Source: Bradyrhizobium sp. WSM1743
GTDB taxonomy: Bacteria; Pseudomonadota; Alphaproteobacteria; Rhizobiales; Xanthobacteraceae
Assembly: GCF_000473065.1 (NCBI RefSeq)
Contig: NZ_AXAZ01000032.1
Span: 1 to 64,000 of the forward strand
Reading direction: 5' to 3'
DNA: 64,000 bases
The position numbers were made by a program, and so were the translations under genes. Each line of letters starts with the position of its first letter. Within the stretch, counting starts at the first letter, position 1. The notes under the pieces are model-generated. The model did not search any database and had not been told where the DNA came from. It worked only from the letters and a program-made list of their open reading frames with translations. Of this stretch, positions 1 to 64,000 are shown piece by piece.

Positions 1-204
1 CGGTTCGTTGGCGCCACAGGGTTCGACGGCGTTGTGCACGTTGCCATCGAAATACTGGCACGACGAACCTGACAGCGCCGTTCGTCCGCACGAAGCCTTG
101 GGGCTCACGGAGAGCAATCCGCCCTGCCCTCAGCTTTTCGCGCCCGACGCTGCTGCGTCCACCGCAAGCCCGGCTCGCGACAATGACGACCTCATGATCG
201 CCCC
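1..204. other. Left edge, no supported gene
   Basis: No convincing gene lies here. One plus-strand frame is open from the first base to a TGA at 70-72 and could be the last 23 codons of a gene entering from the left, but that is too short to identify. The rest looks like the region downstream of the minus-strand membrane protein that ends at 205. Confidence 0.3.
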
Positions 205-897
205 TCAAGGATGAGCCGGGATGGGCGACACATACGACAATTCCGAATTTCGGTAAAGCGGAATATTTTTGCGCGAGCGCGTTGACAGGCGGCGACACAG
301 CCCGGTCCCGCAAGAGGACTGCTCAAGCCGACATCGCCCCTTGCGCTCGAGCGGATCGAACGGGCGGATGATCTCAGAGGCTGTGACAAGGCCGGCGAGC
401 CAGGCGGCACTGGTCAGCCCAATGCGCGTCACGATGGCGACTGTGAAGGCCCCCTCTCCGCCCAGGGCCGACGTTGCAGCCAGCAACGCGATCTCATAGA
501 CCGCATAGGCAGCGATGAGCGTGAGCGCCAATACCAGCGGCGTGCGTGGCAGCATGCGGAGCACGGCCGACGACGCTGCGGTCGCAGCGAGCGTGGCCGC
601 GCCGATGACAAAACCCCAAGCGATTGTGCCGCCGTCGATGGGATAATGCAGCACGCCGAAGCCGATGGTCTGGTTCACGAGCCAGGTCCCGGTGACGACG
701 AGCAGCGCGGGCCGCAGCGGCAGCATCGCGGCCGCGACGACGGCGAAGGCCGCGAACGGCGTCGCACAGGCGAACGCAAGACTTGCGAGCGCGCATGACG
801 CGGTCAGCAGCGCAAGGCAGTACAGCGGTGAAAGGCGCGGCGCCACAAAATGAAGTCGACGAACGTCGGCATGAGGCGAGAGGAATTGACGAGGCAT
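205..897 (-). CDS. Putative multi-pass membrane protein, unknown function
   Basis: About 230 residues if started at the ATG at 897 (N-terminus MPRQFLSPHAD). The frame is open further upstream, but the residues before this Met are Arg/Cys-rich and look non-coding. From about residue 20 to 180 there are five or so hydrophobic segments rich in Ala, Leu and Val, so this is an inner-membrane protein. The last 45 residues, after the PFDPLERKG segment, turn abruptly basic and Cys-containing and look like read-through beyond the natural end. I do not recognise a family or catalytic motif. It is followed by nothing on its strand within the window, and a zinc-ribbon gene lies upstream on the same strand. 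Confidence 0.6.
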   Translation of the reverse strand: MPRQFLSPHADVRRLHFVAPRLSPLYCLALLTASCALASLAFACATPFAAFAVVAAAMLPLRPALLVVTGTWLVNQTIGFGVLHYPIDGGTIAWGFVIGAATLAATAASSAVLRMLPRTPLVLALTLIAAYAVYEIALLAATSALGGEGAFTVAIVTRIGLTSAAWLAGLVTASEIIRPFDPLERKGRCRLEQSSCGTGLCRRLSTRSRKNIPLYRNSELSYVSPIPAHP

Positions 898-965
898 GGA
901 CGATCTCCCGGCGGCTACTCTAGCACGTTTGCGGAAGGCCGTTCTGCTGAAAGGAACCCAACGAG

Positions 966-1223
966 TTATGTCCGCCCTCGCGAACGTTGGGCCTGGGCCC
1001 AGGCGACAGCGACATCGTGTGGCGGGGCATCGACACGCTTGATAGGTGTCAATTCGCCGGAGGCGGAGACGATCGCGGTCTCTTCGCGGCGGCAGCGCGT
1101 GCAGACGAAGCGGACCTCGTGCGGGGACGCCGACCAGCTCGACCGCTTCACATTGGCCGCCATCGGCCAGGCATCGCAATGTGAGCACGACACCAGAAAT
1201 CGACCGGGATCGAGCATACCCAT
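966..1223 (-). CDS. Small zinc-ribbon-like hypothetical protein
   Basis: The product (about 85 residues from the ATG chosen here) has two Cys pairs, SCSHC near the N-terminus and FVCTRC about 30 residues later, the spacing of a zinc ribbon. The rest is polar with a conserved-looking EETAIVSASGEL segment. The frame stays open to a GTG at 1295, so the true start could be upstream; I prefer 1223 because the extra residues are low-complexity and no good ribosome site precedes the GTG. The role is unknown. A transcription- or DNA-related role is possible for zinc ribbons, but nothing here shows it. Confidence 0.5.
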   Translation of the reverse strand: MGMLDPGRFLVSCSHCDAWPMAANVKRSSWSASPHEVRFVCTRCRREETAIVSASGELTPIKRVDAPPHDVAVAWAQAQRSRGRT

Positions 1224-1428
1224 TCCATCGGACTCCGCGTCCTGCCCGCCCCCTTCAATGATTGATCCATGTGAATCGTTCCGGTGCCCAAGCACCGCCA
1301 GCCTTTGACCTCGGGGCCGCTACCGGTTCCCCGCATCCGCAAGCGTCAGGGTCTCGTGGTCGATTGCGTTGCGACCTCACCGACCTCGTCGCGGGTTGCG
1401 ATCCCTGCAAGGCAGAAGGCGGTCCCGC

Positions 1429-1641
1429 TCAGCGAGCCCCCTTGAGGGTGCAGGAGGTCGTGCAGGTGACCGTTGTGCCGCGGTCGCAAGCTTTGCAGGC
1501 GTTGACGCACTGGTTCATGTCGCGTGGATTGTAGCTGTAGCTTCGCATCGGACAGGTCGAATTCGTCGTGCCGGTGATGTCCTGCTCCTGATCGCAGGCC
1601 GCCGTCATGAGCGCGAATATGATCACAGCAACGAGGCGCAT
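1429..1641 (-). CDS. Small Cys-rich putative lipoprotein
   Basis: About 70 residues. It starts MRLVAVIIFALMTAAC, a hydrophobic signal peptide ending in TAAC, a near-canonical lipobox with Cys 16 as the likely lipidated residue. The mature part is unusually rich in Cys (seven or more after the lipobox, including a CVNACKAC cluster and a CTTSC pair), suggesting disulfides in the periplasm. The frame is open upstream to 1746, but the signal peptide fixes the start. No family recognised. Confidence 0.55.
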   Translation of the reverse strand: MRLVAVIIFALMTAACDQEQDITGTTNSTCPMRSYSYNPRDMNQCVNACKACDRGTTVTCTTSCTLKGAR

Positions 1642-1791
1642 GGGATTGCCTGTCAGGCATGCCAAGTGACACTCGCGAGGCGCGCCGCATTGCAACGAAC
1701 CCCGGCCTTCCCACAACGAGCGATCGCCGATCAGCGGCGCCCGCATGCTTCAAGGATGCGCGCCAAACGTTAAGAACGGATTGCAGACGGC

Positions 1792-1968
1792 TTAGGCCGC
1801 AGCCCTGTTCGCGATCGCGTGCCGCATATCTGCCGCCAGCTGGCGGTACTGCTCCGCGAGCCTCAGATAGAACTCGCGCTTGGTGCTGTCGGTGGCGAGC
1901 TTGGCAATCAGCTCGCATTCGGCGGTGAGCGTCTCGAACCGTTCGAGCCTGTCCTCAAGATGTGTCAT
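1792..1968 (-). CDS. Small helical hypothetical protein
   Basis: 58 residues from the ATG at 1968 (MTHLEDRLERFETLT...), almost entirely amphipathic helix with one Cys (AECELIAKL) and the segment FYLRLAEQYRQLAADM. An in-frame ATG at 2052 would add 28 residues and cannot be excluded. It reads like one of the short conserved hypothetical proteins common in Bradyrhizobium. Function unknown. The cyclase gene lies about 120 bases upstream on the same strand and could share a transcript. Confidence 0.55.
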   Translation of the reverse strand: MTHLEDRLERFETLTAECELIAKLATDSTKREFYLRLAEQYRQLAADMRHAIANRAAA

Positions 1969-2090
1969 CGGCGTGTCCCCATCTGACGCCTCAGGGACGT
2001 CAAACCTAAGCCCGGGAAATAGGTCACGGCGAACATCGTTATGGAGTAGCATCTTTTTTTCCGGACCGGCATGACGGACCGCAGCCAAGG

Positions 2091-3827
2091 CTATTTCTGC
2101 TCCAGCCGCCAGGCGCCATCCCAATTGGCATCCGGCGGATTGCGCGCGAACTGGGTGATGCGCCCGAGCATCGCGCGCGAGGGGCCGTCGCCAGGCACCG
2201 CCTCGAGTGCCGCGTCGAAGGCGGCACGTGCCTCGTCGAAGCGCCGGGCGCGATAGGCGGCGAGACCTTCGGCATAGCGCGTACGCAGGCTCACTTGCGC
2301 ATGGGTGAGTGCGCCCGCTCTCGCCATCACCTCGAAGATCACCTGCGGGGCGCTTTGACCCGCGACCGCCAGGCGATCGATCTCGCGCAATTCGAGGCGC
2401 GATCCAATCGCATCCGCAGTCGGCTGCGAGATCAGGATGCGGGTGCCGTAGACCTTGTTGACCGCCTCGAGCCGCGAGGCGAGATTCACGGCGTCGCCCA
2501 TCACGGTGAAGCTCATCATCAGCTCGGAACCGATGCTGCCGGTCAGGACCTCGCCAGTGGCAATGCCGATGCGCAGATCGCACGGCGCCGGCATGGCGCG
2601 GATGCCGAGCAGATCCGGCAGCTGCTTCTGCAGCGCGGGCACCTGGTCGGCCATCTCAACGGCGGCAAGCCCGGCAAGCAGGGCCTGCTCGCCCTCCTCG
2701 ATGAAGGGTGGGCCCCAATAGGACATGATGGCGTCGCCGATATATTTGTCGATGACGCCGCGATTGCTTCTGATGGGAGCGGACATCACGGTGAAATAGT
2801 GGTTCATCACCTTGACGAGACCGCGCGGGGTCATGCCCTCGCTCATCGAGGTGAAGCCGCTCATGTCGCAGAACATGATGGTCATCACCCGGCGCTCGCC
2901 GTCGATGGCGACCTCCGGTCGGTCGATCAGCCCCTGCACCACCTTCGGGTCGATGTAGCGACCGAAGGTCTCGCGGATACGCTCGTTGCGGCGCAACTGC
3001 TCGATCATGCGGTTGAAGGCCGCAGCGAGCTCGCCGATCTCATCCTGCGTCGAGACGGTGATGGGCTTGTCGAACCGGCCTGCCTCGACCTCGCGGGTGC
3101 CGGCCAGCAGCAGCCGTACCGGGCGCGTGATGCCGCTCGACACCAAGAGCGCAAAGGCAAATCCGACGATCGCCGCGAGCAAGGTCACGATGCCCGAGAT
3201 GATAATCGCCTGATGCTGGCGGCTGATGACCTGCGATGTCGAGAAGAAGACCTGCGTCAGCATGTCGGAGCGGATCGCATCGATCTTCCGGTTGAACTGG
3301 TCGCGCAGCACGTCGATGTGCTCGAGCGTGCCGCGGGCCTCGGTCATCTGCTTGGCGTCGACCTGCTTCAGGAGCTTCGCGTGGTCCTCGCTCAGGTCGC
3401 GGCGCAGCTCGGTAACGGCGGTCTCGATGCGGATATCGATCCGCCCCAGCGCAGCATTGTCGGAATACGTCCTGGGGTCGTCGATGATCGCGTTGATCAG
3501 CTTGCGCGCGGCCTCCGCCTCCTCCTCGATCTTGCGGTCCGAGGCCTCGAAGTCGCGAAGGCGCGCCGCATAGGCCTCCTCGTCCGACGGTGCCTCCATC
3601 CTGGTCATGACCATCCGCCTCAGCGCCAGACCCCGCTCCAGCGAGCGAATGTTGGCACGCGCCAGATGGCTGTAGGCCGGGATGTAACGGTTGGTGAGCT
3701 CGTCGAGAAGGACGCCGACCTGGCTCGACATCACCATCGACAGGATCGAGGTGACCAGCATCAGGACGATCAATCCGAGGGCGATGCCGACGATCTTGCG
3801 CCGGATCGACTGGTTGAAAATCGGCAT
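2091..3827 (-). CDS. HAMP-domain class III adenylate/guanylate cyclase
   Basis: Membrane-bound nucleotide cyclase predicted to make cAMP or cGMP from the cytosolic face. The start at 3827 (MPIFNQSIRRKIVG) puts a transmembrane helix at residues 11-33, a periplasmic helical sensor at about 40-205, a second membrane helix at 206-232, HAMP at about 233-285 and a class III catalytic domain at 310-500. Metal-binding Asp residues appear as D321 in FCDMSGFTSMSE and D365 in KYIGDAIMSYWG, and the purine/transition-state region as MGDAVNLASR. The C-terminus carries a TPR-like helical stretch (RARRFDEARAAFDAAL). The frame is open to 4145, but those 106 residues are Cys-rich and unlike protein. It is transcribed divergently from the lytic transglycosylase. 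Which nucleotide it uses is not decided here. Confidence 0.88.
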   Translation of the reverse strand: MPIFNQSIRRKIVGIALGLIVLMLVTSILSMVMSSQVGVLLDELTNRYIPAYSHLARANIRSLERGLALRRMVMTRMEAPSDEEAYAARLRDFEASDRKIEEEAEAARKLINAIIDDPRTYSDNAALGRIDIRIETAVTELRRDLSEDHAKLLKQVDAKQMTEARGTLEHIDVLRDQFNRKIDAIRSDMLTQVFFSTSQVISRQHQAIIISGIVTLLAAIVGFAFALLVSSGITRPVRLLLAGTREVEAGRFDKPITVSTQDEIGELAAAFNRMIEQLRRNERIRETFGRYIDPKVVQGLIDRPEVAIDGERRVMTIMFCDMSGFTSMSEGMTPRGLVKVMNHYFTVMSAPIRSNRGVIDKYIGDAIMSYWGPPFIEEGEQALLAGLAAVEMADQVPALQKQLPDLLGIRAMPAPCDLRIGIATGEVLTGSIGSELMMSFTVMGDAVNLASRLEAVNKVYGTRILISQPTADAIGSRLELREIDRLAVAGQSAPQVIFEVMARAGALTHAQVSLRTRYAEGLAAYRARRFDEARAAFDAALEAVPGDGPSRAMLGRITQFARNPPDANWDGAWRLEQK

Positions 3828-4148
3828 AGGTGCGGAGGCAAAGGCTAAACGGACGAAAGCGAGGGAACTCCATACACCGGACTGGCCGCGGGAACACGTG
3901 CAATCTGGTCCTCTTGACGCGGTGAACCCGGGGCAACCGTCGCGCGAGTCCTCATCATTAACAAAGGTTAAAGCCGCCACCTCTTCCGCCATCTCGGAAG
4001 TTCCCGAGTTCCAATCCGTATTTTGCCGCATTGTTGCGACAGCTTGAGGATGCGACACGATGCTGATGCATCGTTCGATGTTTTGATTCGCAAGCCGCAT
4101 GTCGTCGCGGACCTTGGTTTGTAGTGGTTTCGCAGGGGGGACCATCCA
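3828..4148. promoter_or_regulatory. Divergent intergenic region, cyclase / transglycosylase
   Basis: 321 bases between two divergent starts must hold both promoters. The transglycosylase ATG at 4149 is preceded by a strong G-rich ribosome site (GGGGGG at about 4135-4140). I see no convincing operator or open frame. Confidence 0.4.
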
Positions 4149-6338
4149 ATGAACCAGTGCCTACGCTCGCTCGCGTGTGTCGTTGCCGTGGCCGCGATGG
4201 CCTTCCTTCCCACCGATCTGGCAGCGATGAGCAGTCACAAATCGTCCGCGCCGAAGAAGACGCATGAGGCGAAAGCCGGCAAGCACCGCCATGCCTCCGC
4301 CGGCAGAGCGCGACACGGCAAGCACGCCGAGGCCAAGCGCAAGTCCAAGAAGACGGTCGACGAGCCCGCGGACAAGCCGGCACCGCCGCCGCTGACCGGC
4401 GATCTCGCCGCGCTGAAGGATGCCATCGATCTTGCGCGCAAGGGCAAGACGGATGACGCCAGCGCGGCGCGCGACCGCATCGCTGACCCCGCCGGACAGA
4501 AGCTCGCCGACTGGTTCATGCTGCGCCATTCCGAGAGCACCGCGAATTTCCGGCGCTACGCCGCCTTCCTCGCCGTTAATCCCGACTGGCCGAGCAGCGC
4601 CCTGCTCCGCCGCCGCGCGGAGGCGCGGCTGTGGCAGGAGAAGGCCGACGCGCCCAGCGTGCACAAGTTCACGATGGATCGCCCGACCAGCGCCAAGGGC
4701 AAGTTCGCGCTCGCCCGCGTGCTGCTCACTGAAGGCGAGGCCGACAGGGCTGCGCGGCTCGTGCGCGAAGCCTGGCGCACCGACGAATTGTCGGAGCGCA
4801 GTGAGGAGGACGCCTACGAGGCGTTCCGTGATCTCCTCACGGCGGACGATCATCGGGCCCGCATGGACAAACGCCTCGGCGCCAAGGACTATGCCGGCGC
4901 AAGGCGCGCGGCCAAACGGCTCGGCGAGGATGCGCTCGCGATCGTGAAAGCCTGCGCCGCGGTCACCGGCAAGGCGAGCAAGGCCAAGGACTATCTCGAT
5001 GACGTCTCCGCTGACGCCCGCCGCGATCTCGGCTACGTGCTGTGCCGCGCGCAATGGCACCTCCAGAAGGACCGCATCGACGACGCTGCCGAGGTGATCC
5101 TCGCCGCCGCACCCGACACCATGGCCGCCCAGGACACCGATGCCTGGTGGCGCGAGCGCCGCCTGCTCGCGCGCAAGCTGCTCGACCAGGGCAAGTCCAG
5201 GACCGCTTATGATGTGGTGCGCACGGCCGCGGTGCCGGAAAAGGAAGTCTATCGCGTCGACTACCACTTCATGTGCGGCTGGATCGCGCTGCGCTTTCTC
5301 GACGATCCCAGGACGGCGATGATGCACTTCGCCGCGATCGACGAGGGCTCGGCCAATCCGATCGCGCTGTCGCGGGCCCATTACTGGCGCGGCCGCGCCG
5401 CCGAGGCCATGGGCGCGATGGCCGATGCGCGCATGAGCTATCGGGCGGCGGCGCGCTATCAGACCGCCTATTACGGCCAGCTCGCCCGCGCAAAGCTCGG
5501 CCTCGACCGGATCGAGCTGCGTCCGCCCTCGCCTGTGCTGGCTTCGGCCGATACGCCCCCCGCGGACGAACGCGTGCGCGCGGCCGACATGCTCTACGCC
5601 ATCGGCGAGCGCGACATGGTGTTCTATTACGCCGAGGATTTTGCCAAGGAGAGCACCGATGTCGCGGCGCTCGAGGCGCTCGCCGAGCTTGCCGGCCGGC
5701 GCAACGATGCGCGCGTGATGCTGGAGGTCGGCAAGTCCGCGCTGGCGCGCGGGCTCGCGCTCGACCATTACGCCTTCCCCACCATCGGGATTCCCGAGCA
5801 CAGGCAGGTCGCGCCTGCGATCGAGACCAGCGTGATCTATTCGGTGGCGCGCACCGAGAGCTCGTTCGATCAGCGCGACAAGTCGCCGGCCAATGCGGTC
5901 GGGCTGATGCAGGTGACGCCGGAAGCGGGCCGAGATACCGCAAAACGCTTCGGCCTAACTTACGACTGGGACAGGATGGTCTCCGATCCCGTCTACAACA
6001 CGCAGATGGGCGCGGCCGAGCTCAGTGCGCTTTTCTCGGAATATCGCGGCAACCAGATCATGGCCTTCGCCGGCTACAATGCCGGCCGCGGCCGGGTGCG
6101 CGAATGGGTGCAGGCCCGCGGCGATCCCAGGGATCCCAATGTCGATCCGGTCGACTGGGTCGAGCGCATTCCGCTGTCGGAGACCCGCAACTACGTCCAG
6201 CGCGTGATGGAGAACGTGCTGGTCTACCGCGCAAGGTTCGAGGGCAGCGGCATGGTCGCCGGCAAGAGCGACCAGCGCGTGGTCACGCACGAAGCCGGTG
6301 CAGCGGCACCGGTGGCGGCCGCAGCACCCGCTCCCTAG
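4149..6338 (+). CDS. Soluble lytic murein transglycosylase
   Basis: Periplasmic enzyme cleaving the MurNAc-GlcNAc bond of peptidoglycan with formation of anhydro-MurNAc. 729 residues, in the size range of the Slt70 family. Residues 1-26 are a signal peptide, followed by a Lys/His/Ala-rich linker (about 30-80), a long alpha-helical superhelix (about 90-540) and a C-terminal SLT goose-lysozyme fold. The catalytic Glu is E570 in the ARTESSFD motif, followed by AVGLMQVTP and AGYNAGRGRV, all diagnostic. The last 25 residues are Ala/Pro-rich. It stands alone on the plus strand with its own ribosome site. High confidence for function; the Slt/MltE subclass name is not assigned. Confidence 0.93.
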   Translation: MNQCLRSLACVVAVAAMAFLPTDLAAMSSHKSSAPKKTHEAKAGKHRHASAGRARHGKHAEAKRKSKKTVDEPADKPAPPPLTGDLAALKDAIDLARKGKTDDASAARDRIADPAGQKLADWFMLRHSESTANFRRYAAFLAVNPDWPSSALLRRRAEARLWQEKADAPSVHKFTMDRPTSAKGKFALARVLLTEGEADRAARLVREAWRTDELSERSEEDAYEAFRDLLTADDHRARMDKRLGAKDYAGARRAAKRLGEDALAIVKACAAVTGKASKAKDYLDDVSADARRDLGYVLCRAQWHLQKDRIDDAAEVILAAAPDTMAAQDTDAWWRERRLLARKLLDQGKSRTAYDVVRTAAVPEKEVYRVDYHFMCGWIALRFLDDPRTAMMHFAAIDEGSANPIALSRAHYWRGRAAEAMGAMADARMSYRAAARYQTAYYGQLARAKLGLDRIELRPPSPVLASADTPPADERVRAADMLYAIGERDMVFYYAEDFAKESTDVAALEALAELAGRRNDARVMLEVGKSALARGLALDHYAFPTIGIPEHRQVAPAIETSVIYSVARTESSFDQRDKSPANAVGLMQVTPEAGRDTAKRFGLTYDWDRMVSDPVYNTQMGAAELSALFSEYRGNQIMAFAGYNAGRGRVREWVQARGDPRDPNVDPVDWVERIPLSETRNYVQRVMENVLVYRARFEGSGMVAGKSDQRVVTHEAGAAAPVAAAAPAP

Positions 6339-6415
6339 CCGACGCGCCGCCGGGGCTGGACGCGGCGCCTGCGGGGATGCGGTGCTGCGGCTTCCACGCG
6401 CGTGCAGTCGCGCAG

Positions 6416-6778
6416 CTAGCTGTCACCTCCTTCCATCGTGATCAGATCGCGGCTGTCCAAATATACGCCGGTCAAGGCTCTCGCGAAGGTCCAGGCGTTG
6501 ATCGTGCAGCTCCAGCACCAGACGGCATTCAGGACCGTCAACGTCTCGATCATGCTGCCGGCGGCGAGCTCGACGTTGCCGGCGGCCGGCTCCGTCCGCC
6601 CGGGCACCGACCATTGCATCAACAACGTGACGAGCTCGCCGCGCCGGTAGCAATCGTAGTCACAGTAGCGGCGCTGTGTCCGCGCATGCCGCACATAGCC
6701 GGAGCCGAGAGACCGCGAGCATGTGCTGCACGTGGCCGCGTGCAACGGGGGCTCATGATTGACGAGCACGAACTTCAT
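6416..6778 (-). CDS. Small Cys-rich protein, paralogue of its neighbour
   Basis: 120 residues from the ATG at 6778. The N-terminal 50 residues carry two Cys pairs (CSTC ... YCDYDC), the arrangement of a treble-clef or zinc-finger fold, and resemble the product at 6775-6963: both start with a FVLVN segment, have the first Cys pair near residue 20, then GYV/GYL and YCDxxCY. The C-terminal half has a WCWSC cluster. The start overlaps the upstream stop by 4 bases, implying translational coupling. Function unknown. Confidence 0.6.
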   Translation of the reverse strand: MKFVLVNHEPPLHAATCSTCSRSLGSGYVRHARTQRRYCDYDCYRRGELVTLLMQWSVPGRTEPAAGNVELAAGSMIETLTVLNAVWCWSCTINAWTFARALTGVYLDSRDLITMEGGDS

Positions 6779-6963
6779 GAAACCGCTCTCACGCCATCTT
6801 TCGCGAGGGCCTCGCAGAACAGCGCGTAGCACTGATGGTCGCAGTAAGGCAGCCGGGTCGCGATCTCGCGGAGATAGCCGCCGCTGATCGGCTCGCAGCA
6901 CTGCATGCACCAGGTCTGCCGGAACGGGGTCCGGCCGTTGACCAGCACGAACGCGAATCTCAT
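6775..6963 (-). CDS. Small Cys-rich protein with CxxC...CxxxC
   Basis: 62 residues starting MRFAFVLVNG, with WCMQCC and YCDHQCY Cys clusters typical of a small zinc-binding fold. The start at 6963 overlaps the stop of the upstream secreted protein by 4 bases and its own stop overlaps the next gene by 4 bases, so the three genes are clearly co-translated. It is a shorter paralogue of the downstream product. Role unknown. Confidence 0.6.
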   Translation of the reverse strand: MRFAFVLVNGRTPFRQTWCMQCCEPISGGYLREIATRLPYCDHQCYALFCEALAKDGVRAVS

Positions 6964-7352
6964 GTGGCACCTCCCAAAGCGAAGCAGTAGACGCTGTCGA
7001 GCGGAGACAGTGCGGGCGGTGGAGCGCAAAGATGATTTCGGCCGTCCGGATTATCCCTGTTTCGCTCCACCTTTTGCGGTGGGATCAGAATGTATCTCCC
7101 GTCCTCCCGGCGCCGCGCATAGATCTGGCCGTCGATGTATTTGATATCGGTCGGATAGCAGTCGGCGCTGTTGCAACAACTGAGGCTCGGATTGTCCGGC
7201 ATGTGCCAGGTCGAATAGAATTTTTCGTGCAGCGCCTGGTCCTGGGATGGATGCTGGCGATGAACGGCACCGTGTCCCGTCTCCTGTGCCTGGACCGTCG
7301 CAATGGAGCCGAGGAGAACCATCGAGCACAAGAGCTTGCATAAGCGGTTCAA
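6960..7352 (-). CDS. Secreted Cys-containing hypothetical protein
   Basis: 130 residues. Residues 1-22 (MNRLCKLLCSMVLLGSIATV, then QA) are a signal peptide with a likely cut after AQA. The mature protein has His-rich start (GHGAVHRQHPSQ), a SCCNSADCYP Cys cluster, a YIDGQIYARR segment, and two further Cys residues (HLCAPPP, VYCFAL), suggesting a disulfide-bonded periplasmic domain. First gene of a three-gene run with 4-bp overlaps. I recognise it only as a conserved Bradyrhizobium-type hypothetical. Confidence 0.65.
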   Translation of the reverse strand: MNRLCKLLCSMVLLGSIATVQAQETGHGAVHRQHPSQDQALHEKFYSTWHMPDNPSLSCCNSADCYPTDIKYIDGQIYARRREDGRYILIPPQKVERNRDNPDGRNHLCAPPPALSPLDSVYCFALGGAT

Positions 7353-7406
7353 CGCAGGGGCTCCCGGATCAGACCTTCGGAACGAAGTCAGCTCTCCAGC
7401 CCGGCC

Positions 7407-7616
7407 TCACGCGACCTGAGCCTGGAACAACCACCGGCGGTCACGCTCGCGGCGTGTGCGGAAGCGATCGACGCACTTCTTGGAGCAGAGCGCGGTGCGC
7501 CACGAATAGTGGCGGATCAGGCCGAACTTGCCGCCGCACACCGCACAGCCGTTGATTGAAGAGCAGCGTTCGGACTCCGATAGGCGACGCGCAGGAAGTA
7601 CCGATGTATCGCACAT
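7407..7616 (-). CDS. Small putative zinc-finger protein
   Basis: 69 residues from the ATG at 7616 (MCDTSVLPARR). It has a CAVCGGKFGLIRHYSWRTAL stretch followed by CSKKC, giving two Cys pairs about 20 residues apart, and an Arg-rich tail (RFRTRRERDRRW) that could touch nucleic acid. An in-frame upstream start at 7661 exists, but the ATG at 7616 follows a GAGA-rich ribosome site. It lies about 55 bases upstream of the secreted protein gene on the same strand, so the four genes may form one unit. Confidence 0.55.
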   Translation of the reverse strand: MCDTSVLPARRLSESERCSSINGCAVCGGKFGLIRHYSWRTALCSKKCVDRFRTRRERDRRWLFQAQVA

Positions 7617-8151
7617 TGTTCTCTCCCTCTGTTGCTTGCTTTTGCCAGTTCGACCTCGCACGGGTCGTGAATTGCCGCGATCGCAGTGCGTCGAGAAATG
7701 AACCGGCCTGATGCTCGGTCGATGCCCGTCGGTGAGAGGCTTCGGCCCGCAGGTCTGAGACCGCTACCCGTACGACCGCTGCGATTGGCTGGTCGACACT
7801 CCCGATGATCATGAGGCTAGTCCCCCGGGCACGAAGCGCTCAATTGTACGGAGGTAAATCGCCGACATGACTAGGATTGGAGAAGCTATACCTAGGTTTG
7901 TCCCGTACTTGCCCGGGTGGACTCTTGCACCGGCCCGCGTTCAACGAGATGGCGCACGACGTGCGGACTGCACGGTCACCGCGAAAAACTTGCCCGGCAT
8001 GGCGTGCTTGATGCGCCGCAATGGACAAGGCGGCGCGCAGTCCATTCCAAGGCGACCGTCGTAACCGCCCGTCCGACTTTGGCTGGAATTGCTCCTCCGG
8101 CGGCAACGTGCTCTACTCGCGTTCACGCAGAGAGCGCCGGGAGCGTCTGCG
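7617..8151. other. Intergenic region before the sensor kinase
   Basis: 535 bases between divergent genes with no gene I can support. Short open frames on both strands here lack signal peptides, motifs or ribosome sites. A CCTAGG repeat pair flanks 7870-7895. The kinase's ribosome site (CGGGAG) lies at about 8138. Confidence 0.35.
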
Positions 8152-10137
8152 ATGAAGCCGGGCCGGGCAGTAGCGTTCGGGAAGTCAGCCGCGCAATACC
8201 TCGTCGGCTGCGTCAGGCACACTGTTACTGCCAAGCCGCGCGTTGAGCCCGGTTACGCCGGTCTGCTGGAGGCGGTCAAGCAGTGGCAGCAAGTCTTCGA
8301 GCACAATCCGGTCATGTACTTCATGGTCGACCCGGCCGGAACTGTCATCAACGTGAACACGTTTGGCGCCGCGCAGCTGGGCTATACGCCCGCGGAGTTG
8401 ATCGGCCGATCGGTGCTGGATGTCTTCTTCGAGGAAGATCGCGCCACTGTCCGCGCCTGTGTCGCGCTGTGCCTTGAGACCGTTGATCAGTCACATACCT
8501 GGGAAATCCGGAAGGTTCGCAAGGACGGCTCGATGCTATGGGTGCGCGAGAACGCCAAGGCCATGCTGCGGGCGAATGGCGGGCCAATCGTGCTGGTCGC
8601 CTGCGAGAACATCACCGAGCGCAAGCAAGCGGAGAATGCGCTGCGACAGAGCGAGGCTTATCTCGCCCAGGCGCAGGAATTGAGCCACACCGGCAGTTTC
8701 GGCTGGAAGGCCGCAACCCGCGAGATCACCTGGTCCAAGGAGACCTATCGCATCTTCCAATGCGACGAGGGGACCAAGCCAGAGATCTCCTTCATGCTCC
8801 AGCGGATCCATCCGGAGGACCGGCTCGCCGTGCAGCAGACGACAGGCCGGGCGGCGCGCGAGGGGAAAAATTACGATCACGAATACCGTCTGGTGATGCC
8901 CGACGGTTCCATCAAATACGTCCGAGCGGTGGCCCGGGCGGTGCGAGATGCCAGCGGTCACTTGGAGTTCGTCGGATCGGTCAGCGACATCACGGCGACC
9001 AAAGAGGCTGAGCGTAGACTTCGTGACAGCGAGCAGCGCTTTCGCGACTATGCCGAAACCGCCTCTGACTGGTTCTGGGAGACGGGGCCGGACCACCGCG
9101 TTACTCGGATATCGGAACACTCCGATACCAACACCGCCCCCGCGGGCCTGGTTGGGCACACACGTTGGGACATCGCTCCGGACGCCGATCTCGAACCCGA
9201 CAAATGGCGACAACATCGGGCGGCGCTCGATGCCCACGTCGCGTTCCGCGACTTGGTATATCGCAGCAAGGACCGCAACGGTCAGCCGATCTACGTCCGG
9301 ACCAGCGGCAAGCCGTTCTTCGACGCCGACGGCACTTTCCTGGGCTATCGCGGCGTCTGCACCGACGTAACCGCGGCCATCCGGGCCAATCAAGCCGAAG
9401 ACGCGCTGCGCAAGGCCCAGGCCGAGCTCGCCCATGTCACGCGCGTCACGACACTGGGTGAGCTGACCGCTTCTATTGCCCATGAAATCAATCAGCCGCT
9501 CGCCGCAGTGATCGCAAACGCCGACGCCTGCCTCGCCTGGCTGCAGCGCAATCCGCCCGATCTCAAGGCGGCGCGCCGCTCCGTGGAGTGGATCATCGAG
9601 GACGGCAAGCGCGCCAGCGACGTGATCCGTCACGTTCGGGCGCTCGCCAAGCGTTCCGATATCGAGATGGCTCCGCTCGACGTAGGCGTGGTCGTGCGCG
9701 AGGCTGTGGCGCTCGTTCAGCGCGAGATGGCTAGCCACGCCGTGTCGGTTCGCATGGAACTGTCGTCGGCCCTGCCCAGGATCTTTGGCGATCGAATTCA
9801 ATTGCAGCAGGTCCTGATCAACCTGATCAAGAACGGGATCGAGGCCATGGAAGGCATCGATGACCGCCCGCGCGAGCTGGCGATCCGTTCAGTGGCCGAT
9901 GACAATGGCGCGGTGCTGGTGAGCGTATCCGACTGCGGCGCCGGCATCGATGAGCAGGCAATGGACCGCCTGTTCATGCCGTTCTTTACCACGAAGTCCA
10001 GCGGCATGGGCATGGGCCTGTCGATCTGCCGCTCTATCATCGAGGCCCATGGCGGACGACTTTCCGCCATGCCGAACGGGGAGCACGGAGCGACTTTTCA
10101 GATCACCCTGCCGCTCCATCGCGAGGACGCATCGTGA
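8152..10137 (+). CDS. Multi-PAS sensor histidine kinase
   Basis: Cytosolic sensor kinase of about 661 residues with no clear membrane helix. Three PAS units precede the kinase: about 40-160 ([20 protein letters not shown], ending [10 protein letters not shown]), 165-290 (ending [13 protein letters not shown]) and 300-420 (ending [11 protein letters not shown]). The phosphoacceptor is H444 in [15 protein letters not shown], a HisKA box of the FixL/DctB type, followed by an HATPase domain with [10 protein letters not shown] (N box), DCGAGI (G1) and [10 protein letters not shown] (G2). The start at 8152 has a CGGGAG ribosome site. Its stop overlaps the GTG of the next gene, a FixJ-type regulator, which is its obvious partner. 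No haem-binding residues can be claimed, so the signal is unknown. Confidence 0.9.
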
Positions 10138-10805
10138 CCGAGCGCGCGCAGCCTTCGCCTCCCAGGGAGGATGGCGATCAGCCGATCGTCTTCATCGTCG
10201 ACGACGACGCGTCCATGCGCCGCGCGCTTACCAATCTGTTCGAATCGGTCGGCCTCAAGGTCGAAGCATTCGGCTCGGCGCCGCAACTGCTGCAGGCCAA
10301 GCCGCCAGATGTCCCCAGTTGCCTCGTGCTCGACATCCGCCTGCCGGGAGTCAGCGGTCTCGACCTGCAGGCCGATCTTGCCAAGGCAAATATCCATACG
10401 CCGATCATCTTCATCACCGGCCATGGTGATATTCCGATGTCCGTTCGGGCCATGAAGGGCGGCGCGATCGACTTCCTGACCAAGCCGGTTCGCGACCAGG
10501 ACATTCTGGACGCGGTCCAGGCCGCGATCGAGCGAGACCGCAAGCGCCGCGACCTCAACAGGACGGTCTCGACCGTCAGATCTCGTTTCGAGTCACTGTC
10601 GTCGCGGGAGCGAGACGTATTGTCGCTGGTGACGTCCGGCCTGATGAACAAACAAGTGGCCGCCCGGCTCGGATTGGCTGAAATCACCGTCAAAATCTAT
10701 CGCGGCCAGATCATGCGGAAAATGGGCGCGAAGTCGCTGGCCGATCTGGTGAGAATGAGCGAAGCACTCGGGATTGGGTCCAACAAGTCCGACGCACAAA
10801 CCTAA
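10134..10805 (+). CDS. FixJ-type response regulator (receiver + LuxR HTH)
   Basis: 223 residues with a GTG start overlapping the kinase stop by 4 bases. The receiver has the acidic pair in FIVDDDASM, phospho-acceptor D67 in [10 protein letters not shown]95 and K117 in FLTKPV. The C-terminal half is a LuxR/FixJ helix-turn-helix ([20 protein letters not shown], then EITVKIYRG). The FixJ family activates transcription as a phosphorylated dimer. Co-translated with the kinase upstream, so they form a cognate pair. This is a FixLJ-like pair rather than fixL/fixJ themselves; no nitrogen-fixation gene is nearby. Confidence 0.9.
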
Positions 10806-10900
10806 GTATGAGTTTCCAATCGTGACTGGCAGGTCCACCTTGCGTCTTTATGTGTAGCCGTGGCGACGGCAAGCGTAATTCCCGGCGAGGAGCGGACGTC

Positions 10901-11287
10901 TTGTCAGTGGCTTCGGTCATCTCGGTGCTTGACGACGACCCTTCCGTTCGGGCCGCGATCAACAATCTCTTGGAATCGCGTGGATACATCGTCCACACAT
11001 TCGCCTCGGCCGAGGAGTTTTTGAGCTCGACCGATTCGAATGACACCTCGTGCGTGATCGCCGACGTGCAGATGCCGCTGATGACCGGAATCGATCTGCT
11101 GACGCGGATGCGCGCGCAGGGTTCGGACACGCCGTTCATCTTCATCACAGCTTTCCCGGATGAGAGCGTACGTGTGCGTGCGCTCAATGCCGGCGCAATC
11201 TGTTTTCTCAGTAAGCCGTTCGCCGCCTCGGATCTGATGCAGTGCCTGAACCGCGCGCTGGCAGCAGGTCACGAAACCATTCAGTGA
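10901..11287 (+). CDS. Single-domain response regulator
   Basis: About 128 residues from a TTG at 10901, chosen because it follows a GGCGAGGAG ribosome site and begins right at the receiver (MSVASVISVLDDDPSVR). Receiver residues present: acidic pair in LDDDP, D55 in IADVQMPL, Thr in FIFITAF and Lys in FLSKPF. No output domain follows, so it probably works as a phosphate sink or as a competitor/partner of the FixJ-like regulator 95 bases upstream. The frame is open to 10850, but the extra 17 residues are not receiver sequence. Confidence 0.82.
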   Translation: MSVASVISVLDDDPSVRAAINNLLESRGYIVHTFASAEEFLSSTDSNDTSCVIADVQMPLMTGIDLLTRMRAQGSDTPFIFITAFPDESVRVRALNAGAICFLSKPFAASDLMQCLNRALAAGHETIQ

Positions 11288-11422
11288 GCACGCGGCGGCC
11301 GGCAACCGCGGCGGCGACAGCGAGCAGGACAATCCCGCTTTCTCGCGAGGTGATCGCGTTCCGGCCTGCTCAGAATGAGTCGAAGGACCTGGCGGCGCAG
11401 CACGAGGCAAGCGCCGCCCGGT

Positions 11423-12394
11423 TCAATCCACCTTGATATTCGCCGCCTTGATCATCGGCCACCATTTGGCGATCTCGGCTTTCTGACGGGTGCCAAGCGC
11501 TTCGGGCGTGAGCTGATCCTTGGGTGTCATCTCCAGGCCCTGGCTTTCGAGCTGCTTCCTCACCGCGGGATCGTTCAACGCCTCCACGGCCGCGGCGTTG
11601 AGCTTGGTCACGATCTCTTTCGGCGTCCCCTTCGGCACCCACATGCCGGACCATAGCGTCATGTTGAAGCCCTTGAGACCCGCCTCCTCCGCGGTCGGAA
11701 TCTCGGGCGCGGATGCAAGACGCTTGTCATCGGTGATGGCGTAAGCGCGGATGGTGCCGGCGCGGACCTGGTTGATGGAGTTGGAGGTCTGGTCGACGAT
11801 GATATCGATCTGGCCGGCGATGAGATCGTTCAGCGCGGGCGCGGTGCCGCGATACGGCACGTATTGCAGCTTGATGCCGGAGACGCTCTCGAAATAGACG
11901 CCGGCGATGTGACTGCCGGAGCCCGCGCCGGCGGTACCCGCGGTCGGTGGCGACGGCCGCGACTTGAGCCACTCGATGAGCTCCTTCAGCGAGCTCGCGG
12001 GCACTGCGTTCTTGCTGACCACGATCATCGGGTTGCTCGGCAGCAGCACCACCGGCTCGAGGTCGGCGACGAGGTCGTATTTGAGCTTGTAGACGGCACC
12101 GTTGGCGACGTGGGTGCCGAGGTGGCCGAAGGAGATGGTGTAGCCGTCCGGCGGCGATTGCACGGCGCGGCCGACGCCGATCGAGCCGCCCGCGCCGGTG
12201 ACGTTCTCGATCACCACAGGCTGCCCCAATGTCACCCGCATCCGCTCGGCAAGCACGCGCGCCATCGCATCCGACGGTCCGCCGGCCGCGAACGGCACGA
12301 TGATGGTGATGGGACGCGAGGGATAATCGTCGGCGTGCGCGGCGCCTGCAACAGCGAGAATAGCAATCAGTGCAGCCCAGACGGCCTTCTTCAT
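11423..12394 (-). CDS. Bug/TctC family periplasmic substrate-binding protein
   Basis: 323 residues. Signal peptide MKKAVWAALIAILAVAGAAHA, then the family's YPSRPITIIVPFAAGGPSDA opening, VVIENVTGAGGSIGVGRAV and a YPTAEEAG-like region (EIPTAEEAGLKGFNMTLWSG). This family binds carboxylates or other small acids for tripartite tricarboxylate transporters, but no TctA/TctB membrane subunits are adjacent, as is common for orphan Bug proteins. It sits downstream of a threonine synthase-like gene on the same strand, separated by a repeat element; a shared role is only a guess. Confidence 0.9.
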   Translation of the reverse strand: MKKAVWAALIAILAVAGAAHADDYPSRPITIIVPFAAGGPSDAMARVLAERMRVTLGQPVVIENVTGAGGSIGVGRAVQSPPDGYTISFGHLGTHVANGAVYKLKYDLVADLEPVVLLPSNPMIVVSKNAVPASSLKELIEWLKSRPSPPTAGTAGAGSGSHIAGVYFESVSGIKLQYVPYRGTAPALNDLIAGQIDIIVDQTSNSINQVRAGTIRAYAITDDKRLASAPEIPTAEEAGLKGFNMTLWSGMWVPKGTPKEIVTKLNAAAVEALNDPAVRKQLESQGLEMTPKDQLTPEALGTRQKAEIAKWWPMIKAANIKVD

Positions 12395-12426
12395 TGTCTT
12401 CTCCCCAGCGATGTCTTTTGTTTGTT

Positions 12427-12561
12427 CACCTCTCCCCGCTTGCGGGGAGAGGTCGAAAGCGAAGCTTTCGGGTGAGGGGGTACAGGTCTCACGAATATCC
12501 TATTCGCGGAGCTGGGCCCCTCAGCCCAGCCCTCTCCCCGTAAGAACGGGGAGAGGGAGAG
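12427..12561. repeat. Palindromic intergenic repeat (CTCTCCCCG type)
   Basis: Contains two hairpins of the same kind: CCTCTCCCCGC-TT-GCGGGGAGAGG at the left and CCTCTCCCCGTAAGAACGGGGAGAGG at the right, plus a GGGTGAGGGG segment. This matches the type of long REP-like element scattered between genes in Rhizobiales. It may also terminate transcription from the threonine synthase-like gene. Confidence 0.8.
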
Positions 12562-12565
12562 ATTT

Positions 12566-13807
12566 CTAGAACTGCGCGTAGTCGATCGGCTTGTGGCGAT
12601 CGAGCGTGCGGGTAACCGGCGGCAGCGGATATTTCAGGCCGGTCGCGCAGTTGAACAGCATCACGCGATCGGTCTTGTTGACGCGGCCGTCGGCGAGGCT
12701 CTGCTTGTAGGCGGCGTAGGTGGCGGCGCCCTCGGGGCACAGCAAGAGCCCCTCCTCGCGCGCGACCTCGTTCAGCGCCGACGAGATCTTGTCGTCGTCG
12801 ACCGCGATGGCAAAGCCCTTGCTCTCGCGCACCGCGCGCAGGATGAGGAAATCGCCGATCGCCTGCGGCACGCGGATGCCGGAGGCGATGGTGTGGGCGT
12901 CCTCCCAACGCGTCGCATGCTCGGTCCCGGCGTCATAAGCGCGCACCATCGGCGCGCAGCCGGAGGCCTGCACCGCGACCATGCGCGGGCGCTTTGAGCC
13001 GATGAAGCCGATCTTCTCGAGCTCGTCAAAGGCCTTCCACATGCCGATCAGGCCGGTGCCGCCGCCGGTCGGGTAGAAGATCACGTCGGGCACGTCCCAG
13101 CCGAGCTGCTCGGCGAGCTCGAGGCCCATCGTCTTCTTGCCCTCGATGCGGTACGGCTCCTTCAAGGTCGAGGTGTCGAACCAGCCGACCTTGGCCTTGC
13201 CCTCGCCGACGATCTTGCCGCAATCGTCGATATAGCCGTTGACGCGGTAGACGGTCGCGCCCTGGAGCTCGATCTCGCTGACATTCACTTCGGGCGTGTC
13301 GGCCGGGCAGAAGATCGTGGTCTTGATGCCGCAACTCGTCGCATAGGCCGCCAGCGCTGCGCCGGCATTGCCGTTGGTCGGCATCGCCATGTGCTTGATA
13401 CCGAGCGCCTTGCCCATCGACACCGCCATCACGAGGCCGCGCGCCTTGAACGAGCCGGTCGGCAGGCGTCCCTCGTCCTTGACGATGATCTCGCCGCCGC
13501 CGAGCTTCTTGCCGAGCTTCGGCAGCCGGATCAGGGGCGTCGTCACTTCGCCGAGCGAGACGATGTCCTTGCATTTGCGCACCGGCAGCAGCTCGCGGTA
13601 GCGCCACATGTCGCCGGGGCGTTGAGCGAGTGCGTCCTTGGTCAGCGCCTTCTTCACGCCCGCGAGGTCGTAGCGGACGAGCAGCGGCTTGCCGGCTTTG
13701 GAGAGGTTGTGGACCTGATCGGCAGCGTAGTGATCGCCTTCCATCGCGCATTCGAGATGGGTGACGAAAGTCGGGCGTTCGATGGTGAGGTTGTCGTTGT
13801 CGTGCAT
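12566..13807 (-). CDS. Threonine synthase-like PLP enzyme
   Basis: 413 residues, fold type II PLP enzyme. The Schiff-base lysine is K121 in the LPTGSFKARG motif, and the phosphate-binding loop is YPTGGGTGLIGMW. Threonine synthase converts O-phosphohomoserine to threonine; the protein has the short bacterial/plant-like length with an N-terminal zinc-like region (THLECA) and not the about 460-residue type used as main ThrC by many proteobacteria. It could be a second threonine synthase or a threonine/diaminopropionate-related ammonia-lyase. No threonine pathway gene is adjacent, so I leave the symbol empty. Confidence 0.8.
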   Translation of the reverse strand: MHDNDNLTIERPTFVTHLECAMEGDHYAADQVHNLSKAGKPLLVRYDLAGVKKALTKDALAQRPGDMWRYRELLPVRKCKDIVSLGEVTTPLIRLPKLGKKLGGGEIIVKDEGRLPTGSFKARGLVMAVSMGKALGIKHMAMPTNGNAGAALAAYATSCGIKTTIFCPADTPEVNVSEIELQGATVYRVNGYIDDCGKIVGEGKAKVGWFDTSTLKEPYRIEGKKTMGLELAEQLGWDVPDVIFYPTGGGTGLIGMWKAFDELEKIGFIGSKRPRMVAVQASGCAPMVRAYDAGTEHATRWEDAHTIASGIRVPQAIGDFLILRAVRESKGFAIAVDDDKISSALNEVAREEGLLLCPEGAATYAAYKQSLADGRVNKTDRVMLFNCATGLKYPLPPVTRTLDRHKPIDYAQF

Positions 13808-13851
13808 GGGGTCGTCCCTCTTCTTGTTCTGTTGTCATTCCCTATTCGATC

Positions 13852-13990
13852 CCGTCACCCTGAGGTGCCGGAGCGAAGCGAAGGCCTCGAAGGGCGACGG
13901 GCCCCGCGGCTCGATCTGGGCCGTGCATCCTTCGAGGCTCGCCCAGCGGCGCAATCGCGCCGCAAGGCTCGCACCTCAGGATGACGGGTC
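13852..13990. repeat. Long inverted repeat (CGTCACCCTGAGGTG type)
   Basis: Outer arms CGTCACCCTGAGGTGC and GCACCTCAGGATGACG are inverted copies, with inner GGCCTCGAAGG / CCTTCGAGGC arms. A typical dispersed Bradyrhizobium intergenic REP element, between lpdA and the threonine synthase-like gene; it may end pdh operon transcription. Confidence 0.82.
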
Positions 13991-14014
13991 GAGGACCGAA
14001 CCGCCGTCCAATCG

Positions 14015-15436
14015 TCAAATATTCAACACTCGCCCATACGCATCCAGTACGGCTTCCTTCATCATCTCCGACAGCGTCGGATGCGGGAACACCGTGTGCA
14101 TCAGCTCTTCTTCCGTGGTCTCCAGGTTCATGGCGACGACGTAGCCCTGGATCAGCTCGGTGACCTCGGCGCCGACCATGTGGGCGCCGAGCAGCTGGCC
14201 GGTCTTCTTGTCGAAGATGACCTTGACTAGGCCCTGGTCCTCGCCGAGCGCGATGGCCTTGCCGTTGCCGACGAAGGGGAAGCGGCCGACGCGGATCTCT
14301 CGGCCGTTCTCCTTGGCCTTGGCTTCCGTCAGCCCGACCGAGGCGACCTGCGGCTGACAATAGGTGCAGCCCGGGATCATGTTCTTGTCCATGGGATGCG
14401 GATGCAAGCCCTTGATCGCCTCGACGCAGATCACGCCCTCATGCTCGGCCTTGTGCGCCAGCATCGGCGGGCCGGCGACGTCGCCGATGGCATAGATGCC
14501 GGGGATATTGGTCTTGCCGTAGCCGTCGACGACGATGATGCCGCGGTCGGTCTTCACGCCCAGCTTTTCGAGGCCAAGATTCTCGACATTGCCGACGACG
14601 CCGACCGCCGAGATCACGCGCTCGAACTCGGTGGTGACGGGCTTGCCCTTGCCGTCGTCGATGGTGGCGACGACGCTGTCGGCCTTCTTCTCGAGTTTTG
14701 TGACTTTGGTCGAGGACATGATTTTCATGCCCATCTTCTCAAAGCGCTTCCGCGCGAGCCCTGCGATCTCCGCGTCCTCCACGGGCAGGATCTGCGGCAG
14801 TACCTCGACCACGGTGACGTTAGAGCCCAAGGTGTGAAAGAAGGACGCGAACTCGATGCCGATGGCGCCGGAGCCGACCACCAGCAGCGACTTCGGAATG
14901 CGGTCCGGTATCATCGCCTCGAAATAGGTCCAGACCAGCTTCTTGTCGGGCTCGAGGCCGGGCAGCACGCGCGGCCGTGCGCCGGTCGCGACGATGATGT
15001 GCTTGGCCTGATAGGTCCCCTCGCCTAGCGCGCCCTTCGGGCCCTCGACGTCGGACTTCTTCACCGTGACCTTGCCGGGCGCATCGATCGAGGCCGCGCC
15101 CCAGATCACGCTGACCTTGTTCTTCTTCATCAGGAAGCCGACGCCGTCGTTGAGGCGGCTGGAGACGCCGCGCGAGCGCTGCACCACGGCCTTCGGATCG
15201 AACGAGACCTTCTCCGCCGAGAGGCCGTAATCCTTGGCATGCTGCATGTAGTGATAGATCTCGGCGGAACGTAAGAGCGCCTTGGTCGGAATGCAGCCCC
15301 AGTTCAGGCAGATGCCGCCGAGATACGACTTTTCGACGATCGCGGTCTTGAAGCCGAGCTGGGCGGCACGGATCGCGGTGACATAGCCGCCGGGACCGGA
15401 GCCGATGATGATGACGTCGAAGGATGTATCGGCCAT
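14015..15436 (-). CDS. lpdA: Dihydrolipoyl dehydrogenase (E3)
   Basis: Flavoprotein re-oxidising the dihydrolipoyl arm of E2 with NAD+. 473 residues, normal length. FAD-binding GSGPGGYV at residues 12-20, redox disulfide C43/C48 in [16 protein letters not shown]-binding [14 protein letters not shown], and the C-terminal [10 protein letters not shown] that supplies the catalytic His-Glu of the partner subunit. Last gene of the pdh operon, 17 bases after a small membrane protein gene. Whether it also serves other 2-oxoacid dehydrogenases cannot be seen here. Confidence 0.96.
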
Positions 15437-15453
15437 GGCGGCTCCCGTTCAAC

Positions 15454-15687
15454 TCAAGAGGTCGTTGCGCCGCCGGAGCGGCGTTTTGAAATGATCGACC
15501 TGACCAGCCATTCGATGACGCAGATCGAGATCAGGATCGCAAGACCGATGAAGACGATCGGCTGGGCAATGCTGCGCGAGAGCAGCTCGCCGCTGAAGAA
15601 GGCATCGCGCAGAACGCCGGTGCCGAGCGGGCTGACGAGGATGATGATCGACAGCAGCATCGAGATCCAGGGCCAGCGCGTCGTCAT
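15454..15687 (-). CDS. Small two-helix membrane protein in the pdh operon
   Basis: 77 residues with two hydrophobic segments: residues about 6-25 ([20 protein letters not shown]) and 38-62 ([20 protein letters not shown]), each followed by basic residues. It lies 9 bases after pdhC and 17 before lpdA on the same strand, so it is part of the operon. No motif recognised; a role in membrane association of the complex is speculation. Confidence 0.65.
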
Positions 15688-15696
15688 GCGGCGGCT

Positions 15697-17046
15697 CTAG
15701 ACCATCATCATCACAGGATTTTCGATCAGCTGCTGGAATGCGCCGATCAGCTCGGCGCCGAGTGCGCCGTCGATGGCGCGGTGATCGCACGACAAGGTCA
15801 CGCTCATCATGTTCGCGATCTCGATCTTGCCGCCGCGCACCACGGGACGTTCCTCGCTGGTGCCGACCGCGAGAATCGTCGCATGCGGCGGGTTGATCAC
15901 AGCGGTGAAGTGGCTGATGCCGTACATGCCGAGATTGGAGACGGCGGTGGTGCCGCCCTGATATTCCTCGGGCTTCAATTTGCGGGAACGTGCGCGCGCG
16001 GCAAAGTCCTTCATCTCGTTGGAGATGGTCGAGAGTGTCTTGGTCTCCGCTTTCCGAATGATCGGCGTGATCAGGCCGCCGGGCATCGCCACGGCAACAC
16101 CGACGTCGGAATGGTGATGCTTGACCATGCCGCTTTCGGTCCAGCTCACATTGCAGTTCGGGATCTTCTGCAGCGCGACCGCCATCGCCTTGATGACGAA
16201 GTCGTTGACCGAGATCTTGTAGAGCGGCTTCTTCTCCTTGTCCTTGGGAGCAGCCGCGTTGATCTCCTCGCGGGCAGTGAGCAGCTTGCCGATGTCGCAG
16301 TCGATCGTGAGGTAGAAGTGCGGGACATTCTGGATCGACGCGGTCAGGCGCTGCGCGATGGTGCGGCGCATGCCGTCATGCGGGACAATGTCGTAGGAGC
16401 CCGGCTCGAACAGCGACAGGATCTGCTTGTCCGACATGGTCGGCGCGATCGCGGGCGCGCCTGACGGCGCCGCGGCAGGTGCCTTGAGGCCCTTGCCGGA
16501 CTTGGCCTGCTCGACATCGCGCGCCACCACGCGACCGTGCGGGCCGGTGCCGGTGACCATTGCAACATCGATGCCGGCTTCCTTGGCGAGGCGGCGCGCC
16601 AACGGCGATGAGAACACACGGCCGCCATGGCCATTGCCCAGCGCGGCAGGAGCTGCAGCCTGCGGGGCCGGTGCGGCGGCAGGTACCGGTGCCGCCTTCG
16701 GTGCGGCCGGAGCAGGTGCCGGAGCAGCAGTAGGTGCCTCAGCGGCCTTGGGCGGCGCAGCCGAGGCGGTCGGCTTCGCAGCGCCCGCAGCCTTCACGTC
16801 CTCGCCTTCGCCGGCGAGCACCGCAATCACGTCGTTGACCGGAACGTCCTGCGTACCCTCGGGCACCAGGATCTTGGCAATCGTGCCCTCGTCGATCGCC
16901 TCGACCTCCATGGTCGCCTTATCGGTCTCGATCTCGGCGATGACGTCGCCGGATTTGACCTTGTCGCCTTCCTTCTTCAGCCACTTGGCGAGGTTGCCCT
17001 TCTCCATCGTCGGCGAGAGAGCGGGCATCAGGATGTTGATGGGCAT
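15697..17046 (-). CDS. pdhC: Pyruvate dehydrogenase E2, dihydrolipoamide acetyltransferase
   Basis: Core subunit that carries acetyl groups to CoA. 449 residues from the ATG at 17046 ([14 protein letters not shown]). Lipoyl domain 1-80 with lipoylated K43 in [11 protein letters not shown]; Ala/Pro-rich linker about 90-150; peripheral-subunit-binding domain with [13 protein letters not shown]; catalytic domain from about 220, with [10 protein letters not shown] active-site His/Asp near the C-terminus. One lipoyl domain only, as in alphaproteobacterial E2. The frame is open 29 residues further upstream but the lipoyl start is unmistakable. Confidence 0.96.
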
Positions 17047-17108
17047 GCTGACCTCAAGAAGAACTTTGCAAAACGTCGTCTCCGACAGCGAAGACGAACA
17101 GACCAGGT

Positions 17109-17561
17109 TTAGTTGCCGATGTCGCCCTGCCACAGGCGCTCATTGGCTGGGATGGAACGCCAATTCTTCATCATGGTGATGGAGCGGTCGTCGGCAAGGT
17201 CGATCCAGGGGATGCCGAACTTGTCGAGGATGTCTTTGGAGCCCTCGAAGGTGACGGATTCGCCGATCACCACCAGCTTGACCTTGAACAGCGCGAGCGC
17301 GCCGGCGCACATCGAGCATGGCGACAGCGTGGTATACATGACGGTATCGTGGAATTTGATCGCGCCGGCCTCGCGCAGGCAGCTCATCTCGCCGTGCAGG
17401 ATCACGTTGTTCTCCTGCACGCGGTTGTTGTGGCCGCGAGCGATGATCTTGTTGTCCCGCGTCAGCACCGCGCCGATCGGCAGGCCGCCCTGCGCGATCG
17501 AGGCTTCAGCCTCGCGGATCGCCTCGAGCATGAAATCGTAATGATAGGATTCGATCGCCAC
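17109..17561 (-). CDS. Nucleoside/cytosine deaminase family protein
   Basis: 150 residues, cytidine deaminase-like zinc fold. Zinc ligands and catalytic Glu lie in LHGEMSCL, and the PCSMC motif (TTLSPCSMCAGAL) supplies the two Cys ligands. The arrangement resembles yeast-type cytosine deaminase and some guanine deaminases more than TadA, since TadA normally has HAE. It begins 3 bases after the DUF5076 gene and lies inside the pdh operon, an unexpected place for a base deaminase. Substrate not decided. Confidence 0.82.
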   Translation of the reverse strand: MAIESYHYDFMLEAIREAEASIAQGGLPIGAVLTRDNKIIARGHNNRVQENNVILHGEMSCLREAGAIKFHDTVMYTTLSPCSMCAGALALFKVKLVVIGESVTFEGSKDILDKFGIPWIDLADDRSITMMKNWRSIPANERLWQGDIGN

Positions 17562-17563
17562 TT

Positions 17564-17866
17564 TCAGTGTCCCTTGCCGCGCGGCGTCGTGGTGCCGGTG
17601 TCGGTGGGACGCTCGATCTCAGCCTGGAACATGTCGAGGATCCGGTTCAGCGCGTCCTCCTCGGTGTATTCGCTCTCGCGCGCATAGGCGCGCGCGGCGT
17701 GGCGGGCGAGATCTACGAGCAGGAGGCCCCACATGTCAGGCTCCTCGAAGGCGCGCTGGAATGCCATCGACAGCCCGCCGTCCAGCACGAACACGCGCAG
17801 GATCTCGACCGCGTCGTCGCGGGTCATGACGTCGGGCGGCAGTGGCTGCTCCTTGGGGCCCGCCAT
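17564..17866 (-). CDS. DUF5076-like small protein in the pdh operon
   Basis: 100 residues. Mainly helical and acidic, with LRVFVLDGGLSMAFQRAF and DMWGLLLVDLARHAARAY segments; I recognise it as the DUF5076 type. It is 3 bases downstream of pdhB and 3 bases upstream of the deaminase gene, so certainly co-transcribed. Function unknown. Confidence 0.75.
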   Translation of the reverse strand: MAGPKEQPLPPDVMTRDDAVEILRVFVLDGGLSMAFQRAFEEPDMWGLLLVDLARHAARAYARESEYTEEDALNRILDMFQAEIERPTDTGTTTPRGKGH

Positions 17867-17869
17867 GGT

Positions 17870-19252
<1,383 letters not shown>

Positions 19253-19281
19253 ATCTTCTCCAAAAGAAAGCTTGCGCGCGT

Positions 19282-20304
19282 TCAGCGGTAAACGTCGGTC
19301 CAAAGCTCGGCGGCATCCGGCTCGGGATCATGCTGGGCGAAGTCGGCGGACGCGTTGACGATATCGCGTACCTCGGCATCGATCGCCTTCAGATCCTGCT
19401 CGCTGACCTTGGCGTCCAGCAGGCGGTTGCGCACCTGCTCGATCGGATCCTGGTCGTGGCGGACCTTCTCGACCTCCTCGCGCGTGCGATATTTTGCAGG
19501 GTCGGACATCGAATGGCCGCGGTAGCGGTAGGTTTGCATCTCCAGGATGTAGGGGCCCTTGCCGGCACGGCACCAGGCCGCCGCCTCCTCGCCCGCAGCC
19601 TTCACGGCGCGGACGTCCATGCCATCGACCTGCTTGCCGGGAATGTTGAAGGAGGCGCCGCGCTTGGAGAAATCCTGCTGGGCGGAGGCGCGCGAGACCG
19701 AGGTGCCCATGGCGTAGCGGTTGTTCTCGATGACGAAAATCACCGGCAGCTTCCAGAGCTCGGCCATATTGAAGCTCTCATAGACCTGGCCCTGGTTGGC
19801 CGCGCCGTCACCGAAATAGGTGACGCTGACATTGCCGTTGCCGCGATAGTGATTGGCGAACGCGAGACCGGTGCCGAGCGAGACCTGGGCGCCGACGATG
19901 CCATGGCCGCCGTAAAAGTGCTTCTCCTTGCTGAACATATGCATGGAGCCGCCCTTGCCCTTGGAATAGCCGCCCTGGCGGCCCGTGAGCTCGGCCATGA
20001 CGCCGTTGGCGTCCATGCCGGTGGCGAGCATGTGGCCGTGATCGCGATAGCCGGTGATGACCTGATCGCCCTCTTTCAGGGCCATCTGCATGCCGACCAC
20101 CACGGCCTCCTGGCCGATATAGAGGTGGCAGAAGCCGCCGATCGCGCCCATGCCGTAGAGCTGGCCGGCCTTTTCCTCGAACCGCCGGATCAGGAGCATG
20201 TCGCGGAGCGCCTTGAGCTCCTGCTCCCTGGTGAATTCCGGTGGCGAACCGCCGTCGGTCTTGTCCTGTGGAGTGCTTGCGGCGGCTTTCTTGGGTGCGG
20301 CCAT
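19282..20304 (-). CDS. pdhA: Pyruvate dehydrogenase E1 alpha
   Basis: 340 residues. TPP-binding motif [20 protein letters not shown] ending in [25 protein letters not shown] is the substrate-channel region and [15 protein letters not shown] the loop that is phosphorylated in the mitochondrial homologue. First gene of the pdh operon, so the promoter lies upstream of 20304, between here and the repeat at 20.5-20.6 kb. Decarboxylates pyruvate and passes hydroxyethyl to lipoamide. Confidence 0.96.
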
Positions 20305-20520
20305 AGGAATTCCGGGTCAGAGAAAACTTTCGCCCTCTCTAACCCAACTCAATCGCGCGCGAAAGCACCGCGGCGGCATGGCACGACTTTCATTATGCCG
20401 CACTGCAACGTGATCGAAATATTGGAAAATCTTTGGCGCTGATCGGGCAACAAATCGATGCAGGGCTGCCGCACTCGGAGATTCGTGACCACGTCAAGAA
20501 GGACTGACGTTTCCGCAGCA

Positions 20521-20641
20521 TCATGGCCGGGCTTGTCCCGCCTGCGCGGCCGAAGCCGTTTCGGCGTGGCGAAGGCCCGGCCATCCACGCCTCGCCCCGC
20601 GGCACGAAGGACGTGGGTGCCCGGGACAAGCCCGGGCATAA
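20521..20641. repeat. Long inverted repeat (ATGGCCGGGCTTGTCCCG type)
   Basis: Arms ATGGCCGGGCTTGTCCCG and CGGGACAAGCCCGGGCAT are inverted copies with inner CCGAAGCCGTTTCGG-like hairpin and GGACGTGGGTGCCCGGGAC. A dispersed Bradyrhizobium intergenic element. It lies between the aldehyde dehydrogenase gene and the pdh operon and probably includes the pdh upstream border. Confidence 0.82.
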
Positions 20642-20667
20642 CGACCTCCTGAGTGCGACATCCTCGA

Positions 20668-22185
20668 TCAGAAGAAGCCGAGCTTCTTCGGGCTGTAGCT
20701 GACCAGGAGGTTCTTGGTCTGCTGGTAGTGATCGAGCATCATCTTGTGGGTCTCGCGACCGACGCCCGACTGCTTGTAGCCGCCAAAGGCCGCATGCGCG
20801 GGATAGGCATGATAGCAGTTGGTCCAGACCCGGCCGGCCTGGATCGCCCGGCCGAAGCGGTAGCAGCGATTGGCATCGCGGCTCCAGACGCCGGCACCTA
20901 AGCCGTAGAGCGTGTCATTGGCGATCGCGAGCGCCTCCTCGTCGGTCTTGAAGGTCGTGACTGAGACGACGGGGCCAAAAATCTCCTCCTGGAAGATTCG
21001 CATCTTGTTGTGACCCTCGAACACGGTCGGCTGGACGTAAAAGCCGCCGGCGAGATCGCCGCCGAGCTCGGCGCGTCCGCCACCGGCGAGCACCTTGGCG
21101 CCCTCCTGCTTGCCGATGTCGATATAGGAGAGGATCTTGGACAGCTGCTCGCTGGAGGCCTGGGCGCCGATCATGGTGATGGCATCGCGCGGATCGCCCT
21201 GCTTGATCGCTGCGACGCGCTTCAGCGCCCGCTCCATGAAGCGGTCGTAGATGTCGGCGTGGACCAGCGCCCGGCTCGGACAGGTGCAGACCTCGCCCTG
21301 GTTCAGCGCGAACATGACGAAGCCTTCGATCGCCTTGTCGAAAAAGTCGTCGTCCTCGGCGGTGACGTCCTTGAAGAAGATGTTCGGCGATTTGCCGCCG
21401 AGCTCCAGCGTAACAGGGATGAGGTTCTGGCTGGCGTACTGCATGATCAGCCGGCCCGTCGTGGTCTCGCCGGTGAAGGCGATCTTGGCAATGCGCGGGC
21501 TGGACGCCAGCGGCTTGCCGGCCTCGAGGCCAAAACCGTTGACAATGTTGAGCACGCTAGGCGGCAGGATGTCGGCGATGATCTCGGCCCAGACCATGAT
21601 CGAGGCCGGGGTCTGCTCGGCGGGCTTGAGCACGACGCAATTGCCGGCAGCGAGCGCCGGCGCGAGCTTCCAGCACGCCATCAGCAGCGGGAAGTTCCAG
21701 GGAATGATCTGGCCGACCACGCCGAGCGGCTCGTGGAAATGATAGGCGATGGTGTCGTGGTCGATCTCGCCGATCGAGCCTTCCTGGGCGCGGACGACAC
21801 CGGCGAAATAGCGGAAATGGTCGATGGCGAGCGGCAGGTCGGCGGCGCGGGTCTCGCGGATCGGCTTGCCGTTGTCCCAGGTCTCGGCGATGGCAAGGCG
21901 CTCGAGATTGTCTTCCATGTGATCGGCAATCTTGTTCAGGATCGCGGCGCGCTCGGCGACGCTGGTGCGGCCCCAGGCGGCCTTGGCGGCATGCGCCGCG
22001 TCGAGCGCCGCCTCGACGTCCTGCGCGTCGGACCGCGCGATCTTGCAGACGACCTGGCCGGTCAGCGGCGAGGCATTGTCGAAATATTTGCCCGAGATCG
22101 GCGCCACGAACTTGCCGCCGATGAAATTGTCGTAGCGTTCGGCAAAGGGAACTTTGGTGACGCTGAGGAATTCCACCTTGTTCAT
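20668..22185 (-). CDS. NAD-dependent aldehyde dehydrogenase (acetaldehyde/ExaC type)
   Basis: 505 residues, normal for the family. NAD-binding and catalytic features: [29 protein letters not shown] (Glu of the active site within [12 protein letters not shown]), and catalytic Cys in [11 protein letters not shown]. The CTCPSR form with two Cys residues and the C-terminal KKLGFF are characteristic of the acetaldehyde/ExaC-type group, which are commonly controlled by AcoR/AcoK-like regulators, and such a regulator gene lies immediately upstream. Probably oxidises acetaldehyde or other short aldehydes in alcohol catabolism. Confidence 0.92.
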
Positions 22186-22302
22186 TGATCACTCCCGATG
22201 TTTGCTGTTTGCGCAATTCGTCGCGTGGCCCGCGACTTGCGCCGACGATGTCGTGGGAGGTGTTGTCTGTCAGCCCGGCGGGAAGCGATGGCGGGGCCGA
22301 CC

Positions 22303-22320
22303 TGTCGCAGTTCTGCGACA
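22303..22320. promoter_or_regulatory. Perfect palindrome upstream of aldehyde dehydrogenase
   Basis: TGTCGCA-GTTC-TGCGACA is a perfect 7-bp inverted repeat 118 bases before the aldehyde dehydrogenase start. Fis-type regulators of the AcoR group bind dyads at such distances, so this is the best operator candidate for the adjacent regulator. I looked for a sigma-54 -24/-12 element between it and the start and found none with correct spacing. Confidence 0.5.
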
Positions 22321-22375
22321 GTCGCACTGGCCCGCTACAAGCAAGGGGCGATTGGGGCGCCTGCGGTTTCCACAT

Positions 22376-22455
22376 CGTCATTGCGAGCGCAGCGAAACAA
22401 TCCAGAATCTTTCCGCGGAAGGACTCTGTATTGCTTGGCTGCGCTCGCAATGACG
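22376..22455. repeat. Inverted repeat (CGTCATTGCGAGCGCAGC type)
   Basis: Arms CGTCATTGCGAGCGCAGCGA and GCTGCGCTCGCAATGACG flank a core containing TCCAGAATC and TTCCGCGGAA. Another dispersed element of the kind found in Bradyrhizobium genomes, between the regulator and the aldehyde dehydrogenase gene. Confidence 0.82.
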
Positions 22456-22474
22456 ATCGAGGAGATAGCGCGGC

Positions 22475-23437
22475 TCAGTGGTTCAGCTCGAACCGCTTCA
22501 GCTTCCTGTGCAACGTGGCGCGGCTGACGCCGAGAGCCTTGGCAGCTGCCGAGACATTGCCGCCGGCGCGGAGCAGCGCGCGCTGCAACACCGCGCGCTG
22601 GCCGCCGGCAAGGTGATCGCGCGCGGTATCGCCGCCGAGAAGGTCGGCGGCAGGCACCGGCTGCAAGGCCCGGCCGGGCGCGATTCCGAGCGCCACCCGG
22701 GCGGAGCGGGTGGCGCCGATCACGAGGTCGTCCGCATCGACCGCAACGAGACCGCCGCAACTTCCATCCGCAGCTTGCGTCAGCACGATACGGGTATGGG
22801 CAAAAGCCTTTCGAAACAGGTCGGCCTCGATCCGCTTGGCCGCCTCGCCCGCCGCCAAAGCGATCAGGCTGGCGAAGGCGTCGGTGCGGTCGGCGCGGCA
22901 GGAGGAGACGTCGAGCACGCCCGCGAGCGCCGCTTCATGGTCGTAGATCGGAACGGCCGTGCAGCTCAGCAGCGTATTGCGGGCAAAGAAGTGCTGGTCG
23001 CGATCGATCGTCAATGGACGCTGCTCGACGAGGCAAGTGCCGATGCCGTTGGTGCCCTCATGCTCCTCGCTCCAGAGCGCACCGGTCCACAGGCCCCAAG
23101 ACTGAAACGTCGCATCGTCCGCCACCGTGCCGCGACGATCGACCGGCACGCCATCGCGGTCGGCGAGCAGCACGCAGCAGCCGGCGGCGCCGACGGCCTG
23201 ATAAAGCCGATCCATCGCGCCTTGCGTGGCGGCCAGAAGCGGCGCGATGCGCTCGCGCGCCTGGTGCAGCTCAGCTTCCGTCAGCCGCATCGGCGCGCTG
23301 TGGCCACCGGGATCGAGATGATGCAATCTCGAGGAACGGCGCCACGAGGCCACGAGCGCGGACCGAGCCGCCTGGCCTGACGCGATGGCGGCCTCGACGC
23401 GGGCCGCGTGATGCCGGGGCATTGACCCATTCACCAC
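22475..23437 (-). CDS. AcoR-like GAF/Fis-HTH regulator lacking AAA+ domain
   Basis: 320 residues from a GTG at 23437 with a GGAGGAAACA ribosome site. N-terminal region (about 1-60) resembles the AcoR helical cap (SWRRSSRLH); a GAF-type sensor follows at about 70-190 (GTNGIGTCLVEQRPL, HFFARNTLLSCTAVPIYDH), and the C-terminus is a Fis-type HTH (GNVSAAAKALGVSRATLHRK). The sigma-54 AAA+ ATPase that AcoR has between GAF and HTH is absent (no GAFTGA, no Walker motifs). So it should act at sigma-70 promoters or as a repressor. Same strand and upstream of the aldehyde dehydrogenase, its probable target. Confidence 0.82.
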   Translation of the reverse strand: MVNGSMPRHHAARVEAAIASGQAARSALVASWRRSSRLHHLDPGGHSAPMRLTEAELHQARERIAPLLAATQGAMDRLYQAVGAAGCCVLLADRDGVPVDRRGTVADDATFQSWGLWTGALWSEEHEGTNGIGTCLVEQRPLTIDRDQHFFARNTLLSCTAVPIYDHEAALAGVLDVSSCRADRTDAFASLIALAAGEAAKRIEADLFRKAFAHTRIVLTQAADGSCGGLVAVDADDLVIGATRSARVALGIAPGRALQPVPAADLLGGDTARDHLAGGQRAVLQRALLRAGGNVSAAAKALGVSRATLHRKLKRFELNH

Positions 23438-23635
23438 TGTTTCCTCCGGAGGGCAGTCTAGAACGTGCCGGTGCTGCCCGGTTGATCTGCGTCAACTTCG
23501 GCATGCACCATAGAAGCCATGTGCCAGCGACGGTGCTGCCGTCAAGGTGTCCGCCCGGTTCCGGGCTTACGACCTTCGCAGGAGCATCGGTTTCGGCAGC
23601 GGCTTTTGGTGCCGCTTTCGAAAGCTGCGGATGTG

Positions 23636-23953
23636 CTAATTCGCCGGGATCATCCGAACGAGATCGCGCGGATTGACATAATCGAGCTGGAAGCGCGCCC
23701 GCTCGTCCAGCATGTCGGGGTCGATCTTCTCGGACCGCAGCAGCGACACCCGCTGCTCGCTCCTGGCGCGCTCACGCTTGAGCTGGGCCAGCTCGCTGGT
23801 CAGCGCGATGATTTCCTGGTCGAGCTCCTGGCGGGCGTTGAGGCCGTATTTGCCGGTATAGGCGTTGATGCCGAAATAGCCGACGATCGCCGCCGCCATC
23901 GCGTAGAGGGCAAGACCGGTCAGGATCGATTTCAGGCGCGCGCGGGAGACCAT
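23636..23953 (-). CDS. ftsB: Septum formation initiator FtsB/DivIC
   Basis: 105 residues from the ATG at 23953. A membrane helix at about 12-28 (LALYAMAAAIVGYFGINAY) is followed by a coiled coil (about 35-75, LDQEIIALTSELAQLKRERA) and a short conserved tail (LDERARFQLDYVNPRDLVRM). FtsB bridges FtsL and FtsQ in the divisome. In alphaproteobacteria it usually lies between eno and pdhA, and here the three are in that order but separated by other genes. Confidence 0.88.
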   Translation of the reverse strand: MVSRARLKSILTGLALYAMAAAIVGYFGINAYTGKYGLNARQELDQEIIALTSELAQLKRERARSEQRVSLLRSEKIDPDMLDERARFQLDYVNPRDLVRMIPAN

Positions 23954-24004
23954 CCTGGGAAGATGGGACAGGTTGGTTAAGGGAGTGCTAATTCCAAGAT
24001 AGAG

Positions 24005-24104
24005 GTCATTCCGGGGCGGCTCGAAGAGCCGAACCCGGAATCTCGAGATTCTCAGGTGCGCAATTGCGCACCATAGTTCGATGCTCCGCACGCCCCGGAA
24101 TGAC
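24005..24104. repeat. Inverted repeat (GTCATTCCGGGGCG type)
   Basis: Arms GTCATTCCGGGGCG and CGCCCCGGAATGAC enclose AACCCGGAATCTCGAGATTC and GGTGCGCAATTGCGCACC hairpins. A dispersed intergenic element, immediately downstream of the FMN reductase gene and before ftsB. Confidence 0.85.
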
Positions 24105-24113
24105 GCCACCCTT

Positions 24114-24665
24114 TTAGCCTTGATGTTTCGACACGTGCGCAGCGAAGGCTTCGATGTATTGCAGCAGCACGGACTTGAGCGAGTCCTTGGTCAGGTTGCC
24201 GTCGGCGTCGAAGGCGTCGCCGATACCGTTGAGGTAGATCTCCGGCTGCTGGAGGATCGGACCGGAAATGCCCGGCAGGATGGTCTGCAGATGCTTGGCC
24301 GCGCTGACGCCGCCGAGCGGCCCCGGCGAGTTGGAGATGATGCCGACCGGCTTGCCGAGGAACGAGCTCTTGCCATAGGGCCGCGAGGCGACGTCGATGG
24401 CGTTCTTGAGAACGCCCGGGATCGAGCGGTTGTATTCGGGCGTGACGAACAGGACGCCGTTCGACTTCTGGAGCTTCTCGCGGAAGGCGAGCCAGTCCGC
24501 GGGCGGCGCGCCCTCGAGGTCCTGGTTGAAGAACGAGATGCCCGCCGGCGTGATGACCTCGAGCTTGAGCGAGCCAGGCGCGAGCTTGGCGAGCGCATTG
24601 GCGATCTTGAGCGAGAAGCCGTCCTTGCGCAGGCTGCCGGCGATCACGACGATATTGTAGGCCAT
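24114..24665 (-). CDS. NAD(P)H-dependent FMN reductase
   Basis: 183 residues from the ATG at 24665. Flavodoxin-like fold of the NADPH-dependent FMN reductase/azoreductase group: phosphate loop AGSLRKDGFSLKIANAL, then VTPEYNRSIPGVLKNAIDVA and NSPGPLGGVSAAKHLQ. Reduces FMN or quinones/azo compounds with NADPH in the cytosol. Stands alone; the repeat element 10 bases downstream probably ends the unit. Confidence 0.87.
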   Translation of the reverse strand: MAYNIVVIAGSLRKDGFSLKIANALAKLAPGSLKLEVITPAGISFFNQDLEGAPPADWLAFREKLQKSNGVLFVTPEYNRSIPGVLKNAIDVASRPYGKSSFLGKPVGIISNSPGPLGGVSAAKHLQTILPGISGPILQQPEIYLNGIGDAFDADGNLTKDSLKSVLLQYIEAFAAHVSKHQG

Positions 24666-24783
24666 TGAGTGTCCTTGAGGCTTGAGCGGGAATACCGGGA
24701 AAGCACTTAAGGCATCAGGGCCGATAGATGCAAGTGCATGGACTGGCTCGATTTGGAAACGCTGTGTTTCGCGAAAGTGGCCG

Positions 24784-24870
24784 GTAGCCCGGATGGAGCG
24801 CACAGCGAAATCCGGGGTCTTGCCACAAGCGACAGAGGTCCCGGATTTCGCTGCGCTCCATCCAGGCTAC
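24784..24870. repeat. Inverted repeat (GTAGCCCGGATGGAGCG type)
   Basis: Arms GTAGCCCGGATGGAGCGCAC and GCGCTCCATCCAGGCTAC, with inner CGAAATCCGGG / CCCGGATTTCG copies, form a nearly complete long hairpin. A dispersed element between FMN reductase and the metallo-beta-lactamase-fold gene. Confidence 0.85.
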
Positions 24871-24884
24871 GATTCCAAAACAAT

Positions 24885-24906
24885 CGGGCCGCCAAGCGGC
24901 GGCCCG
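24885..24906 (-). terminator. Rho-independent-like terminator
   Basis: A perfect 9-bp stem CGGGCCGCC-AAGC-GGCGGCCCG is followed, in the minus direction, by ATTGTTTT. It lies 28 bases after the stop of the metallo-beta-lactamase-fold gene. Confidence 0.72.
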
Positions 24907-24933
24907 AACGTTCGCGCAAGTCTGCAAATCAAA

Positions 24934-25932
24934 TCAGATCGTCGGATTCCACGCCGACGGGATCAGGCGATATTTGGCGCCGTCCTTCTCCACATGGCCG
25001 ACCGAGGGGAAGGCGAAGTGGAAGCCGATGACGGTCGCCTTCTCCGCTGCCGCCAAATCGTAGAACTTGTGGCGCGTCGCCTGCGCCATCGCGGCATCGT
25101 TGTCAAACATCACGTGCCAGTCCGGATTGCGCAGGAAGAATTCGGGGATGTTGGTGACGTCGGACTGGATCAGCACCTTGGCATCGCCAGAGGCGACCGC
25201 GAACGAGGTGTGCCCCGGCGTATGGCCGGGTGTCGCGATCGAGGTGATGCCGGGCGCGACCTCCTTGCCCCACTCGTACTTGGTCACCTTGGACTCGAGG
25301 CCGGCGAAGGTCTTCTTCACATTGGCGAAGTAGTTCTTCATCATCGGGTTGGACTCGGCCTTGGCGGCATTGTCCTCGCTGGTCCAGAACTCCCAGTCCT
25401 TGCCCGGCACCATGATCTCTGCATTCGGGAAGGCCAGCGCGCCATCGGCGAGACGGATGCCGTTGGTATGGTCGGGATGCAGATGCGACAGCAGCACGAC
25501 GTCGATGTTCTTCGGGTCGACGCCGGCGGCAGCAAGGTTTTGCAAGGTGCGGCCGACCGCACCCTTGCTCGCCTCGAAATTCGCAATGCCGTTGCCGGTA
25601 TCGATCAGCACGAGCTTGGAGCCGGTGTTGATGAGCTGCGGGTTGAACGGCACCCTGACCATGCCCTTCGGCATGTAAGCCGCCTCGCCTGCGGCCAGAG
25701 CCTCGTCCTTCGGAATGTTGGCGACGAACTTGTCCGGCATCGGGAAGGTGCGCGCGCCGTCATTGATCGAGGTGCACTCGAAGCTGCCGACCTTGTAGCG
25801 GTAGAAGCCCGGCGCCTGCGTCCCGGCTGGCGGCACTGAGGCGTTGGCAGTGATGGGGCCAAGCCCGGTAATGGCAGCCGCGCCCATGGCGGCCGCGCCT
25901 GCGAGCAGGTGACGGCGATTGAGATCGGTCAT
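24934..25932 (-). CDS. Tat-exported metallo-beta-lactamase-fold hydrolase
   Basis: 332 residues. A twin-arginine signal at the N-terminus (MTDLNRRHLLAGAAAMGAAA), then an MBL fold with the zinc motif SHLHPDHTNG at about residue 150, TPGHTPGHTSF and a second-site Asp in QSDVTNIPEF. The N-terminal YRYKVGSFECTSINDG opening is the type of N-acyl homoserine lactonase/glyoxalase-like hydrolases, but the substrate is not decided. Single gene with its own terminator. Export by Tat suggests a folded metalloenzyme in the periplasm. Confidence 0.87.
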   Translation of the reverse strand: MTDLNRRHLLAGAAAMGAAAITGLGPITANASVPPAGTQAPGFYRYKVGSFECTSINDGARTFPMPDKFVANIPKDEALAAGEAAYMPKGMVRVPFNPQLINTGSKLVLIDTGNGIANFEASKGAVGRTLQNLAAAGVDPKNIDVVLLSHLHPDHTNGIRLADGALAFPNAEIMVPGKDWEFWTSEDNAAKAESNPMMKNYFANVKKTFAGLESKVTKYEWGKEVAPGITSIATPGHTPGHTSFAVASGDAKVLIQSDVTNIPEFFLRNPDWHVMFDNDAAMAQATRHKFYDLAAAEKATVIGFHFAFPSVGHVEKDGAKYRLIPSAWNPTI

Positions 25933-26048
25933 GGAAAGTCCCTTCTGAGCGCCTTGCGGTTTTTCCGCTTCAAATGGCGGCGGAATAATCTCCGGCTTCG
26001 CTCAGAAGGCAAGACCTTCCTTCGGTGACGTGCCGTCGCACATCAGGA

Positions 26049-27182
26049 TTATTTATTTGGGTTGATGAGGAATTTTTCGCCGGTGGCGCGTTTGGCGTAC
26101 ACCGCGATGTTGGCGGGATCGAGCGCCTCGGCAAGCGACACCACCTTGGTGTAGTGGCTGGCGAAGGTGGTCTTCAGCTCGGACGCCACGCGCTGGCGCA
26201 GGCGGCCGATCTCGGCCGGACCGATCTTCTGAAGGAATGGCGTGAGCAGCCAGCCGCCGACGCCCCAGGAGAGGCCGAACGAGCGGTTCAGCTCCGTCGG
26301 CCGCGTGTCGAGGCTGCCATAGATGTAGACCTGCTTGTACACGTTGGAGCCGTAGCGGCTGTACTCTTTCGCGGTCTTGTTGGCCGCAACTTCCATCGCG
26401 GTCAGAATCTGGCTCGCCAGCTTGCCGCCGCCGATGGCATCGAAGGCGATGGTGGCGCCGGTCTCGACCAGTGCGTTGGTGAGATCGTCCATGAAGCTCG
26501 GCGCGCTGGAATCCACGACGTATTTGGCGCCGATCTTGTGCAGGATGTCAGCCTGCTCCTTGCTCCTGACGATGTTGACGAGGCCGATGCCGTCCTTGAT
26601 GCAGATCTTGTTGAGCATCTGGCCGAGATTGGAGGCGGCGGCCGTGTGCACGAGCGCCTTGTGATTCTCCCGCCGCATCGTCTCGGTCATGCCGAGTGCT
26701 GTCAGTGGATTGACGAACCAGGAGGCACCGTCCGCCGCCGTGGTGCCCGCCGGCAGCTCCATGACGTCGCGGACCTTGAGCACGCGGTACTGCGTGTACA
26801 TTGCTCCGCCGATCATCGACACCGTCTTGCCCATCAGCGCTTTCGCCGCGTCCGACGAGCCGGTCCGGATCACCGTGCCGGCGCCCTCATTGCCGACCGG
26901 CAGTGACTGATCGAACCTGGCCGCCATCGTCCGCATCGCCGCCTCCGGCATCGTGGCGGTGATGACCGGCATCTCCTTGGTGCCGGAGGCCTTGGCGGCC
27001 GCCATGTCGGCTGCCCCGATCAGGAGCCCGAGGTCGGATGGGTTGATCGGGGTGGCTTCGACGCGAACCACGACCTCATCATCGGCCGGCTCCGGCGTCG
27101 GGACGTTCACGAGAGACAATTCCAGCTCGCCGCTCTTCTTCAGCAGCGAACGCAGTTCCAGTCCCGACTTGCCGTCGCTCAT
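26049..27182 (-). CDS. Zinc-independent MDR family oxidoreductase (quinone reductase-like)
   Basis: 377 residues from the ATG at 27182. Medium-chain dehydrogenase/reductase with N-terminal GroES-like domain (VVRVEATPINPSDLGLL, PVGNEGAGTVI) and a Rossmann domain (HTAAASNLGQMLNKICIK, FDAIGGGKLASQIL). Catalytic zinc Cys/His ligands are absent, as in quinone oxidoreductases (NADPH:quinone or enoyl-reductase types). Forty-odd bases downstream of eno on the same strand; possibly co-transcribed. Substrate unknown. Confidence 0.85.
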   Translation of the reverse strand: MSDGKSGLELRSLLKKSGELELSLVNVPTPEPADDEVVVRVEATPINPSDLGLLIGAADMAAAKASGTKEMPVITATMPEAAMRTMAARFDQSLPVGNEGAGTVIRTGSSDAAKALMGKTVSMIGGAMYTQYRVLKVRDVMELPAGTTAADGASWFVNPLTALGMTETMRRENHKALVHTAAASNLGQMLNKICIKDGIGLVNIVRSKEQADILHKIGAKYVVDSSAPSFMDDLTNALVETGATIAFDAIGGGKLASQILTAMEVAANKTAKEYSRYGSNVYKQVYIYGSLDTRPTELNRSFGLSWGVGGWLLTPFLQKIGPAEIGRLRQRVASELKTTFASHYTKVVSLAEALDPANIAVYAKRATGEKFLINPNK

Positions 27183-27226
27183 TTCGATCCTCCCCTGTCC
27201 ATCTTTTCCCCGGCCGAGGCGCCGGC

Positions 27227-28528
<1,302 letters not shown>

Positions 28529-28684
28529 TTAGGGCTGATCGGTGCCGCGGGTCTTACACGGGCCGCAAGCAAATGTGAACGCTTGGACGAGCCGCTTCGA
28601 CTGACGCGTGAAGCGCCTCAGATTATGCTCGACCGCATCTGGTCCGCGTGCCCAACCTCAATCTGAAACAGTCGGGGTAACGCC

Positions 28685-29662
28685 ATGAATCGCCGCCAGT
28701 TTCTCGCTTCGGGCGCTGCACTGTTCGCCGCCCGCCCAGGTTTTGCGCAGGAAGGCCCGTTCCGGACAAAATACTATCCCATCAGCCCGGGCATCGGCCT
28801 GCATGATCTCACGCCCGCCCCTGACGGCATGGTCTGGTTCACCGCACAGGGTAAGGGCCTGCTCGGCAGGCTCGATCCACGAGATGGCACTTTCAAGACC
28901 GTCAGCCTCGGCCAGGGCGCAGCGCCGCACGGCGTGACCATCGGGCCCGACGGCGCCCCCTGGATCACCGAGGGCGGCCAGAACGCGATCGCGCGGGTCG
29001 ACCCCGGCGATCTCAAGGTGACGCTGTTCCGCCTCCCCGAGAAATTCGCGCAGGCCAATCTCAACACCGGCGTCTTCGACAAGCAAGGCACCTACTGGTT
29101 CACAGGACAGTCCGGTTATTACGGCCGGCTTGTGCCGAAGACCGGAGAGATGACGGTCTTCAAGGCACCAAAGGGCATCGGGCCTTATGGCATCACCGTG
29201 ACGCCCAAGGGCGACATCTGGTACGCCTCGCTTGCCGGCAGCTACATCGCCAAAGTCGATCTTGCGACCGGCAATGCCGGCGTCGTGCAGCCGCCGACAC
29301 CGAATGCGGGCTCACGCCGCGTTTGGTCGGATTCGAAGGGCCGGATCTGGGTCAGCGAGTGGAACAGCGGCCATGTGTCGGTGCATGATCCCGCCGACGG
29401 CTCCTGGAAGACCTGGAAGCTGCCGGGCGAACGCCCCCGCGCCTACGCGGTCTATGTTGATGATAAGGACAAGGTCTGGCTGAGCGATTTCTCTGCCAAT
29501 GCCATCGTCCGCTTCGATCCTGCCACTGAAAAGTTCAACGTCTTCGTCAGCGACAAGGCGAATGCCGCCGTGCGCCAGCTCGACGGCAGGCCGGGCGAGC
29601 TCTGGGGCTGCGAGTCCGGCAACGATCGGATCGTCATGATCCAGACAATCGCCGCCGGTTGA
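28685..29662 (+). CDS. Vgb/SMP-30-like beta-propeller protein, exported
   Basis: 325 residues. A signal peptide with two Arg residues near the start ([20 protein letters not shown]) suggests Tat export. The rest consists of repeated blades ([67 protein letters not shown]), the pattern of virginiamycin B lyase (Vgb)-like propellers. A resistance lyase function is not implied; most such proteins are uncharacterised. Ribosome site is weak; ATG 28685 is fixed by the signal peptide. Confidence 0.8.
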
Positions 29663-29714
29663 CGGCAGCGGCATTTGCGTCCATCCCGGCATCCGAAAAC
29701 AGGATGTGACGACG

Positions 29715-30167
29715 ATGGCGAAAAAGTCCCTTCAGCTCGGCCGCGCGGTCGAGTGGCCGCACACACCGGAAGAAGCCCAGCTCGACCGCGTGCGCAATCC
29801 GCAAAAGGGCACCGATTACCTGGTGCGCTTCACCGTGCCGGAATTCACCTCGCTCTGCCCGGTCACGGGCCAGCCGGATTTCGCGCATCTGATGATCGAC
29901 TACGCGCCGGGTGCGTGGCTGCTGGAGTCGAAATCCCTCAAGCTTTACATCGCGAGCTTCCGCAATCACGGCGCCTTCCACGAGGACTGCACCGTCCTGA
30001 TCGGCAAGCGCATCGCTTCCGAGATCAAGCCGAAATGGCTACGCATCGGCGGTTACTGGTATCCGCGCGGCGGTATCCCCATCGACGTGTTCTGGCAGAC
30101 CGGCCGCGTGCCGAAAGGCCTGTGGGTGCCAGAACAGGGCGTCGCGCCCTATCGCGGGCGGGGTTGA
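29715..30167 (+). CDS. queF: NADPH-dependent 7-cyano-7-deazaguanine reductase
   Basis: Reduces preQ0 to preQ1 in queuosine synthesis. 150 residues, the short unimodular QueF type. Catalytic Cys is C48 in [13 protein letters not shown] with D55; the QueF motif [20 protein letters not shown] lies at about 70-95. I use the ATG at 29715, which has an AGGA ribosome site 10 bases before it, instead of the GTG at 29706, which is too close to it. The 3' 135 bases are nearly duplicated 3.8 kb downstream as a fragment. Confidence 0.95.
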
Positions 30168-30221
30168 GCCTCGGGCGTGAGCGCGCAATGCCGCGGGGCA
30201 AGCAAGCGTCGCAAGCGGTAT

Positions 30222-31985
30222 CTATTCGGGCAGCCCGGCGAGCTTCAAACCGTCATAGAAGCGATTGCGCTCCAGCCAGAACGCCGGGTTGCGCGAGTAC
30301 TCGGATGCTTTCAAGCTGCTGACAGTGTGGCCCGGACTACGTTTTTGATACTCGATCAGGTTGGCTTTGGCCTGTTCGCTGCGCCCGTGCAGCGCATCGA
30401 TGGCGGCGAGCCATTGCCAGGCAAAGCCATTTTGTGGACTGCTGATCGTCGCCTGGCGCATATGCGCGTAGGCAACATCGTCGTGGTGCAGATGGAATTC
30501 GGCCATTCCGAGCGTAAAGTAGCCTCGGCTCACCTGCTCGGAGTCCAGGGGATCGAGACGGAGCGAGAGCATGACCGGCTCGGCGACCTCTTCCGGACGG
30601 CCTTGTTGCAGTTTCAGAAAGCCAAGTCGCTGGAGCGCGCGCGGCTGGTTCGGATAGAGCGCAAGCACGCGATGGATGGCCTGTTCCGCGTCATCGATCC
30701 GACCTTGCACGGACAATACGAGGCTGCGCACGTAGTTTGCGCGGGGATCATTGGGCTGGAGCGCCAATGATCGTTCGATCGCCTGGGCCGCAAGCGTGGT
30801 TTGGCTCTCTGGCGCCTCGCTCCATCTGGCCAACACCTCTGTGATGTAACTGAGGGCAAGTCCCGTCAACGCAGACGCGGAATCGGGATCTAGTTGCAGT
30901 GATTGCTCGAACAGAGCCCGGGCCCGCTGCGCCTCCGCCTGCGTGCGCATGCGCTTCAGCGAGCGCCAGCCCTGCAGCGTCGGATCGATGGCTGCGAAGG
31001 TGCGCCCGGCATAAGGCCTCTCAAAAGACGGTCCGGCCTCGTCGATGCGGACCTTCAGCTCATTGGCGATGCGTGCGGAGACGTCGCGCCGCCAATTCCA
31101 TCCGGCTTGTTCAGCGTAGTCGAACCGACCCGACCACACCACTGCGTCGGTGGCACTCGCCTGCAGCTTCAGGGCGATCGAGACGGCTTCGCCTTGGCGC
31201 TGCACGCTGCCACTCAAAACATAAGCAACGTGCAATCGGCGGCCGAGCTGCGACGCATCGCTATCGGGCCCAGGCCCCATCGGAGGTCCGATCACGAGCG
31301 TGTCGGGCAGGCGCGAGATTTCGATCATGAGATCGTCACTAATGGCCTCGGCGAGGTCGGCGGCGTTTTCGCCGCCGACACCCGCGAGCGGCAAAATCGT
31401 GATCGTGTTCTTGCTGACGAGGCCGCCGGTTTGTCCCCGGTGTGGAAGCCCGAACCAGAGCGCGGCGCTAAGTGAGACGGTGCAAGCGATCCCGAGTGCA
31501 ACCAGCCACGGCAATGATCGGCTGCGCGCCGCCACGAGTGGCGACGAGGCCTGCGTGCGGGCGGCATTCTCCCCGCCGGCGGGCGCATCAAGAGCAGGTG
31601 GCGCATCGAGGAACGTTGCGTCCAGCAAATAGCCACGGCGCGGTACGGTTTTGATCAACCGCTGATCGCCGCCCAGTGCCGCTCGAAGCTCGCTGATGCA
31701 CTGGACCAAGGAATCGTCGGTGACCGCCACATTGGGCCAAACCGCGTCCGCCAGCTCATCCTTGCTCAACAGCCGGCCGGGATGACGGGCGAGATGAACC
31801 AGCAGCGCAAAGCTCTTCGGGCGCAAGGCGACCGGATCGCCGCGGACACGCAATTCGCCGCGCTCCAGGTCGACGTCAAAACCGGCGAAATGAAGCGTGC
31901 CAAGAGAAGGCCGGCGAGAAGCCGGGCTCAATTCGTCTCCACCAGCCGTGCCTGGTTTGGTTTTCGTGCCAATTTCGGCGTTCAT
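30222..31985 (-). CDS. ToxR/CadC-like membrane regulator with TPR domain
   Basis: 587 residues from the ATG at 31985. An OmpR/PhoB winged helix at about 40-125 (LRPKSFALLVHLARHPGRLL, SELRAALGGDQRLIKTVPRR), one membrane helix at about 165-185 (SLPWLVALGIACTVSLSAAL), then a periplasmic part that has a TolB-N/adenylate-cyclase-associated segment (ITILPLAGVGGENAADLAEA, a FlgO-like ISDDLMIEISR) and TPR repeats from about 350 on (ARALFEQSLQLDPDSASALT). Such one-component sensors bind DNA while in the membrane. Divergent from a Tat amidase gene, its likely target. Confidence 0.82.
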   Translation of the reverse strand: MNAEIGTKTKPGTAGGDELSPASRRPSLGTLHFAGFDVDLERGELRVRGDPVALRPKSFALLVHLARHPGRLLSKDELADAVWPNVAVTDDSLVQCISELRAALGGDQRLIKTVPRRGYLLDATFLDAPPALDAPAGGENAARTQASSPLVAARSRSLPWLVALGIACTVSLSAALWFGLPHRGQTGGLVSKNTITILPLAGVGGENAADLAEAISDDLMIEISRLPDTLVIGPPMGPGPDSDASQLGRRLHVAYVLSGSVQRQGEAVSIALKLQASATDAVVWSGRFDYAEQAGWNWRRDVSARIANELKVRIDEAGPSFERPYAGRTFAAIDPTLQGWRSLKRMRTQAEAQRARALFEQSLQLDPDSASALTGLALSYITEVLARWSEAPESQTTLAAQAIERSLALQPNDPRANYVRSLVLSVQGRIDDAEQAIHRVLALYPNQPRALQRLGFLKLQQGRPEEVAEPVMLSLRLDPLDSEQVSRGYFTLGMAEFHLHHDDVAYAHMRQATISSPQNGFAWQWLAAIDALHGRSEQAKANLIEYQKRSPGHTVSSLKASEYSRNPAFWLERNRFYDGLKLAGLPE

Positions 31986-32121
31986 TCGGCGCTCTTTCGG
32001 GTGTCGCGGCGCCAGCGCGCCTAATCTTTCCCACGGCGACGATGCCGTCGTCACGCTTGCCCGCAATGCTAATCCAAATCGAGGGGAATTGGCACGTGGG
32101 ATCGGCCAAAGGGAGCCAGCC
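31986..32121. promoter_or_regulatory. Divergent promoter region, regulator / amidase
   Basis: 136 bases between two divergent starts. A CGACG-ATGC-CGTCG dyad lies at about 32037-32050 and is a candidate operator for the ToxR-like regulator. The amidase ATG is preceded by AAAGGGAG. Confidence 0.4.
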
Positions 32122-33705
32122 ATGACCATGGACCGACGTTCGTTTCTCGGGGTGGCCGCCAGTACCATCGTGACCCTGGCGGAGACAGCGCCGAGCCCGG
32201 CCTCCGGCCAGGCGGCCCTGCCGCCGTCCCCTTCGGGGCGCGACCTGGCTTATGCTAATGTTAGCCAATTGCGAGCATTGCTCGATGCACGCAAGATATC
32301 GGCAACGGAATTGGTCGAGCACGCGATCGGCCGGATCGAGGTCCTTGATCCCCGCGTCAATGCGGTGGTCGTCCGTGACTTCGAGCGGGCCCGCGCGGCG
32401 GCGCGCGACGCGGACGCCGCGCTCACGCGTGGTGAGCGCCGGCCGCTGCTCGGAATCCCCATGACGGTCAAGGAGTCCTTCAACGTCGGCGGCCTGCCGA
32501 CCACGTGGGGTTTACCGACCGGCCGCGATTGGCGGGCCGCCGAAGATGCTGTGGCGGTCACCCGGCTAAAGGCGGCGGGAGCCGTGATCCTGGGCAAGAC
32601 CAATATCGCCTTATCCATTGCCGACTGGCAAAGTTCCAACCCTATCTATGGGACGACGAACAATCCGTGGGATCTCAAGCGCTCGCCCGGCGGCTCATCC
32701 GGCGGATCGGCTGCCGCGCTGGCGGCCGGCTATGTGCCGCTGGAGCTAGGGTCCGATCTCAGTGCTTCGCTGCGCGTGCCCGCGCATCTGTGCGGCGTGT
32801 TCGCCCACAAGCCCACCTTCAATCTGGTCCCGCAGCGCGGCCATGCGCCGCCGCGCTCGCCGGCCCTGGGGACCGATTTGACTAATGGAATGGGCGTCTG
32901 CGGGCCAATGGCCCGCACTGCCGCTGATCTGTCGTTGGCATTGGATGTCATCGCCGGACCGGATGACTATGAGGCTGCGGCCTACCGCCTCCAACTTCCT
33001 CCCCCGCGACACGATATGCTGAAGGAATTTCGCGTTCTGGTGCTCGACAGTCATCCTCTTTTGCCGGTGGCGCAGGAGATACGGGACACGATCGATCAAC
33101 TCGCGAACCGACTGGCAGCGACAGGTGCGACGGTCGCACGATCCAGCTCGCTGTTACCCGACCTCGCCGAGTCCGCTCGCTTGCATACCCGCCTGGTGCG
33201 CAATTTCACCGCGTTCGGCCGCCCTCCCGAGTTCTTCAAGGAGATTCAGGAGAAGGTCGCAGCGCTGAAGCCGGATGACGACAGTCTGAAGGCCTGGCGG
33301 ACGCGCGCGCCGCTGCTGAGTCACCACGAGGTGATGGCAGCGGAAATCGCGCGTGCCCGTCTGCGCCAGCAATGGACCGGTCTGTTCAGGGAGTTCGACG
33401 TGGTTCTCTGTCCGCCGTTTGCCGTGACTGCATTCGCGCACGATCACAGGCCGGATCAGGAGGATCGCACGATCGATATCGACGGCGCGCACCACCCCTA
33501 TTTGTCCCTCATCGTATGGGCAACGCTCGCGACGCCGCCTGGCTTGCCCGCAACGGTGATACCAGCCGGGCAATCGAAGACCGGCCTTCCCATCGGCGTC
33601 CAGATCATCGGCCCCCTGTACGAGGACCGCACCACCCTTGCCTTCGCCCGATTGCTCGAACGGGAGTACGGGGGATTTACAAGGCCGCCGGATATAGCTC
33701 GATGA
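32122..33705 (+). CDS. Amidase-signature enzyme with Tat signal
   Basis: 527 residues. Tat-type signal (MTMDRRSFLGVAASTIVTLA). Amidase signature serine hydrolase: catalytic Lys in IPMTVKESFNVGG, cis-Ser in the SPGGSSGGSAAALAAG run, and nucleophile Ser in GSDLSASLRVPAHLCG (the usual GGS before the Ser is replaced by SAS). Hydrolyses amides; substrate unknown. The frame is open upstream to 31897, but the signal peptide and AAAGGGAG ribosome site choose 32122. Divergent from the ToxR-like regulator. Confidence 0.9.
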   Translation: MTMDRRSFLGVAASTIVTLAETAPSPASGQAALPPSPSGRDLAYANVSQLRALLDARKISATELVEHAIGRIEVLDPRVNAVVVRDFERARAAARDADAALTRGERRPLLGIPMTVKESFNVGGLPTTWGLPTGRDWRAAEDAVAVTRLKAAGAVILGKTNIALSIADWQSSNPIYGTTNNPWDLKRSPGGSSGGSAAALAAGYVPLELGSDLSASLRVPAHLCGVFAHKPTFNLVPQRGHAPPRSPALGTDLTNGMGVCGPMARTAADLSLALDVIAGPDDYEAAAYRLQLPPPRHDMLKEFRVLVLDSHPLLPVAQEIRDTIDQLANRLAATGATVARSSSLLPDLAESARLHTRLVRNFTAFGRPPEFFKEIQEKVAALKPDDDSLKAWRTRAPLLSHHEVMAAEIARARLRQQWTGLFREFDVVLCPPFAVTAFAHDHRPDQEDRTIDIDGAHHPYLSLIVWATLATPPGLPATVIPAGQSKTGLPIGVQIIGPLYEDRTTLAFARLLEREYGGFTRPPDIAR

Positions 33706-33721
33706 TCAGCTCGGGCGTTCA

Positions 33722-33814
33722 GTGCTGCAAGCAGAGCGGACGTCGGTGAGCGCCGATGTGGAGTTCGAGACAGACCACGGGCGTGTCGGCAAGCACATCG
33801 GCGCTGCGGCTTCT
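33722..33814 (-). pseudogene. Remnant of a glsA-like cNMP-domain 3' end
   Basis: Reading the minus strand gives [17 protein letters not shown], which matches SRSADVFADTPITCLEL in the C-terminal cyclic-nucleotide domain of the intact glutaminase fusion at 37644-39518 (region about 37744-37831). Similarity fades after this and the copy is only about 90 bases. It cannot be a gene. It has the same orientation as glsA and lies directly against the queF remnant. Confidence 0.75.
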
Positions 33815-33822
33815 CCCCGGGA

Positions 33823-33958
33823 CCGAAGTTCTTACGCATCGGCGGCTACTGGTATCCGCGCGGCGGCATCCCGATCGACGTGTTCTGGCAGACCGGCCGC
33901 GTGCCGAAAGGCCTCTGGGTGTCCGAGCAAGGCGTCGCGCCCTATCGGGGGCGGGCTA
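33823..33958 (+). pseudogene. Remnant of a queF 3' end
   Basis: These 136 bases match the last 135 or so bases of queF (30030-30164) with roughly 14 mismatches by eye, in the same orientation; the translation [20 protein letters not shown] continues as in QueF. The copy lacks the first 105 codons including the catalytic Cys, and its stop codon is lost (reads RGRASSS instead of RGRG-stop). Non-functional. Confidence 0.9.
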
Positions 33959-33972
33959 GCTCGAGCCTGCGT

Positions 33973-36900
33973 TCACCACGCGTACCGCACCATGCCCTTG
34001 CCTGCGTAGGATCGCGTGACGCCCGAGAATTCGCCTTCGAACGTGCCGGCGGCCGACCAGCCGTTCAGCCACTTCTTCTCGACCGATCCCGTCACCAGTG
34101 CCGAGTCCGAGGCCATCGCCGCGCCGTTCACGACGAAACTCGCACCGGGCAGCGTCTGGAACGTGGCGCCAATGACACGGTCCGGATTGAAATCATGCGC
34201 CCAGGCAAGCCGCCCGCGCAGCGTGACGATGCCGTCGGCCTGAGCAAAGGCCTTATCGGTGCGCAGGCCGAGCTCGGTCCGGGTGTCGGTAACGGTTCTG
34301 GCGCCGTACGTCAGCGCAAACTGGCTGCTGCCAACGATCGCCTGCTCGGCGTAGGCCGGCAGGTCGAAGGTGGTGAACTGGGCCGACGCATAAGGCGTGA
34401 GACCGACGCCATGTGCCACGAAGCGATAGCCGCCTTCGAGCCGGCCGGAATATGTGTTGGCATCGAACTCGGCGCGCAGGCGGTCGACGCCGGCAACCGT
34501 CACCGTGCGATCGGTCGTGATATTCTGCCAGCCATAGGCCAGCGCGCCGGAGATGTAGGCTGGCCCCACGACATGCCGGAAGAACGCGCCGGCCTGGAAC
34601 AGGTCCGACCGGCCGCCACCGAGCGCATTCGCCACGGTAAAGTTGGTGCCGCCGCCGGCAAGCGCGAAGCCGACCAGCGTATCGCGGGAGATGCGATAAT
34701 CTGCGCCGACAGCGGTGCCGTAGAGGTTGCTGGTGGTGGTGTTCGAACCGATGCCGGTGTTTCCGTCGGTTTGCTGCGCCCCGCCGAACGCCGCTGCCCA
34801 GACGCTCCACCGCTGCTCGAACGAGGGCGCAACCGGCGCCTTGGTGTAGATCGCGGCAAAAGCATCGCGCTCGGTCTTGCTGTGACCTGCGCTCTTTGCC
34901 GCATAAGCCAGGCTCTCGTCGGCATAAGCGTTCGAAGCACCATCGGCGCTGATGGGCTCGCCGCGCCCGGCGATGAACGGGTCCGTCATCACGCCCATGA
35001 ACTGGTTCATGGCATTGAACGTCGCCTGCTGGGGCGCGCTGCCCACCTCGCCAGAGAGCTGCGTCAAGCCGCTAGGCGTAAGGCCGCCGAACGCGACCGG
35101 GATCGTGCCGTTGGTGTTGAAATAATTGATGATCGCGTTGCCGACGTTCTGCTGATTGCCGTTGAGATTGCCGGACGGGGGCACGAAGTTCAGCGCAAGA
35201 TTCAGATAGGCATGGGTGGTGTCATAGCTCAGCGTCGTGTGGAAGCCCGACGGCAGGCCGGTGTTCGCCACGATGGGATCGAAATGGCCGCTGATGCTGC
35301 CCGCATTCAGGATCGTGTACTGCTTGGCGACGTAAGAGCCAGCGACAAAATGCGCACCGACGGTGGCGCCGCCAAGTGTTGCGCTTCCCGTCACATTGGC
35401 AAAGCTGGAGGTTACGGGATCGACGAAAACACTGAACAGGGCCCCTGATTGCATCGCGAGGCTTGCCACGGTCATGGACGTTCCCGGCCCGCCCGCACCG
35501 CCCGGCGAGAAAATGCCACCCGCGGTGACCTGGAGCGCCCCCACCGTGCCGATGCCGGCCAGCGCTGCAGTCGCATTCACCGTGGTGAGGCTCGATGACG
35601 CCATCGAGCCATCGACAACGAGCGTGCCACCGTTGACCGTGGTCGTGCCCGTATAGGCGCTGCCGTCGCCCGTCAGGCTCATGATGCCGGAGCCGGTCTT
35701 CACGAAGGCGCCACTCCCGGTCAAGGATCCCGCGAAGGTCGAGGACGAATTGTCGCCCCCGACGGTGAAGACAAACGCGCCCGTATTCAGCTGGGTGCCG
35801 GCAACGCCTGCGAGCGAGCCGTAGGTCGCACCGCCGGAGGTCGAGTAGACATTCGCGCCGGCAACCGTCAGATCCACCCGTCCCGTGACGCTCCCGCCAT
35901 AGGTGTTCATCGAAGCGAGACTGCCGGACAGTGTCGCGTTGCCGTTGATCGTCCCATAGAGCTGGATGTATCCGCCAGCGGCGTTGATCGATCCATTGAT
36001 CGTCCCGGTGGGGTCGACGACAATATTGGCGCCGATGGCGTTGCTGATAGTGTTTGTCGCATTCAGCGTTCCCGTGACTCCGAGATTGCCGTTGTTGGTC
36101 ACGTTCGTCGCATTGACCGCCCGGCCGGCATCGATTGATGTCGCGTGAATCATCGCATTGGACTGGTTGATCAGCGTCGTGACGGTGAGATCGCCGCCTG
36201 AGACAAAAAGGTCTGATGTGGTACCGGTGGTCAGGGTCCCGTTGACGGTGAGCGCACCGGTCACCGTGAAAGTACCGCTTTGATGGTCGACGTTGCCGTT
36301 GATCGTGCCGGCTGCGTTCGCGGTGCCGGAATTCGTCAGTCCGCCATTGACCGTTCCAGTCGTCGTGAAGGTGCCGCCGGCTGCGTTCGTCGTCCCGGCA
36401 GTCGTCGTTACCGTACCGCCGTTGGTGAAGGTGCCGGCGTTGTTGGCGATGCTGGTCGCGCTCAGCGTCCGGCCTGCCGAGACCTGGACCGCGGTGGCCG
36501 AGGTCGAATTGTTCGTGAGCGCCGTGATGCCGGTGAAGCTGCCGAACTGCACGGCCAGGGTCGACGTCCCGTTGTTGGTCACCGCACCATTGGTGGTGAG
36601 ATCGCCGATCAGCGCGAAGGAGCCGCTGCCCTGGTTGGTGATGCCATCGTTGAACACGCCCCTCGCGTTGGCTGTGCCCGAATTCGTCAGCCCGCCGTTG
36701 ACCGTGCCCGTCGTGTTGAAGGTGCCGGAATTGGTCGTGCCGCCGGTCGTCGTGATCGAGCCGTTGTTGAAGATCGTGCCACCGTTGTTGGCAATCGTGG
36801 TCACGGAGACGACGCCGGCGGGAATGTTGGAGAAATTGCCGGTGTTGGTGATGTCGCCGGTCAGGGTGCCTTGATTGCTGGAGATCGCACTGTTGGTCAG

Positions 36901-37410
36901 CGACGTGTTCAGAGTGCCGGTGTTGATGAAGGTTCCGGCGGTCACGCTGGTGGTGTTGAACGAGTTGGTGCCGGACAGCGTCAACCGGCTCGACCCTGCC
37001 TGCGAGATCGTGGCGCCCGTCATGTTGTTGCTGATCGAGATGAAAGTGCCGACGCCGACGGCATTGTTGGTGATGCCGCTGAAAAAATTCACCGCCTGAC
37101 CGCTTATCGTGTAGCCCGGGGACGCAGCGTCGAAAATCCAGGACTGGGGTACGATGGGGCCAAGGGTAACGGTGACGGCCGTCGTGCCCGTGCCGGAAAA
37201 GGTCGCGGTTTCGCCCGCGTTGGCGGGGACGGTGCCTGTCGACCAATTGGTCGGCTCGTTGTAATTGCCGTTGTCGACCCCGCCGTCCTGCCAGACCTGC
37301 GCTCGCGCCAGGGACGGCAGCAATAGAACCGTCGCAAGAGCTGTGCCGGCCAACAAAGCCCTAGTTAAGACGGCCCCACGCGTGAGTCCAACCCCGCCTG
37401 CCCCGATCAT
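33973..37410 (-). CDS. Large autotransporter with C-terminal beta-barrel
   Basis: About 1145 residues from the ATG at 37410 (a TTG at 37458 is a weaker alternative; the ATG has an AGCGGGA-like site). Signal peptide with [20 protein letters not shown]. The passenger (about 45-860) is very rich in Asn, Thr, Gly and Ser, with repeated [15 protein letters not shown] units, typical of a beta-helix adhesin. The C-terminal about 280 residues form a 12-strand autotransporter barrel ([11 protein letters not shown] start; ends in aromatic W, YAW, as BamA substrates do). Surface-exposed; likely adhesion. Low codon-bias contrast aside, the passenger is not matched to a named adhesin. Confidence 0.9.
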
Positions 37411-37643
37411 TGAAATCCCGCTGGGCCCCTGCGCCACCCTCAATTGCCAGATAATCAAAACAGGAAATATCTAGCTGCTTCGCCACCGTCGAACCATCGA
37501 CAACCGGTTTCGTCGCAGAATGAGTCGGCGATTTCCCCTGCGGTGTGATTGGAGAGCAACAGAGGGTTGCATATTTACCGGGCACCCGGCAAGATCGGAC
37601 TGGAATTTCGGTCAGCCGTGAGGCGCATCAATGCGCCCAACCT
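37411..37643. other. Intergenic region upstream of the autotransporter
   Basis: 233 bases between glsA (minus strand, ending 37644) and the autotransporter start. It should hold the autotransporter promoter. I see no clear operator or repeat. Confidence 0.3.
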
Positions 37644-39518
37644 CTAATATGCGCTCAGCAGATCGACCTTCGCGTTTGCCAGCACCAGCCGCCGCGCCAG
37701 GATCGCGGCGAGATTGCGCATGATCTTCAGCGACGTCTCCGGGTGCAGGCGGCGATAGTCGGCAAAGCTGTCGAGCGGCAGTTCGAGGCAGGTGATGGGC
37801 GTGTCGGCGAAGACGTCGGCGCTGCGGCTTTGTTCCAGGATCGCCATCTCGCCGAATTCCATGCCGGGGCCAAGCGAGGCAAGCCGTACGCCGCTGCGCA
37901 GCTTCACGCTGACCATGCCGCTCTGAAGAAAGAATAGCGAATTGGCGGGTTCGCCAGCAGCGATGATGCGCTGGCCGGCCGCGTAGTGCCGCGTGGTCGA
38001 CAGCTTGACGATGGCGGCGATCTCGTCGGAGTCGAGCTCGGCCAGCAACGCCTGTTCGCCGAGATGTGCGCTCTCTTTGAAATCGGTGAAGCCGCCGAAA
38101 CGGTAGATCACCTGGTCTTCGGCCCATTCGATGGCGTCATCGAGCAGCGCGAAGCGCCGCAGCCGGCGCGGCTCGGCCGTGCGTGCGGCGATCGCGGTCC
38201 ACACTGCGGAGGTCTCCTCGAAGCCGGACAGAATGGTGGTAACGCCGGCGTTGCCGAGCGCGGTCAGCGTCTCACCGAGCAGCTCAGCACCGGCCGCGGT
38301 GATGTCGGGAACGCGGCGGAAATCGATGATCAGGAGCGGCGCGTTCGGCGGCTCGCTGGTGAGCCGTCGCGTGACATAGTCGATGGTACCGAAATTCATC
38401 GCGCCGACCAGCTCGAGAACGCGGATGTCGCGATGGCGCTCGTCGAGGATCTGCTGCTCATGGGGCTGACGGCTGCGGCGCGAGGAGATGCCGTAGATGT
38501 CATAATCCGCCATGATGCTGGTGCGGACGTCGGCGTTTCGGTTGAGCATGTGCAGGTCGAACCGCGCCGACAGCGCCTCGCAAACCTTGAGACCGCGTAC
38601 GCTGTTGAAATGGTTGTCGAGCAGCGGCGAGAAGGTGCCGAGCCCGAGCTGCGAGGGCAGCGCCGCGACGATGCCGCCGCCGACGCCACTCTTGGCGGGA
38701 ATGCCGACGCGATAGGTCCACTCGCCGGCATAGTCGTACATGCCCGAGCTCGTCATCACCGATAGCGTGCGCGCGACGATGTGCGGCGTGATCACCTGCA
38801 CGCCCGTGACCGGATTGATGCCGCGATTGGCGAGCGTTGCCGCCATGACCGCAAGGTCGCGCGCGGTGACCAGGATTGCGCATTGGCGGAAATAGACGTC
38901 GAGCACGGCGTCGACATCGTCCGGCAACACCGCGTAATTCCGCAGCAGCCAGGCAATGGCGCGGTTGCGGTTGCCGGTCGCGGTCTCCGAAGCGTGCACG
39001 GCCTCGTCGACGCCGAGGTCGCGGCCGGCAAATTGGCTGAGCTTGGCGCGGACGCGCTCGAAAGCGCCCTTCCCGTCCACGTCGTAGATCAGGCCCGAGC
39101 AGGCGATCGCGCCGGCATTGACCATGGGGTTGAACGGGCGGTTGTCGTTGGTGAGCCGGATCGAGTTGAAGGCTTCGCCGCTCGGCTCGACGCCGATGGT
39201 GGCCGCGACGCGCGCCTCACCGACCATCTCCAGCGCCAGCGCGAAGACGAACGCTTTGGACACCGACTGGATCGTGAACGGCACGGCGCTGTCGCCAACC
39301 TCGTAGACATGCCCGTCGATGGTCACGAGCGCGATGCCGAAATGATCGGGGTTGGCGCGCTTCAGCTCGGGAATGTAGTCGGCAAGCTCGCCGGAATTGT
39401 CGGCTCGGAATTCGGCGTGGCAATCGGCCAGGAAACGTCGCAGCGGCGGCTTGGTGAGATATCCGGTCGAGCGGGGCGTGCCGGCTGCGCTGGCCGAATG
39501 GCTGGTCTGGACGTCCAC
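37644..39518 (-). CDS. glsA: Glutaminase fused to STAS and cyclic-nucleotide-binding domains
   Basis: 624 residues from a GTG at 39518 preceded by GAGGTG. N-terminal 1-320 is a glutaminase (serine-dependent, beta-lactamase-like): PFTIQSVSKAFVFALAL with catalytic Ser-X-X-Lys, FNPMVNAGAIACSG, and KSGVGGGIVAALPSQLGLG. Residues about 355-465 are STAS-like (LELVGAMNFGTIDYVTRRL) and 480-610 a cNMP-binding domain (FFLQSGMVSVKLRSG, FGEMAILEQSRSADV). Converts glutamine to glutamate and ammonia; the extra domains suggest control by a nucleotide or protein signal. The frame stays open upstream into the MFS gene's shadow; that fusion is not real. Confidence 0.93.
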   Translation of the reverse strand: MDVQTSHSASAAGTPRSTGYLTKPPLRRFLADCHAEFRADNSGELADYIPELKRANPDHFGIALVTIDGHVYEVGDSAVPFTIQSVSKAFVFALALEMVGEARVAATIGVEPSGEAFNSIRLTNDNRPFNPMVNAGAIACSGLIYDVDGKGAFERVRAKLSQFAGRDLGVDEAVHASETATGNRNRAIAWLLRNYAVLPDDVDAVLDVYFRQCAILVTARDLAVMAATLANRGINPVTGVQVITPHIVARTLSVMTSSGMYDYAGEWTYRVGIPAKSGVGGGIVAALPSQLGLGTFSPLLDNHFNSVRGLKVCEALSARFDLHMLNRNADVRTSIMADYDIYGISSRRSRQPHEQQILDERHRDIRVLELVGAMNFGTIDYVTRRLTSEPPNAPLLIIDFRRVPDITAAGAELLGETLTALGNAGVTTILSGFEETSAVWTAIAARTAEPRRLRRFALLDDAIEWAEDQVIYRFGGFTDFKESAHLGEQALLAELDSDEIAAIVKLSTTRHYAAGQRIIAAGEPANSLFFLQSGMVSVKLRSGVRLASLGPGMEFGEMAILEQSRSADVFADTPITCLELPLDSFADYRRLHPETSLKIMRNLAAILARRLVLANAKVDLLSAY

Positions 39519-39625
39519 GGTCTCACACCTCAATTTGCTCAGAATCGAAGCAATTCGTGTGCCATGTATACTGGGCCGACGGTGTCGTGGCGGGGAGCGA
39601 CGCCCGCTTGGGTCACCGAAGCACG

Positions 39626-40831
39626 TCAGCGCGCATCCGCCGGTGCACGCGGCTTGAGCAGCCGGGCGCAGACGAGGCCCAGCACCACCATGATCGCGGC
39701 GCTCGCAAGCAACGTCGGCACCTTGCCGCCGTGCTGGAGGCCGAAGCCGTAGGCGAGCGGCCCCACCGTCTGCCCCATGAAGAAGAAGAACGAATGCAGC
39801 GACAGCGCGGTGGCACGCGCCTCGACCGAAAGCTCGCTGGCAAACACTTGCAGGCAGCCATGGGCCATGTAGAAGCCCCAGCCCATCACGATGAGATTGA
39901 GCGCCTGGATCTCCCAGCGCGGGCCGAAGGCGACAGCGACGAGCTGCGAGGCGACGAGTGTCATCCCTGCGATCATCATGCCTTTGACGCCGAGCCGCGG
40001 CAGCATGCGCGACACCGTCAGCGTGTAGAGCAGTCCACCCACCGCAAAGCCGGCGATGACGATGCCGGCGATCGACAGCGAGGTCTGCCCAAGCTCGAAC
40101 AGGAACGAGGCGATGTAGGGAAACAGGCCGAGCACGCAGCAGCCTTCGATGAATACGGCCGAGTAGCAGACATAGGCGTTCGGATTGGTGAAGATGGTGC
40201 GATAGCCGGCCTTCAGCGCCGACAGGCTGGTCTTCGGCGGATGCTTGACCTTGGCGCCCTTGAAGCCGGCCGCAACGGCGATCGAGGCGACGATCACGAG
40301 CGCACCGAGCACCGCGAGCACGCCGCGCCAGCCGAGGAAATCGCCGATCAGGCCGGAGGCCGAGGCGCCGAGCAGATTTCCGGTCATGGCGCCTGCAAGC
40401 GTGCGGCTGATCGCGACCTGCCGCTTCTCGGGGCCGACGAGATCGCTGGTGAGGCTGAGCGCCACCGGAAACACGCCTCCGGAGCCGATGCCAGCCAGAA
40501 TGCGGGTGACGAACAGCAACGAGAACGAGCTCGAGAGCGCACCGAGGATGTTGGCGAGGCCGAGCAGCGCGAGGCAACCGATCATCAGTCGGGTCTTGCC
40601 GAACAGGTCGGCGGCGGCGCCGATGATCGGCTGGATGATCGAGAAGGTGAAGGCGAACACCGCCGCAAAGCCGGCGGCGGTGGCGATGCTGACGCCGAAA
40701 TCCTCAGCGACGTGCGGCAGCACCGGATCGAGCGCGCGCGCCGACAGAGCCGCGGCGAAGCTTGCGCCTGATATGACGTAGAGCGCTGCCGGCAAGCCGT
40801 GATCGTGCGGCCGCGCCTCGTCTTGCTGCAT
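39626..40831 (-). CDS. MFS transporter
   Basis: 401 residues with twelve hydrophobic helices typical of the major facilitator superfamily. The loop motif GAAADLFGKTRLMIG lies between helices 2 and 3. The start codon shares a base with the stop of kdsA (TGATG), so the two are translationally coupled. Probably a drug or sugar/organic acid exporter of the DHA1 group (12-TMS, 400 residues); substrate unknown. It ends about 107 bases before the glsA start. Confidence 0.88.
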   Translation of the reverse strand: MQQDEARPHDHGLPAALYVISGASFAAALSARALDPVLPHVAEDFGVSIATAAGFAAVFAFTFSIIQPIIGAAADLFGKTRLMIGCLALLGLANILGALSSSFSLLFVTRILAGIGSGGVFPVALSLTSDLVGPEKRQVAISRTLAGAMTGNLLGASASGLIGDFLGWRGVLAVLGALVIVASIAVAAGFKGAKVKHPPKTSLSALKAGYRTIFTNPNAYVCYSAVFIEGCCVLGLFPYIASFLFELGQTSLSIAGIVIAGFAVGGLLYTLTVSRMLPRLGVKGMMIAGMTLVASQLVAVAFGPRWEIQALNLIVMGWGFYMAHGCLQVFASELSVEARATALSLHSFFFFMGQTVGPLAYGFGLQHGGKVPTLLASAAIMVVLGLVCARLLKPRAPADAR

Positions 40832-41679
40832 CAGCGCGGATTCTTTGCGAGCGCGTCGAACGCCATCAGCCTGGCGATCAGTCCCTCGAACTCGCGCAGC
40901 GGCACCATGTTGGGCCCGTCCGAGGGCGCGTGATCGGGATCAGGATGGGTCTCGATGAAGACGCCGGCAACACCGACCGCGACGGCCGCGCGTGCCAGCA
41001 CGGGCACGAACTCGCGCTCGCCGCCCGACGAGGTCCCCTTCCCGCCCGGCTGCTGCACCGAATGGGTGGCATCGAAGATCACGGGCGCGCCGGTGGTGCG
41101 CGCCAGGATCGGCAGTGCGCGCATGTCGGAGACCAGCGTGTTGTAGCCGAAGGACGCGCCGCGCTCGGTGACGAGCACGTTGGGATTGCCGTTGCTCGTG
41201 ATCTTGCTCACGACGTTGGCCATGTCCCACGGCGCCAGGAACTGGCCTTTCTTGACATTGACGACCTTGCCGGTCGCGGCCGCCGCCAGCAGCAGATCGG
41301 TCTGCCGGCACAGGAAAGCGGGTATCTGCAAGACGTCCACGGCCTGCGCCACCTCGGCGCATTGCGTGGCCTCGTGCACATCGGTCAGCACCGGCAGGCC
41401 GAGCGAGGATCGGATCTCGGCGAAGATCGGCAGCGACTGCGCCAAGCCCAGCCCGCGCGTCGCCGCCGCGCTGGTGCGGTTGGCCTTGTCGAACGAGGTC
41501 TTGTAGACGAGGCCGATCTTGAGCCGCGCCGCGATCTCCTTCAGTGCGGAGGCGACCTCCAGCGCATGCTGGCGGCTTTCGAGCTGGCAGGGCCCGGCAA
41601 TGACCGAGATCGGCAGATCATTACCGAACTTGACCCTGCCGATGGTGACGACCGGCGCCGCTGATGTCGAAGAGCTCAA
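40831..41679 (-). CDS. kdsA: KDO-8-phosphate synthase, metal-dependent type
   Basis: Condenses PEP and arabinose 5-phosphate to KDO-8-phosphate for lipopolysaccharide. 282 residues from a TTG at 41679 preceded by GAGGGA; the frame is open to 41730 but the ribosome site picks the TTG. Catalytic loops: IAGPCQLES with the Cys that distinguishes metal-dependent from E. coli-type KDO8P synthases (Asn there), [21 protein letters not shown] and [10 protein letters not shown]. Upstream of the MFS gene and overlapping it by one base. Confidence 0.95.
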
Positions 41680-41791
41680 GGCAAATCCCTCGTTTCGGCG
41701 CGACCATAGCCGCCATGAGGGTCGGATCAACCCTATTAGGCCCGGGCCGTTCGAATATCAGGGTTGCGCCAGGGTTCCCTGCCCGCCGCCG

Positions 41792-42118
41792 CTACTTCAC
41801 CGCCGAGAAGGCGGTCGGCGCCAGGATCTGGCTGACGATGTTGGCGACGATCTGGCCATCGGCCTCCGACTTCGCCCGCGCCTCAAGCCAGTCCGGGTCG
41901 GTCGCGAACGCGCCCCACTTCTTCTCGCGCTCGGCGAGCGAATCCCAGGCCAGGAAATAGGTCAGCTCCTGGTTGGATTCGCCGATCAGCGTGGTGAAGA
42001 ACCCGGCCTGCTTGATGCCGTGCTTCTCCCAAATTTTCAGCGTGGCGGTCTCGAACCGCTTCAAGAGCGCCGGCAGGCGGCCGGGCACGCAGCGATACTG
42101 GCGCATTTCGTAGATCAT
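41792..42118 (-). CDS. NIPSNAP family protein
   Basis: 108 residues, single NIPSNAP/dimeric alpha-beta-barrel domain: YEMRQYRCVPGRLPALLKRF at the start, then EKHGIKQAGFFTTLIGESNQ and LTYFLAWDSLAEREKKWGAF. Function in bacteria is unclear; ferredoxin-like folds of this type are often small accessory or substrate-modifying proteins. Transcribed alone, divergent from the response regulator. Confidence 0.85.
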   Translation of the reverse strand: MIYEMRQYRCVPGRLPALLKRFETATLKIWEKHGIKQAGFFTTLIGESNQELTYFLAWDSLAEREKKWGAFATDPDWLEARAKSEADGQIVANIVSQILAPTAFSAVK

Positions 42119-42244
42119 TCATGTTTCTCCCTGAACAGGCCCGGGGGTTATAGCTGGCGACCCCGGCGGTGTCTTGAGCCCTACCCGTCGGCCCCCTGTG
42201 GCGTTCTGTGCATGGCTTGAGCTTCCGCCGCTGCATCAGACTCC

Positions 42245-42262
42245 CGCAATGCTGCCGCAATG
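42245..42262. promoter_or_regulatory. Direct repeat CGCAATG-N4-CGCAATG, candidate operator
   Basis: Two CGCAATG copies, the second starting 11 bases after the first (spacer CTGC), 45 bases before the ATG of the OmpR-type regulator. OmpR/PhoB-family regulators bind 11-bp-period direct repeats. The same element occurs at 44397-44414 before the methyltransferase. Confidence 0.65.
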
Positions 42263-42306
42263 ATCGGGCCGCTACAAAGGCTCGGTTGCGGTTCAGGTGC
42301 CCTTAC

Positions 42307-42984
42307 ATGCGGATTTTGCTGGTCGAGGATGAAGCGGAGATGGCCGGCGCGCTGGCCTCGGCGCTGAAGCGCTACGACATGGTGGTGGACCACGCGCCGA
42401 CGCTCGCCGAGGCGGAGGAGGCCATCTCCGCGGACGTCCATGCCGCGGTCCTGCTCGACCGCCAGCTTCCTGACGGTGATGGCCTCGCCTTGATCCCAAA
42501 GCTCCGCGCGCGCGCCGACGGCGTGCCGATCATCGTCCTGACTGCGCGCGGGGAGCTTGCCGACCGCATCGCCGGGCTCGACGGCGGCGCCGACGACTAT
42601 CTGGCAAAACCGTTTGCCGTCGAGGAGCTGCTGGCGCGACTGCGGGCCGTGCTGCGCCGCCCCGCCGGCCTTTCCCCCGATGTCATCCACGCGGGCCGCC
42701 TCGCCTTCGACCTCAGTCATCGCGAAGCCAGCATCGACGGCCAGCCGTTCGAGCTGCCGCGCCGCGAGCTCTTGGTGCTTGAAGCCTTGGTCCGTCGCAT
42801 GGGCCGGACCGTGCTGCGCTCGGCGCTGGAAGAGGCGGTCTACAATTTCGACGACGAGATCCAGTCCAACGCGCTCGACACGCATGTCTCCCGGCTGCGG
42901 CGAAAGCTCGCGGAAGCCGACGCGGGCATCGAGATCCACGGTATTCGCGGCGTCGGCTATCTCCTCAAGAAGCTGCCAGCCTGA
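42307..42984 (+). CDS. OmpR-family response regulator
   Basis: 225 residues from ATG 42307. Receiver with acidic residues in LLVEDEAEM, phospho-acceptor D51 in VLLDRQLPDGDG, LTARGE and Lys in DDYLAKPFAVEE. The winged-helix output domain (about 130-220) has LVLEALVRRMGRTVLRSALE and DTHVSRLRRKL. Followed 10 bases later by its histidine kinase, so they form a cognate QseBC/TctDE-like pair. The direct repeat upstream suggests autoregulation. Confidence 0.92.
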   Translation: MRILLVEDEAEMAGALASALKRYDMVVDHAPTLAEAEEAISADVHAAVLLDRQLPDGDGLALIPKLRARADGVPIIVLTARGELADRIAGLDGGADDYLAKPFAVEELLARLRAVLRRPAGLSPDVIHAGRLAFDLSHREASIDGQPFELPRRELLVLEALVRRMGRTVLRSALEEAVYNFDDEIQSNALDTHVSRLRRKLAEADAGIEIHGIRGVGYLLKKLPA

Positions 42985-42994
42985 AGAAGCTGAT

Positions 42995-44371
42995 ATGAGC
43001 AAACACGACGATCCCTATTGCCTGCGCTCGCGCTTGAGCTGGCGGCTGCTCTCGCTTCAGGCCGCGATCCTGGTCGCGCTGGTTGCAGTCGTCCTGGCCG
43101 GGCTTTGCGCCTCCGGCTTCGTGCTGGCCGAGCGCGACGAGGACCACGTCATCGATGTCGTCCAGCGCGCGCTCACGCGCGACGCGCAAGGTGGACTGGG
43201 CTTGCGGCCGACGGCCGAGCTGCAGCAGTTGCGCAGCGAGACGCCGGACCTCTGGTTCCTGGTGCGCGACCGGCAGGGTCGCTTCCTCAGCGAAGGCACC
43301 GTGCCGGCCGAATTTGCCGCGATCGGCGGTGGCCTCGACCAGATCAGCCAGGCGCGGCTCGGCTGGCAGCTGTTCGAGGACGATCCGCGCAAGCCGGCGG
43401 CGCGGATGAAGAGGGTCGACACCGATGTGGGCAACGTGCAGGTGATCACGGCGACACAAGGACGCCTGACCGGCGCCAAGGCACTGGTCACGACATCGCT
43501 TGCGTTCCTCGGCATCGCCCTGCCCGGCCTGCTCCTGATGGGAACGGCGACGTTCATCGCAACGCCCATGATCGTACGGCGCGCGTTCAGGGGGCTCGAT
43601 ACCGCGGCGGACGAGGCGCGGCGCATCGACATCCATCAGCGCGGCGCGCGGCTCCCGATAGAACGGATTCCGCTGGAGGTCGTGCCGCTCGTGACCGCGA
43701 TCAACGACGCGCTGGCGCGGCTCGACCAGGGCTATGCCCGCCACAAGCGCTTCGTCGCGGACGCCGCGCATGAGCTGCGCACGCCGATCGCAATCCTGAA
43801 CACGCGCCTGGAGTCACTTGCCTCTGGGCCGGACAAGAATCGCCTGCTGGAGGATGCCGCGCGGCTGGCGACGCTTGCCGAGCAATTGCTCGATATCCAG
43901 CGACTCGACCGCTGCGGCCATCCTTTCACGCGCGTCAATCTCGCCGCCGTTGCGCAAAGCGTCGCCGCCGACCTCGCGCCGCTGGCGATTGCCGCCGGCT
44001 ACGAGCTGGCGCTCGATGCGCCGTCGACACCGGTCGAGACGATCGGCGATGCGGCGGCCCTGGAGCGCGCGCTGACCAATCTCGTGCAGAATGCGATCCA
44101 GCATGGCCCGCGCCGCGGCACGATCGGGATTCGCGTCGGCAGGCCCGCGAGCATCGAGGTCACGGATGAAGGCGCCGGAATTCCCGCCGATCAGCGCGAG
44201 CAAATCTTCGAGCCATTCTATCGGCTGGCGCCGCTCGATCGCGGTGCCGGCCTCGGCCTCAACATGGTGCGCGAGATAGTGCAACTGCATGGCGGCCACG
44301 TTTCGGTGGCGGACGGACCGGAGGGCGGCGCCTGCTTCCGGATGACGCTACCCGAAGTCAGGCAGAATTGA
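42995..44371 (+). CDS. Membrane sensor histidine kinase, QseC/TctE type
   Basis: 458 residues. Membrane helices at about 22-45 (LQAAILVALVAVVLAGLCAS) and about 165-190 (ALVTTSLAFLGIALPGLLLM), periplasmic sensor between them, HAMP-like segment, then the phosphoacceptor H259 in VADAAHELRTPIAILN, N box LVQNAIQHGPRRG and G1 DEGAGIP. C-terminus GLGLNMVREIVQLHGG is the G2 box. It follows the regulator by 10 bases. Signal unknown. Confidence 0.92.
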   Translation: MSKHDDPYCLRSRLSWRLLSLQAAILVALVAVVLAGLCASGFVLAERDEDHVIDVVQRALTRDAQGGLGLRPTAELQQLRSETPDLWFLVRDRQGRFLSEGTVPAEFAAIGGGLDQISQARLGWQLFEDDPRKPAARMKRVDTDVGNVQVITATQGRLTGAKALVTTSLAFLGIALPGLLLMGTATFIATPMIVRRAFRGLDTAADEARRIDIHQRGARLPIERIPLEVVPLVTAINDALARLDQGYARHKRFVADAAHELRTPIAILNTRLESLASGPDKNRLLEDAARLATLAEQLLDIQRLDRCGHPFTRVNLAAVAQSVAADLAPLAIAAGYELALDAPSTPVETIGDAAALERALTNLVQNAIQHGPRRGTIGIRVGRPASIEVTDEGAGIPADQREQIFEPFYRLAPLDRGAGLGLNMVREIVQLHGGHVSVADGPEGGACFRMTLPEVRQN

Positions 44372-44396
44372 TTCAATCCGCATTCGCTTCCCCCGG

Positions 44397-44414
44397 CGCA
44401 ATGCTGTCGCAATG
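44397..44414. promoter_or_regulatory. Direct repeat CGCAATG-N4-CGCAATG upstream of methyltransferase
   Basis: CGCAATG-CTGT-CGCAATG with the same 11-base period as at 42245, 64 bases before the methyltransferase ATG. A third, partial copy (CGCAAC) follows. This makes the methyltransferase a likely target of the adjacent two-component system. Confidence 0.65.
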
Positions 44415-44438
44415 CGCTCCCGCAACACTGCATGCGTC

Positions 44439-44456
44439 GCACCTCCTTGGAGGTGC
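44439..44456. promoter_or_regulatory. 18-base perfect palindrome before methyltransferase
   Basis: GCACCTCC-TT-GGAGGTGC at 44439-44456, 22 bases before the ATG. It could form an RNA hairpin near the translation start (GGAGG lies within it), and so could hide a ribosome site, or be a protein operator. The functional ribosome site for 44479 appears to be CCGGAGCG just after it. Confidence 0.45.
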
Positions 44457-44478
44457 AAATCAAAATGCCGGAGCGCGC

Positions 44479-45141
44479 ATGCCCAACGATTTTCTCTCGT
44501 TCTTCCTCGCCTGGATGTCGGCCCCGCGTCGGGTCGGCGCGGTCGCACCGTCGAGCGCGGCACTGGCGGACCTCATCACGCGCGAGATCGACGCATCGAC
44601 CGGCCCCATCCTCGAGCTCGGGCCCGGCACCGGCGCGTTCACCTACAAGCTGCTGAAGCGCGGCGTGCGTCAAGAAGACCTCACGCTGGTCGAATACGGC
44701 TCCGATTTCATGAAGCTGCTGCAGATCCGCTTTCCCGGCGCACGCGTGCTGTGGATGGACGCGGCGAGGCTCACCACGCATCGCCTTTATGACGGCGCCC
44801 CGGTCGGGGCCGTGGTCAGCGGATTGCCTCTGCTCAACATGTCCATGCGCAAGGTCGTCTCGATCGTCAGTGGGGCATTCAGCTACATCCGCCCAGGCGG
44901 CGCCTTCTACCAGTTCACCTACGGCATGAGCTGCCCGGTGCCGCGGCCCGTGCTCGACCGGCTGGGCCTGCGCGCTAAACTGGTGGATCGGGCGCTGCTG
45001 AACGTCCCGCCGGCCGCTGTCTACAGGCTGACGCGGCGGCCACAGGTGAAGTTGATCACGGGATCGCTTGCGCCCGAACCGTCAGCGCGGGTGGCGTTGA
45101 AGCCGATGCATCACGCGCGCGACCACTCCGCCGCGCGTTGA
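44479..45141 (+). CDS. SAM-dependent methyltransferase, phospholipid N-methyltransferase-like
   Basis: 220 residues from ATG 44479. Class I SAM-binding motif LELGPGTGAFTYKLLKRG, acidic loop LTLVEYG, and SGLPLLNMSMRKVVSIV. The sequence and length resemble the PmtA group of Rhizobiales phospholipid N-methyltransferases, which convert phosphatidylethanolamine toward phosphatidylcholine; rRNA dimethyltransferase-like folds are close relatives and the assignment is not certain. The upstream extension of the frame has no ribosome site. Placed just downstream of a two-component system on the same strand. Confidence 0.78.
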   Translation: MPNDFLSFFLAWMSAPRRVGAVAPSSAALADLITREIDASTGPILELGPGTGAFTYKLLKRGVRQEDLTLVEYGSDFMKLLQIRFPGARVLWMDAARLTTHRLYDGAPVGAVVSGLPLLNMSMRKVVSIVSGAFSYIRPGGAFYQFTYGMSCPVPRPVLDRLGLRAKLVDRALLNVPPAAVYRLTRRPQVKLITGSLAPEPSARVALKPMHHARDHSAAR

Positions 45142-45145
45142 GCCG

Positions 45146-46789
<1,644 letters not shown>

Positions 46790-46800
46790 CTAATCCCCTA

Positions 46801-46828
46801 AATACGATTCGCCAAAGCGATTCGTATT
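46801..46828 (-). promoter_or_regulatory. 12-bp stem hairpin before pyrG
   Basis: AATACGATTCGC-CAAA-GCGATTCGTATT: a 12-bp stem with one mismatch, 24 bases before the pyrG start, in its leader. It could affect mRNA processing or translation, or belong to a regulated leader. I have no evidence for which. Confidence 0.5.
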
Positions 46829-46903
46829 CCGCCCCAAAGATTTTGCGGGCCTGTGGGTGAGCCAAAACTAAGAGTGGTGACAGTGCCTTGATGGGGATTT
46901 TTG

Positions 46904-46931
46904 ATGCAGGGCGGTAGAAGCCGCCCTGCAT
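46904..46931 (-). terminator. Hairpin after secG, terminator-like
   Basis: ATGCAGGGCGG-TAGAAG-CCGCCCTGCAT, a perfect 11-bp stem, 13 bases after the secG stop. No U-run follows on the minus strand, so termination efficiency is uncertain; read-through into pyrG is possible. Confidence 0.55.
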
Positions 46932-46943
46932 GGCCCCTCTGCT

Positions 46944-47327
46944 TTATTGCGAGCGCGGTACCTGCGGGCCGGCGGGCGCCTGGTTCTGCTGCTGCTCGTC
47001 GACCTTCTTCAGCGAATCCAGGATGCCGCCCGAGGTCGGCGGCGCGATTGGCGATCCGCCGGCCGGCTGGGTCTGCGACGGCTGGCCGATGATCGACGAC
47101 GGCTTGCGGTCGTAGCCGGCGTACCAGGACAAGAACAGGCTGGTGAGGAAGAAGCCGACGGCCAGGATCGCAGTGGTCCGCGTCAAAAGGTTCGCAGTGC
47201 CGCGGCTCGACATGAAGCCCGCGCCTCCGCCCATGCCAAGCCCGCCGCCTTCCGACTTCTGGAGCAGCACGGCACCGATCATGACGGCGACGATCATGAG
47301 GTGGATGACGATGACAACGGTCTGCAT
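46944..47327 (-). CDS. secG: SecG preprotein translocase subunit
   Basis: 127 residues. Two membrane helices: residues 1-20 (VVIVIHLMIVAVMIGAVLLQ) followed by KSEGGGLGMGGG, the conserved SecG loop, and about 47-68 (TTAILAVGFFLTSLFLSWYA). The C-terminus is a long Pro/Gln/Ser-rich cytoplasmic tail, as in alphaproteobacteria. Between tpiA and pyrG in the usual order. Stimulates SecYEG translocation. Confidence 0.93.
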   Translation of the reverse strand: MQTVVIVIHLMIVAVMIGAVLLQKSEGGGLGMGGGAGFMSSRGTANLLTRTTAILAVGFFLTSLFLSWYAGYDRKPSSIIGQPSQTQPAGGSPIAPPTSGGILDSLKKVDEQQQNQAPAGPQVPRSQ

Positions 47328-47410
47328 AATATCCTTCCGTCACAAGCGGGCGGCGCCTGAGGGCGGCCAATCGCGCTTCGCGGGTTTTCCTGAAGTTGCG
47401 CGGTGTTACA

Positions 47411-47441
47411 CGATCGGGAGGGGTATTGCCACCCCCGATCG
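47411..47441 (-). terminator. Hairpin after tpiA, terminator-like
   Basis: CGATCGGG-AGGGGTATTGCCACCCC-CGATCG: strong GC stem 26 bases after the tpiA stop on the minus strand. Followed by GTGTAACACC, without a clear U-run. Rho-independent termination is likely but not certain. Confidence 0.55.
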
Positions 47442-47466
47442 GGTCCGGATCAACGCTTTGGGTTAG

Positions 47467-48222
47467 CTAAGGACAGCCTTTGGCGATGGCAAGGAAATCG
47501 GCCGCTTTCAGGCTAGCGCCGCCGACCAGCGCGCCGTTGACGTTCTTGACCGCCATCAGTTCGGCTGCATTCGAGGGCTTGACCGAGCCGCCGTAGAGAA
47601 TCCGCATCTTGGCCCCCTCGCCCTTGAACCTGGAGGTCAGGAGTTCCCGAATAAAGCCATGAATCTGCTCGACATCCTTGGCTGTGGGCGTCAGCCCAGT
47701 GCCAATTGCCCAGACCGGCTCATAGGCCACGACCAGATTGGCCGCGGTCGAGCTATCAGGCAGTGAGCCGTCGAGTTGGCCGCGCACGATGTCCAGGGTC
47801 TGGCCGGCGTCGCGCTGGCCTTGCGTCTCGCCGATGCAGACGATCGCCGTCGCCCCGGCGCGCCAGGCTGCCTCGGCCTTCTGCCGGATCAGCGCATCGC
47901 CCTCGCCGTGGTCGGCGCGGCGCTCGGAATGGCCGACGATGATGGCGGTTGCGCCCGCATCCACCAGCATTTCGGCGGCGATATCGCCGGTATGGGCGCC
48001 AGAGGCCTTGGGGTGGCAGTCCTGGGCCCCTACGGCGACCGTCTTACCACGTGCCTTCTCGGCGAACGCCGCAATCAGTGTCGCCGGCGGGCAGACCAGC
48101 AGGTCGGCCTTGCCGGCCACGTCTGCCGCACCGTTGAGCATGGCGTCGAATTCGGCAGCCTGGGCCTTCAGGCCGTTCATTTTCCAATTGCCGGCGATCA
48201 GCGGTCGGATGGCGTCGGTCAT
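47467..48222 (-). CDS. tpiA: Triosephosphate isomerase
   Basis: 251 residues from ATG 48222 (the frame is open 5 more codons to 48237). Catalytic Lys in GNWKMNG, electrophile His in [10 protein letters not shown], and the catalytic Glu in [12 protein letters not shown]. Interconverts DHAP and glyceraldehyde 3-phosphate. It begins the tpiA-secG-pyrG run on the minus strand and is divergent from ppiD (48444). Confidence 0.96.
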
Positions 48223-48443
48223 GTCGGAGTCCAGCAAAATGAGGTTTGTGCATGCGCTAGCAGAGCTGTCGCGGCAGTTCCAGACCTAGAGGCCTTTAAC
48301 CGCAGGTCTCAAGTGGGACCTGAGGCAAGGTTGCGGGGGGAAAGCCGCCACTTTATGATGATCTATCAATTTGGTGACGCGCTTTTGCGGAATCTGCATT
48401 AAGACGCGCTCCGTTCCCCTCCTGACCAAACAAGTTGGACCAA

Positions 48444-50342
48444 ATGCTTCGAGGAATGCGCAAGGCCTCATCAAACTGGCTCGGCAAGACCATTATGGCC
48501 GTGGTGATGGGCGTGTTGATCGTCAGTTTCGGCATTTGGGGCATCGCCGACATCTTCCGCGGGTTCGGGCAGTCCACGGTGGCCAAGGTCGGCAGCACGG
48601 AGATTTCGCTGAACGAGTTCCGGCAGATCTACACCGACCGCCTGCAGCAGATCAGCCGCCAGTTCGGCCGCCCGCTCACGCCCGACCAGGCGCGCGCCTT
48701 CGGCCTCGACCGCCAGGTGCTCCAGCAGACCATCGCGGAAGCTGCCCTCGACGAAGAGGCGCGCCGGCTCGGGCTCGGCCAATCCGACGAGCAGATCCGC
48801 CAGGTCATCATGAACGATCCCAACTTCAAGGGCGTCGGCGGCAATTTCGATGCCAACCGCTTCCAGGCTGTGATCCGCAATTTCGGCTATACCGAGCAGC
48901 GCTACGTCGCCGAGCAGCGCAAGGTGTCGCTGCGCCGCCAGATCACCGGCACGATCGGCGCCGGCCTGGAGCCGCCGAAGGCCATGATCGACGTGCTGAC
49001 ACGCTTTCAGAACGAGCAGCGCGCGATTGAATTCGTCAAGCTCGACGCCGCGCAGGCAGGCACCATCGACGCACCCTCGCCCGAAGCCCTCGCCACCTAT
49101 TTCGAGGATCACAAGGTCCAGTTCCGCGCGCCCGAATACCGCAAGATCGCCTTCGTCGTGATCTCGCCGGAAGAGATCGGCAAGTGGACCGAGGTCTCCG
49201 ACGAGGACGCAAAGAAGGTGTTCGAGCAGCGCAAGGACCGGCTCGGCACGCCGGAGAAGCGCCAGATCCACCAGATCGTATTTCCCAATGCCGCGGAGGC
49301 ACAGGCCGCGCGCGAGCGGCTCGCCGGCGGAATGTCGTTCGAGGATCTCGGCAAGGAGCGCGGGCTGAGTGCCTCCGACGTCGACCTCGGCCTCGTGACC
49401 AAGTCTTCGCTCGACCCCGCGGTTGGCGATGCCGCCTTCAAGCTTCCGGCCGGTGAGATCAGCCAGCCGATCCAGGGCGCTCTCGGCACCTCCATCGTCA
49501 AGGTCGACAAGATCGAGCCGGGCATCGAGGCCGACTACGCCAAGCTTGCCGGCGACATCAAGCGCGAGATCGCGACCGAGCGCGCGCGCGTCAAGGTCAA
49601 CGATCTCCGCGACAAGATGGAAGACGAGCGCGGCGGCGGCTCCAGCGTGATCGACGCGGCGCAGAAGCTCGGCCTCACCGCGGTGACCATCGACGCCGTC
49701 GACCGCTCCGGCCGCGCCCCGAACGGCCAGCCGGTCGCCAACATCCCGCAAGGCCTCGACGTGGTGTCGCAGGCCTTCAACACCGATGTCGGTGTCGACA
49801 ACGACGCCATCTCGTTCAAGGGCGGCTATGTCTGGTACGACGTGCTCGCCATCACGCCCTCGCGCGACCGCAATCTCGACGAGGTCCGCGACCAAGTCGA
49901 GGCGCGCTGGCGGCAGGACCAGATCGCGACCAAGCTGAAGGCCAAGGCGACGGAGATGGTGCAGAAGCTCGAAGCGGGCGGCAAGCTCGCTGACGAGGCC
50001 GCCGCGCTCGGCGCCAAGGTCGAGACCGCGACCGGCTTCAAGCGCGACGACTCGCCCGCCGGCGTGCCCGCCACCGTCGTGTCGGCCGCGTTCCGCACAG
50101 CCAAGGACGGCGTCGGACAGACGCAAGTGAGCGGCGGCAGCGAGGTCATCGTCTTCCGCGTCACCGACATCGTCGATCCCGCGGCCGACTTTGCCTCCGA
50201 CGCGGTCAAGAAGCTGAAGGAGAGCCTCGACCGGGCCCAGACCGAGGAGCAGGTCGCTTCCTACGTCAACAAGCTTGAAACCGACATCGGGACCACCATT
50301 AATCAGGCCGCCTTCGCGCAGGTGACCGGCGCGAACCAGTGA
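48444..50342 (+). CDS. ppiD: Periplasmic folding chaperone / peptidylprolyl isomerase PpiD
   Basis: 632 residues from ATG 48444 (a TTG three codons earlier is in frame and cannot be excluded). One N-terminal membrane anchor (KTIMAVVMGVLIVSFGIWGI), then a SurA-like N-terminal chaperone region, a PpiC-type parvulin domain (RQIHQIVFPNAAEAQAARER to PIQGALGTSIVKVDKIEPG) and a C-terminal helical region. Helps outer-membrane protein folding at the inner membrane. Followed by trpD 14 bases later, with which it could be co-transcribed. Confidence 0.92.
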   Translation: MLRGMRKASSNWLGKTIMAVVMGVLIVSFGIWGIADIFRGFGQSTVAKVGSTEISLNEFRQIYTDRLQQISRQFGRPLTPDQARAFGLDRQVLQQTIAEAALDEEARRLGLGQSDEQIRQVIMNDPNFKGVGGNFDANRFQAVIRNFGYTEQRYVAEQRKVSLRRQITGTIGAGLEPPKAMIDVLTRFQNEQRAIEFVKLDAAQAGTIDAPSPEALATYFEDHKVQFRAPEYRKIAFVVISPEEIGKWTEVSDEDAKKVFEQRKDRLGTPEKRQIHQIVFPNAAEAQAARERLAGGMSFEDLGKERGLSASDVDLGLVTKSSLDPAVGDAAFKLPAGEISQPIQGALGTSIVKVDKIEPGIEADYAKLAGDIKREIATERARVKVNDLRDKMEDERGGGSSVIDAAQKLGLTAVTIDAVDRSGRAPNGQPVANIPQGLDVVSQAFNTDVGVDNDAISFKGGYVWYDVLAITPSRDRNLDEVRDQVEARWRQDQIATKLKAKATEMVQKLEAGGKLADEAAALGAKVETATGFKRDDSPAGVPATVVSAAFRTAKDGVGQTQVSGGSEVIVFRVTDIVDPAADFASDAVKKLKESLDRAQTEEQVASYVNKLETDIGTTINQAAFAQVTGANQ

Positions 50343-50356
50343 GTTGAAAGCACGCG

Positions 50357-51370
50357 ATGGACGACCTGAAATCAATCATTGGAAAAGTGGCGACCGGCGC
50401 CAGCCTGTCGCGTGACGAAGCCGCTTCCGCCTTCGATGCCATGATGTCCGGCGAGGCCACGCCCTCGCAGATGGGCGGCCTCTTGATGGCACTGCGGGTG
50501 CGCGGCGAGACCGTGGACGAGATCACCGGTGCTGTTGCGGCGATGCGCTCCAAGATGCTGACCGTGACGGCGCCGCCCGATGCCGTCGACATCGTCGGCA
50601 CCGGCGGCGACGGTTCTGGCTCGGTCAACGTCTCGACCTGCGCCGCCTTCATCGTTTCGGGCGCCGGCATGCCCGTGGCCAAGCACGGCAACCGCGCGCT
50701 GTCGTCGCGCTCGGGCGCCGCCGACGTGCTGGCTTCGCTCGGGGTGAAGATCGATCTCAAGCCGGAGCAGGTCGGACGCTGCGTGCGCGAATGCGGCATC
50801 GGCTTCATGTTCGCCCCCGCCCACCATCCCGCCATGAAGAATGTCGGCCCGACCCGGGTCGAGCTTGCGACGCGCACGATCTTCAATCTGCTCGGCCCCC
50901 TGTCCAATCCGGCCGGCGTGAAGCGGCAGATGGTCGGCGTGTTCTCAAGGCAATGGGTGCAGCCGCTGGCGCAGGTGCTGAAGAACCTCGGCTCGGAATC
51001 CGCCTGGGTGGTGCACGGCTCCGACGGTCTCGACGAGATCACCCTCACCGGCCCGACCTTCGTCTCCGCGCTCCACAATGGCGAGATCCGGAATTTCGAG
51101 GTGACGCCGGAGGAAGCCGGGCTCTCGCGTTGCGAGGCTGGTGCGCTCAAAGGCGGTGACGCCGATGCCAATGCGATCGCGCTGCAAAGCGTGCTCGACG
51201 GCAAGCCGAGCCCGTATCGCGACGTGGCGCTGATCAACGCCGCCGCCGCGCTGGTCGTGGCCGGCCGCGCCAAGGACCTCAAGGAAGGCGTCGTGATCGG
51301 CGCCCGCTCCATCGACAGCGGCGCGGCCAAGGCGAAGCTGAAGCACCTGGTCACGGTCTCCAACAGCTGA
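50357..51370 (+). CDS. trpD: Anthranilate phosphoribosyltransferase
   Basis: Second step of tryptophan synthesis: anthranilate + PRPP. 337 residues. PRPP-binding [40 protein letters not shown] and [17 protein letters not shown]. Starts 14 bases after ppiD; trpC starts 8 bases after its end. No trpE or trpG is adjacent; a separate, possibly fused TrpEG elsewhere would be needed. Confidence 0.96.
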
Positions 51371-51377
51371 ATTGCGC

Positions 51378-52199
51378 ATGTCCGACATACTGACCAAGAT
51401 CGAGACCTATAAGCGCGAGGAGATCGCGGCAGCGAAGCGGACACGTCCGCTCTCCGCCGTGGAGGCGCATGCCAAGGCTGCCTCCGCGCCGCGTGGCTTC
51501 CTGCGTGCGATCAAGAGCAAGCTTGCCGATGGCGACTACGCCCTGATCGCCGAGATCAAGAAGGCCTCGCCCTCCAAGGGTCTCATTCGCGCCGATTTCG
51601 ACCCGCCGGCCCTCGCAAAAGCCTATGAGGCGGGTGGCGCCGCCTGCCTTTCGGTGCTGACCGACACGCCGTCGTTCCAGGGCCATCTCGATTTCATGGT
51701 GGCGGCGCGCGCGGCAACGTCGCTGCCGGTGCTGCGCAAGGATTTCATGTTCGACACCTATCAGGTGGTCGAGGCGCGCGCGCATGGCGCCGACTGCATC
51801 CTGATCATCATGGCAGCGCTCGATGACGCCGCTGCCAGGGATATCGAAGATGCTGCCATCGCCTGTGGCATGGATGTGCTGATCGAGATCCACGACCGCG
51901 CCGAGCTCGACCGGGCGCTGAGGCTGCGGTCGCCGATGATCGGCGTCAACAACCGCAATTTGCGCACCTTCGAGACCACACTGGCGACCAGCGAGGCGCT
52001 GGCACCGCTGATCCCCGGTGACCGGCTGATGGTCGGCGAGAGCGGTATCTTCACGCCAGAAGATCTCGCCCGGCTCGAGCGCGTCGGCATGTCGACGTTC
52101 CTGGTCGGCGAGAGCCTGATGCGACAGGCCGACGTCACCGCGGCGACCCGCGCACTGCTCGCGCGCGAGACGACGGCGCGCGCGACGGGCACCCGCTGA
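51378..52199 (+). CDS. trpC: Indole-3-glycerol-phosphate synthase
   Basis: 273 residues from ATG 51378. Converts CdRP to indole-3-glycerol phosphate. Catalytic residues in [42 protein letters not shown] and [10 protein letters not shown]. No phosphoribosylanthranilate isomerase fusion (that would be TrpC-F). Directly before moaC, which starts one base after its stop. Confidence 0.97.
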
Positions 52200-52200
52200 C

Positions 52201-52719
52201 ATGGCGCGCAAGCCTGCGAAGACGAAGGCGGCCAAATCCAAGGCCGGCCCCGCCCTCACCCATATCGGTGCCTCCGGCGAGGCGCGGATGGTCGACGTCT
52301 CGGACAAGCCCGCGACCGAGCGGCTCGCGGTCGCGGAAGGCCGCGTCGTCATGACCAAGGCAACGCTCGACCTGATCGTGTCCGGCAACGCCAAGAAAGG
52401 CGACGTGCTCGGCACCGCGCGCATCGCCGGCATCATGGCCGCCAAGCGCACTTCCGAGCTGATCCCGCTCTGCCATCCACTCGCGCTGTCGAAGGTCACG
52501 GTCGACATCGAGCCGGACGCAAAACTGCCGGGCTGCCTCGTTCGCGCCAGCGTGAAGGTCACGGGCCCGACCGGCGTCGAGATGGAGGCGCTCACGGCCG
52601 TCTCGGTCGCCTGCCTCACCATCTACGACATGATCAAGGCGGTCGAGCGCGGCGTGCGCATCGAGGGCATCCATCTGGTCGAGAAGCTCGGCGGCAAGTC
52701 CGGCCATTACCGCGCCTGA
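52201..52719 (+). CDS. moaC: Cyclic pyranopterin monophosphate synthase
   Basis: 172 residues; second enzyme of molybdopterin synthesis. [14 protein letters not shown] start motif, [13 protein letters not shown], and [20 protein letters not shown] with [11 protein letters not shown]. The N-terminus has a Lys-rich extension ([14 protein letters not shown]). Coupled to trpC with one base between them. In related genomes moeA follows; here 7 kb intervene. Confidence 0.97.
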
Positions 52720-52895
52720 AGCGCGCTTGCTTCAACGAACCACTCTTGCGCGGCGCACATCGATTGCCTTTGTGCGCAGCCATTTACGTTGCGTTAACCG
52801 CGATTCCTAACTTTGCCTCCACACCGTTCCCGTAAACCAACGGATGTTATCGGGGCCAAGAATTGATCCTGAGGTGTGCACGGCAATGACCCAGC
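52720..52895 (+). other. Leader region before the GGDEF-EAL gene
   Basis: 176 bases containing the probable promoter. A 13-codon open frame (ATG 52886, stop 52925) has the only good ribosome site (GAGGTG, 9 bases before it) and overlaps the start of the next gene. Confidence 0.45.
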
Positions 52896-55628
52896 ATGAT
52901 GACGAGATTCGGCAGTCGCCTCTTTGACCAGGCCTTCGTGCGCAGCGGACCGATCCGCTGGCTGGTGGTAGGCGGCACGCTGCTGATCGCGGCCATCGCC
53001 ATAGGTTCGGTCCTGATGGCGCAGAACTTCCGGGAGCGGGCGCTGCGCAACTCCGGCCGCGAGCTGGAAAACACCGTGCTGCTGCTCGCGCACCATTTCG
53101 ATCAGCAATTGCAGGATTTCGCGGTCATCCAGAAGGATTTCGTCGATCACGTCCGCGCGATCGGCATCGCGAGCGCGGATGACTATCGCAAGCGCCTCTC
53201 CGGGCAGGACATCCATCGGATGCTGCGCTCGAAAATCGAGGCGCTGCCCTACATGGGCGGCGTCAACGTCATCGATGCCGACGGCAATCTGATCAACTCG
53301 TCGACAGCGTGGCCGGCCCCCAAGGTGAATCTTGCCGATCGCGCCTATTTCCGCACCTTCAAATACGACCCCTATTCGCCCGATGTCCTGATCGAGCCGC
53401 TGCACAGCCGCATCTCCGGCGCCTGGACCATCCTGATCATTCGCAAGATCGTAGGCCCGAACGGCGAATTCATGGGCGTGGTCGGGCGCGGCATCGAGCC
53501 CGCCAATTTCGAGAAGTTCTTCGAGTCCGTCGTGCTCGGCGAAGGCGCGACGATCTCGATGCTGCATCGGGACGGCACGCTGCTCGCCCGCTATCCCCAT
53601 TCCAGCGAATTGATGGGACGGAATTTCAAGACCGGCCCGTTCGAGCAGCAGCGGGTCTTCGGGCTCGATCATTTCGCCGGACGCTTCATGAGCCCGGTCG
53701 ATGGCGAGGACCGCCTGATCGCCTCGCACGCCCTGCCCCACTTCCCGATCCTGATGATGGCCACCACGACACGCGCGGCGGCCCTGACCGACTGGCGTGA
53801 GCAGATCGGCATCCTGATCTCGGTCGCCGCCTCTTCGGCACTCGCCATCGCCGGCGTGCTGATCGCGATTGTGCGCAAGCTGCTGGAGCAGCACCGCCTG
53901 TCGCGCGAACGGCTGACGCTGGAGAAGCAGCGTCTCGACCGCGCCGTCAACAACATGACCCAGGGCTTGCTGCTGTTCGGCGCAGACCAGCGGCTCGTGG
54001 TCTGCAACCAGCGCTACATCGACATGTACGGACTGTCGGCAGAGATCGTGAGGCCCGGCTCCAGCTTCCACGACATTATTGCCCATCGCAAGACGACCGG
54101 CTCGTTCACCGGCGACGTCGATCAGTATGTCGAACGCGTGCTGCGCGACATTCATGTACGCAATTCCATGGTGGTGGACACCGCGGACGGCCGCTCGATC
54201 CAGGTCCTCAACGAACCGCTCGCGGACGGCGGCTGGGTGGCGACGCACGAGGACGTTACCGAGCGCCGGCGCATCGAGGAGCGCATCACCCACCTCGCCC
54301 ATTACGACGCGCTGACGGACCTGCCCAACCGCGCCATGTTCCACGAGCATCTGCGCCACGAGCTAGCTGCGGTCGGCGGCGGCGAACAGATCGCGGTGCA
54401 TTACATCGACATCGACGAGTTCAAGGGCGTCAACGACGCGCTCGGCCATCTCGTCGGCGACGAGCTGTTGAAATCGGTCGCGGCGAACCTCCGCCGCTGT
54501 GCGGGCCCGGCGGACTTCGTGGCGCGGCTCGGCGGCGACGAATTCGCCATCGTCCAGAGCGCGGTGACGTCGCTGGACCAGGTCGACGAGCTCGTTGCGC
54601 GGGTCTTCGAATCCATCCGCAGGCCGTTCGACTGCATGGGCCACCATCTCACCACCGATGCCAGCATCGGCATTGCGCTCGCGCCGGAACATGGCACGGC
54701 GCTGGACCAGATCCTGAAGAACGCAGACATGGCGATGTACGCGGCCAAGTCGGCCGGACGCCGCACCTACCGCTTCTTCGAGCCGGACATGGACGCCAAG
54801 GTCCGCGAGCGCCGCCAGCTCGAGAGCGACCTGCGCCACGCCATCGTCCAAGGCGGGCTCGAAGGCGGGCTCGAGGTCTATTACCAGCCCTGCCTCGGCC
54901 TCAAGGACGATCGCATCACCGGCTGCGAGGCGCTGGTGCGCTGGCGCCATCCCGAGCGCGGCTGGGTCTCGCCGGCCGAATTCATCCCGATTGCCGAGGA
55001 CACCGGCCTGATCAACGAGATCGGCGAATGGGTGCTGGCGACCGCCTGCCGCGACGCAGCAACCTGGCCCGACGACATCCGCCTCGCCGTCAACGTCTCG
55101 CCGGTGCAGTTCAAGAGCGGCACGCTGGCGCTGAAGATCATGGCGGCGCTCGCCGCGTCGAACCTGCCGGCGAGCCGGCTCGAGCTCGAGATTACCGAGG
55201 CGGTCCTGATCCGCGACGACGATGCCGCGCTCGCGATCCTGCACCAGCTCCGCGCCATCGGCGTGCGCATCGCGCTCGACGATTTCGGCACCGGTTACTC
55301 ATCCCTGAGCTATCTGCACCGCTTCCCCTTCGACAAGATCAAGATCGACCGCTGTTTCGTCGACGACATCGTCCGCCCCGACGGCTCCGCCAGCATCGTT
55401 CAGGCCGTCGTCAATCTGGCGGCCGCCCGCCGCATGACCACCACGGCCGAGGGCGTTGAGACCGAGGAGCAGCAGCGCCTGCTTCGCACGCTCGGCTGCT
55501 CCGAGATGCAGGGCTATCTGTTCAGCGCCGCCAAGCCGGCCGACAAGATGCTGGAGCTGTTCGCGCTGCATCGCAGCCGGCTCGCCCGACGCGAAGGCAG
55601 CGAGAGCCGCCGCCGTGAGGCGGGTTAG
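52896..55628 (+). CDS. Membrane diguanylate cyclase/phosphodiesterase (CACHE-PAS-GGDEF-EAL)
   Basis: 910 residues. Membrane helix about 20-42; periplasmic double-CACHE sensor about 50-300 (SGQDIHRMLRSKIEALPYMG, LADRAYFRTF, VGRGIEPANFEKFF); second helix about 305-325 (IGILISVAASSALAIAGVLI); PAS-like domain about 345-460; GGDEF domain with intact G546-F550 motif in RLGGDEFAIV (predicted active, c-di-GMP synthesis); EAL domain with E678 in CEALVRW and DDFGTGYSSLSYL (predicted active). Both activities appear possible. The start at 52896 is close to, but not well placed after, a ribosome site (see leader). Ends at a strong bidirectional terminator. Confidence 0.92.
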   Translation: MMTRFGSRLFDQAFVRSGPIRWLVVGGTLLIAAIAIGSVLMAQNFRERALRNSGRELENTVLLLAHHFDQQLQDFAVIQKDFVDHVRAIGIASADDYRKRLSGQDIHRMLRSKIEALPYMGGVNVIDADGNLINSSTAWPAPKVNLADRAYFRTFKYDPYSPDVLIEPLHSRISGAWTILIIRKIVGPNGEFMGVVGRGIEPANFEKFFESVVLGEGATISMLHRDGTLLARYPHSSELMGRNFKTGPFEQQRVFGLDHFAGRFMSPVDGEDRLIASHALPHFPILMMATTTRAAALTDWREQIGILISVAASSALAIAGVLIAIVRKLLEQHRLSRERLTLEKQRLDRAVNNMTQGLLLFGADQRLVVCNQRYIDMYGLSAEIVRPGSSFHDIIAHRKTTGSFTGDVDQYVERVLRDIHVRNSMVVDTADGRSIQVLNEPLADGGWVATHEDVTERRRIEERITHLAHYDALTDLPNRAMFHEHLRHELAAVGGGEQIAVHYIDIDEFKGVNDALGHLVGDELLKSVAANLRRCAGPADFVARLGGDEFAIVQSAVTSLDQVDELVARVFESIRRPFDCMGHHLTTDASIGIALAPEHGTALDQILKNADMAMYAAKSAGRRTYRFFEPDMDAKVRERRQLESDLRHAIVQGGLEGGLEVYYQPCLGLKDDRITGCEALVRWRHPERGWVSPAEFIPIAEDTGLINEIGEWVLATACRDAATWPDDIRLAVNVSPVQFKSGTLALKIMAALAASNLPASRLELEITEAVLIRDDDAALAILHQLRAIGVRIALDDFGTGYSSLSYLHRFPFDKIKIDRCFVDDIVRPDGSASIVQAVVNLAAARRMTTTAEGVETEEQQRLLRTLGCSEMQGYLFSAAKPADKMLELFALHRSRLARREGSESRRREAG

Positions 55629-55656
55629 GTCTTCGAGGCAGCGCCACAAACGAATT

Positions 55657-55686
55657 CGCCCGGGAGTGGTCATCCACGCCCGGGCG
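55657..55686. terminator. Bidirectional terminator
   Basis: CGCCCGGG-A-GTGG-TCAT-CCAC-G-CCCGGGCG, a long GC stem with a single internal mismatch, between convergent ends of the GGDEF-EAL gene and ctpA. Short T/A stretches on both sides make it act on both strands. Confidence 0.72.
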
Positions 55687-55708
55687 ATTGTCTGGAGGTC
55701 GCAAGGAA

Positions 55709-57046
55709 TTAGTTCGGAACCGCAGCCTTCGTCGCGCGCTTGGCGGCGACCGCATTCGCGGTGACGCCATGCAGGAAGTCATAGGCCGAGTGCAGGGCCT
55801 TGTCGTCCTTCTCTTCCGGCGGGACGTAGGACTGCGATCCGGTCTGCTCGGTGCCGTCGGCGGCTTGCAGATGCCCGCGCATCTGGGACTCCGCCATGGT
55901 GTCCATCCGGCCCTTCAGCTCGGGCGGCACGTCCTGGAGGATCTCGATATCGGGCGCGATGCCCTGGGCCTGGATCGAGCGGCCTGATGGCGTGTAGTAG
56001 CGCGCCGTGGTCAGCGCCAGCGCGCCATTGCCGGCGCCGAGCGGAATGATGGTCTGCACCGAGCCCTTGCCGAACGAGCGCGTGCCGATGATCGTCGCAC
56101 GCTTGTGATCGTGCAGTGCACCGGCCACGATCTCCGAGGCCGAGGCCGAGCCGCCGTTGATCAGCACCACGAGCGGCTTGCCCTTGGTGAGATCGCCGCC
56201 ATGCGCGGTGAAGCGCTGGGTCTCCTCCGGATTGCGGCCGCGGGTCGAGACCACCTCGCCACGCTGCAGGAAGGCGCTCGAGACCGACACGGCCTGGTCG
56301 AGCAGGCCGCCCGGATTGTTGCGCAGATCCAGCACGTAGCCTGCGAGCTTCTCCGGCGAGACCTGCTTGGAGATCGACGCGATCGCCTTCTTCAGCCCAT
56401 CGGTGGTCTGCTCGTTGAAGGAGGTGATCCGGATATAGCCGATGTCGCCGTTCTCGACGTGGAAGCGCACGGGGCGCACATGGATGATCTCGCGCGTGAT
56501 CGCGACATCGAGCGGCGCGTCCGCGCCCTTGCGCACGATGGTCAGCTTGGTCTTGGTGTCGACCGGTCCCTTCATCTTGTTGACCGCCTGCTCGAGCGTC
56601 ATGCCCTGCACGGCCTCGCCGTCGATCTTGCTGATGAGGTCGCCGGACATGATGCCGGCCTTGGACGCCGGCGTGTCGTCGATCGGCGAGACGACCTTGA
56701 CCAGGCCGTCCTCCATCGTGACCTCGATGCCGAGGCCGCCGAACTCGCCGGAGGTGGTCTCCTGCATCTCGGTCCAGGCCTTGGCGTTCATGTAGCGCGA
56801 ATGCGGATCGAGCGAGGTCACCATGCCGGTGATCGCACCCTCGACCAGCTTGGCATTGTCAGGCTTCTCGACATAGCTGGCCTTGACGCGCTCGAACACC
56901 GCGCCGAACAAGTTGAGCTGGGAATAGGCATCATCCGCGCTCGCTGCCGCCCGTGCCGCCCATACTCCGCCGTGCGGGCTCGCTACCAGAAGGGTCAGAC
57001 ACGCTCCGGTGAGCGCGCCCAGGGGGAACAGCAGGTTTTTCCGCAT
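55709..57046 (-). CDS. ctpA: S41 carboxy-terminal processing protease
   Basis: 445 residues from ATG 57046 (signal peptide NLLFPLGALTGACLTLLVAS). PDZ domain (SGDLISKIDGEAVQGMTLEQ), then S41 catalytic part: IRITSFNEQTTDGLKKAIAS, LVVLINGGSASASEIVAGAL with nucleophile Ser, and catalytic Lys in TRSFGKGSVQTI. Periplasmic protease of the CtpA/Prc group, cleaving C-termini of exported proteins. A start at 57112 is in frame but signal sequence favours 57046. Convergent with the GGDEF gene. Confidence 0.93.
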   Translation of the reverse strand: MRKNLLFPLGALTGACLTLLVASPHGGVWAARAAASADDAYSQLNLFGAVFERVKASYVEKPDNAKLVEGAITGMVTSLDPHSRYMNAKAWTEMQETTSGEFGGLGIEVTMEDGLVKVVSPIDDTPASKAGIMSGDLISKIDGEAVQGMTLEQAVNKMKGPVDTKTKLTIVRKGADAPLDVAITREIIHVRPVRFHVENGDIGYIRITSFNEQTTDGLKKAIASISKQVSPEKLAGYVLDLRNNPGGLLDQAVSVSSAFLQRGEVVSTRGRNPEETQRFTAHGGDLTKGKPLVVLINGGSASASEIVAGALHDHKRATIIGTRSFGKGSVQTIIPLGAGNGALALTTARYYTPSGRSIQAQGIAPDIEILQDVPPELKGRMDTMAESQMRGHLQAADGTEQTGSQSYVPPEEKDDKALHSAYDFLHGVTANAVAAKRATKAAVPN

Positions 57047-57366
57047 GGATGAGGTAGCCTTTTGCTTGGCGGTTCTCTTGGGACTTGACTCTTGGGGCTT
57101 GGGAAGCGCCATGCAAATGGCGATCCAGCCCGCTTCTCACAATACCATTCCGGTTTCTTCAAGGCCGGGATGCCGTCCTGGCGGCTACGCCGGAGAAATC
57201 CCTTCGCCTTGGGCTAAACTTTTGGCAACGTTCCGAAACTGTGTCGCGCAAAGCGGAAACCGGTCGGGCCGTCCACGCCTCGCAGCTATGCGATTTTAGG
57301 ATGGTTTTGGAGGACCAGACGCGATAGGCGATGGCGATAAGACTTCAAATTCTCGGGAGGACAACG
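57047..57366. other. Intergenic region, ctpA / hydroxyacid oxidase
   Basis: 320 bases between the divergent ctpA and the oxidase gene. It holds their promoters; the oxidase has an excellent ribosome site (GGGAGGACAACG before ATG 57367). I see no clear operator or repeat. Confidence 0.35.
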
Positions 57367-58500
57367 ATGAACGAAGCGCCCCGCATCCGGCCGGAACGGA
57401 ACGTCGAACTCGGCGCCAGCAACGAGCCGTTCCAGAATCTGCACGAGTTCATCCGGAAAGCGCGCGCCAACCTCAATCAGAATGCCTGGGACTACATCGT
57501 CGGCGCCGCCGAGACCGAGACCACGATGCGCCGCAACCGCATGGCGCTGGACGAGATCGCCTTCCGCCCGCGCGTGCTGCGCGATGTCCGCAAGGTCGAT
57601 GGTTCCGTCGAGCAGCTCGGCCGCAGGATGCGTCTTCCGGTCGTGCTCGCCCCGGTCGGCGCCCTCGAGATCTTCGATCCGGACGGCGCAGCAAGCGTGG
57701 CACGCGCCGCCGGCACCTTCGGTGCGGCACACATGCTGAGCTCGGTATCCGAGCCCGGCCTCGAGAAGACCGCCGAGGCTGCTCCCGACGCGCTGCGGCT
57801 CTATCAGCTCTATGTCCGCGGCGACGATGCCTTCGTCGCCGATGTCGTCAGCCGGAGCGAGAAGAACGGCTACGCCGCCTTCTGCCTGACCGTCGACACC
57901 GCCCATTACAGCCGTCGTGAACGTGACATCGCCAAGCGCTACGTTCGCGAGAGCCGCCTGCGCGCCACCGGCGGCGATTTCCAGAAGGGCCTGGAGTGGC
58001 GGACCGTGAAGATGATCAAGGACAAGTTCAGGATTCCGCTGATCCTCAAGGGCATTGCCACCGCCGAGGACGCAGAGATCGCAGTCGATCACGGTGTCGA
58101 ATGGATCTACGTCTCCAACCATGGCGGCCGGCAGCTCGACCACGGCCCCGGCGCCATGCATGTGCTGCCGGAGATCGTCGATGCGGTGAAGGGCCGCGCC
58201 AAGATCATGGTCGATGGCGGCTTTTGCCGCGGCACCGACATCGTCAAGGCGATCGCGGCGGGCGCGGACCTCGTCGGCATCGGCCGGCTGCAATGCTGGG
58301 CGCTGGCGGCCGCCGGGGAAGCCGGAGTCACACGGATGCTGGAGCTGCTGGAGGACGAGGTGCTGCGCTGCCTTGGCCTCCTGGGCGCCACCTCATTCGC
58401 CGAGATCAACAAATCCTGCCTGCATCCGGCGACCGCCACCAACGCACCCAGCGTGTTCAGCGCGTTCCCGCTGTTCGACCATGAACCATACCGCTACTGA
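57367..58500 (+). CDS. FMN-dependent alpha-hydroxyacid oxidase (lactate oxidase-like)
   Basis: 377 residues from ATG 57367 with GGGAGG ribosome site. TIM-barrel FMN enzyme: IYVSNHGGRQLDHGPGA with catalytic His, YQLYVRGDD and LTVDTAHYSRRERD. Family oxidises L-lactate, glycolate, mandelate or related acids using FMN; oxygen or membrane electron carrier cannot be decided. HAD phosphatase follows 29 bases later and may be co-transcribed. Confidence 0.9.
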   Translation: MNEAPRIRPERNVELGASNEPFQNLHEFIRKARANLNQNAWDYIVGAAETETTMRRNRMALDEIAFRPRVLRDVRKVDGSVEQLGRRMRLPVVLAPVGALEIFDPDGAASVARAAGTFGAAHMLSSVSEPGLEKTAEAAPDALRLYQLYVRGDDAFVADVVSRSEKNGYAAFCLTVDTAHYSRRERDIAKRYVRESRLRATGGDFQKGLEWRTVKMIKDKFRIPLILKGIATAEDAEIAVDHGVEWIYVSNHGGRQLDHGPGAMHVLPEIVDAVKGRAKIMVDGGFCRGTDIVKAIAAGADLVGIGRLQCWALAAAGEAGVTRMLELLEDEVLRCLGLLGATSFAEINKSCLHPATATNAPSVFSAFPLFDHEPYRY

Positions 58501-58529
58501 GTTGCTGATACTGAAGTGAAAAGCACGCA

Positions 58530-59153
58530 ATGACATCGCTCACTCCCGGCAGCGCCGATGCGCTGCTGTTCGACCTCGGGCGCGTGGTGCTCGACATCGA
58601 CTTCTCCAAGGCGATCGCCTGCTGGGCGGGGCATGCCGGCTGCCAGCCCGAAGCCATCGTCGCGCGCTATGTGCGTGACGAGGCCTATCGGCTGCACGAA
58701 GTGGGCAAGATCAGCGACGAGGACTATTTCGCCTCGCTGCGTGCCTCGCTCGGAATCGGCATCTCGGACGCGCAGTTCCTGGAAGGCTGGAATGCGATCT
58801 TCGCAGGTGAGATGCCTGATATCGCCGAGCTGCTGCCGCGCGCGGCGAAGCAGATGCCGCTCTATGCCTTCTCCAACACCAATCGACCGCACGTGGATTA
58901 TTTCTCGAAGGAATATGCCGTCCTGCTCGGCCATTTCCGCGAGCTGTATTTGTCGTCCAGCATCGGCCTGCGCAAACCGGATGCGGAAGCTTTCGACCAT
59001 GTCGTCGCGGCGATCGGCGTGCCGGCGGAGCGCATTGTATTCTTCGATGACCTCGCCGAGAACATCGAGGGAGCGCGGGCGCGCGGCTTGAAGGCCGTGC
59101 ATGTCACGTCGCCGCGCGATGTCGGGAACGCACTAAAGGCGCTGGGCATCTGA
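58530..59153 (+). CDS. HAD-IA phosphatase, YihX-like
   Basis: 207 residues. HAD motif I LFDLGRVVLDIDF (the second Asp position is Gly, as in the YihX group), motif II FSNTNRPH, motif III IGLRKPDAEAFDHV, motif IV FFDDLAENIEGAR. The YihX family dephosphorylates sugar phosphates such as alpha-glucose-1-phosphate; the exact substrate here is unknown. In a short unit with the hydroxyacid oxidase. Confidence 0.88.
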   Translation: MTSLTPGSADALLFDLGRVVLDIDFSKAIACWAGHAGCQPEAIVARYVRDEAYRLHEVGKISDEDYFASLRASLGIGISDAQFLEGWNAIFAGEMPDIAELLPRAAKQMPLYAFSNTNRPHVDYFSKEYAVLLGHFRELYLSSSIGLRKPDAEAFDHVVAAIGVPAERIVFFDDLAENIEGARARGLKAVHVTSPRDVGNALKALGI

Positions 59154-59189
59154 GGCCAGCAGGTCGCCGCGAGAAAGCCCTGCGCGGCG

Positions 59190-59263
59190 GTTCCCGGAAC
59201 TAAATTTTGCCCAAGATGAGGAACCCAATCACTTTGTGCATTTTTGTACTGAGTTCCCGGAAC
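59190..59263. promoter_or_regulatory. Pair of GTTCCCGGAAC palindromes
   Basis: The 11-base palindrome GTTCCCGGAAC occurs at 59190-59200 and 59253-59263, before a run of tiny genes. GGAAC resembles a general-stress (EcfG) -35 element, but no CGTT/GTT at the right spacing follows, so it is more likely a dyad for a repressor. Confidence 0.4.
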
Positions 59264-59321
59264 GGAATACCACCTTCCGGACTCAAGAGTCCGTTGGGAC
59301 TTCTACATCGGATTCATCGAC

Positions 59322-59528
59322 GTGCTGGGCAAAACCTATCTCACCAAGCAAGCCTCTCTCCTGCTTGAATTCGCTAAAACCACCTCGGATTCTGACCTTT
59401 CCGCCAAGCTGATCAGCAAGGCGGCCGACCTGAAATCGCAGGCAGATCCGCTGCCCGACAAGGATCAAGGTCCCAAAGCTCCCGACGTCACACACGACGA
59501 CGGCCCGGACCGACCAAGCGGGAGTTGA
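59322..59528 (+). CDS. Small helical hypothetical protein
   Basis: 68 residues from a GTG (MLGKTYLTKQASLLLEFAKT). The frame has a stop just before 59253, so longer forms are limited. N-terminal 45 residues are amphipathic helix (ASLLLEFAKTTSDSDLSAKL), the C-terminal 20 Asp/Pro/Lys-rich. Resembles short Bradyrhizobium proteins of unknown role. A tiny membrane ORF follows 3 bases after its stop. Confidence 0.5.
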   Translation: MLGKTYLTKQASLLLEFAKTTSDSDLSAKLISKAADLKSQADPLPDKDQGPKAPDVTHDDGPDRPSGS

Positions 59529-59531
59529 CCG

Positions 59532-59624
59532 ATGCTGGCCGTGGCACTCGTCCTCCTCGTGCTCGCCATGGCCATCCTCGTGCCGGTCTGTCTCGCCTTC
59601 CGGATCATGCCCCGGCGGACGTGA
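59532..59624 (+). CDS. Tiny single-helix membrane protein
   Basis: 30 residues: MLAVALVLLVLAMAILVPVC followed by LAFRIMPRRT, one strong membrane helix with a basic C-terminal end. It has a GGGAG ribosome site and starts 3 bases after the stop of the upstream small gene. Too small for homology by eye; real membrane microproteins look like this. Confidence 0.45.
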   Translation: MLAVALVLLVLAMAILVPVCLAFRIMPRRT

Positions 59625-59744
59625 GCTCCCTCCTCCACAGGGAGATCACGCAGGATCATCCTGCCTGCTGCTATGCCTCGCGCCCGCACTCGGCTAGAAC
59701 TCTCGCCGCCCCTTTGCCGATGTGCTCAGCAGGAGTTTCCGCCC

Positions 59745-60956
59745 GTGGCCCTGATGCCGGTATCCGACGCGCTTGCCGCCGTGCTCGCCGGCACAGAGCC
59801 GCTGGCCGAGGAGACGGTAGCCCTCGACCAAGCCTACCATCGCGTGCTTGCGCACGACATCGCGGCGCGGCGCACGCAGCCGCCGGCAGCCATGTCGGCG
59901 ATGGATGGTTATGCCGTGCGCGCGGCCGATGCGGCCACGATCGATTCCAGGCTGATGGTCGTCGGCGAGGTCGCAGCAGGTCGTCCGTTCGCGGGAAAGG
60001 TTGGCCCCGGCGAAGCCGTTCGGATCTTCACCGGCGGCGTCGTTCCCGAGGGCGCTGATGCAGTCGTGATCCAGGAGGACACGGTCGCCGACGACACGCA
60101 CATTACGATCAAGGAAGCCGCGATTTCCGGACGGCACATCCGCCCCGCCGGCGTCGACTTCCGCGAAGGCGACGTGCTCCTGCGCAAAGGAACTCGTCTC
60201 ACCGAGCGCGATCTCGCGCTCGCCGCCGCAATGAATCACCCGCATCTCGCCGTTTGCCGTCGTCCGAAGGTCGCGATCCTCGCCACCGGCGACGAGCTGG
60301 TGATGCCGGGCACCACGCCCGGTCGCGGTCAGATCGTCTATTCCAATGGCTATGCCCTGCACGCGCTCGCCCGCAGCGAGGGCGCCGAGACCATCGATCT
60401 CGGCGTTGCCGCCGATACGCTGGAGGCCACATCCGCCGGCATCCGCCGCGCCCGCGAGAGCGGTGCCGACATCCTGATCACGACCGGCGGGGCGTCGGTC
60501 GGCGACCACGACCTGGTCCAGCAGGCGCTCAAGGGCGAAGGCATCTCGATGGCGTTCTGGAAGATCGCGATTCGGCCCGGCAAGCCGATGATGCACGGAC
60601 GGCTCGGCGCAATGCGCGTGATCGGCCTGCCCGGCAATCCCGTGTCATCATACGTATGCGCCTTCCTGTTCATGGTGCCGCTGATTCGCGCCCTGTCGGG
60701 CCGTTCGGTGATTCATCATCACCGCGAGCGCGCCGTGCTGGGCCGCGATCTCGGTGCCAACGACCAGCGCGAGGATTATCTCCGCGCGCGCCTGGAGCTG
60801 CGCGGCGACGGCACGCTCGTCGCCCTTCCCGTCGACCATCAGGACTCCTCTCTGCTTGCGAATCTCGCTGCGGCACAGGTACTTCTCGTGCGCGCAGCGT
60901 TCGCGCCGATGGCCGAGGCCGGCACGCCTTGCGAGGTGCTGCGCCTCCCCGTCTGA
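59745..60956 (+). CDS. moeA: Molybdopterin molybdenumtransferase
   Basis: 403 residues from a GTG at 59745 with AGGAG 9 bases before it (an ATG at 59754 is the alternative). MoeA inserts molybdate into molybdopterin-AMP. Motifs: AMDGYAVRA, GGVVPEGADAVVIQED, TTGGASVGDHDLV and GLPGNPVSSYV. In the trp-moaC-moeA-lexA order of related genomes, but here 7 kb downstream of moaC. lexA follows. Confidence 0.95.
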   Translation: MALMPVSDALAAVLAGTEPLAEETVALDQAYHRVLAHDIAARRTQPPAAMSAMDGYAVRAADAATIDSRLMVVGEVAAGRPFAGKVGPGEAVRIFTGGVVPEGADAVVIQEDTVADDTHITIKEAAISGRHIRPAGVDFREGDVLLRKGTRLTERDLALAAAMNHPHLAVCRRPKVAILATGDELVMPGTTPGRGQIVYSNGYALHALARSEGAETIDLGVAADTLEATSAGIRRARESGADILITTGGASVGDHDLVQQALKGEGISMAFWKIAIRPGKPMMHGRLGAMRVIGLPGNPVSSYVCAFLFMVPLIRALSGRSVIHHHRERAVLGRDLGANDQREDYLRARLELRGDGTLVALPVDHQDSSLLANLAAAQVLLVRAAFAPMAEAGTPCEVLRLPV

Positions 60957-61017
60957 GCCGCGGGGCCACACGCATTCCGCGAGTTTCGCTCTGTTCACCA
61001 TAAATTAAGCAGTTGCG

Positions 61018-61032
61018 GAACACATATCGAAC
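61018..61032. promoter_or_regulatory. LexA (SOS) box
   Basis: GAAC-ACATATC-GAAC, the reverse complement of GTTC-N7-GTTC, which is the alphaproteobacterial LexA site, 100 bases before lexA. Shows autoregulation. Confidence 0.85.
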
Positions 61033-61132
61033 ATATAGTGTCCGTTCATGATTTGTTTCGAGGATGTAGCGGCTTATCGCTGAATTCATCGCCTCGGAAT
61101 CGAACGACATCAACCGGGGGACTTTGGTCGAG

Positions 61133-61834
61133 ATGTTGACGCGCAAACAATACGAGCTTCTGCGGTTCATCAGCGAACGTCTGAAGGAAAGCGGCGTGCC
61201 GCCGTCCTTCGACGAGATGAAGGATGCGCTCGACCTGCGCTCGAAGTCAGGCATTCATCGCCTGATCACTGCGCTCGAGGAGCGCGGCTTCATCCGCCGC
61301 CTGCCCAACCGCGCCCGTGCCATTGAGGTGATCAAGCTGCCCGAGCTCCAGGCCGCCGCCGGCAATCGCCGCGGCTTCACGCCGAGCGTCATCGAGGGCA
61401 ATCTCGGCAAGGTGCGCACGAGCTCCAGCCCGCCTGTGGACGAGGGCGAGCGCCCCGTCGCGGTGCCCGTGATGGGCCGCATCGCGGCCGGCACGCCGAT
61501 CGAGGCGCTGCAGACCCGCAGCCACACCATCAGCGTGCCGCCCGACATGCTCGGCTCGGGCGAGCACTACGCACTCGAAGTGCGCGGCGATTCGATGGTT
61601 GAGGCCGGCATCCTCGACGGCGACATGGCGCTGATCCAGCGCAACGAGAGCGCCGACACCGGCGACATCGTGGTGGCGCTGATCGACGACGAGGAGGCCA
61701 CACTCAAGCGCTTCCGCCGCCGCGGCGCCTCGATCGCGCTCGAGCCCGCCAATGCCGCCTACGAGGTCCGCATTCTTCCGCCGAACCGCGTGAAGATTCA
61801 GGGCAAGCTGATCGGGCTTTACCGGAAGTACTGA
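61133..61834 (+). CDS. lexA: LexA repressor
   Basis: SOS repressor, 233 residues from ATG 61133. Winged-helix N-terminus [40 protein letters not shown]. RecA-stimulated self-cleavage between A119 and G120 (IAAGTPIEA), catalytic S154 in RGDSMVEAG and K192 in TLKRFRR. The linker is long (about 75-110), as in alphaproteobacteria. Its own SOS box lies upstream. Confidence 0.97.
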
Positions 61835-62000
61835 GCGGTCCTGCGGTCGTTCGACACCCATTGGAGCGGATCAGTATCCGCTCCGGCTGGATGGTCTTTC
61901 CGGTTCTGCTCAGATTATCCGGCCCCTCCTCCGGCGCTACGTCCTCGGTACGCCGCGCGAAGCGACATTGCTTCGCGGCGTGAGCGTTCGAGGAGACGCC

Positions 62001-62198
62001 ATGCGCCAGATCGTTTCATGGACAATCATTGCGGCGCTGATCGCAGCATCAGCGTCGCAAGTCGGTGCCACACAATCGCACCGCGTGCGCGAGCAATCGG
62101 CGACCCACGAGCATATCCGCGACGCGCGGGATGCAATCGCGCAGCCCCCGCAATCGAGCTGGCAATATTCGGGCTCGTCGGCGCCCGCGGGGCGCTGA
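62001..62198 (+). CDS. Small exported hypothetical protein
   Basis: 65 residues from ATG 62001 with GAGGAGACG ribosome site. Signal peptide MRQIVSWTIIAALIAASASQ, likely cut after VGA. Mature part is short, polar and His/Gln/Ser-rich (SHRVREQSATHEHIRDAR ... QPPQSSWQYSGSS). A type of small secreted protein seen in Bradyrhizobium; role unknown. Confidence 0.55.
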   Translation: MRQIVSWTIIAALIAASASQVGATQSHRVREQSATHEHIRDARDAIAQPPQSSWQYSGSSAPAGR

Positions 62199-62388
62199 CA
62201 TGCGCCTTCCAAATGCACAGACGTCCGCTTTGTTCCTATTGAACCCGGGAAAGATAATGTGATCGTGGCTTGCGGAGCCCAGCCGCAGATTTGCCTACAA
62301 ACAAGCAGAGCGTTGCATACTTCCACCCTGATAGAGGCCTGCGCCTCCAAAGGAGTGCGGGTCGCTATCTTCGCATGAGGAGCATCCG

Positions 62389-62823
62389 ATGTGTGACTAT
62401 AGCCTGCATGCCGTCGCGACGCGCCCCGCCGAAGTCGGCGAGACGATCGTCACGACAACCTTCCGCGGCACCTCGACACGCGGCTTCGCCTCCGAAGCCG
62501 ATCTCTCCGTCGCGGTCTGCCTGCTGCCGGGAACGGAGCTCGCTTTCGCCGACAACGTCCGTTACGACAACCGCTGGATCTGGACGCGCACCGTCAACTC
62601 CCGCGTCGGCAAGTTCGGCAAGATCGACCCGCACATTCCCGATCGCCATCATGACGCGATCGAATTTCCCGACGGCAAATACGTGCTGGTGACACAGCTC
62701 GTCGAAGGCCAGCGCGCGACCGTGCTGCAGTTGCCGGTGACCCAGCCGGTTGGCGAGCGCGAGCACAAGCCGCAGATCGTCGCTGACACGCGGTCCACGA
62801 TCACGCGTCTGCCGATCGGCTGA
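62389..62823 (+). CDS. Conserved hypothetical protein (MCDYSLHAV type)
   Basis: 144 residues with conserved start MCDYSLHAVATRPAEVGETI, and later FADNVRYDNRWIWTRTVNSR and EFPDGKYVLVTQLVEGQ. No signal peptide or known motif. I recognise it only as a conserved Bradyrhizobium family. Alone on the plus strand, convergent with comEC. Confidence 0.7.
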   Translation: MCDYSLHAVATRPAEVGETIVTTTFRGTSTRGFASEADLSVAVCLLPGTELAFADNVRYDNRWIWTRTVNSRVGKFGKIDPHIPDRHHDAIEFPDGKYVLVTQLVEGQRATVLQLPVTQPVGEREHKPQIVADTRSTITRLPIG

Positions 62824-62948
62824 CGTCGTCGCCCCCGGCCGATGGGTCGAGGGCCAGGATTGAAATGCCATCGCCGGCCGAGGCCGGCGAGATGGTCTGG
62901 TTTGCGTCCTGCGGAATCCCGTCGGATCGGCATCCCTCGCGTCTATCC

Positions 62949-64000
62949 TCAATCGTCAGCCAGCAAGTCGGCCTCCGATGGCGTTGCGTCCCGGTTGCGG
63001 GGCACGGCCGTCTTCGGCGCAAGGCTGCCGTCGAAATCCCCCTCGCCGGCGCCGGCCGGCAGCCAGGGGCGGCTTGCACCTCTCGCCCTCACCGCCTGCA
63101 CCGAGAAGCCCTCTCCGTTCTGCGTTAGAGCTAGCGCGCCCTGACTGGCAAGACGCGGCCGATCGACCACCATCGCCGCGCAATCGGGCGGTGCGGGCCG
63201 CGCCGTCACCACCAACGCGGCGCGGCTGCAATCATCAGTCAGCGCGTCGATGCGCAGAGAAAGCGCGACCAGCCGTCCGTCCGCAAGCGGCGCCACGCAG
63301 CCGGACTCGTCGCATGACACACCGCTCGCCAACGAGGCGTTGGCTGCATCGCGCGGATCGGCATCGGCGGCTAACCACTCCCTCAGCAGAAAGCCATCCT
63401 TGCTCGCGCGGATCGCATGCAGGCGCCCATCGCCGCCCCGGACCGCGACGCTCGCGCCATCCCCGGCAATCAGGATGTCGGGCTGTCGTACCGACAGCCC
63501 CCAGAGGATCGCAGCCAGCAGCACCAGGGCACCGGACCAGCGCAAGGGCGTGCGCAACAGGCCCATCACGATGATCCCGAGGCTGGCCCAATCAGCGGCG
63601 CGATCCCGAACGCCGGAATGCGGCCGACTGCGCCCGGCAGAGCCGCCACCCAGCGCGAGACCGCGACCATCCAGTCAATGCCGATCCCCATCAGCCCCCA
63701 GAACACGCCATCGAGCCCGAAGGGAGCCGCGAGCAGGCCCAACAGCCCGGCCGGCATCACGAGGGCCGAGACCACCGGCATCGCGCCGAGATTGGCGAGC
63801 ACGCCGTATGGCGTCACGCGATGGAAATGGAAGGCGGCATAGGGCGTGGTCGCAAGCCCCGCGATCAGCGAGGCCAGGAACAGCATCGCGATCTCCCGGC
63901 CGCCCCACAGCGCGATCCGCGCCGTTGCGGAATGATCGGGTGATGCAAGCAGGTTCGGCATGCCGATCTGCACCAGCGCCACCAACCCGAGCGTCGCGGC
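62949..64000 (-). pseudogene. comEC: ComEC/Rec2 competence protein, C-terminal part, frameshifted and cut
   Basis: Minus-strand frames from 64000 to 63566 and from 63569 to 62949 join as one ComEC: LASLIAGLATTPYAAFHFHR and LANLGAMPVVSALVMPAGLL (membrane helices), then MGLLRTPLRWSGALVLLAAI and the DUF4131-like C-terminal domain (VRQPDILIAGDGASVAVRGG). In the first frame the sequence FGIAPLIG runs into GPASGSS-stop; a single base missing in the CCC at about 63587-63589 restores FGIAPLIG, then ASLGIIVMGLLRTPL. So it is a one-base deletion or a sequencing error. Continues past the window edge. lexA-comEC adjacency fits related genomes. Confidence 0.85.

Follow-up and report, generated by a model that had tools for sequence, protein, structure and literature searches.

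A repeated queF 3' end between two gene blocks of Bradyrhizobium sp. WSM1743, probably left by import of DNA from a relative

In Escherichia coli, circularised linear DNA has been found to place cargo between partial direct repeats of its target: 56 of 60 clones gave a duplication PCR product, and 14 sequenced clones repeat 109-950 bp of the target, an outcome explained by a single crossover of a circularised molecule (PMC3240628). Stacking that resembles homology-facilitated illegitimate recombination (HFIR) has been proposed for the T6SS effector-immunity modules of Vibrio cholerae, where cargo is added by a conserved anchor, older 3' material is pushed downstream, and orphan remnants of foreign affinity occur without an integration site (PMC5361080). 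Element-free hotspots, which are variable intervals between conserved genes, are exchanged at flanking core genes by double homologous exchange (PMC5635113), from which no stubs would be expected. In pneumococcus, transformation yields merodiploids in which imported DNA makes a tandem duplication; these are repeat-dependent, carry long duplicated stretches and are unstable (PMC3784515). These statements follow the cited portions of the four reports.

We describe a locus of Bradyrhizobium sp. WSM1743 that shares features with each of these systems. The window analysed is a stretch of 64,000 nucleotides (contig NZ_AXAZ01000032.1, positions 1 to 64,000), in which cargo likewise lies between partial direct repeats of a target gene, queF. 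Such repeats measure 77-260 bp among the loci reported here; unlike the E. coli products, they are natural and arose between species, and the circle is one that we infer. As in Vibrio, cargo appears to have been added by a conserved anchor, with a remnant of foreign affinity displaced downstream and without an integration site, but the cargo is a regulator, an amidase or an autotransporter, and the remnant comes from the conserved flank gene itself. The interval varies between conserved genes and its scanned proteins carry no recognised mobile-element domains, as in element-free hotspots, whereas one end of the join is illegitimate here. Targeted searches of the literature on HFIR and Bradyrhizobium queF hotspots, with some papers judged by title, returned no report of this locus. 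The best reading is a scar of a type that is seldom met but understood, and not a simple local duplication.

The gene pieces and their seam

The queF-glsA region is made up of the following parts, given in window coordinates with the evidence in brackets.

29706..30167, + strand: intact queF (Pfam QueF, 2.7e-29; 95.8% to relative G059)
30030..30163, + strand: queF 3' end that is repeated at the seam (window self-BLAST)
30222..32168, - strand: regulator ORF, Trans_reg_C plus TPR; the extent is that of the ORF and the start is provisional (ORF and Pfam)
32122..33705, + strand: amidase (Pfam Amidase, 4.1e-93 for the whole ORF 31897-33705, within which we picked an ATG as the start)
33706..33825, - strand: internal glsA piece, cNMP-binding part (local alignment to 37726-37843)
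33823..33825, no strand: seam, 2-3 bp common to the glsA piece and the queF stub (local alignment)
33823..33955, + strand: queF 3' stub (self-BLAST and alignments to relatives)
33973..37458, - strand: autotransporter (Pfam Autotransporter, 6.8e-47)
37644..39518, - strand: intact glsA, with glutaminase, STAS and cNMP-binding domains (domain scan)
39626..40831, - strand: MFS transporter, the right border of the hotspot as measured (domain scan)

The seam pieces occupy the stretch bounded by the stop of the amidase at 33705 and the end of the autotransporter gene at 33973. In the window self-comparison, the queF stub at 33833-33955 is identical to 30040-30162 at 114 of 123 positions (92.7%, E 9e-46); when relatives are used for comparison, its start moves to 33823, giving 133 bp at 95.5% to relative G117. 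The glsA piece was found in the same self-comparison at 33762-33812 against 37780-37830 (42/51, 82%, 52.7 bits), and a local aligner extends it, with gaps, over the whole of 33706-33825, about codons 559-598 of 624. The best score reached by 500 random Markov-1 120-mers was 37.4 bits. Chance similarity of the seam pieces is ruled out by the self-comparison scores and this random-sequence control. The overlap at the seam is 2 bp when counted as exact in the local alignment and 3 bp if the donor had a C. Among 265 genomes of the genus, only the window's own gave a match across the seam at E <= 1e-9.

The first-pass annotation of this DNA had placed a glsA 3' fragment and a queF fragment back to back, each in the orientation of its parent, in the order queF, regulator, amidase, glsA piece, queF piece, autotransporter, glsA. 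Self-BLAST and local alignment bear out the adjacent pieces and their orientations, their similarity to the intact genes is significant by the scores above, and the order is correct. The glsA piece is real, but it is internal rather than the exact 3' end of the gene. Its similarity to the glsA genes found does not go beyond 77-88%, so that it had probably decayed to a remnant already before the join.

The hotspot and its haplotypes in relatives

The queF region was fetched from 136 of 146 genomes of the genus and, together with the window, gave 137 loci; left out besides the window's own genome were G016 (no match), G033, G049, G074, G097, G098 and G100 (short contigs), and G088 and G116 (overlooked). 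The interval from queF to the MFS gene is a variable hotspot in Bradyrhizobium, measured in 132 loci at 8 to 10085 bp with a median of 2.8 kb. Of the 137 loci, 93 lack all four cargo genes (88 with an MFS match and 5 without), and 38 have glsA alone. Two loci carry regulator-amidase-glsA (G117, G127), two carry autotransporter-glsA (G059, G079), one has the autotransporter alone (G066, which also has a glsA piece), and one, the window, has all four. A mechanical count of ORFs in the hotspot gave 291 of at least 150 aa in 94 clusters, spurious ORFs included. Sixteen proteins, cargo proteins of other loci included, were scanned for integrase and transposase domains and none was found; the lone mobile-type match was TraI_C in a G042 protein, below its cut-off. 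Separately, glsA is split into two frames in L157, L168 and L190 and is reduced to a C-terminal remnant in L059, L061 and L210, and these six loci point to repeated decay of glsA at the queF locus.

Comparison with G059, which reads queF-autotransporter-glsA without a stub and without regulator-amidase, delimits the insert. Window positions 33835-46000 align unbroken to G059 (91.5%), and 26538-30163 align up to the end of queF. The window is the G059 arrangement plus an insert at 30168-33834, whose only genes are the regulator and the amidase, with the queF 3' end repeated; no loss of resident DNA at the insert is seen relative to G059. Among 14 relatives tested, G059 is nearest to the window outside the hotspot, with outer flanks at 95% (8 kb) and 94% (12 kb). 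The window autotransporter is 88.1% to G059 and 87.9% to G079, and the six genomes nearest to the window glsA do not include G059. By these identities the two genes have no marked likeness to G059, which fits an imported right half and an imported left half equally. G104, the second close relative, has an almost empty interval, and this leaves the resident haplotype in doubt.

The regulator-amidase module is 95% to G117 by DNA comparison, from which the identities of this module were taken. Separate transfer of the module is only suggested, because this value exceeds that of the outer flanks to G117 (88-91%) but not that of eno (96.0%) or of the stretch at 45.2-46 kb (95.7%). Of 265 genomes, 15 (the window's included) have the module almost complete, with more than 3.2 of its 3.5 kb. 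In the window, G117 and G127 it is at the queF locus, and seven others have it on a different contig or well away from queF; at 9 of the 11 named loci with both regulator and amidase, neither queF nor glsA was found within the fetched flank. The G127 module is 120 bp from glsA at the queF locus, with a solute-binding protein gene between queF and the regulator.

The two queF copies in the window differ in their affinities. Among the 136 other intact queF genes, 49 are nearer to the stub than is the window's own intact queF. Twelve sites differ inside the stub and seven of them can be assigned; at all seven the intact queF is G059-like and the stub is G117-like. At the other five, the intact queF stands alone at three, the stub stands alone at one, and the stub agrees only with G127 at one. 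To the left of the crossover block all seven assignable sites agree with a reciprocal switch of parental alleles within the repeat; to its right, one site only (+11) supports such a switch. G104 is missing from the site table because the anchor pattern did not match. The copies are separated by nine synonymous and two replacement codons, and one of the latter, F109, is a natural allele; the longest run common to both copies is 41 bp. In this comparison G117 represents a lineage and not a proven donor, and G080 and others have part of its site states. With a careful tree of 48 rows, the AU test did not reject a sister relation of the intact queF and the stub (p-AU 0.459). A quick tree of 141 rows had a free search likelihood worse than that of its constrained trees, which made its AU tests uninformative. 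L180_stub was excluded from the tree.

Origin of the seam

The seam is probably a tandem join of two haplotypes, queF-regulator-amidase-glsA and queF-autotransporter-glsA, formed by import of a relative's DNA. Such an import would have had one side set by homologous exchange and the other end-joined with the 2-3 bp overlap. A donor fragment with its ends inside queF and inside glsA would have been circularised by end joining, which would create the junction of glsA piece and queF, and the circle would have entered by a single crossover in the queF 3' end. The result would be an intact queF followed by the cargo, with a queF stub ahead of the resident autotransporter and glsA. This course brings together what is observed, namely the two pieces and their seam, haplotypes that occur apart in relatives, queF copies of differing affinity, and the recurrence of stubs. 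A circle entering by single crossover leaves its cargo between partial direct copies of the target with no resident loss, and this arrangement is found in the window. Pure insertion, a partial repeat and a microhomology seam together match circularised DNA and a single crossover as described in the cited part of PMC3240628, whereas HFIR proper has deletions there.

Either half may have been the import. Nearly as good as the circle is a right-anchored import of a block of queF stub, autotransporter and glsA beside an older remnant of queF-regulator-amidase-glsA. Because neither the autotransporter nor glsA shows a marked likeness to G059, the stub may have arrived with the left insert, on a circle, or with the right block.

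The first-pass annotation had instead proposed that the queF...glsA segment was duplicated in tandem. As an in-place event, one deletion would have fused glsA copy 1 to queF copy 2, and regulator-amidase and the autotransporter would have been inserted separately. Order and orientation agree with this, and sister copies are compatible with the AU test. The queF copies of G117 are 98% alike, for which reason local duplication is possible in that genome. Several relatives have queF and glsA side by side (glsA directly follows queF in L050, L062 and L073, for example), and both a partial duplication and an ancestral queF-glsA neighbourhood stand. In-place copying with cargo filling the gaps later is the weaker reading, and we consider it unlikely: the copies differ in allele affinity at every assignable site, their differences are mostly synonymous, more than a third of other intact queF genes (the 49 above) are nearer to the stub than the window's own, and G059, the closest relative tested, has neither the stub nor regulator-amidase. 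Two extra insertions would also be required, although relatives show either cargo by itself in the queF-glsA interval (the autotransporter in G059 and G079, and regulator-amidase in G127). The annotation's fallback, that the queF fragment came from a relative's DNA, is favoured by the evidence, with the proviso of the AU result.

Left-anchored HFIR differs from the preferred import in that the stub would be native: a donor piece of queF-regulator-amidase-glsA piece would have recombined upstream and been joined illegitimately into the resident queF. It offers one homologous and one illegitimate end, and the same model has been proposed for the stacked Vibrio modules in the cited part of PMC5361080. 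We hold it to be distinctly improbable, since it predicts a G059-like stub (if G059 carries the resident allele) but the stub is G117-like throughout the assignable sites. HFIR also goes with deletion and 3-10 bp of microhomology in the cited part of PMC3240628, whereas a duplication is seen here, with 2-3 bp, of which the upper value would reach that range.

Stubs at other loci and further repeats

Stubs of the queF 3' end occur in 5 of the 137 loci: the window (123 bp by self-BLAST), G117 (260 bp), G110 (228 bp), G120 (224 bp) and G042 (77 bp). All are 3' ends in direct orientation downstream of an intact queF, and they have four different starts, one of them common to G110 and G120. Ku homologues were found in all 6 of 6 genomes with stubs and, among 14 control genomes, in Bacillus subtilis only; Ku might have had a role in the proposed circularisation.

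The G117 locus reads queF-regulator-amidase, then about 17 bp of the queF end with the last 41 codons of the autotransporter, then the queF 3' stub and glsA. Its autotransporter remnant is 92% to the G059 stretch, and the layout looks like the same process having acted twice. Both halves of the G110 locus are haplotypes of relatives: its cargo directly follows queF in L178 and L170, and the sequence after its stub directly follows queF in L190, L071 and L154. In G066 a glsA piece of 200 bp runs directly into a vgb piece of 95 bp; the queF expected next is missing, and this seam is independent of the window's. G023 has a 41 bp glsA 3' repeat, and the MFS 3' end is repeated in both G108 and G042, probably through one shared event.

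Loci L078 (G110, about 3632-5022) and L082 (G120, oriented, about 3632-6571) have the same flanks and the same first base of the stub with wholly different cargo between the intact queF and the stub, an FkbM methyltransferase versus a guanylate cyclase/TPR protein. Either a swap of cargo or a breakpoint that arose twice may lie behind this.

An element that integrated site-specifically at the queF 3' end, brought a replacement end and later lost its integrase would account for the uniform placement of the stubs and for the G110 and G120 pair, but is very improbable given the varied starts with no constant attachment core, the lack of integrase and transposase domains in the 16 proteins with TraI_C of G042 below its cut-off, and the occurrence of vgb, glsA and MFS stubs as well. 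An attachment site at the stub start was rejected, as the starts differ between loci. With regard to a transposon, the domain scan found no transposase domain in the window insert proteins.

We tentatively raise the possibility that end joining is a general route, in which core-gene 3' stubs would be the footprint of Ku-aided circles that enter by one crossover and add cargo to element-free Bradyrhizobium hotspots. The direct repeats would let cargo loop out again, and haplotypes would be stacked and resolved in cycles. The window would offer a natural, datable intermediate of hotspot turnover, with two cargo haplotypes adjacent and the seam still readable. If stubs are general, one-sided imports could be counted from this mark in the sequence even where a genome has no recognisable mobile elements; double homologous exchange leaves no such mark.

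Other repeats were noted elsewhere in the window. Positions 22374-22457 form an imperfect palindrome of a repeat family whose half-site pattern has 69 forward and 84 reverse occurrences in the genome itself, often as facing pairs, and 0 in a backwards control. A palindrome at 24784-24870 resembles a second repeat family (related half-site 12 forward and 22 reverse, control 0). Positions 16834-17031 and 19040-19237 form a 198 bp direct repeat (86%), which we take to be the lipoyl domains of neighbouring dehydrogenase genes.
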